Below, one piece after another: positions 1-36,214 of a DNA stretch of 36,214 bases. Origin of the DNA: a virus. Every line of letters begins with the position of its first letter. Within the stretch, counting starts at the first letter, position 1. The translations under genes were made by a program, and so were the position numbers. The stretch lies in the IMG/VR virus record IMGVR_UViG_3300034418_004811, positions 1 to 36,214 of that record. One strand, given 5' to 3'. The notes beneath the pieces were generated by a model that was not told the origin of the DNA, made no database searches, and worked only from the letters and a program-made list of their open reading frames with translations.

Positions 1-3000
1 TTGGTATCGTTACCTGTTATTTTTAAATAATTACCAATAACTCTAGCTGCGTTTTTATCAATTTTACCATTTTTATTTATTGCTTTATCAAAACGTTTCC
101 ACATTTCTTTATGTATTAAAGCAACTTTTTTATTCCACTTTTCTATTTCACCGTTATCAATATTTTTTTGTATTGTTTTTTGGTTTTTAAATATTGTACT
201 ATAAGAAGATATTGAAAAATCAATATCATTACCGTTAGCATCTTTTATAGGTTTTCCAAATACAACTCCTTCTTTATCACGCAGCTTTTTTATTGCAGGA
301 ACATACAAGTTATTGTATAAGTTTTTATACTTTTCTTTTAAAAATTTATTATCACTTTTTCCAACAACGTAATAACTTGGTGTAAATACAGTTCCACCAC
401 CTTTACCAAACCAAAAATCTTTAGGCATTAAAGGTAACAAGTCTTTTTCTATAACTTCTACAAGTTGTTTTATACCTTCTTCTGTTTTTAAATCGTAAGT
501 AGCTTCTATACCGTGAAATTTAAAAAGCTTGTCAATAACTTTGCCTTCTTCCATTTCAAACTGATCTCTAACGCTAATTATATCTTCAACAGTTTTACTA
601 AAAGCAGCTTTGCCCTGTGCGGCTGTAATATCAGCTGTTTGTTGTTTTAAAGCTTTTTGCTCTTGTGCTGGTGCTACTTTAGTTTTAGCCTCTAAAAACC
701 TTTGAGCTCCAGATATAGCCGCGTTTATAGAGTGAACCTTAGCAACGCCTTTAAGTAGCTGTCCGATGTCCCTGCTATACACACTCGCCTCGTTTTTCGG
801 CGTAATACCTAAGTCTTTTTTAAACTGCTCTACAATTTCAGGTGTTGGATTTACAAACTGCGGTTTTAGTTTTTTTACTTGTGTTTGGCTTGTTAGCCCT
901 TTACTTCTACCTTTTGGCGATGTAATCTCACCAGTTGGGTCTGTGTAATTTTCGTAGAAATAATCTAGTGGCAAACCTTTCAAGCCAATAGCATACCCAT
1001 ATGTATCTCTTGACACATCTAAGTTTTCACCTATTTTATTTATATCAGCAGTTTTATCAGTTACATTATAAAGAGGTAGTGTTTTGATAAACTTATCCGC
1101 ATTATTTGGCGCATTAAAAAATCTTTGTATATTCTGAGCTTCAGCTGGTACTGGCATACCTTCAGTATACTTTGTAACAGCGGCTAGGTTAGCTCCTCCT
1201 TCCATAATTTTTTTAGCAGGAACTTCAAATATTAACTCTCCTACTTTACCAGCATACTTAGATATTATGCTTTTAAAGTTATCACCTTTAACGACTTTAA
1301 CTAAAGATTTTATTTTATCAGCTACTCTGTTTGCTATAGCAAAGTCTTGTAGTATATTTATTTTTTGTACAAATGTATCTTCAAGATTTGTTGTAGTACC
1401 AACGTCACCTTCTATTTGTTTAGCTTCTTTTGTGTCAATGCTAGTTGTTTTGCCATAAGTTAAAGGTTTAACTTTTTCGTATATAACCTGCCGTTTAGGT
1501 TTCATGTTAGCAATAACAAATGTTGAAAAAGCACCGTCCTTTTTGTTATATCTTTTTATAATACCAGGTAGATATGTCATTGCTTCAGCAACAACATCTT
1601 CTCTAGCTATATCACCTGTTCTAGTATCGTAATTTAAAGCTTCTTTCGATAAAGCTAATAATTCAAACTGAGGTGCTAAAGCTTCGTTAGCCTCTTTAAC
1701 TCTTTGTGGGTTTTGGCCTCTTTGTATTATTTTAACTAATTCTTCAGGAGTTTTTTTAGAAAGTGTTTTAGATAAACGTTCACCACCACCTGGATCTTCA
1801 GTTGCAAAAGTTTTTGCTCTATCACTAATTTTGTTTTTCTTTATATTAGTAGAGTAGTCTTTTATAAAGTTAAAAGCTTGTCTTGCGTTACCAAATTCTT
1901 TTCTATATAAAAAGTCTCCTTCTACAAAATAACCAGCTTCGCTTAGTTTTCTTAATACATCTTCTAATACGTTTTTAATTTTTCCAAACACACCTTCGTT
2001 AAACTTGTAACCATCTTGTATTTCATCTGATAAAGAAGTAAATAATTCTTCTGTTTCAAAAACAGCATCACCATCTATTTGATAAGAAAGTTTAAGTCTT
2101 TTTAAAACTCTCTGTTTACCATCTTCATCTAAAACGTCTAGCAAATCTTTGTTAAGTTTTATTTTAGCTTCTTTATCAAGTTTGTTGTAAGAGTTACCTA
2201 TAATACCATGTAAAAGCTCATGTGATCCAACGCCAATAGCTCCAGTTTCTCTAGCAACCTCAGTGTTTATGTAATAAGTTTTACCGTCTTCACTAATAGC
2301 ACCATCAGATTCTTCTTCACCAGGGAATATTTTTCCAAACTCTTCTTTAGAAACTTCTTTCTGCTCAATACCTATTTCTTCTGCAGCTTCTTTAGTTCCT
2401 TCTAATCTTGTAGTTAGTAATTGCTCTTTAGCAGTTTCGTTTATTAATTCTATTCTTTCACTTAAAACTTTGTCTTTATCTGTTAAACTTTTTAAAGCAA
2501 ATCCTCTTTCTTGTTTAGTAAGATCTCCATTTTGATATTGATCTTGTATTTTTTGTATTTTATCTTTTATATTGTCTTTTTCTTGCAGTATATTTTCTAA
2601 AGAAGTTTTTTGCTCATCTGTAAGTATTTCTTTTATTTTTCTTTTTTCATTTATATACTTTTTAAGATCTTCTTTTGATTGTTCTAATTTAGCATCAACT
2701 TGATCTTTATACTCTTGAGGCTTATTTTTATAGTTATATTTTAAATTGTTAAGCGTAGCATAGTCGTTTATTTTTTTATTTAACTCTTTAACGCTAGCAT
2801 TGTCACTTCTTAATGCTCTACCTATAAACTTACTACCAGCACCAACACCTGCAGAACCTACAAATCCCATTAAATAGCTTTCTAAACCTTCCTCGCTAGT
2901 CATAGTGTCCCACATAGCAGCAATAGCTTCACCAGTGCTTTTTTGCTCTGCATAAGCTCGGCTCATAGCCTCTATACCGCTTTGCCCCCACTCTGTTAAA

Positions 3001-4013
3001 CCTTCTCTATTACTTGATAGCAATAGTTTAGCTGCTAAAGTAGATTTACCTGCATTACTAAATATATACTTAGTAACACCTTTAAGCCCAATGTACTCTA
3101 AGCCAGTAGCAAATACACCTAAAGCGGTTGGTAAAGCTAAATCTACTTCGTCGTTATCTATTAACTTATCCATAGCTTCATCATTATCGCCGTATAAAGT
3201 TCTAGCTTTAGCCTCATTGTAATCAGTAAACATAGGCGCTATAATTTGAAAAGGCAAAGAAACACCACCTGTTGCTAAAGCTGGAAGCGCAGTTTCTATC
3301 ATAGCTGTATTAGCTCTAAAAATACCACCAACAAAATCAGACAAATCACCTTGTTTAAAACCTTTTACAATACCTTCACCAGTATCTTTAATAAGATATT
3401 TGTCAACAGCTTTCATTTCTTTGTACTGTCTTTTCAAAAACTCGTTAGTTTGTTGTTTTGATTGAGCAACACCAGAAGAGTCGTAATTTTCAAGAAATTT
3501 TATTCTATCAGCATTGGTTTTAAAACCAGTAGGGTCTGCCGTAGGACTTTCGTAAGAGGCTGTTGGGTCTAAAGTTTTTAAATAATTTAGCTCTTCAGGA
3601 TCATAATCAACATCAGTTTGCATTCTTTTAAAAAACTCACCACCAAAAGCAGGTATCTTATTTACTAAAAAACTTTTAAATCTAGTTGGAATATTTTTAG
3701 TTTCATTTATTAAAACTTCAACAGTTTCTTTTATTTCTTCTTTGTCGGTAAAAGCATCTTTAACCATTTTAAAAGTATTGTCTATACCCACAAAAGCTTT
3801 AGCTTTAAAACCAGGTATCAAATCTTGGCCAAGAACATTGGGAGAAACAACGTTTTTAAAAGCTTTTTCTCTTTTAACATCTTCTGGATCTGGCGCTTTA
3901 GCCAAGCCCTTACCTTTCATGTCAGACATAAAAGTGTTAAAATCAAGATCTTGCTTTTTAGCAAATCCTTGAAGCTCTTTTAATGTATACTGCTCTTCTC
4001 CTAATTGATACAT
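1..4013 (-). CDS. Giant virion protein with HELLH zinc-peptidase motif, C-terminus outside the window
   Basis: I translated this by hand from ATG 4011-4013 and found it open to base 1, so at least 1337 residues are present and the C-terminus is missing. Residues about 215-345 hold alanine/glycine-rich hydrophobic helices. Next comes a charged, probably coiled-coil stretch, then HELLH at residues 598-602 (bases 2208-2222), with ETEELF at 653-658 as a plausible third zinc ligand of a gluzincin. Residues 804-841 (EDVVAEA...AFSTFVIANM) faintly resemble sigma-70 region 2. It is the last gene seen in the late operon, 3 bases after the 520-aa gene. Position and size suggest an internal protein ejected into the host with the DNA, or a polyvalent protein with several activities. 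The zincin motif is seen directly; peptidase activity and ejection are inferred. Confidence 0.8.
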   Translation of the reverse strand, partial: MYQLGEEQYTLKELQGFAKKQDLDFNTFMSDMKGKGLAKAPDPEDVKREKAFKNVVSPNVLGQDLIPGFKAKAFVGIDNTFKMVKDAFTDKEEIKETVEVLINETKNIPTRFKSFLVNKIPAFGGEFFKRMQTDVDYDPEELNYLKTLDPTASYESPTADPTGFKTNADRIKFLENYDSSGVAQSKQQTNEFLKRQYKEMKAVDKYLIKDTGEGIVKGFKQGDLSDFVGGIFRANTAMIETALPALATGGVSLPFQIIAPMFTDYNEAKARTLYGDNDEAMDKLIDNDEVDLALPTALGVFATGLEYIGLKGVTKYIFSNAGKSTLAAKLLLSSNREGLTEWGQSGIEAMSRAYAEQKSTGEAIAAMWDTMTSEEGLESYLMGFVGSAGVGAGSKFIGRALRSDNASVKELNKKINDYATLNNLKYNYKNKPQEYKDQVDAKLEQSKEDLKKYINEKRKIKEILTDEQKTSLENILQEKDNIKDKIQKIQDQYQNGDLTKQERGFALKSLTDKDKVLSERIELINETAKEQLLTTRLEGTKEAAEEIGIEQKEVSKEEFGKIFPGEEESDGAISEDGKTYYINTEVARETGAIGVGSHELLHGIIGNSYNKLDKEAKIKLNKDLLDVLDEDGKQRVLKRLKLSYQIDGDAVFETEELFTSLSDEIQDGYKFNEGVFGKIKNVLEDVLRKLSEAGYFVEGDFLYRKEFGNARQAFNFIKDYSTNIKKNKISDRAKTFATEDPGGGERLSKTLSKKTPEELVKIIQRGQNPQRVKEANEALAPQFELLALSKEALNYDTRTGDIAREDVVAEAMTYLPGIIKRYNKKDGAFSTFVIANMKPKRQVIYEKVKPLTYGKTTSIDTKEAKQIEGDVGTTTNLEDTFVQKINILQDFAIANRVADKIKSLVKVVKGDNFKSIISKYAGKVGELIFEVPAKKIMEGGANLAAVTKYTEGMPVPAEAQNIQRFFNAPNNADKFIKTLPLYNVTDKTADINKIGENLDVSRDTYGYAIGLKGLPLDYFYENYTDPTGEITSPKGRSKGLTSQTQVKKLKPQFVNPTPEIVEQFKKDLGITPKNEASVYSRDIGQLLKGVAKVHSINAAISGAQRFLEAKTKVAPAQEQKALKQQTADITAAQGKAAFSKTVEDIISVRDQFEMEEGKVIDKLFKFHGIEATYDLKTEEGIKQLVEVIEKDLLPLMPKDFWFGKGGGTVFTPSYYVVGKSDNKFLKEKYKNLYNNLYVPAIKKLRDKEGVVFGKPIKDANGNDIDFSISSYSTIFKNQKTIQKNIDNGEIEKWNKKVALIHKEMWKRFDKAINKNGKIDKNAARVIGNYLKITGNDT

Positions 4014-4016
4014 GTA

Positions 4017-5579
4017 TTAATTTTTAAAATCTACAGGTTTGCTTTTTGTACTTGGCCCAAAATAAGTTTCATAAAGAGTTTTATCTTTATCAGACTCATC
4101 GTTAACAAATTGTGTTCTAAAACCTTCAGGTTCTTTAGTTTCAAAATTTAAACCAGTAAAGTTAGAACCAACACCTCTTAGAGATAAAGCTTGGTTAACA
4201 GGTATTTTTTCGGCAACAAAATATTTTCCATAACCATCTGATTTTCTATCTGTGTCAAGATAACTTAACTCCACCATGCCGTCACCTACATTTTCAAATT
4301 TTCTAGCATTGTTTTTAGAATAACTAATATCACCTTCTTGACTCATTTTATTTGCAGTTGATCTAGCTTGAGCAATAGTTAAATACTGTTGGCCGTCTAA
4401 AAGAACTTGACCTTCTTTTTGTGGTTTAGTTACTTTTTCAGGTCTATTATTAAAACCTTTTTGAAAAGCATCTTTAGCACTAGGCATTATTTCATTATCT
4501 ACAAGCCAAGACACTTTTTCATGACTAGTCCAGTCTTCGTTTTTTAACTTCTCCATTGTTCCTGTAGCTATATACTCTCTATATTGTAACTCTGAAGAAT
4601 CTAGTCCTTCTTCTTTTGGATCTAGTATTGGTGGATGTTTTTGGCCGTCAAGCATAAAGCCACCTGGCTGTGTAATATATTTTAATACTGGCGCAGAAAT
4701 TTCATCACCACTAGGGCTATACCAAAAGCTACTTAATTGATTAGGTGTCATTTCATTAACATTGTTAAATGTTGAGTTTCTAAAACCTTCTTCATCAAAC
4801 ACACCTTCTTTACTTCTTTGACCAGCTTTTTGAAGATCAATACTATTATTATCAATATAATCAAGCAATACTTTTTTTTCATTTAACTCTGGTAATTCAA
4901 GTTCAGATAAAGGTGTGTAAGTTATTTCTGTTTTTTTCTTAGGTGAGCCAGTTATATTTGTTGTAGGTGAAAATTTATCTAAATCTATATTACTATTCTC
5001 ACCAATTAAAACCCATTGTTTTTTACCATCATACTCCATAAAATCAAAACTTTGATGTATTGATCCATCAGCAAATGAAGCGCCGTGTTGTTGAGACATG
5101 GCAGAAGAAGCTGGGTTTATAGCAACTTTCATATCACCTTTACTTGTAGTAAAAGTTCCTTTTTCATATATTTGTTTAAATATACCATCTTTAGATTTTA
5201 TAAGATCAGCACCTTGTTTTAATCTTTTTAATTCGCTGTCAACTTGGTTTCTTATTTCAACAGCTCTTTGCACTTGACCTATAGCTTCTAAATTAGCGGC
5301 TTTCATTAACATTTTTTTATGGCTATTTACTTCGTCAGTTGCAATATTTTGAATATGCATATCATAATCTGAGTCTTTTATTTCGTTCTTAGCATTAGTC
5401 ATGGTTTGTGCACCTTTTTTTCTACCATTTTGCCTAGTTACAAAAGCATTACCTATTAAACTAAGAGCTTTAACACCAACAAAAGCCATAGCAGCATCTC
5501 TAGCTCTATTATCTCTAATGTCACCCGATGTAGATCTACCTATGTTGTAAAGTGCGTTTGAATCAATTATTTTACCCAT
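4017..5579 (-). CDS. Putative internal virion protein (unknown family), 520 aa
   Basis: I do not recognise a family. The first 60 residues are basic and alanine-rich. Residues about 60-135 form a charged helical stretch (NAKNEIKDSD, EVNSHKKMLMKAANLEAIGQ) that could be coiled coil. The remainder is mixed and acidic, without cysteine motifs, a signal peptide or membrane segments. It lies between the 327-aa glutamine-rich protein (3-base gap) and the giant HELLH protein (3-base gap). In short-tailed phages this position, after the tail nozzle gene, usually holds the internal core or ejection proteins. A role as a structural partner of its two neighbours is inferred from position only. The leader is A-rich with no Shine-Dalgarno sequence. 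Confidence 0.75.
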   Translation of the reverse strand: MGKIIDSNALYNIGRSTSGDIRDNRARDAAMAFVGVKALSLIGNAFVTRQNGRKKGAQTMTNAKNEIKDSDYDMHIQNIATDEVNSHKKMLMKAANLEAIGQVQRAVEIRNQVDSELKRLKQGADLIKSKDGIFKQIYEKGTFTTSKGDMKVAINPASSAMSQQHGASFADGSIHQSFDFMEYDGKKQWVLIGENSNIDLDKFSPTTNITGSPKKKTEITYTPLSELELPELNEKKVLLDYIDNNSIDLQKAGQRSKEGVFDEEGFRNSTFNNVNEMTPNQLSSFWYSPSGDEISAPVLKYITQPGGFMLDGQKHPPILDPKEEGLDSSELQYREYIATGTMEKLKNEDWTSHEKVSWLVDNEIMPSAKDAFQKGFNNRPEKVTKPQKEGQVLLDGQQYLTIAQARSTANKMSQEGDISYSKNNARKFENVGDGMVELSYLDTDRKSDGYGKYFVAEKIPVNQALSLRGVGSNFTGLNFETKEPEGFRTQFVNDESDKDKTLYETYFGPSTKSKPVDFKN

Positions 5580-5582
5580 GTT

Positions 5583-6566
5583 TTATATTTTTATAAAATC
5601 AACGTCTAACTTGCTGTAATCTACCATGTCATAACCATCAGGACGTTTTACAACCGCTTCTTGATTAACTTCATCTGACATAACACCTTGGTAAACGCCA
5701 TTACCTATTGACTTGTCTTTATATTCAAATTTATATATATTTATTCCACTAGGAGACTTACCTATTAAAGATATATTTTCTTTTAATCTTCTATCACTTT
5801 GGAAAAACTTAGAAATAGTACTTCTTCTGCTATCTTCAGCCTCTCTTGCCCCTTGCAACATACCAGCTTCTAGTGACATTAAACCTTGTAATCTTTCAAA
5901 GTCTAATTGTCTTTGCGCTTGTGCACCTGCTATTTTAGCATCTTGTTGTCTTGCGGCTCCTTCTAATTGCATTTGTTGTTGTGCGGCAGCACCACCCAAT
6001 ATCATTTGTTGTTGTTGTGCAGCACCTTGCATCCTAGCCATTTCAGCTGATTGAGCTCCTTGCGCAGCAGCCATTTGATTTTGTGCAGCACCTTGAGCGG
6101 CAGCCATTTGATTTTGAGACTCTTGTTGTCCTATTGAAGCAGAACTTTGTCTTGCTTGGTTCATGCCAGCATTAGCTAAAGATTGTGCTAGACCACCAAC
6201 TCCACTACCACCAGCAGCACCGCCTAAGTTTTCAAGTAAATTAGCTTGGCTTTGTCGAAACTGGTCTCTTTCAAATTCTGCTTGTTGTGTGTTTACGGTT
6301 AAATCTTCAAAAGTATTTTCTAAATTTCCAAATTGATTTTGCGCGCCAGCAAATACATTTTGAGCTCCCTCAAAAACATTGTCAGCACCTGCAAAAACAT
6401 TTTTATAGTTTGCAGCTAAATTGTTTATATCTCTGTCTTCAAACTCACCTCTTAACGTATTTAAATTGTCTAACGCATCGATTTGTTGTTGTCGAGCTAA
6501 TTCCCTAGCTTCTCTATTTCTATTTTTTAAAGGACTATATGGTTTTATTTTTCTTCCTACTGCCAT
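5583..6566 (-). CDS. Ala/Gln-rich virion protein with C-terminal S74-like DRRLKENI segment, 327 aa
   Basis: Three parts are visible. Residues 56-90 hold five tandem seven-residue units (NVFAGAD, NVFEGAQ, NVFAGAQ, NQFGNLE, NTFEDLT). Residues about 135-245 are a long Ala/Gln/Met-rich helix with a repeated NQMAAAQGA. Residues 257-323 begin SDRRLKENI, continue KSPSGINIYKFEY and GVMSDEV, and end MVDYSKLD. That last part matches the start and pattern of the peptidase S74 intramolecular chaperone found at the ends of phage fibres and tailspikes, but this copy is short and sits on a helical rather than a fibre-like protein. Its place among putative internal proteins suggests an ejected core protein comparable in role to T7 gp14. 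That role is inference; the S74-like resemblance is from motif recognition. Confidence 0.75.
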   Translation of the reverse strand: MAVGRKIKPYSPLKNRNREARELARQQQIDALDNLNTLRGEFEDRDINNLAANYKNVFAGADNVFEGAQNVFAGAQNQFGNLENTFEDLTVNTQQAEFERDQFRQSQANLLENLGGAAGGSGVGGLAQSLANAGMNQARQSSASIGQQESQNQMAAAQGAAQNQMAAAQGAQSAEMARMQGAAQQQQMILGGAAAQQQMQLEGAARQQDAKIAGAQAQRQLDFERLQGLMSLEAGMLQGAREAEDSRRSTISKFFQSDRRLKENISLIGKSPSGINIYKFEYKDKSIGNGVYQGVMSDEVNQEAVVKRPDGYDMVDYSKLDVDFIKI

Positions 6567-6607
6567 GTTTTATTGTTTTATTTATTTATAATTACACTTT
6601 TTATGTG

Positions 6608-6958
6608 TTATTTACTACTTTGAACTGTTTCTGAGCCAACAGCAAATAATTCTATTTTGTCTGTCCTACCATTTACCATTTTAATCTTAGCGTAATAACC
6701 TAGTAAATCACCTTTGTTTACCTCATCATTTTTAGAAAACATTATAAAAAAACCTTGCAAAGGAGGATTAACAACATTAGTAACAGATATTGTGTAAGTT
6801 GTAACTTGATCTATCACGCCAATTTCCATAGCATCGTCCATGTTTGCAGTGTTGTATGTATTACCAGGAACACCTACATTAGATGTTATAGGTAAATACC
6901 AAGCTATATCGCCAACTTGTACAGAGACATTAAGTGGTTCTTGAAAGTTTATTATCAT
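6608..6958 (-). CDS. Conserved-type small beta-rich virion protein, 116 aa
   Basis: The function is unknown. The protein is rich in alternating hydrophobic residues typical of a beta sandwich (NVSVQVGDIAWYLPI; TTYTISVTNVV) and ends GYYAKIKMVNG...KIELFAVGSE. I recall similar tails in other marine phage virion proteins but cannot confirm this without a search. There are no cysteines, membrane segment or signal peptide. It starts directly after the 419-aa gene (stop and start nearly touching) and is followed by a 41-base gap before the 327-aa gene. Its location between the tail nozzle/adhesin block and the internal proteins suggests a small tail or neck component. Confidence 0.7.
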   Translation of the reverse strand: MIINFQEPLNVSVQVGDIAWYLPITSNVGVPGNTYNTANMDDAMEIGVIDQVTTYTISVTNVVNPPLQGFFIMFSKNDEVNKGDLLGYYAKIKMVNGRTDKIELFAVGSETVQSSK

Positions 6959-6959
6959 A

Positions 6960-8219
6960 TTATTCTACTGTTAAAATATTATCTAAATTTAGTTTAAAAG
7001 TTAAATCAGAAGTTCCATAGCTTTTAATCAAAACATCACAAGTTACAGTTGCAGCTCTACTACTACCTGTAAACGTAACTGTTTGGCCATTTTCTATTGT
7101 TTGTGCTGAGCTTACAGTAACACTAACACCGTCACTCACAGAGTCTACGTGTGGTGATGAAGCTGTAACGCCTATACCAGTCATCAAAACCGTTTCAGCT
7201 GCTTTAATACCGTTTGTACTAGTTACTGGAATTGTTGTGCTACTACTAACAGCTGCGTCAGTTGTTGTTACTACAGGATCTATTGCTAAAGCAAAGTTTG
7301 AAATAGTTAAATCCGCTCCGTTAAATTTTTGTAAATGATCAGTTCCTTTGCCAGTAAAAGTTAAAGTTCTATCTGCAACAAAAGTAGAACTTTTGCTAAT
7401 AACAACAGTACCTCCCTTATCACTAACTACAAAAGATTTTCCGTTTACAATTTCTACTACTGAAGGTGTAATGTAAATAGATTTTTTTGATGTAGAATTG
7501 TTTGTATCATAATATCCAGCATGTACTTGAGTAATAACAGAGTTACTAGCTATGCCAGTACCAGAAACTCCCATACCTACAGAAATACCTTCTATATTTT
7601 TTAATTCAAGTGAAGTTCCTGAACCAGCAGTTCTAGTATCTTTTGTTGTAGTAAACTCAAAATCAGAAGCAACTGGTTGCCTAGCTATTACAAAATTACT
7701 ACTACTTAAAGTTATAGGAAAATTTAAAGATAAGTTTGCAGCAACTTTTTGATTAACAGAGCTGTTTAAGCCTGTAGATGTAACATCGCTAGGTTCTACA
7801 ACAGCAGCGTTTGAGTGTAATAAGCTAAAAGTAATTACTGGATCATCGTATTGGTATATATAAGGAGACGTGTATATTGTTTCTTTTGAAAATGATTTTG
7901 CTAAAACAGTTTCTTTTATAGGAGTAATAATTATTTGATACCGGTCATCATCTGAAATTGATGGAAAAACAATTGTATTGCTATACACACCGCTTTGTCC
8001 AATAGTAATAGGATCTGACTGCGTAGGAGTTGCTGAAAATGCAGGCGCTACAACTGTTGAGTAAGAAATATTTTGTGGAAAATTATAAAAATGATCGTCT
8101 TCATTTTTTACAATTAAACTAAAACAAGCACCAGTATCTCCAAAAACTTCGTACTTTTTAGCAGTTTGAGCTTTTGGCATTGCAGCTGCGTTTATTGATA
8201 ATTCTTTTATTTCTTTCAT
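6960..8219 (-). CDS. Beta-rich structural protein, probably tail-associated, 419 aa
   Basis: No family is recognised. The composition (Ser, Thr, Val, Asn; few charged residues; one cysteine near the N-terminus and one near the C-terminus) and the repeated beta-hairpin pattern suggest stacked beta domains. Two segments resemble each other: SLELKNIEGISVGMGVSGTG at about 200-222 and TIPVTSTNGIKAAETVLMTG at about 325-350. Each pairs a 'valid range' style turn with a G-V-T/S-G motif, which suggests an internal duplication of a domain seen in phage accessory structural proteins. It follows the 2744-aa gene by 5 bases and precedes the 116-aa gene. A fibre or tail-decoration role is plausible. The leader lacks a Shine-Dalgarno sequence. 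Confidence 0.7.
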   Translation of the reverse strand: MKEIKELSINAAAMPKAQTAKKYEVFGDTGACFSLIVKNEDDHFYNFPQNISYSTVVAPAFSATPTQSDPITIGQSGVYSNTIVFPSISDDDRYQIIITPIKETVLAKSFSKETIYTSPYIYQYDDPVITFSLLHSNAAVVEPSDVTSTGLNSSVNQKVAANLSLNFPITLSSSNFVIARQPVASDFEFTTTKDTRTAGSGTSLELKNIEGISVGMGVSGTGIASNSVITQVHAGYYDTNNSTSKKSIYITPSVVEIVNGKSFVVSDKGGTVVISKSSTFVADRTLTFTGKGTDHLQKFNGADLTISNFALAIDPVVTTTDAAVSSSTTIPVTSTNGIKAAETVLMTGIGVTASSPHVDSVSDGVSVTVSSAQTIENGQTVTFTGSSRAATVTCDVLIKSYGTSDLTFKLNLDNILTVE

Positions 8220-8224
8220 ATTAT

Positions 8225-11200
8225 TTATATTACAAATTCAACGTCTGAGCTAAAATAACCTAAGAAAAAAGCTTCACCTTGTGAAGACCAATATGGACTA
8301 TTTGTATCATTAGTTCCATAAGCTTGTTGAAACTCATTTACCCTACTTTGGCTACCTAAGTGTATTTTAACACCGTTACCATTACCACAACCTTTAACAT
8401 ATAACGCCGCGCGACCTGTGTATGGAGCTGTGGTTCCAAACGCTATTGGATTAGCAAAATTTTGCGCAAACTCAAGCCGCCAATTTGGACCAATATAAAC
8501 ATGTTCAATATCATCAAGGTTTATTAAAATAAGTCTAGTATTACAATAACGAGTTAGACCTGGCGGGTTGTTGTAATAAGCATTTCCAGATCCTGGTGCG
8601 CTTCCATCCCAATAAAAAATAGTATTCTCACCTAATCTAGCCATAGTATAATTACTACTGCTCCAAGAATTACCACCACCACCACCGTAATTAGGATCAA
8701 AATATCTTGGATTAGTTGGAGTGCCACTAAGTCCACCCATTCCTTGTATATTATCTGGAACATAAATACCATCAGACCACGACGTAGCGTGTGGTGGGAA
8801 ATGTTGTGTAGAGCCAGTGCTATAGCTTTTTGGTCTAGTCACGTTACCACTTCCATCATCAAAAAGACCATTTACTTGAGCAATTAAATCCCAGTCTAGA
8901 TAAGAATAACCATTACCATGATCTCCATAACCACCCTGCGTTGTTGTTGGAATAAATGTTTGAGCACTTGCATATCCATTACTTCCACCACCACCAATAT
9001 TAGTGGTACCTACTCCAGCAAAACTTGAATAACTGTGGATATTTTCATTTGTAATTATAACAGAGTGCATGTAAGGATTGTTGTCTCTATCTACTTTTAC
9101 AGTACCTACACCACAGTCAGTCACCTCTATAGTTTCTCCCAAGTTCCAGTTTAACAAATCTAAAGTGTTGTTTGTTAGATTATTTAAAGGCAATGTTTTA
9201 AAAGATATTTGATACATCATTGTGTTTTGCCAAAATAATGGTAGCATATCTAAATTGTAGTAAGTGCTTGTGTTATCTGTTTCGCTATGTATAAAATCAG
9301 ATATATTTTGGTTGTGAATAACAAGTCTTTCAAAAAGTGGTTGTAATGCAAAATCTTGCATACCTGTTAAATCAGAAATATAATCACCATCTTGCCTTGT
9401 CTGCGTGCATAAGTGTACGTCGTCGCCAAAACCAAGTATTCCACCACTATACGTCATGTTAGCTTGAGAACCAATATACAAGCCTATTGCCAAGCCATAC
9501 GGGTTTGTTAAGGTTGAAAAAGCTTCAGAGCAGCAACTGGTATTATCGTCCCAACGAGTAACTCCTAGTGTTAATAAATTACCATCTTGAGTTGAAAAAA
9601 CAATGCCAGGCGCAGTAAAACTCGCGGCTTGCATTCCACTTACATTTTCTTCTAAACACTCCTCAAAAACACCATCAGGAACGTAAGTTTCTATAATACT
9701 GTTTCCATTCCAAGGTAAGTTTGCTAAAGCAGGAGTTGAAGCTACTGTCAGGGTTCCAGCTCCATTACCAGTCAAACCGCAAAAAGATACAAGGGCAGTA
9801 TTACAATTATTACCATCATCACAAGTTGGACAACAAGGTAAAAGACCAGGCACACCTGGATCTGTACCTATCCAACAATCACCTGTAGTGCCGTCCCAAG
9901 GCACATAAGCCCCGCCAGCAGTGTCATAGCAATCAACGTTAGGCACTAAATAATTATTAGCTGTAGTGTCTAAACACCCATCAATACAACACATGCTAAT
10001 ATCATCATCAGTTGCCCAGGGCATGTAATTTGAATTAGTACTGTCCATACAGCCTTTGTATATACAACCACAACCTTGAGCAGCATTACCAGCCCAATTA
10101 GCGTTTAATGTTGCATTATCAGCAGCAACGGTAATTGTATTACCATAATTTGAGTTATAAAGTGGATCCGTAGGGTTATTACTACCTGTCACATCTGTGT
10201 AAGTATAAGAGTTAAAAGGAGTATAACTACTAACAGTGCAAGGAAGTATTTCAAGTGGATCTAATTGTGAGTTTGAACCGTTGTAACTTGGCCAAACGCT
10301 ATAACCCGATGCGTTCATTGTAGTTGTTGCTAACGTACCATCATCTAAACATGTTTGACTTATAATATTTCCATTAAGGTCGTATCTAGTTCCATAGTAA
10401 TAGTATGGTAAACAACTACCATCGTCACAATCTACTGTAGGATCGTAATTCATTGCGTAAACATCGCTCTTACAGCCAAAAGTACCTACACATGCTGGGC
10501 AAGCAGCCTGAGCAGCAGCTAGCGTTGTATATGCACCACTACCAGAAGTGTTTACTTGTGTTCCACCACTAACAGTGTTACAGTCCCAAGAGTCTACCCA
10601 AAGACAAGTACCCGGTATTGTTGCGTTAACGTTGTAATTTGAAGATGCTATTCCGCTTGGTGAAAACTCGTCCATACAACCTTGATACTGACATGAACCA
10701 TCATCTGTAGTTGCAGCATACACTGTTCCGTTAGGATGTGTAATATAAGTTATACCGTAATAAGAATTTGCATCAGTACAACCGTCATACGTGCAACTAC
10801 CATCATCAAAGTTAATTGTAAGTCCACCGTAATTATTTGCATTTGGATCCATACAACCAGCAACTATAGGTGGCAAGCCAACAGCCACACCTAGACCCTG
10901 TATGTGAAAATCACTAGCGTTTAAAGTTTGTTTTGTTAAGTATTCTTCTTTACCTTTTATGTAATTAAACCATTTACCTTCTTTTTTTACAAAATCAGTT
11001 ACTCTACCTTTTTCAAGATCTGTTGATATAGCTGTAAGATTCCAGCCTTTTACTTGTTCTAAATTATAAAAACCTACATTTGCATTTGATTGTACATCTG
11101 GATCTGCAACTTCTTTAACTATTCTAGCTTGACTACCTTCGTAGTTTATAGTTTTAAAAGATTTTACAGTATCAGGAGCATCGTTTAATAAAAACTCTAC

Positions 11201-14200
11201 AGTAGAATTAACATGGGCACCGTAAAAAGTATTTCTAGGTACAGTTTTATCGTGGTGCTTCCAAGGTATTGAATTGTAAAAAGTATAATATTTGTTTTCT
11301 ACACTACCGCCTTGCTCTAAAATAAAAGACTTAAAACTAGTCCAACCAGTAACAGATTCATTAAAAGATAATGTTTCTCCACTACTCTTAAAACACAAGG
11401 TGTCTCGCAGGGTTAAATTATAATCTTTTTTATTAGCGTCAAAAGAACCAATAAGAAGTTCGTAAACTGGCATAGCTTCTTGAAAATAGTTAGACATGCC
11501 ATACTCAGATATTGGTGTTAAACCATCTTTAGAAAGTCTAAGCACAGCGCCTCTTTGTTTATCTGTAAAATAAGCTCTATAGTTATCTACAGCAAAGCTT
11601 TCTGGGTTTTGTGATATACCAAAATCACCAGCAAAAGGCATTGTTTGGCCAAGAACATTTTCTGTTGCAATTAAATTAGGATTTCCATCAGCGTTAAAGA
11701 CAGCATCTTTATTAGCTTGTATTCTTATAACTCTATCTTCACAAAAAGTAACTAAATCAGTATTTCTGCTAAACAACTTTTGTATACTACCGTAGGTTGG
11801 ATTTAAATCTTTAGTTATTTTTTCTGCTTGAATAAATTGATTTAAACTGTTAATACCACTTGTTGAATTATATAAGCCAGAGTATATCAACCCACTTGAT
11901 CTTCTTTCTTGTTCATAATGCTCATCTGTCGTTGTTGAAACTTTAACACCTTTGTCTATAATAACCTGGTTAAAGTCATCTCTTAATCTATTAGACTCTA
12001 CACCGTTACCAAAAGAATAACAGTTAAACCAAGAAAGACCAACAACACCAGTAGTACCAAACACAAAATACGCTACTTCATTTGGAAATAAAGGTACGTT
12101 TGAAAAGTTTAAAGTAGGTGTGGTTGAAAGTGGAGTGTACCAATTACCGTTTAACGTTGTAAAAGTTCCATTTGGCCTTGTAAATACAAGCTCCGAAGCT
12201 CCGGAAGGTTGAGCACGTAAAGGAGTGTTAAATTTTATTAAAACATTACCGTCTTGGTCTTGAGTAAATCCAGTTACTATAGTTCTTGTGTTAAAATCTA
12301 AAAGTAGTGGGTGTGTTTTACACGTTACTACAGATCCTAGCGGTACTAACTGCTCTGCAGTTTTAATATTAAATTTTGTCGGAAATATACTACCTGTAGA
12401 ATAAAACAAATCTAAATCAATACTTTCTTTAGGCTCTGTTTCAAATATAGCTGGATTAGAACTTCTTACAGCGTCATTATCATCATCAGTTCTTTGCTCT
12501 AAAAATTGTATTGTTATGGGGTTTTCATTTGCACCAACCGCGCAAGCGTTTTGATGTGGCGCTGTAACGGGTACTGAAGAAATAGTAGATCCAATTGCAC
12601 TCTCAACATTTATATCTTTATCTATTGGTATTTTATAAGTTACCCTTCTATTAGTTGGATAGCAAAATTGAAAATAAAGATTATTGTATTTACCTCTTAA
12701 ACCAGCATCACCTTCTAAACCTGGAGATCCAGGTACTGTAGCAGACCAACTGTCAAAAGCGGCTTCAACTATAGACCAATCAGTGTGGTTATATTTTCTT
12801 TGCTTAGTTATATTTACTGTACTAGATATTGTGTAAATAACCTCGTTGACATCACCAACAAATTTAAATTTAGCACCAGGAGTAATACTGTTTACAACAT
12901 TGTTTTGATCAACGTGATCTGGGTTTGTGCTAGATCCTACTGCCCATATATAGTTTTCATTAATATCGTTATAATTAATCTCACGCTGCAAAGTTCCATA
13001 ATTACTAATAGGTTCGCCAAGACCAGCTCCTCCAACAAAAGGAAGTATTATAGAGAAAGCTAAATCTATATAGTTTTGCCCATTTTCTTCGTATATACCT
13101 CTTCCATAATTAAAACTACTATTAGAATTTGTAACGTGCCCTGGATCTGAAATGTTATTACTACTTGAGCTAGGATGCGTTCCAGCGTAATAAGTTTGGT
13201 CTATAAACCAATTACTAACATAGTTAGTTGAATTACCAGGTGCAAAATCCATTAAATTACTCCAGTCTCTAGGCCCATCAGCAGATTCAAAACCTGAATT
13301 TGAGTCACCAGCGCTGTAGATAGTGCCAGGACCAACGTTAGGTAATACGTGTGGATTAACGTTTGAAGAAGTGTACTGTTCCCATTCTGCTGGTGCTGTG
13401 GAAGCAACAGAGTGTGTTGTACCTTGAACTATATCTGGGGCACCTGTGTCAGAAAGATAAAAAGTTGATATTGACTCTACAACTTCGTATTCTTCTACAG
13501 ACGAAGCACTCGTGTTTAAAAAAGTATCTGCTATAGAATCACTATTAATTTTTACAAAAAATTTACCATCAAACTCTGGTTTTACTCTTGTTATAGCTTT
13601 GTAAAAACGAATTTTAAGACCTGTAACAAAACTTGTTGTACCGGTGGAATACATCCAGTCTTCTGTTGATAATATAGGAGTTTCTAAAACAATAGAAAAA
13701 ATTGATGTATCATTAGAAATATTTACAACATTGTATTTTTTAGAATATCTACCAGTAGTGTCTTTAAAATCAAACTGCATGTTTTCTTTTATATCTGATA
13801 AATCAACGCTAGATTGCGTAGACCATGAAAGTATATCTATTTCAAAAGTCTTAACACCTGGGGCCAAAGCATTACTAACACCGTTAAAAACAGCGCTATC
13901 ACTTTGTGCTAATAATCTTTTTTTAGTCTTTAAAAATTCAGGAGCTTCATTTTCTATTGCAATTATTTTATATTTAGCATTATTTTTTACTAAAATATCT
14001 GAATCTGCTCCTTTTTTTAATATTAAAAAAGTTTCTTCATCAACTTTGTTTCTTTCAGATGAGGGAAATGACAACCATAAATTACCGTCTTCTGCTTTGT
14101 AAACTCTATCTAAAGCTAAGTTATAGTATTCGTTGGCAGTTTCTTTAACATATATTTTGTAATTTTTAGCCCAAGCAGGTGGTGAAGTAACTAATTTCGC

Positions 14201-16459
14201 TGTTAATTGCGTTGAGTTGTCTGCTTCGTTTTTACCTAAAACAACAGTTGACTTGCTACTTGAAAAAACAGGTGTTTCTCTATTATACTCGTCTAAATAA
14301 GTAAATCCTAACTGATAACTTCTTATACTTTTTAAAGACTTTGCTGGTCTTAGATTTTCTATTAAATTTTCTTTTATTCTAGGGAAGTTAAAACCATCGA
14401 AAGCAAGTCCAATGTCATCAAAATAAGTGGAGTTAAACAAAACTTTTTTTGCATAATTATTATTTTCAATACCTCTAGTCCATCTATCTGTATAGTCTGC
14501 TACTAATTCAGGTTTTTCATACGCACCAGTTTCTTCGTTGATTATATTGTAGTTTTGAACGTAATTACCATATACAATTCTATTACCAGTAACTTCTTGT
14601 GCTAAAGCTTTTCTAGGTACGTTATCCCACTGTCTTAGTGTTTGATTTTCTGGAACAGCATTAAATATTATATCAGACTTTACCATGTATTGATTAGCGT
14701 GCCAATTATTAAAACCTTCTACTGAGCTAGATATAAAAACTGTTTTTAAATCATTATACCTTAACTTATCTACAATGTAAACTATAGGTGAATTTGACTC
14801 AGAATATAAAATATCAACTTGAACAACGTCATTAGGTATATTTTTAGAAACAATATTTCTTAAATTTATAGTTGTTAAATTGTTTTGCATAGCTTTGTTA
14901 TAAGCTAATAAAGAGTCATATTCAAAATAAGAAGGTTCAAACACAACGTTAGTAAATGGTGAAAAAGTAGAATATTCACCATCTTGATATTTCCATCTAT
15001 AACCAAATCTAACAAACTTTTTTTCAAACAAGCTGTCTGTGTCTAATAACCTAACAACGTTAAACTCGTTTATAGTAGAGTTGTAAGGCCCAGAGCTAAT
15101 GTCAATAGGTGTTGTTGAAGAAATACTTAATATTTCTATTTTATAAGTGTTAACTGGCCAGTTAGCACTTGTATTTCCAACTTGCTGCCCACTTAAATTT
15201 TCTAACACTTTACATCTAACATCAAAGTTATTAGGTAAACTTAATAAAGAGTTTATATTTAAAAATCTTAACTCTTCATTTTCTAAAAAACTACTACCAT
15301 TAGAAAATTGTGTAAACTTTACAACAATTTGTGTCCCAGGAGAAGCTAATTGATAGCCACCAGACCCATCATCTTCTGTAAAGTTATGATCAGAAACAGC
15401 TGAAGTTAATTCTTCAGACTGTTGTTCTATATCAATTTTTTCAACAGGAGATTTTTTTATTACTGTGATGTTTTCTTCTTCAACTAATATATCACTACTT
15501 AAATCTATATCTCTATCAGGGACAATAAGCTTTGTAGCTGTGTTACCACCTGAATCAGTACCAGCAATACTTCTTGTAATATTTATTTTTTTAGGTTCTG
15601 AATTATTATCAGTAAAAAGAAGTAGATTGTCAATAATATTAATACCAGTTATTATATTGTCACAATTAAAATTTAAAAGTCTTGGTTTTACAAAAACTAA
15701 ATAATTATAATCTTCAAGGTCTGATCTAACCCACTCAGCACCAGGACTATTTGGATATGAAAGATCTTCTAGGTCAGTTAAATTTTTATCAAATCTTACT
15801 GTAGAGTTAGCGTGATCAACATAAGTTACTTTTCTTGAAATTATTTTTTGCCCAGCAACCATTTCGTTAATAGCTATATTTCCAATAGTCACACCACTAT
15901 GACCAGCTGCCGCAAAGAAATAACAATCCATACCTTCGTACACCCCTACTGTGCTTTTTACAGCGTAGTCATAATTACCTAAATTTAAACCATTACCTCC
16001 AATTGTATTTCTTGTAAAATCAAAATAAGTTTTAGTTCTAAAATTATCAACAAACACAGGTGTTACAGTATCGTTTTGTATTTTGTATATTCTATCAGTC
16101 CACGTGTAGCTTTCAGGCGCGTCATATAAGTAGTTAACGTCTCTCCAGCCTATAACAGTGTTACCGCTAGCATCATAAATTAAATCACCTGATTTTTGAC
16201 TAGAAGCAAAGTAGTATAAAGAATTATCTTTTTCATTAGAAATAGTACCAACACAAACAGAGTCTGGAGCAACACTGTTTGTTAGATCAATAGAAACTTC
16301 GATATTACCTAATACGTTTTCAACTGCTCCAACATCAGAGCTTTCTGATGTAGAAACTTGTATGTTTAACGCATCTCTATATTGACCTACAGGCACTAAT
16401 CTTTCATCAAGATCTTTATTCATTTTACCAGCAGTGAAATTATTTTTAATCTCCGGCAT
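8225..16459 (-). CDS. Giant tail nozzle/hub-like protein with cysteine-rich repeats and glycine-rich tip, 2744 aa
   Basis: The N-terminus (NNFTAGKMNKDLDERL at about 6-21, then RDALNIQVSTSESSDVGAVE) has the layout of phage tail nozzle or stabilisation proteins such as T7 gp12 and P22 gp10: a short tag, a 'parameters' loop, then beta-propeller-like repeats. The first roughly 1850 residues are beta-rich and low in cysteine. Residues 1868-2196 hold about six cysteine-rich units of the GCxD...NY...DDGSC type. The C-terminal 260 residues are rich in Gly, Asn, Ser, Tyr and Trp, as expected of a receptor-binding tip. The gene follows the two connector-like genes by 3 bases. At 2744 aa it is several times longer than T7 gp12, so nozzle and receptor-binding functions may be fused. 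The function is inferred from motif and position; no search was possible. Confidence 0.8.
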   Translation of the reverse strand: MPEIKNNFTAGKMNKDLDERLVPVGQYRDALNIQVSTSESSDVGAVENVLGNIEVSIDLTNSVAPDSVCVGTISNEKDNSLYYFASSQKSGDLIYDASGNTVIGWRDVNYLYDAPESYTWTDRIYKIQNDTVTPVFVDNFRTKTYFDFTRNTIGGNGLNLGNYDYAVKSTVGVYEGMDCYFFAAAGHSGVTIGNIAINEMVAGQKIISRKVTYVDHANSTVRFDKNLTDLEDLSYPNSPGAEWVRSDLEDYNYLVFVKPRLLNFNCDNIITGINIIDNLLLFTDNNSEPKKINITRSIAGTDSGGNTATKLIVPDRDIDLSSDILVEEENITVIKKSPVEKIDIEQQSEELTSAVSDHNFTEDDGSGGYQLASPGTQIVVKFTQFSNGSSFLENEELRFLNINSLLSLPNNFDVRCKVLENLSGQQVGNTSANWPVNTYKIEILSISSTTPIDISSGPYNSTINEFNVVRLLDTDSLFEKKFVRFGYRWKYQDGEYSTFSPFTNVVFEPSYFEYDSLLAYNKAMQNNLTTINLRNIVSKNIPNDVVQVDILYSESNSPIVYIVDKLRYNDLKTVFISSSVEGFNNWHANQYMVKSDIIFNAVPENQTLRQWDNVPRKALAQEVTGNRIVYGNYVQNYNIINEETGAYEKPELVADYTDRWTRGIENNNYAKKVLFNSTYFDDIGLAFDGFNFPRIKENLIENLRPAKSLKSIRSYQLGFTYLDEYNRETPVFSSSKSTVVLGKNEADNSTQLTAKLVTSPPAWAKNYKIYVKETANEYYNLALDRVYKAEDGNLWLSFPSSERNKVDEETFLILKKGADSDILVKNNAKYKIIAIENEAPEFLKTKKRLLAQSDSAVFNGVSNALAPGVKTFEIDILSWSTQSSVDLSDIKENMQFDFKDTTGRYSKKYNVVNISNDTSIFSIVLETPILSTEDWMYSTGTTSFVTGLKIRFYKAITRVKPEFDGKFFVKINSDSIADTFLNTSASSVEEYEVVESISTFYLSDTGAPDIVQGTTHSVASTAPAEWEQYTSSNVNPHVLPNVGPGTIYSAGDSNSGFESADGPRDWSNLMDFAPGNSTNYVSNWFIDQTYYAGTHPSSSSNNISDPGHVTNSNSSFNYGRGIYEENGQNYIDLAFSIILPFVGGAGLGEPISNYGTLQREINYNDINENYIWAVGSSTNPDHVDQNNVVNSITPGAKFKFVGDVNEVIYTISSTVNITKQRKYNHTDWSIVEAAFDSWSATVPGSPGLEGDAGLRGKYNNLYFQFCYPTNRRVTYKIPIDKDINVESAIGSTISSVPVTAPHQNACAVGANENPITIQFLEQRTDDDNDAVRSSNPAIFETEPKESIDLDLFYSTGSIFPTKFNIKTAEQLVPLGSVVTCKTHPLLLDFNTRTIVTGFTQDQDGNVLIKFNTPLRAQPSGASELVFTRPNGTFTTLNGNWYTPLSTTPTLNFSNVPLFPNEVAYFVFGTTGVVGLSWFNCYSFGNGVESNRLRDDFNQVIIDKGVKVSTTTDEHYEQERRSSGLIYSGLYNSTSGINSLNQFIQAEKITKDLNPTYGSIQKLFSRNTDLVTFCEDRVIRIQANKDAVFNADGNPNLIATENVLGQTMPFAGDFGISQNPESFAVDNYRAYFTDKQRGAVLRLSKDGLTPISEYGMSNYFQEAMPVYELLIGSFDANKKDYNLTLRDTLCFKSSGETLSFNESVTGWTSFKSFILEQGGSVENKYYTFYNSIPWKHHDKTVPRNTFYGAHVNSTVEFLLNDAPDTVKSFKTINYEGSQARIVKEVADPDVQSNANVGFYNLEQVKGWNLTAISTDLEKGRVTDFVKKEGKWFNYIKGKEEYLTKQTLNASDFHIQGLGVAVGLPPIVAGCMDPNANNYGGLTINFDDGSCTYDGCTDANSYYGITYITHPNGTVYAATTDDGSCQYQGCMDEFSPSGIASSNYNVNATIPGTCLWVDSWDCNTVSGGTQVNTSGSGAYTTLAAAQAACPACVGTFGCKSDVYAMNYDPTVDCDDGSCLPYYYYGTRYDLNGNIISQTCLDDGTLATTTMNASGYSVWPSYNGSNSQLDPLEILPCTVSSYTPFNSYTYTDVTGSNNPTDPLYNSNYGNTITVAADNATLNANWAGNAAQGCGCIYKGCMDSTNSNYMPWATDDDISMCCIDGCLDTTANNYLVPNVDCYDTAGGAYVPWDGTTGDCWIGTDPGVPGLLPCCPTCDDGNNCNTALVSFCGLTGNGAGTLTVASTPALANLPWNGNSIIETYVPDGVFEECLEENVSGMQAASFTAPGIVFSTQDGNLLTLGVTRWDDNTSCCSEAFSTLTNPYGLAIGLYIGSQANMTYSGGILGFGDDVHLCTQTRQDGDYISDLTGMQDFALQPLFERLVIHNQNISDFIHSETDNTSTYYNLDMLPLFWQNTMMYQISFKTLPLNNLTNNTLDLLNWNLGETIEVTDCGVGTVKVDRDNNPYMHSVIITNENIHSYSSFAGVGTTNIGGGGSNGYASAQTFIPTTTQGGYGDHGNGYSYLDWDLIAQVNGLFDDGSGNVTRPKSYSTGSTQHFPPHATSWSDGIYVPDNIQGMGGLSGTPTNPRYFDPNYGGGGGNSWSSSNYTMARLGENTIFYWDGSAPGSGNAYYNNPPGLTRYCNTRLILINLDDIEHVYIGPNWRLEFAQNFANPIAFGTTAPYTGRAALYVKGCGNGNGVKIHLGSQSRVNEFQQAYGTNDTNSPYWSSQGEAFFLGYFSSDVEFVI
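9872..10858 (-). repeat. Protein-level repeats: six cysteine-rich GCxD/DDGSC units inside the 2744-aa gene
   Basis: Residues 1868-2196 of the giant tail protein contain imperfect units starting GCMDPNANNY, GCTDANSYYG, GCMDEFSPSG, GCKSDVYAMNY, GCMDSTNSNY and GCLDTTANNY. Several close with DDGSC. Units of this type are common in secreted proteins of marine Bacteroidota and occur in some marine viruses. The paired cysteines suggest small disulfide- or metal-stabilised modules, and the clustered Asp residues suggest calcium binding. Unit lengths vary (about 25 to 60 residues), so the array has diverged. Confidence 0.8.
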
Positions 16460-16462
16460 ATA

Positions 16463-17830
16463 CTAGTGTTTTATTTGTTTAGATTTACCTCTAAGTATTT
16501 GAGTTAATTCTTCTATTTTTAAATTTGACAATCTTAATTTTGCTTTTCTTGTAGCTGCAAATTTTTCTTTTCTAAATCTATTGACCATGTACTCTTGTAC
16601 ATTTGCTCTTGTAGACATTATAGCGTATGCTATACACTTATACATTGCCTCTTCAGCAAACTTATGTACACGCATTTCTCTGTCAGTTCCTAAGCTATCG
16701 CTTATGTAATCAAGTATTACAGTTTTACCGCTTATTGAAGATCCAAAATATATAACACCTTCATTGCAATCAATAAAATAAGATCCGTTTATTTGAGCAT
16801 GCTGAGGATCTATTCCAAATCTTTGTCCTTGAGCTATGTCAAAAGGATTTGTGTCATACGAGTAATCATTAACATCTTTTTCATTTGCTTTATTAGATTT
16901 AAATTTACTCCAAGTGTCTGATTCTCTTTTTAAATCAACAAAGATAAGTTCTTCAGTTTTGTAATAAAGAGGATTTGTAGATCCTAAAGTTGGTGCTCCT
17001 GGATTTGTACCTAAAGGACCGTCTAAAAGCCATTTTTCATATTGAGGGTTTGTAAGCAAAATACCCATACCAGGAAAATTAGAGTTAGTAGTATCACCAA
17101 CGCTTTTTACAGTTGTGTTTGGTTGTATTCCAGGGCCATAAACTCTCATGCCAACTTCTATGTCATGATTAGCTGTAAAAAAATTTATAAGCATGTGGTC
17201 AAGTCCAGCTCCTGACGTAGGGCCGTAATTAGCCTCATATTTACTTTGAAAACCACTAGTGTTTTCTAAAGCTATACGAGTTTCTTTTTTAAATTGTGGT
17301 AAAGGATTTTTTGATTTTATATTACCATCACCATCAAGAGACGATGTTTGGCCTGTAGATGTTACACCATATTCTTGAAAAGGCAAAGTGTTGTCAGCTT
17401 GAAAACTATTGTCTTCAAATTTAAATGTACCATCTGCGTTTTGTTGAAAAGCCAAAGGATTAGATGTTTTTGAGGCTGGTTGTAAAACTCTTTTAATACC
17501 ATTATCATCACTCCAAGAAACTTTAACATAGTTAACGTAATCTTGTGGTAATGGCATTGCTAGTGAAGGTGGAACTTCAAACTCAAGCGCTTTGCAAGAT
17601 TTTAAAGTATCAAAACTTAATTCTTGTAATGATCTCTGTGCATGAAAAGCAACATCACTTTTTTTAATTTTAGGTATTAACTTATCTTCACCAACATAAG
17701 CAATAATAAATTGGTTTATAATGTTTTCTAAAGAAGTAAATTGATAGCTACCATAAAACTCATCACCTGTGTTTTGAATACCATCATTACTACTGTAGTA
17801 ACCTCTTGCTGATTGATTTAGTAATCCCAT
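16463..17830 (-). CDS. Putative head-tail connector / neck protein, 455 aa
   Basis: This lies between the 235-aa connector-like gene (4-base gap) and the 2744-aa nozzle-like gene (3-base gap). The N-terminus (SLENIINQFIIAYVGEDKLI; then DVAFHAQRSLQELSFDTLKS at about 60-79) is helical and is followed by EVPPSLAMPLPQDYVNYVKV. This helix-then-barrel order is what I associate with neck or adaptor proteins of short-tailed phages. The middle is beta-rich and the C-terminus is a basic helix (RKEKFAATRKAKLRLSNLKI). No cysteine motif or membrane segment is present. I place it as a tail tube or adaptor ring component; the exact ring cannot be told from sequence alone. Confidence 0.7.
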   Translation of the reverse strand: MGLLNQSARGYYSSNDGIQNTGDEFYGSYQFTSLENIINQFIIAYVGEDKLIPKIKKSDVAFHAQRSLQELSFDTLKSCKALEFEVPPSLAMPLPQDYVNYVKVSWSDDNGIKRVLQPASKTSNPLAFQQNADGTFKFEDNSFQADNTLPFQEYGVTSTGQTSSLDGDGNIKSKNPLPQFKKETRIALENTSGFQSKYEANYGPTSGAGLDHMLINFFTANHDIEVGMRVYGPGIQPNTTVKSVGDTTNSNFPGMGILLTNPQYEKWLLDGPLGTNPGAPTLGSTNPLYYKTEELIFVDLKRESDTWSKFKSNKANEKDVNDYSYDTNPFDIAQGQRFGIDPQHAQINGSYFIDCNEGVIYFGSSISGKTVILDYISDSLGTDREMRVHKFAEEAMYKCIAYAIMSTRANVQEYMVNRFRKEKFAATRKAKLRLSNLKIEELTQILRGKSKQIKH

Positions 17831-17834
17831 TTAT

Positions 17835-18542
17835 TTATGATTTTTTTTGATTTGTATCTTTTTGTTCTTCCGCGTTTGCCATTTGATAAAGATTTGGATC
17901 TTTTAAATTTATACCAGCAAGCGATAATATTTTATAAACAAGCTTGCTTTCTTCTGATACATGTAACTCAAAATTAACTGAAGTTGAAGAATTATATAAT
18001 GCGTTACCATTAACAACAACGTAACCCCAAGTTACTCTTGATGGTTTTTTTGTATAGTTATATGTAAGTTGTGAAGTTATTGAGGTAGGATATACTTGTA
18101 TTACCTGGTCAATTGTAAAGTTATTAGCAAATCTTGAATACACAGGTCTTGTTCTGTTAGGAATAGTTAAAGGACTACTATTTATACGTATTAACTCATC
18201 TTCTTGAACCTCTTCAACAACGTATCTTTCTTGATATTTTACAGTACCTAGTTTGTAAACATCATCTCGCACTTCAAATAAACCTTGACCAAGACTTACT
18301 GGTGCGTTTTCTTTCTTTTTAAATGCGGCTAACTTGTCATCAGTTATATCCTCACGGTTAGAATATTCTGTTGTATTTTCTGGAGCTCTATTGTATAGAT
18401 CTATATCGTAAAAATATTCTTCAAAAATATCCATTTGAACTTGATTAGCATATAAATTAAACTCTTGAGGCGTTATGTAACCTCTTTGTTCTTTATTTGC
18501 TAAAGCTAAAACTCTTTGATAAACCGTGTCTATTCTTACCAT
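17835..18542 (-). CDS. Putative head-tail adaptor (T7 gp11-like role), 235 aa
   Basis: The N-terminus TVYQRVLALANKEQRGYITP is followed by QEFNLYANQVQMDIFEEYFY, forming two helices. Beta strands follow, including a PVYSRFANNFTIDQVIQVYP segment. I recall this 'KEQRGYITPQEFN' pattern from connector proteins of phages of Bacteroidota, crAss-like phages among them. Size, and a position between the capsid block and the nozzle-like protein, agree with a gatekeeper or adaptor that joins portal to tail. The C-terminus is charged (EEQKDTNQKKS). It is co-transcribed with the 55-aa gene upstream (2-base gap) and the 455-aa gene downstream. Family recognition is from memory and was not confirmed by search. 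Confidence 0.72.
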   Translation of the reverse strand: MVRIDTVYQRVLALANKEQRGYITPQEFNLYANQVQMDIFEEYFYDIDLYNRAPENTTEYSNREDITDDKLAAFKKKENAPVSLGQGLFEVRDDVYKLGTVKYQERYVVEEVQEDELIRINSSPLTIPNRTRPVYSRFANNFTIDQVIQVYPTSITSQLTYNYTKKPSRVTWGYVVVNGNALYNSSTSVNFELHVSEESKLVYKILSLAGINLKDPNLYQMANAEEQKDTNQKKS

Positions 18543-18544
18543 TA

Positions 18545-18712
18545 TTATTTGTTTTTATATGGAAACGCTTTGTTTAACGCGTCTTTTCTTTTATTACAGT
18601 TACAACCTTTTTTTCCAAAAACACCTTGCTTGTTTAAGTATTGCGTAAATGATTTTATGCCAGTCGCTTTTGTAAATTTTTCTACTGTATCTCCTAGTCC
18701 TTGTGATTTCAT
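18545..18712 (-). CDS. Small basic CxC protein, 55 aa
   Basis: This short gene runs from ATG 18710-18712 to TAA 18545-18547 and fills the gap between two larger genes. The protein has an amphipathic N-terminal half (GLGDTVEKFTKATGIKSF) and then GKKGCNCNKRKDALNKAFPY. The CNCNKRKxxLNxxFPY tail resembles a small protein I recall near connector genes in Bacteroidota phages. The CxC pair could bind metal or another subunit. It ends 2 bases before the 235-aa adaptor start and so belongs to the same operon. Its function is unknown; a minor neck or scaffold role is a guess from position. Confidence 0.7.
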   Translation of the reverse strand: MKSQGLGDTVEKFTKATGIKSFTQYLNKQGVFGKKGCNCNKRKDALNKAFPYKNK

Positions 18713-18725
18713 ATTTAATTGTTTA

Positions 18726-18761
18726 GTAGTTGCAGTCGCCCCGTAGAGCGACCGCTTCTAC
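18726..18761 (-). terminator. Stem-loop after the 276-aa gene
   Basis: GTCGC (18735-18739) pairs with GCGAC (18748-18752) around an eight-base loop. An outer GTAG/CTAC pair (18726-18729 with 18758-18761) and an inner GC/GC step extend the stem. It sits between the 276-aa stop codon and the 55-aa start, in one of the few GC-rich spots. No T-run follows, so it may be an RNA stability or processing hairpin rather than a true terminator. Confidence 0.4.
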
Positions 18762-18768
18762 AGTTTGA

Positions 18769-19599
18769 TTAGCTTAATTGTTTTTCTATGTTTGCATATA
18801 TTTCCATACCTTCGTCAGTTTTAAACCAAGCTGCTAAAGCTGAGTATGGGTGTTCATCAAAAGGTACATTCATTAGTTTTCTACCGTTAGAACCCCAAGT
18901 AAATGTTCTTTGATCTGAAGATAGTTTTAATATACTTAATTCTGTTGCTTTGATACCAAAGTTTCTAAGAATAACATTTTCATCATTAACTAACTCTAAG
19001 AATAACTGAGGATTTCTTTTAGCATATAATAACAAATCTCTTTTAAGCTCCTTAGAACTCATCTCTGTTACTTTAGAACCAATTTCAACTCGCATGATAG
19101 CTTCAGCCATATCAATGTCAATATTTTTAGCTGCGTTTAAAGCTTCTATTTCCATTTCTAACCAACTGATTTCATCTATTGCGTCTGCAACTGGTTTTTC
19201 TTCATAAAACAATTTATCTCTGTCAGGGTGATATAAAGAAAGTAGTTTTTGTAAAATTGTTTTTTCTCTTTCAACTATTAACATACCGTTTCTAAAAACC
19301 ACGTGTTGTAGTCTTTGATCTCCTGACATCTCGTCAACAAAAACTGTTTTTTGATTTTGACAATATTTAAGCTCTCTTTCATAACCTTTTTCTTCGTCAA
19401 ACCAATGTATGTTTGCAGATTTTATAGATCTTGATAAAGGTTTTTTACCACCTTTAAGCCTATATATCCTGTCTTTAATTTCCCAACCATCTTCTAGTTT
19501 TTTATAAGTTGGTTCTGTTCTTTTTCTTTTTGGTTTTGCTGTTTCAACAACTGGTGTTTCAACAACAGGTACCTCTACCTTTTCTTGTTTTTTTGCCAT
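18769..19599 (-). CDS. Unknown virion-region protein downstream of the capsid gene, 276 aa
   Basis: I do not recognise it. Residues 1-30 are a low-complexity linker (VPVVETPVVETAKPKRKR). The body (YKKLEDGWEIKDRIYRLKGG, then FVDEMSGDQRLQHVVFRNGM) is a mixed alpha/beta fold, and the second half is helical with ELKRDLLLYAKRNPQLFLEL. There are no catalytic motifs and no membrane segment. It starts about 70 bases after the capsid gene, behind a strong hairpin terminator, which would lower its expression relative to capsid. Conserved position between capsid and connectors suggests a minor head or neck component. The possible translation or promoter element AATTAATAAAA (19617-19627) precedes its start. 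Confidence 0.7.
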   Translation of the reverse strand: MAKKQEKVEVPVVETPVVETAKPKRKRTEPTYKKLEDGWEIKDRIYRLKGGKKPLSRSIKSANIHWFDEEKGYERELKYCQNQKTVFVDEMSGDQRLQHVVFRNGMLIVEREKTILQKLLSLYHPDRDKLFYEEKPVADAIDEISWLEMEIEALNAAKNIDIDMAEAIMRVEIGSKVTEMSSKELKRDLLLYAKRNPQLFLELVNDENVILRNFGIKATELSILKLSSDQRTFTWGSNGRKLMNVPFDEHPYSALAAWFKTDEGMEIYANIEKQLS

Positions 19600-19629
19600 A
19601 ATATAATATATAATAAAATTAATAAAATA

Positions 19630-19658
19630 AAGGGTCGAGGCCGAAGCCTCGATCCCTT
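19630..19658 (-). terminator. Strong rho-independent-type terminator after the major capsid gene
   Basis: On the minus strand a 12-base stem (with one bulged base) closes a C(TTCG)G tetraloop and is followed by TTTATTTTATT. The arms are 19630-19641 and 19646-19658. It lies 14 bases past the capsid stop codon. The UUCG loop and GC-rich stem are unusual in this AT-rich region. It probably ends or attenuates transcription to set a high capsid level relative to the genes that follow. Confidence 0.75.
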
Positions 19659-19671
19659 AAATAAACAGTGC

Positions 19672-21156
19672 TTATTTCATTAACATGAAATTGTTAGCAC
19701 CTTGTGTAATTAAACATCTTTCAGTTAACATGTGTATTTGCATTGCATCAAGTGCAGATGTAGCAGCACCAACAGAACCAGTAACCCAAGACTTCATTCT
19801 TCGGTCATCAGTTTGTGAAGCCCTATATCTTACATGTAAGAAAGGTCTTTTTAGATTCTTTCCTAAGTTTTGATCGTATACAGAAGATACACCAGCTGGA
19901 ATAATAACCCCACGGATAGCTGCGCTACCTGCTCTGTCATTAATACCACCTCTTGTAGCTTTGTCATTTAAGTATCTAAAGTCAGACTTGTAGAAATCGT
20001 AAGATCCACGTCTGAAACCAGAGAAACCTAAGTTTAATGCCATATCTTCAGAGTTGTTGAATACACCGTAAGATGTACCACCAGCACCGTAAGAATTCAT
20101 TGAAGCTAACATGTCGTCCATTGCTAAACTAGTAGCTCTGTTTACGAATAACATATTTTCTTCAATAGCACCTTGCTTATCAAACTCAGCTAAGATAGCG
20201 TCAAATTCAGCTAAATCAGTAGCAGGGTTAACACCAGTAACACCAGAAGTAATATTACCTCTATCTTCGATAGCAGCAAATAATCCTTCAGTACCGTTTC
20301 CACCAGCACCAGAATCAGCAGCACCTCTAATTTGCTTATCAGCAAAACCGATAGCAGAGCTAGCAGTTGTTAACTCAGATTCTAGCATAGCCATTTCTAA
20401 GTAATCAGTAAATCTAGCTCTAGTATCACCTTCAGCTTTTAAGTACCATAGGTAACCGTTTTGTCCTTCTTCGCCAGATATTTCTACCCAACCTACTTGA
20501 GAAGCGTCAGATCCAGAAATCTCGTAGTAATCTTTCATAATAATTGGCTTATTAGTAAAAGATTTAAATTGAGGTTCTAAAGCTGTTCTTCTTTCAGAGT
20601 TGTGAGTACCAGTAACATCAGAATAAGATTGACCTTTTCCATACTCAGAACCAATAACTAATAAAGTAGCTGTACCATCAGATAAAGTTGATAAAGCAGC
20701 TGTAGCATAAGGCTCAACTGAAACAACAGCAGATGATGGAGTTTCAACAACTAAAGCTTTAACAACAACACCAGCTTGTGCTATTAAAACCATATCGTTT
20801 ACTCTAATACCATGATTAGTAGTTAATGCGTTACCGTCAATGTCAGTTTGTACTGTAAAAGTACCGTTAACATCTCCGTCAGCATCAACTGTTCCAACGT
20901 AAGATAAATGTAGTCTTGACTGCTCAGACCAAACTACTTGGTCAGCTGTCATAGCCTCTTCAGCACCTACTTGAGCTAAGAAACCTGAAATAGTTCTTTG
21001 TCCGAACACTTCAGCCTCTTTCTCCATTAGGTCTGGTAAATATTGTTGTGCCCACCCTGCGGTGTCAGCACTTGTAAAATCGATGTAATTTGAAGCTAGC
21101 GTTTGTTGCACTGATGCAGCTACACTGTTCAAATTAGTTCCATTTGTAATTGCCAT
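19672..21156 (-). CDS. Major capsid protein (HK97-fold type), 494 aa
   Basis: Length, position after portal and acidic scaffold-like genes, and a strong terminator just behind the gene all point to the major capsid protein. Residues 30-60 (DTAGWAQQYLPDLMEKEAEV, then FGQRTISGFLAQVG) give an N-terminal helical arm. Residues about 86-175 are a beta-rich insertion. IIMKDYYEISGSDASQVGW (205-223) and GYLWYLKAEGDTRARFTDYL (234-253) fit a spine-helix and P-domain pattern, and the end is ITQGANNFMLMK. The layout resembles capsid proteins of crAss-like and other Bacteroidota podoviruses, as far as I can recall. No protease gene or cleavage site is visible. Call by context plus fold pattern; not confirmed by search. 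Confidence 0.85.
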   Translation of the reverse strand: MAITNGTNLNSVAASVQQTLASNYIDFTSADTAGWAQQYLPDLMEKEAEVFGQRTISGFLAQVGAEEAMTADQVVWSEQSRLHLSYVGTVDADGDVNGTFTVQTDIDGNALTTNHGIRVNDMVLIAQAGVVVKALVVETPSSAVVSVEPYATAALSTLSDGTATLLVIGSEYGKGQSYSDVTGTHNSERRTALEPQFKSFTNKPIIMKDYYEISGSDASQVGWVEISGEEGQNGYLWYLKAEGDTRARFTDYLEMAMLESELTTASSAIGFADKQIRGAADSGAGGNGTEGLFAAIEDRGNITSGVTGVNPATDLAEFDAILAEFDKQGAIEENMLFVNRATSLAMDDMLASMNSYGAGGTSYGVFNNSEDMALNLGFSGFRRGSYDFYKSDFRYLNDKATRGGINDRAGSAAIRGVIIPAGVSSVYDQNLGKNLKRPFLHVRYRASQTDDRRMKSWVTGSVGAATSALDAMQIHMLTERCLITQGANNFMLMK

Positions 21157-21177
21157 AATTTTGTAATTTTAAATTTA

Positions 21178-22383
21178 TTATTTATTTTTAATTTTAAACT
21201 TAAAGTTAGGAGAATCATTACCAAGCACTCTTACCTTAGGACCACTTGTGTTATCGTTAGAAAATGATTGCCTTGGATCCATACTTACGTTTTTAGCCTT
21301 AGCAACACTATCTTTAATAGCATCAGCTTTTCCTTGTTCGTAAAAGTGATTAGCAATAGCATCGGGATTCATTGCTGTAAACAGAGATTTGTGATAACCT
21401 TTAGCATCTGACATTTCATTATTTTCATTCAAGAACTTCTTGACAAAATTATTAATATCACCTTGGGTTTCTTTTACCTCATTAGCATTTTTCACATTAA
21501 ACCTATATCTCTTATCTCCGACGTTATATTCAAAACCTTTGAATTTATCGTTAAAAACTTGTTGTGTTTTTAATTTAAAAGTGTTAGTTTGTTTTTCTGC
21601 TATTTTTTTAGTCTCTTCCGACTCTTTGTTGTATCTATTAAAAAAGTTTACAGCTTTTTGTTGTTCAGGTGTTAGCCTAGAACCAGCTTTAACTTCTTCA
21701 TAGTATTTAGACTTTTGCCCGTCTAAGTGGCTTTTAGCGTTGGCAACTTGCTCTTTTAACGCTATTTTTTTCTTTTTAATCTCTCTTACTTCATCTTCTT
21801 CTTCATCATATGAAAACGAGTCTTCTATTAAAAAACTAATTTCATCATCTGTTAAGTGAGATTTTGTTTGTCTGTAGTATTCTCTAAGAACAGTCATGTC
21901 ATCATAACTAGAAAAGTCTTGATTAAGCCTCACATAATCTTCTAGTGTACCACCAGTTTCCTCCATAAAATCTACAACTTTTTGTAAATTTTCAGGTATT
22001 GCTTGTCCAGTTTCTTGAGCTTCTGCAACAGCTTCTTCAACTTGCTCAGTTAATTCTTCTGTTTGTTCTTGAACTTCTTCTTCAGTAATTTCTTCTAATA
22101 CTGGAGTTTCTTGTGTTTGTTCTTCCGGCTGTACTTCTTCTTGTTTTTCTGTGGTAGTGGTGTCTGCATCGACTGGAGCCACTCCCTCGTTGTCAGCGTT
22201 ATTTTCTGCAACTTCTGTTTTTTCTTCGGTTTCATTTTTTATTTCTTCTTTTGGTGTTGGGGGTTTGTTTAAATCTACTTTAATAACACTGTTATCATCA
22301 GCGCTGTTGAACTTTGTTTCTTCAACTGTTTCTACAGTTTCAGGTGTAGTTTCTTCAACTACGTTTTCTACGTTTTCTTCCAT
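21178..22383 (-). CDS. Acidic scaffold-like protein, 401 aa
   Basis: The first 140 residues are almost entirely Glu, Thr, Val and Gln (EEITEEEVQEQTEELTEQVE), highly acidic and probably disordered or coiled. Residues about 185-290 are a charged helical region (YDEEEDEVREIKKKKIALKE), and the C-terminus is basic (NDSPNFKFKIKNK). An acidic, helical body with a basic C-terminal hook between portal and capsid genes is the classic signature of a capsid scaffolding protein, which binds the capsid protein during assembly and leaves before DNA enters. There is no sequence family I can name. Its start is preceded at a 16-base distance by the AATTATTAATT element. The stop lies 22 bases before the capsid start. 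Confidence 0.75.
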   Translation of the reverse strand: MEENVENVVEETTPETVETVEETKFNSADDNSVIKVDLNKPPTPKEEIKNETEEKTEVAENNADNEGVAPVDADTTTTEKQEEVQPEEQTQETPVLEEITEEEVQEQTEELTEQVEEAVAEAQETGQAIPENLQKVVDFMEETGGTLEDYVRLNQDFSSYDDMTVLREYYRQTKSHLTDDEISFLIEDSFSYDEEEDEVREIKKKKIALKEQVANAKSHLDGQKSKYYEEVKAGSRLTPEQQKAVNFFNRYNKESEETKKIAEKQTNTFKLKTQQVFNDKFKGFEYNVGDKRYRFNVKNANEVKETQGDINNFVKKFLNENNEMSDAKGYHKSLFTAMNPDAIANHFYEQGKADAIKDSVAKAKNVSMDPRQSFSNDNTSGPKVRVLGNDSPNFKFKIKNK

Positions 22384-22399
22384 AATATAATATAATAAT

Positions 22400-22410
22400 A
22401 ATTAATAATT
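22400..22410 (-). promoter_or_regulatory. Copy 1 of the AATTATTAATT start-proximal element
   Basis: AATTATTAATT (minus strand) lies 16 bases upstream of the scaffold-like gene start, in the 28-base gap after the portal stop. Two further exact copies lie at the same distance before genes at 32934 and 33435. It may be a phage promoter box or a translation-initiation leader. Confidence 0.45.
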
Positions 22411-22411
22411 G

Positions 22412-24829
22412 TTATCTAGGATCAAAAGAACCTAAATCAAATCCGCCTCCTATAGTATCATTACCTGCAGACTCAAAGTTTTTAGGTGCTTTTTCCTTTT
22501 TTCTTTGATCTATAAGTTCACTTTGTTGTGAGGCTTGTATTCTTGTTCTTTCGTCTTTACGATCTTCTTTTTGTTTTTCTTTACTTTTTGTATTTTCTAC
22601 TTCCATTTGTTTCAACTGCATGTTCATCTGAAACTCTAATTGCATTAGTTCTTTTTTATACATTACTTCCTGAGCTTGTTGCTGAGCTTCAAGCTGAGCT
22701 TTAACTTGCTCTAGCTGTGCTTGTGACTGGCTAAGCGCTTGTTGTTTTTGTAATTCCATTTGAGCAGAAGCTTGTTGAGCTTGTATGTTAGCTTGAGACT
22801 GTGCTTGGATATTTTGTTGTTGGATTTTTTGATCTTTAGCAAGCTTTTTTTCTCTTCTAATTTTTAATAATTGATTAGCTAGTTTTATATTTTTTATCTC
22901 TCTAATATCAATAGCATCAGCAAGTTCTATTATTTGTTGTTGCAAAGCCATTTGTATATTATTTTCAAGCATTGCTTTTTCTTCTTCATCAGGTTGTAGT
23001 TCTATAAATATACCAAAATCATATAAATGCAAGTTAGACATTTCTTCAAGTGTAGCAACATTATGAGCGCCTATTTGTTGTATAAAAGCGTCTTTAGTTG
23101 GTGAATACTCTATAATGTCAGATATTCTAAGCGATAAACACTGTGCAACTTCTGATGTTAAAAACAAACCAGCTTGCAATATATGTCTTGTTGCAGTGTT
23201 AGAATTAGCAGCTGCTAGCTTTTGTACACCAACCAAAGCATACTTATCAGGAGTACTACCATCTCTTGATTCATTAAGACCAGTTGTATCTCTTATCATT
23301 TGTAAATAATAGTTGTATGTGCCAATTAAACTTTGCATTTTAGCACCACCGCTACCTGATTGTATTTCTTGAATAGGTACTTTACCTGGATTCATATCAC
23401 CTTCAGAAGTAAATGACCTACCAATAACAGATCCTGTTTGGAAGAACATGTTTAAAGCTTCTTGCGGATTGTAATTTGTACCATTACCTAAATCTATTTC
23501 AGCCAAACCATCAGCATCTAAATAAACACCATCTGGCACCATACGCGATAATACTTGTTGTAGCTTTAAATGCGTAAGCTGTATCATATCAGCAAAACCA
23601 GTGATACGACTAACTAGGCTTTCTATTCTACCTTTGTACAACCTAGGAGCTACAATAGAGTAGTTCATTTTAACTTTAGTAAAATCACTTTTTGGCCTTA
23701 CCATGTTTTTAGCCATTTCCCATTTAAGTAATTTTTTAGTACCTAATACTAAAGCACCGTCATACAAACACTCTATTGATCTTTGTAGTTTGCTAAAGTT
23801 TTCAGCGTCTTCAGGTGGGTTAAAGCTATCATTTTTTTCTATAACTTTTTCAGCACCACTACCAGTTTCTTTTACTTTATAAACTTCGTTCATATAAGTT
23901 TTATAATTAAAATATAAAACTTGAATTTTATTATTATCCTCTTCTTTTGAATTATAACTAGTGCTGTTGTTTGATCGAGTATACGTTTTATTTTTTTGAA
24001 TTTCCTCTAAGTCTTCTTGTGTTAAGTGTGGGAATTGTTTAGCAAGCTCGTTTACAGGTACATTTTTAACCTCGCCAATATAATAAATGTCATCAAAATA
24101 AGGAGATTCAGTGTAAGAGTAAACTAAATCAGCTGGATCTACATAATCAATTACAACACCCTCAGATGTATTAAAACTAGTTTTTACAGCGCCTATACCT
24201 AAAACAGTTAGATCGTAGTAATATTGTTTTTTAATTAACTCGTAATTATTACCTTTCATCAAAGTGTTAAGAGCTTGTTCTTCAGCAATTTCTACGGCTT
24301 GTTTATAATCTAATTGCATGTGTAAATTAAGCTCTTCTTTAGTATCAGGTAATTTTTCTTTATCATTGTTATAAGCTGATATACCTAGCATTCGCTCTGC
24401 AGCATCGCTATAGTCTCTACTATTCATATCTATAAGTATAGACTCCATGTACTCTGTTCTTTTGCTAACGCCAAAAGGATCTTGAGAATAAGCTTTTATA
24501 TCATACATTCTTTCTGCAATACCATTTACAACTATATCAACAAACTTAGGTATAATAGGTACTGGTTTCCAGTCTAAATTTAAATAAGACAAATCACCAT
24601 TTATAGATAACTCGTCCTTATACTTTTGTATTGATTGCTCACCTCTGGCATACAACCTTAATTTGTGAAAATTATCTTGAGTTGCTCTATACCTACTAAC
24701 CCCTCGGTCAGGATGTAACCACTCGGTTTCAATAGCTTGAGCTACTTTTAAACCATACTCATAGCTCATTTTTTCCAAATCACTTACAACTTGGCTGGGA
24801 AAATAACTTTTTATAACAGACTCTGCCAT
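22412..24829 (-). CDS. Portal protein, 805 aa
   Basis: The portal forms the twelve-subunit ring through which DNA is packaged and ejected. It lies 2 bases after TerL and just before the scaffold-like and capsid genes. Residues 50-104 (FHKLRLYARGEQSIQKYKDE, then LDWKPVPIIPKFVDIVVNGI) are typical of portals of Bacteroidota podoviruses. A wing/stem region follows, with YYYDLTVLGIGAVKTSFN and VIDYVDPADLVYSYTESPYF near the middle. Residues 663-780 are a striking Gln/Lys/Glu-rich helix (QQQNIQAQSQANIQAQQASA) that would extend as a barrel or tail of coils into the capsid. The length of about 800 aa fits crAss-like portals. Confident by context and motifs; no search was run. Confidence 0.85.
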   Translation of the reverse strand: MAESVIKSYFPSQVVSDLEKMSYEYGLKVAQAIETEWLHPDRGVSRYRATQDNFHKLRLYARGEQSIQKYKDELSINGDLSYLNLDWKPVPIIPKFVDIVVNGIAERMYDIKAYSQDPFGVSKRTEYMESILIDMNSRDYSDAAERMLGISAYNNDKEKLPDTKEELNLHMQLDYKQAVEIAEEQALNTLMKGNNYELIKKQYYYDLTVLGIGAVKTSFNTSEGVVIDYVDPADLVYSYTESPYFDDIYYIGEVKNVPVNELAKQFPHLTQEDLEEIQKNKTYTRSNNSTSYNSKEEDNNKIQVLYFNYKTYMNEVYKVKETGSGAEKVIEKNDSFNPPEDAENFSKLQRSIECLYDGALVLGTKKLLKWEMAKNMVRPKSDFTKVKMNYSIVAPRLYKGRIESLVSRITGFADMIQLTHLKLQQVLSRMVPDGVYLDADGLAEIDLGNGTNYNPQEALNMFFQTGSVIGRSFTSEGDMNPGKVPIQEIQSGSGGAKMQSLIGTYNYYLQMIRDTTGLNESRDGSTPDKYALVGVQKLAAANSNTATRHILQAGLFLTSEVAQCLSLRISDIIEYSPTKDAFIQQIGAHNVATLEEMSNLHLYDFGIFIELQPDEEEKAMLENNIQMALQQQIIELADAIDIREIKNIKLANQLLKIRREKKLAKDQKIQQQNIQAQSQANIQAQQASAQMELQKQQALSQSQAQLEQVKAQLEAQQQAQEVMYKKELMQLEFQMNMQLKQMEVENTKSKEKQKEDRKDERTRIQASQQSELIDQRKKEKAPKNFESAGNDTIGGGFDLGSFDPR

Positions 24830-24831
24830 AT

Positions 24832-27045
24832 TTATTTTTTAATTAATTTAGATGTACTGCCTTTATTTGTGTACTTAGCAATACTTAAGTTTAGTTTAGG
24901 TTTTTGTATCGGTGCGTTTGGCCTATATAAATGCCTGTTGTTTGCCATTATAGCTAATCCAGAACTTATAGATGCATCATGCTTTGTTCTTTTGTTAATA
25001 TCAAACTTCGCCCAGTCATTTAGTAATTCATTGAAGTAACAATTACCAAAAGTACCGTCTTGTGCCATACCTACGTGGTTCTGAATATACATTTCAATAG
25101 CGGCAGCGTGAGCTTGTTTTATATCTTCACTTGAGTTAGGTATACCTCCTATTTCTTTTTCTGCTACAGATAATTTATTCCATATTTTATCTGGCCTATT
25201 CATGCTAAAACCTCTGTAACCACGCCTTCGCAAATAATATAATAAACGAGGTTTGTTGTTCTCTGCTAGTATTGGCATCCCGTAAAATACTAACGCCATT
25301 AGAACGTCTTCAAAGAACATCTCTGCAGTTTGTGGTCTAGCTAAATACTCTAAGAAAAATGTATTAGCTGGTGCGTCTTCCATGCTAAACTTAGTTAGTC
25401 CGTGTAAAGCACCTTTAGAACCTACACCATCTACAGTTCCTGATATATCGTAGCTATCACAACCAAAAGCACCCATGTGCTCATTACCAGGCCATTTAAC
25501 ACCATTTTTAATTACAACTTTGTTTTGTATGTTTGTTGGTGGTACCCAGCTTATTTTAAACCTACCTTTAGGGTCTGGGTAAAATATCACTGTTGAATCT
25601 TTAACTCCGTTAACCCATTGAAAATTACCTTTAGTAATACCTAGCGTTCTAGACATCTCTTCGTTGTAATCTATTTGTTCGTATAGTTTGACTAAGTTAA
25701 ATATACTATTTTTTGTTTCATCTCTAAACGCGTGTTCAGTAGTTCTTGGAAACTGTCTGTAAAATTCATTTAACGCATCTTGATCACCTTTTAAACCGTC
25801 AGCTTCGTTTTGCCAACTGTCTATAACACCTATATCTATTAATTCCCCATGTGGATCGAAGACTTCATGATCCGGAGTATTGAAGACTGGGCTTCCGTGC
25901 TCATCAATAAATCCTTCGTAGTTCCACTCCATTGGGATAAAAAGAGAATATAAGCCAGACGCTGTCTGTCCATTTCTGTTTCGCTTAGTAACGTCTGATG
26001 CTCCATATAATTTTTTAAAGTTTTCCCCACCTTTGTCTAGTGAATTTGATGTTGAGCCCATCATACATTTACCTATTATCCTACTACCTAATCGTAAACA
26101 TGTTTTTGTAACTCTCCAGTTATTTAATATATTATCGGGTCTTTCCCACTTACCACTTTCATCGTGCACTAAAAGCTTTAATTTTTCACCGTCATAGCTA
26201 TTGTCACCTGTATTTTTCCAGTCTATAGTTGTATCTAATCCCTCTAAGTCTTCTAGCTTTTCGTTTGTTGTAATCTTCTTTCTAGTGAACTTAGAAGCTG
26301 GAACTCTATATGCAAGCTCGGATTTTGGCCTATCCATACCGTCTTGAATAGGACTAAAAAAGAAAGGATAATTAATCGATATAGGTACAACTTTGTCAGT
26401 AAACATTTTCTTTGCATCAGCACCTGTTTTAGATAATATACCAAACCTTGCATCACTTGATATTGTAGCTTGGTTAACTGTTTCAGCTGATGACATAAAA
26501 GAAAAACCAGATCGTCTGTTTTTAAGGTAACACATACCATAACATCTTTTATCTGCCTTGCATGCTTCCCAGAATATATAGAATATTCTATTGGCTTCTC
26601 TAAAGTCTGGCGCACCTACATCAATTTTACTCCATTGTAAGTACATGTAATGTGTGCCTGTTATATATGTTGCTTTTCCTTTGTTGTTAAACCAGAAACC
26701 TTCATCTCTACGTTTAAACTCTTCATCTATGTAATCAAACCAGTCAGCTTTCTTTTCTTCTGCGTAAGCTCTCCAGTCAAATATATTTTTAAGTCTACTT
26801 AGTTCTTTCGGGTATTCAAACTGTTTCCACTTTTTCTCTTTGTTGCTATACACACTGCGCTCTTTTGGTAATGCTATCTGAAAGTTTTGTATCTCATATA
26901 TCTCACCGATCTCACCAGTCTTAGATATAACCACAAGGTCGTGTTCTTTGTTGTAGCCATATTTCCACTTCTTACCTTTGTTAAGTCTGCTTATAGTAGT
27001 TTTCTTTATAGGTTCTACTATTTGTAGTAAGTTCTGTTCGTACAT
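24832..27045 (-). CDS. terL: Terminase large subunit (ATPase and nuclease), 737 aa
   Basis: Motor that packages DNA into the procapsid. Visible motifs: a deviant Walker A KNRRSGFS (175-182), in which the lysine precedes the glycine as in lambda and T7 terminases; Walker B LLVHDE (291-296); coupling motif GSTSN (330-334). The nuclease domain shows FGCDSYDIS (D530), ILAENNKPR (E595) and KHDASISSG (D690), forming the expected acidic triad of an RNase H-like headful or site-specific nuclease. Its start overlaps the preceding small gene by one base (TAATG), and the portal gene follows 2 bases after its stop. Length and motif style match terminases of crAss-like and marine Bacteroidota phages. Confidence 0.95.
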   Translation of the reverse strand: MYEQNLLQIVEPIKKTTISRLNKGKKWKYGYNKEHDLVVISKTGEIGEIYEIQNFQIALPKERSVYSNKEKKWKQFEYPKELSRLKNIFDWRAYAEEKKADWFDYIDEEFKRRDEGFWFNNKGKATYITGTHYMYLQWSKIDVGAPDFREANRIFYIFWEACKADKRCYGMCYLKNRRSGFSFMSSAETVNQATISSDARFGILSKTGADAKKMFTDKVVPISINYPFFFSPIQDGMDRPKSELAYRVPASKFTRKKITTNEKLEDLEGLDTTIDWKNTGDNSYDGEKLKLLVHDESGKWERPDNILNNWRVTKTCLRLGSRIIGKCMMGSTSNSLDKGGENFKKLYGASDVTKRNRNGQTASGLYSLFIPMEWNYEGFIDEHGSPVFNTPDHEVFDPHGELIDIGVIDSWQNEADGLKGDQDALNEFYRQFPRTTEHAFRDETKNSIFNLVKLYEQIDYNEEMSRTLGITKGNFQWVNGVKDSTVIFYPDPKGRFKISWVPPTNIQNKVVIKNGVKWPGNEHMGAFGCDSYDISGTVDGVGSKGALHGLTKFSMEDAPANTFFLEYLARPQTAEMFFEDVLMALVFYGMPILAENNKPRLLYYLRRRGYRGFSMNRPDKIWNKLSVAEKEIGGIPNSSEDIKQAHAAAIEMYIQNHVGMAQDGTFGNCYFNELLNDWAKFDINKRTKHDASISSGLAIMANNRHLYRPNAPIQKPKLNLSIAKYTNKGSTSKLIKK

Positions 27046-27317
27046 TACTTAGATCTACCCTCTGCAAAACCTTTAAACACTTTAACTTCGGTTTTAGTTT
27101 CTTTACCTTCTAGTATGTTCTCTTCTTCTTGTATTCTATTCAATATTTCAAACGCATCAAATATAGCTAGTTTCTTTGTTGCTGCAGCATTTTTTAATCT
27201 GTCAGCTGATATATCATCGTCAGAATCTACAATAGCTTCTTTAGCAACCTTAATTAGTTCTTCAACTGCTTTATGCCCAGCTTGGATTATATTCTTCTTC
27301 GTCTCCTTGATATTCAT
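27045..27317 (-). CDS. Putative terminase small subunit, 90 aa
   Basis: Immediately upstream of TerL, overlapping it by one base (TAATG). A short helical protein: MNIKETKKNIIQAGHKAVEE, then SADRLKNAAATKKLAIFDAF and EILNRIQEEENILEG. It has two helices with an acidic loop between, consistent with small DNA-recognition or oligomerisation proteins that sit before TerL. I chose ATG 27315-27317. A longer frame opens at 27380, but that would overlap the 192-aa gene by 110 bases instead of 47 and add a poor leader. No classic HTH is obvious, so the TerS role rests on position and small size. Confidence 0.6.
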   Translation of the reverse strand: MNIKETKKNIIQAGHKAVEELIKVAKEAIVDSDDDISADRLKNAAATKKLAIFDAFEILNRIQEEENILEGKETKTEVKVFKGFAEGRSK

Positions 27318-27849
27318 ATTTGATTGTAATAAAATTTGATAATACTCTATATAGTTTTTGACCGTCAATAATAAACTCATACTCTGAGCTTGGCCTAAAA
27401 CCTATTAAATCGCCTTTGTTAACTGTACCGTCAGTATGTTTTACAATACCAACTAAAGGCTTTTCTTTATCTACATTTAAATTATCTGTAGATTTTACTG
27501 GTGCTACAAAACAATATCCTTTTTGCGCTTGCCATTCAGTACCTTTGTATAAGAATATTTGATCTGGTTGTACTATATACGTATCATCATTAATATAACT
27601 CCTACTATTTTTTTCTATACCGTACTGATTGTGCCATCTTCTAAACACATTATGATGTACTATAACTTTATCATTAATTTTTATATCTGTATTACCAACT
27701 GTAGGTATTGCTTTTACTATAGCTTCTCTACTAACATATTGATGGTTGTACATTTCTGTATTAACTATAAGCTCTTTACCGTCTATATTTTTTGTATTGT
27801 TGTATCTTGATTTTACTGGCGTTACAACAAAGTTGTAAACTGACTTCAT
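27271..27849 (-). CDS. Protein with two Cpn10 (GroES)-like halves, 192 aa
   Basis: Residues 1-104 show the order of a co-chaperonin barrel: NFVVTPV, a LIVN strand, REAIVKAIPTVG, IKINDKVIVHHNVFR, and YIVQPDQIFLYKG. These line up with the GroES pattern of opening strand, mobile-loop position, G-x-V-L-A-V-G, V-G-D-x-V and a final D-I-L strand. Residues 108-178 repeat the pattern (GIVKHTDG, VNKGDLIGF, YEFIIDGQKLYRVLSNFITI). I infer a tandem Cpn10-like fold from pattern only. It overlaps the next gene by 47 bases and the preceding one at a TAATG. Because a recognisable GroES is encoded elsewhere, this could have a different, perhaps terminase- or capsid-linked, role. An unrelated beta-barrel is the main alternative. 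Confidence 0.65.
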   Translation of the reverse strand: MKSVYNFVVTPVKSRYNNTKNIDGKELIVNTEMYNHQYVSREAIVKAIPTVGNTDIKINDKVIVHHNVFRRWHNQYGIEKNSRSYINDDTYIVQPDQIFLYKGTEWQAQKGYCFVAPVKSTDNLNVDKEKPLVGIVKHTDGTVNKGDLIGFRPSSEYEFIIDGQKLYRVLSNFITIKYEYQGDEEEYNPSWA

Positions 27850-28070
27850 TAATACTGTAAGTTATACTCTACAGATACAGCCATATTTTTGTTAAAGTCT
27901 TTCCAAGGTAAAACATCTTTACCTTTTCTAATATACACACTGTATTTATTTTCTTCTTCTAAAATATCACATATAGTATGACCACCATACACTTCTTGCC
28001 CAACGGCATAGTGCATGGCGTCATTCTTATAGTCTTTTCCTATACTAATTTTTCTTATCAACTTCGACAT
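27849..28070 (-). CDS. Small conserved-type protein, 73 aa
   Basis: Function unknown. Starting at ATG 28068-28070 gives MSKLIRKISIGKDYKNDAMH, then YAVGQEVYGGHTICDILEEE and VLPWKDFNKNMAVSVEYNLQ. An alternative start at 28094 adds eight residues and lengthens the overlap with the upstream gene from 26 to 50 bases. The pattern (short basic N-terminus, YGGH...I turn, W-K-x-F-N near the end) is one I recall beside terminase genes of Bacteroidota phages. It has no cysteine pair or membrane segment. Stop and next start share the TAATG at 27849, so it is translated together with the 192-aa protein. Confidence 0.65.
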   Translation of the reverse strand: MSKLIRKISIGKDYKNDAMHYAVGQEVYGGHTICDILEEENKYSVYIRKGKDVLPWKDFNKNMAVSVEYNLQY

Positions 28071-28326
28071 CTTCAGGGTACGCAATAGTACCATCTGTAA
28101 TGTTAATATCTACTTTACCGTATGTGTCTTCAAATGTTTTTTGCATTGTTTGCATTTGAGTTTGTAAACCAGTTACTTGGTGTAACAAACCGTGCTTTCT
28201 ACTTTCTAAGCTACCAATTTCCATTTGAGTTCTATTTAAAGTGTTAACAAGGTTTTGTAAACCTTCTAACTCTTCTGTTGTAATATTTTGTGGTTTTAAG
28301 TCCACAACCTTTTCTTTTTTTGCCAT
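28045..28326 (-). CDS. Small coiled-coil protein, 93 aa
   Basis: The core (residues about 18-70: ELEGLQNLVNTLNRTQMEIG, SLESRKHGLLHQVTGLQTQM) is a continuous amphipathic helix with heptad-like leucines and many glutamines, so a dimeric or trimeric coiled coil. The N-terminus is lysine-rich and the tail is acidic. No family is recognised. It lies between the LamG-like gene (26-base gap) and the 73-aa gene (26-base overlap). A scaffold or adaptor role for other small late proteins is possible but unsupported. The leader is A-rich without Shine-Dalgarno. Confidence 0.65.
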   Translation of the reverse strand: MAKKEKVVDLKPQNITTEELEGLQNLVNTLNRTQMEIGSLESRKHGLLHQVTGLQTQMQTMQKTFEDTYGKVDINITDGTIAYPEDVEVDKKN

Positions 28327-28352
28327 TTTTATTTAATTTAAGTTAATTTAAT

Positions 28353-29063
28353 TTATAATCCGTGAATTCCTGTAAAGTAGCCGTTCACGTCAGCTATATC
28401 TTGTTGTGATAACTCTCCGTTCCAAAAAGCTAGGTCTAGTATTTTACCGTCAAAAAAGTTACTAATACCAGCATTTGATCCTAAAACATCTAATGTAAAA
28501 CCACCTTGGTTTTCACCTTCAGCGGCGTTTGTTGAATTATCAACATCTATTGTAACAGCGTTTCCGTTTTGAAAAATACTAAAAGCTCCATTTATATCTC
28601 TATTTAATACTACTAATAACTTTTGTGTTGTAGTAAAAGTTCCATTAGGAACAACTAGCTCAGTAGTCACATTGCCGTTACCATTAGTTTTAAACTCAAT
28701 AGTTTGTGCATCTTTTATTGATACAACCTCGTTAGCAGTTTTAGATAGTATAGTGTTGTTAGCTACAGTATCTTGATTTAAAACAATAGCTAAACAAAAT
28801 GCGCTATCATTTGCAACCGTTATAGTATTTAAATCATAATGATCGTTTGAACCATCAAAATTTAAACCACCATCAGCTACTACAGCTTGGTTACCGCTTG
28901 TGCCTTGTATAGCGTGATTGCTATTACCTGAAGAGTCGTCCCATTGACCAACAGCTACTCCAGTATCATTTTGTAACCACAAGGCTAAACTAGAGCCAAT
29001 AGATAGTGGGCTTTTACTTACAATAACTGAACCAAGCGGTATACCTATTCCTAACCCTAACAT
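28353..29063 (-). CDS. LamG / concanavalin-like lectin protein, 236 aa
   Basis: Residues 27-53 (LALWLQ, WDDSSGNSNHAIQ) match the start of LamG-type jelly-roll domains. LNFDGSNDHYDL follows near 69-80, and FFDGKILDLAFWNGELSQQD ends the sandwich near 205-224. These are the usual 'W-x-D-x-SGN-x-N', 'FDG-x-ND' and 'G-x-I-x-E/D' landmarks. Such domains bind carbohydrate or other surface ligands. The N-terminal MLGLGIGIPLGSVIV could anchor it to a virion protein. Its start shares a TAATG with the 112-aa gene upstream, placing it in a small decoration-type cassette beside the holin. Likely a surface-exposed decoration or host-contact protein; the binding target is unknown. Confidence 0.75.
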   Translation of the reverse strand: MLGLGIGIPLGSVIVSKSPLSIGSSLALWLQNDTGVAVGQWDDSSGNSNHAIQGTSGNQAVVADGGLNFDGSNDHYDLNTITVANDSAFCLAIVLNQDTVANNTILSKTANEVVSIKDAQTIEFKTNGNGNVTTELVVPNGTFTTTQKLLVVLNRDINGAFSIFQNGNAVTIDVDNSTNAAEGENQGGFTLDVLGSNAGISNFFDGKILDLAFWNGELSQQDIADVNGYFTGIHGL

Positions 29064-29401
29064 TATACACCGTAGTAGAATATCACTCCACCTGTTGTTG
29101 AAGCTGGAGGCGTAACGCTAGTCCATCTACCATAAACAGTTATTCCTTTTGGAAAAATAGTTGCAGCATCTGTTTCTGCAGCGCCACCACCATTACCAGC
29201 AACTGCTGTGGTATGACTAAAGTAAGCAGCGTCATCACCTTGTGATGTATCTGCCACCATAGCACTTAGAATAGTATCTTCTAAAAACGTCATAGCTATT
29301 ATAACTTTTCCAGTTGGAGGAGTTACAGCTACAGCTTCATCACTAAAACCACTACCTAACTGACCAAAGCCGTAAGCTACTTCTGTTGAGTTTTGTCCCA
29401 T
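29063..29401 (-). CDS. Small virion-type protein, 112 aa
   Basis: Function unknown. The sequence is rich in Gly, Ala and Thr with a beta-strand pattern (GKVIIAMTFLEDTILSAMVA; FPKGITVYGRWTSVTPPAST) and ends IFYYGV. Low charge, no cysteines and no signal peptide fit a packed beta-structured virion protein such as a capsid decoration protein. I recall similar 'FPKG-x-T-Y-GRW' motifs in marine phage proteins but cannot confirm it. It follows the holin-like gene upstream by 4 bases and shares a TAATG with the LamG-like gene, suggesting that the two are made together and may form one accessory structure. Confidence 0.65.
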   Translation of the reverse strand: MGQNSTEVAYGFGQLGSGFSDEAVAVTPPTGKVIIAMTFLEDTILSAMVADTSQGDDAAYFSHTTAVAGNGGGAAETDAATIFPKGITVYGRWTSVTPPASTTGGVIFYYGV

Positions 29402-29405
29402 AATT

Positions 29406-29798
29406 TTATTTTTTTACTTTTTCTAGTGATCTACCGCCAAAATAAGCACCAATCACTGTTATTAATACTAATTGTAATAAGTCTGTCCACTTGTCTTGTA
29501 CTTTAAAACTTATAGTTCCAGCATCGATAAATATCAATAATACTGTTGCTACAACTAAAAATACTAAAACTAATGGTCTTATATTTTTGCTTAGCCATGA
29601 ATCCGAGTTCATGTCCATTTTCCATCTTTCTGTTACTTGTTTTTGCATCTCAGCTTCGTAACTCATTATCATATCTTTTATCTTAGCTTGTGCTTCTAGT
29701 TTTTCTTCTTTTGTTGTAGTTAGATTATCTAATATTCCACCTACGTTTTCTACTAGCTTGCCAGCGCCTGCTGAAAATACTTTACCTAATATACTCAT
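29406..29798 (-). CDS. Holin of the GTA/3TM holin type, 130 aa
   Basis: Two clear membrane segments lie at about 75-92 (PLVLVFLVVATVLLIFI) and 105-121 (TDLLQLVLITVIGAYF). An amphipathic N-terminal region precedes them (KEEKLEAQAKIKDMIMSYEA). The landmarks SWLSKNIRPLVL before the first segment and FGGRSLEKVKK at the end match the 3TM holin family of gene transfer agents and phages. Such proteins permeabilise the inner membrane at the end of infection. No endolysin is recognisable nearby, so the lysis partner must lie outside the window or be unrecognised. It sits between the 112-aa and 70-aa genes. Confidence 0.8.
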   Translation of the reverse strand: MSILGKVFSAGAGKLVENVGGILDNLTTTKEEKLEAQAKIKDMIMSYEAEMQKQVTERWKMDMNSDSWLSKNIRPLVLVFLVVATVLLIFIDAGTISFKVQDKWTDLLQLVLITVIGAYFGGRSLEKVKK

Positions 29799-29809
29799 AA
29801 TTTATTTTT

Positions 29810-30022
29810 TTAATAACCACCACCACTACTACTAGATGTTGTAGTGCTTGTAGTAGTATTAGTTGTACTAATTACTCCACCATGTGTTGTTCCACCCATA
29901 TATCCAGTTTGGCCTTGATATTGATGCATGTGATAACCTGATAAACCGTTAGCAGCAGCCCAATTTAAAGCTTCTTGTATAGTTGAAAATAAAGGCATAC
30001 CATCTATAGTAGTTAATATCAT
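29810..30022 (-). CDS. Small 'YHMHQYQGQTGYMGG' protein, 70 aa
   Basis: The start ATG 30020-30022 overlaps the upstream TGA as ATGA, favouring it over a start at 30043. The N-terminal half (MPLFSTIQEALNWAAANGLS) is one helix, followed by GYHMHQYQGQTGYMGGTTHG and a Thr/Ser/Gly-rich tail. The histidine-rich centre could bind metal. I recall similar short proteins in marine phages ('GYH.H...G.T.YM'), all of unknown function. Its tail may be a flexible linker to a virion surface. Placed in the small accessory cassette next to the holin. Confidence 0.6.
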   Translation of the reverse strand: MILTTIDGMPLFSTIQEALNWAAANGLSGYHMHQYQGQTGYMGGTTHGGVISTTNTTTSTTTSSSSGGGY

Positions 30023-30420
30023 ATGTTTGCTGTTTTTTCCCAAGGAAAATCATCACCAGCCTCTTTCCACTTACCATCAACTTTAATCATGTCTTTACCG
30101 TTAATAGTTTCTCTTGGATATGTTACACCATCGTAATACACGCCGTCATCATTGTAAGCTAATCTACCTAGTTTCATATCTGTAGCATGCCTCATTTCAT
30201 GTAGCAATACTTGTCTTTCTTCTTGACTACCAGGTTGTACAGTATTACTAATATATATACTACCGTCCATGTTAGCCTCGCCTAATATACCTTCTGCTAG
30301 GTTTTTTCTAATAACAGGTGTTCCTGGTATAGAAGCATCATCAGACTTAAAACTTAGTTTTTTATTTACAACCCCACCGTCAGCTACAGTTTGTCTAGCC
30401 CTACCTAGTTTAAACGCCAT
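30019..30420 (-). CDS. Small metallopeptidase-like protein (HEMRH), 133 aa
   Basis: VLLHEMRHATDMKLG places an HExxH zinc motif at residues 74-78 in a helix. PWEKTANI at the C-terminus (E128) could supply the third ligand. The N-terminal half is basic then beta-rich (SIYISNTVQPGSQEERQ). Size and a single HExxH on a compact domain resemble small phage-encoded zincins of uncertain substrate. It shares TAATG with the basic 121-aa gene upstream and ATGA with the next gene. Possible roles are virion protein processing, cell wall attack, or a structural remnant. The motif is seen; activity is inferred. Confidence 0.7.
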   Translation of the reverse strand: MAFKLGRARQTVADGGVVNKKLSFKSDDASIPGTPVIRKNLAEGILGEANMDGSIYISNTVQPGSQEERQVLLHEMRHATDMKLGRLAYNDDGVYYDGVTYPRETINGKDMIKVDGKWKEAGDDFPWEKTANI

Positions 30421-30785
30421 TATTTTTCACCACACTTTTTACTTGGATTACCAACCTGTCTCCAGTCTTGTTTAACCCAAGTTTTTAAACTACCACCGCT
30501 ACTAGTGCCAGTTACATTACTTTTACTTGAACGTCTATATTTACCAGCTTTACCCGCAGCTCTTTTAGCTCTAACTACTTTTGCTCTTTCAGAACTACTC
30601 ATACTAGCTATTTTAGCTTTAGGTAAGCATACTTTTTTAGTACCACCACCTTTTTGCTTTACCTTAGTAGGTGAAGACTTACGACAACTACCTTTAGCTC
30701 CTTGAGCTGTACCAGGTACTCGTTCATAACCTTTCCAACAAGGTAGTGGACTGTTTTTAGCAAACTTAGACTTTATGTCGTACAT
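30420..30785 (-). CDS. Basic small protein with CWKGYERVPG motif, 121 aa
   Basis: A very basic protein. Residues 13-33 (NSPLPCWKGYERVPGTAQGA) carry a 'C-W-K-G-Y-x-R-V-P-G' motif ending SCRK. Then come SSPTKVKQKGGGTKK, VCLPKAKIASMSSSERAKVV, and RAKRAAGKAGKYRRSSKSN. Segments like these recur in basic mini-proteins of marine phages and large DNA viruses (I recall DUF5872-type families, unconfirmed). Such proteins may coat packaged DNA or act as small nucleic-acid-binding factors. It starts 1 base after the 83-aa gene and overlaps the next at a TAATG. Cysteines 16, 34, 53 and 118 could coordinate a metal. Confidence 0.65.
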   Translation of the reverse strand: MYDIKSKFAKNSPLPCWKGYERVPGTAQGAKGSCRKSSPTKVKQKGGGTKKVCLPKAKIASMSSSERAKVVRAKRAAGKAGKYRRSSKSNVTGTSSGGSLKTWVKQDWRQVGNPSKKCGEK

Positions 30786-31037
30786 TTACTTTTTCTTCAT
30801 CTTCATTTTCATAGCTGAAGCTTTCTTCATCATCATAGCTGATTTTTTAAGCATAGCCATAGATTCTTTTTTCATCTTCATTGCAGCTTTTTTCATCTTT
30901 GCTGGTGAAGCTAAAATTTTATCTTTTAGTTCTTTTGGTAAGTTATTTTGTTTACCAACTAAAGGTTTTTTTATTGGTGACTTTTTAGCCATTTTTGCCA
31001 TTGATTTTTTCTTCATTTTTGCAGGAGCTTTTTTCAT
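30786..31037 (-). CDS. Lys/Met/Ala-rich histone-H1-like basic protein, 83 aa
   Basis: Nearly all residues are Lys, Met, Ala or Ser. It reads as repeats of KKSPIKKPLVGK, SPAKMKKAAMKMKK and SMAMLKKSAMMMKK. No folded domain is evident. The SPxxKK motifs recall DNA minor-groove binders in histone tails and AT-hook-like proteins, which would suit this AT-rich genome. It overlaps the PAP2 gene start region upstream at an ATGA and precedes the 121-aa gene by a single junction. A role in DNA condensation in the capsid or in sequestering nucleic acid is inferred from composition. An antisense hydrophobic frame over it is a composition artefact. Confidence 0.65.
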   Translation of the reverse strand: MKKAPAKMKKKSMAKMAKKSPIKKPLVGKQNNLPKELKDKILASPAKMKKAAMKMKKESMAMLKKSAMMMKKASAMKMKMKKK

Positions 31038-31567
31038 TTTGTTTTGTTTTTTATATGTTTATACATTGAGTTACCTAATTGCTCGCCCATCTTACTGTCA
31101 GACTTATAGTGAGCACGGGCAACTCTACGACTATAAGATATATTTTCACCTGTTTTTACAAATGCAGATTTTGATTTTGGATATTTATCACCTAGTACCT
31201 TTGCTATTAATGTTCCTTGAACAGAGTGTCCAGAAGGATATGATTTAGTCTTCATAGAGGACATTTCGTAGTTAGGTAAGCTTTTATCTAACTCTTTAGG
31301 TCTAGGTCTGTTGAAGTGCTTCTTTAATTCTAAGATTACAGGTGCAGAGTCTTTTATTAACTTTGCAGCAACTTTTTTATCGTAATCTTCTACGTTGTTA
31401 TCTTTAGCTGTCTTAGCAAATGCAGATTCTATATTGTCAAACTTCTTTACAAAAGATTTATTTAAAGGTATTTTCTTAAGTTCTTTTAATTCCTGCGCAG
31501 TATCAAAGCTACTATCGCTAGGTGGCTTCATTTTTTTAAACGGACCTATATCAAAATCTTTTAACAC
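31034..31567 (-). CDS. PAP2-type phosphatase, 177 aa
   Basis: All three signature motifs of the type 2 phosphatidic acid phosphatase / vanadium haloperoxidase superfamily are present: K82 x6 R89-P90 (KKHFNRPRP), PSGH at 111-114 with the catalytic histidine 114, and S146-R147 x5 H153 x3 D157 (SRRVARAHYKSD). There is no membrane segment or signal peptide, unlike lipid phosphatases, so it may be a soluble acid phosphatase-like enzyme. The substrate is unknown: lipid, nucleotide or phosphosugar are possible. It sits inside a cassette of very basic mini-proteins, overlapping one upstream (7 bases) and one downstream (4 bases), so it is surely co-translated with them. An enzyme of this type in a phage late operon is unusual. 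Confidence 0.85.
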   Translation of the reverse strand: MLKDFDIGPFKKMKPPSDSSFDTAQELKELKKIPLNKSFVKKFDNIESAFAKTAKDNNVEDYDKKVAAKLIKDSAPVILELKKHFNRPRPKELDKSLPNYEMSSMKTKSYPSGHSVQGTLIAKVLGDKYPKSKSAFVKTGENISYSRRVARAHYKSDSKMGEQLGNSMYKHIKNKTK

Positions 31568-31770
31568 TTACCTGCTTTTTGCGTTTTAGAAGCCCACATA
31601 TTAGCATATGCAGAAGGGTAAACTTTAAATTTTCTTTTTGCAGCGGCTTTACACCCTGCACTTAATTTTTTTAATGCTGGTGATTGTTTCATTTTATTTG
31701 GATTTCCTTTACCACCGTCAGCTTTACTAGCGTGAACAGCTTTTCTTTGTGCGTCACTTTTATATCCCAT
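31561..31770 (-). CDS. Basic mini-protein with KVYPSAYANMWAS motif, 69 aa
   Basis: A short basic protein: MGYKSDAQRKAVHASKADGG, KMKQSPALKKLSAGCKAAAK, RKFKVYPSAYANMWASKTQK. The KVYPSAYAN core recurs in small proteins of marine phages and large DNA viruses (I recall DUF5872 relatives; not confirmed). Cys and Lys pattern and small size suggest nucleic acid binding or a structural peptide packed with DNA. It carries an SP-x-x-K motif (SPALKK), shared with its neighbours. Its end overlaps the PAP2 start by 7 bases. Confidence 0.7.
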   Translation of the reverse strand: MGYKSDAQRKAVHASKADGGKGNPNKMKQSPALKKLSAGCKAAAKRKFKVYPSAYANMWASKTQKAGKC

Positions 31771-31787
31771 ATTTATTTATTTTTTTA

Positions 31788-32153
31788 TTAACATTTCCAC
31801 CTACGTCTAGCAGCTTTACCACGTTCTCCAGTCCAACCTTTTGATCTTGCACAAAATGACTTTCTACGCTTAGCAGCTTTACTACCAGGTTTAACTTTAC
31901 CAGTAACTGCAGTCTTTAATTTACTGCCTGGGTTTTTAGCTCTATATGATGCCACACCTTTACTTGTCATACCTGCTCCTTCTTCTACTGTTCTAAAGTT
32001 ACGACCTTTACCTTTAGTTGTTTTTCTAGGCTCGTTACTTTTTTGTAATGGACTTCTTCTACGCCCACAACTAGTAACAGGGTTAGGATTATTTTTTTGG
32101 ATATATCCTGTAGATTTTCCAAACATATTATTTTGCATTGGTGATCCTGGCAT
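31788..32153 (-). CDS. Arg/Lys-rich mini-protein (DUF6321-like), 121 aa
   Basis: Residues 60-105 carry GMTSKGVASYRAKNPGSKLK, TAVTGKVKPGSKAAKRRKSF and CARSKGW, a conserved pattern I recall from short proteins of cyanophages and other marine phages (DUF6321-like, unconfirmed). The N-terminus is low in complexity and contains RRRSPLQKSNE. The C-terminus is ARRRWKC. The very high charge suggests nucleic-acid binding. The stop lies 17 bases before the 69-aa start, and its own start shares TAATG with the 146-aa gene. No catalytic residues are seen; a DNA-packing or anti-host role is open. Confidence 0.75.
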   Translation of the reverse strand: MPGSPMQNNMFGKSTGYIQKNNPNPVTSCGRRRSPLQKSNEPRKTTKGKGRNFRTVEEGAGMTSKGVASYRAKNPGSKLKTAVTGKVKPGSKAAKRRKSFCARSKGWTGERGKAARRRWKC

Positions 32154-32593
32154 TATCTATTTTTGTCTTTTATCATATCATCTATAGCTTTATTATAAAC
32201 TTTATCTGTATATGATTTGTTATTATAGAATACGCTACGCTCAGATGTAGGCATGTCTTCCTCGCCTAATAGTATACGGTATATTCTATTTATTAATTGT
32301 TTACATCTATATGATGTTTGATACACACTATACTTTATAGTGGTACGATTTCTATGTCTCCATACATCTATCCAACCATCTTGCCTAAGCCTGTCCCACC
32401 TGGCTTTATCCCAAGAAAATGTGTATACTCCGTCCATGAAATCTTTTCGTGTGAATCTTTTTTCACAATCTAAATAAAATAATAATTCAAGGTCTGCGTC
32501 TAAAATCCCGTAAGTCTTACAAGCCCACTTTCTAGTGAGCCTGTAATACTTAAGGATATTCATTTCACGCAAATCTTGCGCGGTTAATCTCAA
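32153..32593 (-). CDS. Possible winged-helix regulator, 146 aa
   Basis: The layout (LDADLELLFYLDCEKRFTRK at 31-50, then DFMDGVYTFSWDKARWDRLR and DGWIDVWRHRNRTTIKYSVY) is that of a small winged-helix fold: a first helix, a turn (CEKRFTR), a recognition helix (SWDKARWDRLRQDGW) and a beta hairpin wing (VWRHRNRTTIKYSV). A basic C-terminal helix (RIYRILLGEEDMPTSERS) follows. I recall close relatives in marine Bacteroidota phages. A DNA-binding regulator of late genes is therefore plausible but unproven; a packaging factor is an alternative. It follows the 112-aa gene by 2 bases and precedes the basic cassette at a TAATG. Confidence 0.65.
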   Translation of the reverse strand: MRLTAQDLREMNILKYYRLTRKWACKTYGILDADLELLFYLDCEKRFTRKDFMDGVYTFSWDKARWDRLRQDGWIDVWRHRNRTTIKYSVYQTSYRCKQLINRIYRILLGEEDMPTSERSVFYNNKSYTDKVYNKAIDDMIKDKNR

Positions 32594-32595
32594 TT

Positions 32596-32934
32596 CTATG
32601 TATCAAGAGTAATTGCACAAGACAATATACTTGGATGTAAGAATATGGAGTTAACGTCGTCGCAAAGAACTACAGGACCATCAGAGTAACCAGGTCCGTT
32701 AGCGTTAAGCACTCTAGCGATTTCTTGCATTACAGCTTTTTCAGTGTCAGCAGTACAAGTTAATGTAACCAAGTCGTTTTCAGCAGCAGTTCCACCACCA
32801 CCAGCAACACCTGATCCAAATCTCACTAGTACTTGCCCGTTACCAGCACAAGTTACAGCAGCTAATCTACTAGCTGGCCACATACCTGCATCATCAGCAC
32901 CATCTATAGCAATAATGTATTTTTCGTTTACCAT
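32596..32934 (-). CDS. Small virion-type protein, 112 aa
   Basis: Function unknown. Residues MVNEKYIIAIDGADDAGMWP, RLAAVTCAGNGQVLVRFGSG and LVTLTCTADTEKAVMQEIAR suggest a compact alpha/beta fold with several beta strands. The ending (SIFLHPSILSCAITLDT) is hydrophobic. Low charge and pattern suggest a virion or capsid-surface protein made late. It is preceded by an 87-base gap holding a tandem-like T-rich repeat and by the AATTATTAATT element 16 bases before the ATG, so it may have its own start signal. Confidence 0.65.
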   Translation of the reverse strand: MVNEKYIIAIDGADDAGMWPASRLAAVTCAGNGQVLVRFGSGVAGGGGTAAENDLVTLTCTADTEKAVMQEIARVLNANGPGYSDGPVVLCDDVNSIFLHPSILSCAITLDT

Positions 32935-32950
32935 TTTATATTTGTTTTTT

Positions 32951-32961
32951 AATTAATAATT
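32951..32961 (-). promoter_or_regulatory. Copy 2 of the AATTATTAATT start-proximal element
   Basis: Exact copy of the 11-base element, again 16 bases upstream of a start codon (gene ending at 32934). It lies in the 87-base gap after the 137-aa gene. The 16-base spacer is A-rich (AAAAAACAAATATAAA). Confidence 0.45.
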
Positions 32962-33010
32962 CGTTTTCGTTTTTAAGTTTAAGGTTTTAAGTTTATGGTT
33001 TAGGTTTAAT
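32961..33010. repeat. Imperfect seven-base repeats in an intergenic gap
   Basis: On the minus strand the run reads as imperfect units such as TTAAACC, TAAACCA, TAAACTT, AAAACCT, TAAACTT, AAAACG, AAAACG. It fills most of the gap between the 137-aa and 112-aa genes. No stem is evident. It could be a spacer, a protein-binding site or polymerase slippage product. Confidence 0.4.
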
Positions 33011-33021
33011 CTGTTAAGATA

Positions 33022-33435
33022 TTAAGCTATTGTATATGCTCCGTCTAATTTAGACTGACCACTTATATAGATCTTTCCATCAGCTACAACCATATCAATA
33101 TAGTCACCGATAGTTTCAGCTCCTAGTTCAATATTAATAGTTGTACCAGCAACAGTAGAAGGTCCATCATCAGATGTATCAACTTCTAACTCATTCATAC
33201 CACCAACCATAACAGCTGCAGTAGCTGTAATAATCCAGTCAGTAGTTGAAAAAGCAGTACCTACTATAAATCTACAGTTCCATCCTTCCTGTGCGTCAGC
33301 AACAGAAGGTAATGTAATAGCAGCACCAGCAGCTGCATTTAATGTAAATACTTTACCAGAATCGCTAGGCAATACAGTGTACGCACCTGTAAGGCTGTGT
33401 ACGTTTTTACGTACGTCAAAAAATACTCTTCCCAT
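33022..33435 (-). CDS. Beta-sandwich virion protein, perhaps capsid decoration or fibre type, 137 aa
   Basis: The segment KVFTLNAAAGAAITLPSVAD, then EGWNCRFIVGTAFSTTDWII is typical of short trimeric beta-sandwich domains seen in phage head-decoration and fibre proteins ('ITLP...G..F.F.VG'). The rest continues as strands (DYIDMVVADGKIYISGQSKL). There are no catalytic motifs. It follows groES by 62 bases, with a weak hairpin and an AATTATTAATT element in between, suggesting a separate transcript start and high expression. The virion role is inferred. Confidence 0.65.
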   Translation of the reverse strand: MGRVFFDVRKNVHSLTGAYTVLPSDSGKVFTLNAAAGAAITLPSVADAQEGWNCRFIVGTAFSTTDWIITATAAVMVGGMNELEVDTSDDGPSTVAGTTINIELGAETIGDYIDMVVADGKIYISGQSKLDGAYTIA

Positions 33436-33451
33436 TTTTTTGTTTGTTTTT

Positions 33452-33462
33452 AATTAATAATT
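33452..33462 (-). promoter_or_regulatory. Copy 3 of the AATTATTAATT start-proximal element
   Basis: Third exact copy, again 16 bases upstream of an ATG (33433-33435). The spacer is A-rich (AAAAACAAACAAAAAA). Together with copies 1 and 2 it suggests a late promoter box or translation leader common to three structural-type genes. Confidence 0.45.
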
Positions 33463-33474
33463 AGTTTAAGTCAA

Positions 33475-33501
33475 TTAAGCTACCGGGTTGTAGCAACTTA
33501 A
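33475..33501 (-). terminator. Weak hairpin at the groES stop
   Basis: GCTAC (33479-33483) pairs with GTAGC (33490-33494) around a six-base loop. Outer TTAA/TTAA arms and a bulge of three extend it. It spans the groES stop codon. It is followed on the minus strand by a mixed AT run without a clear T tract, so termination would be weak. Confidence 0.35.
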
Positions 33502-33755
33502 TCTATCAATACCACATCGCCTGAGCGAATAACTTGGTATAGAGTTTCTTTATATTGAACACCGTGGCCAGCATGCTTATCATAATAAACAATATCTTTA
33601 TCGTTTATTCCTTCTACAAGATTACCAACAGATATAACTTTAGCCTTTATATACCTATTGTCATCATCAGTTTTTTCAGTCATAATAAGACCTGCCACCT
33701 TCTTTTGTTCAAGTTTAATCTTTTCTACGATTATATAATTATTTACTGCTTTCAT
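33498..33755 (-). CDS. groES: Co-chaperonin GroES, 85 aa
   Basis: The protein follows the GroES pattern: opening strand NYIIVEKI, mobile loop at 20-26 (VAGLIMT, with LIM replacing the IVL tripeptide that grips GroEL), AKVISVGN, DKDIVYYDKHAG, and a final SGDVVLID strand. At 85 aa it is slightly shorter than bacterial GroES (about 95 to 97). It caps the chaperonin cavity to fold substrates. Its start lies inside the end of groEL (17-base overlap), so the two are translated together, in reverse of the usual groES-groEL order. Its likely clients are large virion proteins of this operon, by analogy with T4 gp31 and capsid folding. Confidence 0.9.
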   Translation of the reverse strand: MKAVNNYIIVEKIKLEQKKVAGLIMTEKTDDDNRYIKAKVISVGNLVEGINDKDIVYYDKHAGHGVQYKETLYQVIRSGDVVLID

Positions 33756-35307
33756 CGCCTCTCATGTTTGAAATTATACAATCAGCGGATATAATAGTAG
33801 TTACAACACTTACCGCATTTTTAAGTGCTGACTTAGTAACAAGTACTGGATCTATAATACCATGCTTAATCATTTCACACGTATTTCCGTTTGTTACATC
33901 TATTCCTTTACCATTAGTAGGTTCTACAGCTTCAATTATACCAGCATTATCTAATATAGTCTGATAAGGCGCTTTAATAGCATTAAGTAGTATTTCTTCA
34001 CCCCAACCATTTGGTTTTATTTCTTGAGCTGCGTTTAATAGCGCAATACCACCACCTGGCACTATACCTTCTTTCAAAGCTGCTTTAGTAGCGTACACTG
34101 CATCTTCTACTCTATCTTTCTTTTCTTTCAGTTCTACCTTAGATGCAGCACCTACTTTGACCATACCTACTTTACCTGATAACATAGCCAGTCTATCTTG
34201 AATTTTTTTCTTTAAAAACGGGTTTTTTTCGTTTTTTATGGCTTTTTTAACGTTTTCTATACGTTCAGTAAGATCTTGATTGATATTTACAGTGGTGATT
34301 ACAGTATTTTTATCATTTGTAACAGCTTTATCTGCTTTTCCTAGACAATCAATAGTAATAAGATCCATATCATCACCAAGTTCTTCATTTATTACTGTAG
34401 CACCGGTTAAAAATGCTAAGTCTTGCACTGTGTCTTCTTTAGTAGGACCAAAACCTGGTAAATCTATGATGTTTACCTTAATATTACCCTTTACTTTGTT
34501 CATCATAAGGGCTGATTTTAGCTGTTGCTCAACCTGTGCTACTATTAACAACTCTTTTTTGTTTTTTATAACATGCTCTAGTATTGGTTGTATCTTACGT
34601 ATGTTAGGTATTTCACTACCTACGATCAAAACTAGTGGTTCTTGAAGTATACACTCATGCTTTTCAGTGTCTGTAACAAAATGTGGTGACGTAAGACCAC
34701 AATCAAACTGTACACCATCAACAATATCAGCATAAGTTTCTTCTGTACCAGATCCTTCCATAAAAACAACACCGTCTTTACCAACTTTATCATAAGCTTC
34801 TGCTATAATAGCACCTAGCTCAATATCATTATTACAACTTATAGTGCTAATGTCTTTAAGCATATTACCTTCAACGTCTATAGCAGTGCTATTTAAGTAT
34901 GTATTTACTTTTTCAAGTGCTGAATTTATACCTTGCTTAATAAATCTAGTAGAAAGCTCTGCATATTGCTCTTTTTGCACTTCTTTGATAAGTGCTTCAG
35001 CAAGGACGGTAGCTGTAGTAGTACCGTCACCTGCTTCTTTCACTGTGTTTTTAGCGGCTTCTTTAATTAGAGTAGCTCCGAGGTTTTCAACCGGGTCATA
35101 TAAGACAACAGATTCTGCTACTGTTACACCGTCTTTTGTAATGACCGGGTTGCCTCTAGCATCTTCGTATATTACACACTTTCCAGATGCTCCTAGAGTA
35201 GACTTCACCGCTTTCGCCAATTTATCTACACCCGCAATTATTTTACTTTTAGCTTCATCACCAAAGTTTAATTCTTTGATGAGTTCACTGGGTTGGTTAT
35301 ATTCCAT
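33739..35307 (-). CDS. groEL: Chaperonin GroEL, 522 aa
   Basis: A complete chaperonin: TLGAS at 37-41, ITKDG at 56-60, DGTTTATVLA at 94-103, D402 in the RVEDA motif, VPGGGIALL at 417-424 and GIIDPVLVTKSAL at 483-495, matching the equatorial ATP site of bacterial GroEL (D87, D398 and D495 equivalents present). The apical region differs: SPHF (207-210) replaces SPYF, and the hydrophobic groove helix is SALMMNKVKG. The usual GGM tail is missing; it ends GDESSK. The GPKGR turn is replaced by GASGK. These suggest an active ATPase with altered client or co-chaperonin preference. It lies 26 bases from the 95-aa gene and overlaps groES by 17 bases. Phage GroELs are known from large Pseudomonas and Bacillus phages; a GroEL/GroES pair is less common. 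Confidence 0.95.
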   Translation of the reverse strand: MEYNQPSELIKELNFGDEAKSKIIAGVDKLAKAVKSTLGASGKCVIYEDARGNPVITKDGVTVAESVVLYDPVENLGATLIKEAAKNTVKEAGDGTTTATVLAEALIKEVQKEQYAELSTRFIKQGINSALEKVNTYLNSTAIDVEGNMLKDISTISCNNDIELGAIIAEAYDKVGKDGVVFMEGSGTEETYADIVDGVQFDCGLTSPHFVTDTEKHECILQEPLVLIVGSEIPNIRKIQPILEHVIKNKKELLIVAQVEQQLKSALMMNKVKGNIKVNIIDLPGFGPTKEDTVQDLAFLTGATVINEELGDDMDLITIDCLGKADKAVTNDKNTVITTVNINQDLTERIENVKKAIKNEKNPFLKKKIQDRLAMLSGKVGMVKVGAASKVELKEKKDRVEDAVYATKAALKEGIVPGGGIALLNAAQEIKPNGWGEEILLNAIKAPYQTILDNAGIIEAVEPTNGKGIDVTNGNTCEMIKHGIIDPVLVTKSALKNAVSVVTTIISADCIISNMRGDESSK

Positions 35308-35333
35308 TTAATTAAATTTAATTTGATTATATA

Positions 35334-35621
35334 CTATTCGAATGTTTTGATTACTTTAGGCCCTGCTGATGCTTCAATCTTTTTAGCAAAGTGATCGATG
35401 CTACCATCAATTGCTGCTTCAGCGCCTTCAATAGTCTCTCGCCTAGTTACATCGTGCCATGTACTTTCTACTTCATGTTTGCACTCTGTTTGAAAAAATC
35501 CATTTGGCAGTTGGGTAATTCTCCAGTTAGCTTTATTAGCTAAGTGTTTCCACTGCTGTATTTCTTTTTCACTTGGTTTTTGGTTGTACGTTGCCGTACT
35601 CTTGTAATATAAATAAGTCAT
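35334..35621 (-). CDS. Small conserved-type protein, 95 aa
   Basis: Function unknown. WRITQLPNGFFQTECKHEVE and WHDVTRRETIEGAEAAIDGS, then DHFAKKIEASAGPKVIKTFE are close in pattern to a short protein I recall from cyanophages and other marine phages ('LPNG..QTE', 'DVTRRETIEGAE..ID'). It appears to be a single alpha/beta domain with no signal peptide. Position just before groEL might hint at a link, but small genes of this type have moved freely among marine phages. A 50-base gap precedes it. Confidence 0.7.
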   Translation of the reverse strand: MTYLYYKSTATYNQKPSEKEIQQWKHLANKANWRITQLPNGFFQTECKHEVESTWHDVTRRETIEGAEAAIDGSIDHFAKKIEASAGPKVIKTFE

Positions 35622-35658
35622 AGTTTATTGGTTTTATTTTGGTTAATATTGACTTGGT

Positions 35659-35675
35659 ATAGGGTATCTCCCTAT
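35659..35675 (-). terminator. Small hairpin at the end of the basic gene
   Basis: ATAGGG (35659-35664) pairs perfectly with CCCTAT (35670-35675) around TATCT, overlapping the stop codon of the basic gene. No T tract follows, so it may act on mRNA stability or as a weak attenuator. Confidence 0.35.
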
Positions 35676-35911
35676 TCTGTTCTCGTGCCGTTACCGAAAT
35701 TGCCACGATTATTTCTTATTGAAACCCTTTTTAATCCACCAGATTTAGTGTGATGCAGATCTGAATCTGATCTCTGTCCGATGCGTTGGTTCTGTGCTTT
35801 CTTAGCCTTACGAGCAGGAGTTTTTGCAAACTCTATATCTCTCTTTTTTTTAGCAGCAGCCGCTTTAGGACTTAACTTTTGTTTTGTTAACTTTACTGGT
35901 GATGATTTCAT
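35672..35911 (-). CDS. Basic mini-protein with SPxK motifs, 79 aa
   Basis: Starting at ATG 35909-35911 gives MKSSPVKLTKQKLSPKAAAA, then KKKRDIEFAKTPARKAKKAQ and NQRIGQRSDSDLHHTKSGGL, ending RNNRGNFGNGTRTE. A longer start at 35938 adds nine residues of poor composition. The 'TPxRKxKKAxNQR' helix and the 'NRGNxGxGT' tail resemble a short marine phage protein I recall, of unknown function. Two SP-x-K motifs near the N-terminus match those of the basic cassette at 30420-32153, though it is encoded far from them. It is the first gene of the leftward operon, so its promoter should lie in 35912-36165. Confidence 0.65.
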   Translation of the reverse strand: MKSSPVKLTKQKLSPKAAAAKKKRDIEFAKTPARKAKKAQNQRIGQRSDSDLHHTKSGGLKRVSIRNNRGNFGNGTRTE

Positions 35912-35939
35912 AGTAGATATAATTACATAGTAAATCAAT

Positions 35940-36165
35940 TATTTAAAAGTAGGACAATAGCCTGTTACTAGTATACTATAACTACCTAATGTCCACATAA
36001 AAACACGTTGTAAATATTGGGGTGTAGTGTTGCCCCCCTCCACCCACCGTACCCACTCTGTACAAAACGCGTTTTACTTAGCCCACCACCCCCTTTTTAT
36101 AATAATTTATTTTTAAATTTTTTACGTTTTTACTAATTATTTTTACAAGCTAAATACGACTACAA
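35940..36165. other. Non-coding region with C-rich tract; likely divergent promoter or control region
   Basis: No gene is visible here. It separates the leftward operon from a possible rightward ORF. Bases 36033-36093 hold runs of 6, 3, 3, 3 and 5 C on the plus strand (G runs on the other strand), with a 12-base palindrome between them. GGGG (36019-36022) can pair with CCCC (36033-36036) as a weak stem. The flanking DNA is AT-rich. I could not fit a convincing Bacteroidota promoter (TTG ... TAnnTTTG). Confidence 0.5.
36064..36075. promoter_or_regulatory. Perfect palindrome AAAACGCGTTTT
   Basis: A 12-base perfect palindrome in the non-coding region between C-rich tracts. It is a candidate operator for a dimeric repressor or a replication or packaging recognition site. 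The protein that would bind it is unknown. Confidence 0.4.
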
Positions 36166-36214
36166 ATGGATAATATATACGTAAACAAACTAATAATGAA
36201 ATTATACACACACT
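36166..36214 (+). CDS. Possible start of a rightward gene, cut by the window end
   Basis: ATG at 36166-36168 opens a frame (MDNIYVNKLIMKLYTH) that runs off the window after 16 codons. It lies opposite the leftward operon, with an AT-rich leader. Only 16 codons are visible, so chance is not excluded; it may be the first gene of an early or replication module. An internal ATG at 36196 is an alternative start. Confidence 0.3.
   Translation, partial: MDNIYVNKLIMKLYTH

Follow-up and report, generated by a model that had tools for sequence, protein, structure and literature searches.

The virus sequence analysed here likely encodes a Group I chaperonin that is specific to phages and has been passed down vertically, together with its own co-chaperonin, a pair that would serve late proteins and probably works as a single or loosely double ring. 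This reading draws on sequence comparison and on predicted structures. Pairs of groEL and groES in phages are already known; what is new here is a lineage in which groEL precedes and overlaps groES, the ring-ring contact segments of GroEL are deleted and the GroES lid has no roof. We did not find this combination in the literature that was searched, among which the principal survey of chaperonins in marine viruses, Marine et al. 2017 (ISME J), does not figure.

The genes and their setting

The 36,214 bases examined come from IMG/VR and probably represent a genome fragment; their whole length is referred to below as the window. Between 35938 and 4017 the main ORFs share the minus strand, and in the direction of reading the chaperonin pair precedes the holin, terminase, portal and virion genes. 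Scanning the window with Rfam and for tRNAs gave no matches. The features discussed are:

35334-35621, minus strand: 95-aa protein with no family match, immediately upstream of groEL
33739-35307, minus strand: groEL, Group I chaperonin of a phage-specific lineage, 522 aa (Pfam PF00118, PHROG 5725)
33739-33755, minus strand: 17-bp groEL/groES overlap, with the groES start codon within the groEL 3' end
33498-33755, minus strand: groES, roofless co-chaperonin with a mobile loop two residues longer than in bacteria, 85 aa (Pfam PF00166, PHROG 3188)
32153-32593, minus strand: 146-aa protein that follows the chaperonin pair in 72 related loci
31034-31567, minus strand: 177-aa protein of the PAP2 superfamily, GTG start codon, among the late genes (PF01569, 1.3e-7)
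27271-27849, minus strand: 192-aa candidate second GroES-like protein, upstream of the terminase gene terL (phrog_13932, 1.4e-16)
24832-27045, minus strand: terminase large subunit (phrog_6681, 1.5e-164; 63% identity to MW202828)
22412-24829, minus strand: portal protein (phrog_6547, 2.3e-155)
19672-21156, minus strand: 494-aa, 53.0-kDa virion structural protein (phrog_13704, 2.3e-98)
8225-16459, minus strand: 2744-aa virion structural protein with a crAssvirus muzzle C-terminal domain (phrog_14478, 1.8e-127; PF25729, 1.9e-7)

Both chaperonin genes are complete, as the sequence-only reading had it, and both products match their families. The GroEL matches Pfam Cpn60_TCP1 over residues 30-514 (2.2e-54, 185 bits against a cut-off of 34) and its PHROG at 5.7e-133, while the GroES matches Pfam Cpn10 (1.6e-7, 31.7 bits against a cut-off of 21.1) and its PHROG at 3e-11. 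Among the NCBIfam models, the GroEL passes the subfamily models NF000592 (481 bits, cut-off 397) and NF009487, but falls below the cut-off of the equivalog TIGR02348 (475 bits versus 582); thus, by these profile scores, it is a divergent Group I chaperonin and not the housekeeping equivalog. The AF2 model of GroEL, a monomer built from an alignment that included bacterial rows, has the GroEL fold (pLDDT 85.2), with TM scores of 0.89-0.90 to GroEL-ATP (4aaq) and to the single ring of mtHsp60 (9shk). The GroES model (pLDDT 85.3) finds Cpn10 folds by Foldseek, with 1g31 (gp31) among them.

groEL precedes and overlaps groES throughout one phage lineage

The ORF coordinates confirm that groEL comes before groES and that the two share 17 bases. 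Since the groES start codon lies within the last groEL codons, some bases serve both the tail of GroEL (...RGDESSK-stop) and the start of GroES (MKAVN...). An IMG/VR scan with the window GroEL returned 80 loci at 68-96% identity. Every one of the 77 relatives whose GroEL is complete has groES following it on the same strand, and the genes overlap by 1-29 bases in 76 of these, the remaining one having a 427-base gap; the order is the same in two further loci with a truncated GroEL. Because the overlap recurs in this way, it is not due to chance, and the 77 other contigs rule out that the flipped order is an assembly artefact of this one. The viral loci were picked by similarity to the window GroEL and the counts are of related sequences; a count of 78/78 therefore describes one lineage, not independent events.

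Outside this lineage, groEL also comes first in Elemovirus, where the genes share one base, and in the podovirus ctfjg026 (MW202828), where they are 4 bases apart. The 44-bp overlap annotated in MW202828 was not counted, because the conserved GroES start sits 4 bp past the groEL stop. By contrast, groES precedes groEL in Immutovirus, Bacteroides phage DAC19 and Cellulophaga phi38:1, and in about 71 of the bacteria, the great majority of a sample whose size was capped. Six bacterial loci have groEL first, five from Planctomycetota (L173, L178, L180, L197 and L243) and one from Omnitrophota; the genes are separated by 69-333 bp in five of the six, and the other has an apparent 151-bp overlap with an unreliable GroES start. 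These six loci rule out that the flipped order is exclusive to phages. The contrast that had been drawn with the bacterial groES-groEL operon thus needs qualifying: the flip is real, but it is typical of a whole lineage and occurs in a few bacteria as well. As the order is the same in 77 of 77 relatives, and Elemovirus and ctfjg026 are alike in this respect, the flip is a character that one phage lineage and its close relatives have kept.

The overlap would couple translation of groES to that of groEL. Only 23 of 78 loci have an SD-like motif ahead of groES, so that an SD-driven groES start is without general support.

The lineage is remote from the bacterial GroELs sampled

A tree built from 69 GroELs places the lineage in a single, fully supported clade whose stem measures 1.67 changes per site. 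After most of the long phage branches were dropped and Bacteroidota were added, it still stood apart, the stem being no shorter than 1.6 in either tree. The highest identity to any of the 79 sampled bacterial GroELs is 43%, and nothing above 43% was found among the best matches from 295 genomes of the class of Zobellia. The identity to the GroEL of phage phiEL is about 26% over a partial match only; the EL and PBS1 proteins were aligned but stand outside the tree.

These results bear on whether a bacterial groESL operon was recently captured and then rearranged. Phages do take chaperonins, and the GroELs of Vibrio phages Va1 and 2.275.O fall within the gammaproteobacterial GroELs in our tree. 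For the window, tight grouping with one bacterial groESL operon had been proposed as the sign of such a transfer; what we find is a fully supported clade on a long stem, with no bacterial GroEL closer than 43%, and a recent capture here is extremely unlikely. Judged by these comparisons, the GroEL did not come recently from bacteria but belongs to a phage-only lineage that appears old, vertically inherited, widespread and remote from the sampled bacterial GroELs.

An intact nucleotide site and deleted ring-ring contacts

To locate conserved positions, residues were mapped onto E. coli GroEL for 78 GroELs of the lineage, 79 from bacteria and 14 from other phages. As noted from the sequence for the ATP site, the ATP-site and catalytic residues are all present (D52, D87, T89-T91, D398 and D495, E. 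coli numbering), and they are fixed across the 78 lineage GroELs wherever the column is covered. Likewise, the GGM tail is indeed absent, being found in 0/78 of the lineage versus 72/79 bacteria. The one exception to an intact nucleotide site is P33, which is universal in the bacteria but Ala in the window GroEL and in all 77 lineage members that have that column.

The two rings of GroEL touch through R452-E461, V464-V464, A109-A109 and E434-E434 (PMC3326522, PMC2741606), and the mutant R452E/E461A/S463A/V464A is single-ring (PMC12696368). Positions E434, R452, E461, S463 and V464 of E. coli GroEL belong to or adjoin two segments that are shortened in the lineage. Segment 455-470 has 8-10 residues in 78/78 members, compared with exactly 14 in 79/79 bacteria, a deletion thus present in every member and in no bacterium; segment 420-440 has 11-14 residues, compared with 17-22 in bacteria. 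V464 is missing in all 78 lineage GroELs, R452 is not the common lineage residue, and the A109 contact is Ala in 20/78, as against 76/79 bacteria. The AF2 model has coil at the place of helix 462-471, and in the chaperonin of phiEL a loop replaces that same helix and ATP splits the assembly into single rings (PMC7185714).

With the contact segments lost, the model in coil at 462-471 and the phiEL loop alike, single rings or weak and different double rings are predicted; loss of the segments that hold R452, E461, S463, V464 and E434 would leave a single-ring or loosely double-ring machine. We consider, with moderate confidence, that the GroEL is probably of this kind, and we lean slightly towards a single-ring or ring-splitting cycle. 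The deletion of the contact segments argues against a staggered double ring joined through the standard interface. The phiEL chaperonin keeps its double ring when nucleotide is absent, and by analogy a GroEL that has lost the usual contact segments may still form a new interface. In addition, mtHsp60 single rings use another contact set, and thus the 420-440 and 455-470 segments are not the sole determinant of ring state.

If the pair were an ordinary double-ring GroEL/GroES that boosts the folding capacity of the host, the flip and the sequence changes would be neutral drift. The intact GroEL fold and nucleotide site fit that explanation, as do the score above the NF000592 cut-off and the few bacteria that also have groEL before groES. 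Drift does not readily account for two deletions that are both fixed in 78/78 members, one of them seen in none of the 79 bacteria, beside an invariant ATP site, nor for groove substitutions (L234Q, L259K/Q/R) that are fixed or nearly fixed in the lineage; the score against TIGR02348 also stays below its cut-off. We regard this explanation as rather unlikely.

Changes on both sides of the GroEL-GroES contact

Residues L234 and L259 in the apical groove of E. coli GroEL matter for binding both the substrate and the lid. The lineage GroELs carry L234Q (78/78) and L259K/Q/R (78/78) in this groove, along with Y199L/I, V263M and V264M, and they retain, as fixed residues, the GroES-contact positions L237 and N265. 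(L234, L237 and N265 touch GroES; PMC7289027.) Because L234Q and L259K alter such groove residues, binding could be impaired or different, not merely weaker. The SPHF reported in place of SPYF is present in the window GroEL but is not fixed in the lineage, where residue 203 is His in 57, Asn in 19 and Tyr in 2 of 78 members.

The lid has changed as well. The roof segment of GroES is 7 residues in 78/78 lineage members versus 16 in E. coli, and there is no roof hairpin; among the bacterial GroES proteins, 18, with flavobacterial sequences among them, have an in-between length of 11 residues and four also have 7. The mobile-loop segment has 23 residues in the lineage versus 21 in bacteria, and I25L is found in 78/78 members. 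The L-I-M tripeptide described for this loop is real, at residues 23-25, and keeps its hydrophobic character, in a region (residues 11-30) where the model is of low confidence; the lineage pattern is L-[I/L]-[L/M/V/F/I] rather than LIM itself. In T4 gp31, too, the roof loops are missing and the mobile loop is longer (PMC6318259), and the short, roofless lid of the lineage would give a wider opening, as in gp31. The two inter-ring deletions, L234Q, L259K and the absent roof hairpin are more striking than the changes picked out by the sequence-only reading, which does not mention them.

The distances among GroELs and among GroES proteins correlate (r=0.64, 62 sequences; 0/999 permutations as high), a result that linkage alone would give likewise. 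Together with the deep phage-only clade, the constant company of the two genes and the changes on both contact sides, this correlation supports the proposal of a co-evolved, phage-specific pair, and we conclude from the sequences that the pair is very probably functional. Such a matched pair would have altered contacts, namely L234Q, L259K, V263M and V264M on GroEL (with N265 and L237 kept) and I25L and the longer loop on GroES. The further suggestion that a matched pair is less usual does not hold: phage genomes that carry the two genes have been described (Marine 2017 as cited in PMC7185714; PMC11590407) and are annotated in RefSeq, and the pair occurs here in dozens of marine viral contigs.

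A GroEL that never encloses its substrate but acts as a holding chaperone, or in some capacity other than folding, much like phiEL, beside a GroES that is vestigial or otherwise employed, would be compatible with the partly polar groove (L234Q, L259K, Y203H). The phiEL chaperonin keeps proteins from aggregating with no lid and fails to refold rhodanese (PMC7185714). In this lineage, however, GroES is always present, intact and linked, L237 and N265 are fixed, three hydrophobic residues remain in the mobile loop, and the distances of the two proteins correlate. We therefore judge a lidless role improbable and favour a chaperonin that uses its own GroES.

E. coli single-ring GroEL grips GroES too tightly and works only when the grip is weaker (PMC5575113). 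If the altered groove lowers affinity for the lid, a single ring of this lineage could release the lid, unlike its E. coli counterpart. That a weak grip is a compensating change is possible but doubtful; the groove changes could shift affinity in either direction. A fuller picture, which we offer only tentatively, would be a naturally single-ring Group I chaperonin with a dedicated roofless GroES and a re-tuned lid grip (L234Q/L259K; I25L and the longer loop) that folds a virion protein, possibly aided by the 192-aa GroES-like protein.

A second GroES-like gene

The phrog_13932 family, to which the 192-aa protein belongs, is named 'co-chaperonin GroES', and residues 106-178 of the protein align weakly with the full domain of a GroES profile (E=3.2e-4 in one comparison, probability 39%). 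Pfam and NCBIfam gave no Cpn10 match for it, and BLASTP against GroES gave no useful match. Orthologues lie upstream of terL in Elemovirus and phi38:1, where they are annotated as GroES, and the protein has at least 592 viral relatives. It may be a tandem GroES-like candidate kept in flavobacterial podoviruses. One could take it for the true working lid, with the 85-aa GroES as an accessory, on account of the family annotation, the profile match of its second half and its kept position beside terL. Nevertheless, the homology is weak, the second half has no clear mobile loop, and it is the 85-aa protein that is joined to groEL by the overlap; we find such an exchange of roles very improbable and keep to the 85-aa protein as the lid.

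Neighbouring genes, host and clients

The 95-aa gene is co-directional with and upstream of groEL in 69 related loci, at a median spacing of 32 bp, and family searches with its product gave no match. The sole match of the 146-aa protein is weak, to a PHROG without an assigned function. The PAP2-superfamily gene is near groEL in just 8 related loci. The terminase, portal and virion genes have relatives in Cellulophaga, Flavobacterium, Maribacter and Tenacibaculum phages, from which we infer that the host of this marine phage is probably a flavobacterium. A paper on Baltic Flavobacterium phages (host BAL314 included) makes no mention of chaperonins. The muzzle domain (PF25729) in the 2744-aa protein hints at a tail relationship with crAss-like phages.

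The pair would assist the folding of phage late proteins. Its position ahead of the holin, terminase, portal and virion genes, all read in the same direction, suggests that it is expressed late and acts on virion components, and we think it likely that the clients are late or virion proteins. T4 gp23 is a client of gp31, and the 494-aa protein is within the size range of gp23; it is a candidate major capsid protein and a possible client. The 2744-aa protein, proposed earlier as a client, is 302 kDa and too large for full encapsulation.

Comparison with known systems and implications

The nearest parallels are Elemovirus (Flavobacterium) and ctfjg026, which likewise have a phage pair with groEL then groES touching or nearly touching, a roofless GroES and terminases related to that of the window (45-63% identity). 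Their GroELs have just 38% identity to the window GroEL; Elemovirus keeps segment 455-470 and ctfjg026 keeps both segments, and thus both are without the double deletion. Cellulophaga phi38:1 (Pervagoviridae, Callevirus) resembles the window in having both genes, Ala33, a GroES-like gene upstream of terL and part of segment 455-470 missing, but differs in its gene order (groES, a small gene, groEL), its full-length 420-440 segment and its GroEL identity of 39%.

More distantly, phiEL gp146 resembles the window GroEL in its altered ring-ring interface and the loop for helix 462-471, and it forms single rings with ATP (PMC7185714, PMC5934643); the GroELs of OBP and PBS1/AR9-type jumbo phages are grouped with it as altered-interface phage GroELs. 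Unlike the window GroEL, gp146 is distant in sequence, does not interact with E. coli GroES, and was found to have no adjoining GroES gene. T4 gp31 is like the window GroES in its Cpn10 fold, missing roof loops and longer mobile loop, but the resemblance is one of form (TM 0.55-0.67, 17% identity), and gp31 has the host GroEL, not a phage one, as its partner. In the E. coli single-ring mutant SR1 and in mitochondrial mtHsp60/Hsp10 the same ring-ring contacts are lost or rewired, and mtHsp60 single rings are active (PMC12696368, PMC7174398). However, SR1 is engineered and stalls with GroES tightly bound (PMC5575113), and the contacts of mtHsp60 are rewired by substitution, not by deletion.

Single-ring chaperonins that continue to work with a lid are a matter of debate (mtHsp60, engineered GroEL-SR). 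If our reading is correct, the lineage would provide a large natural set of phage chaperonins in which the ring contacts are deleted and the lid contacts changed, making the question directly testable. It would also represent a second phage route, beside T4 gp31, to reshape the folding chamber for virion proteins.
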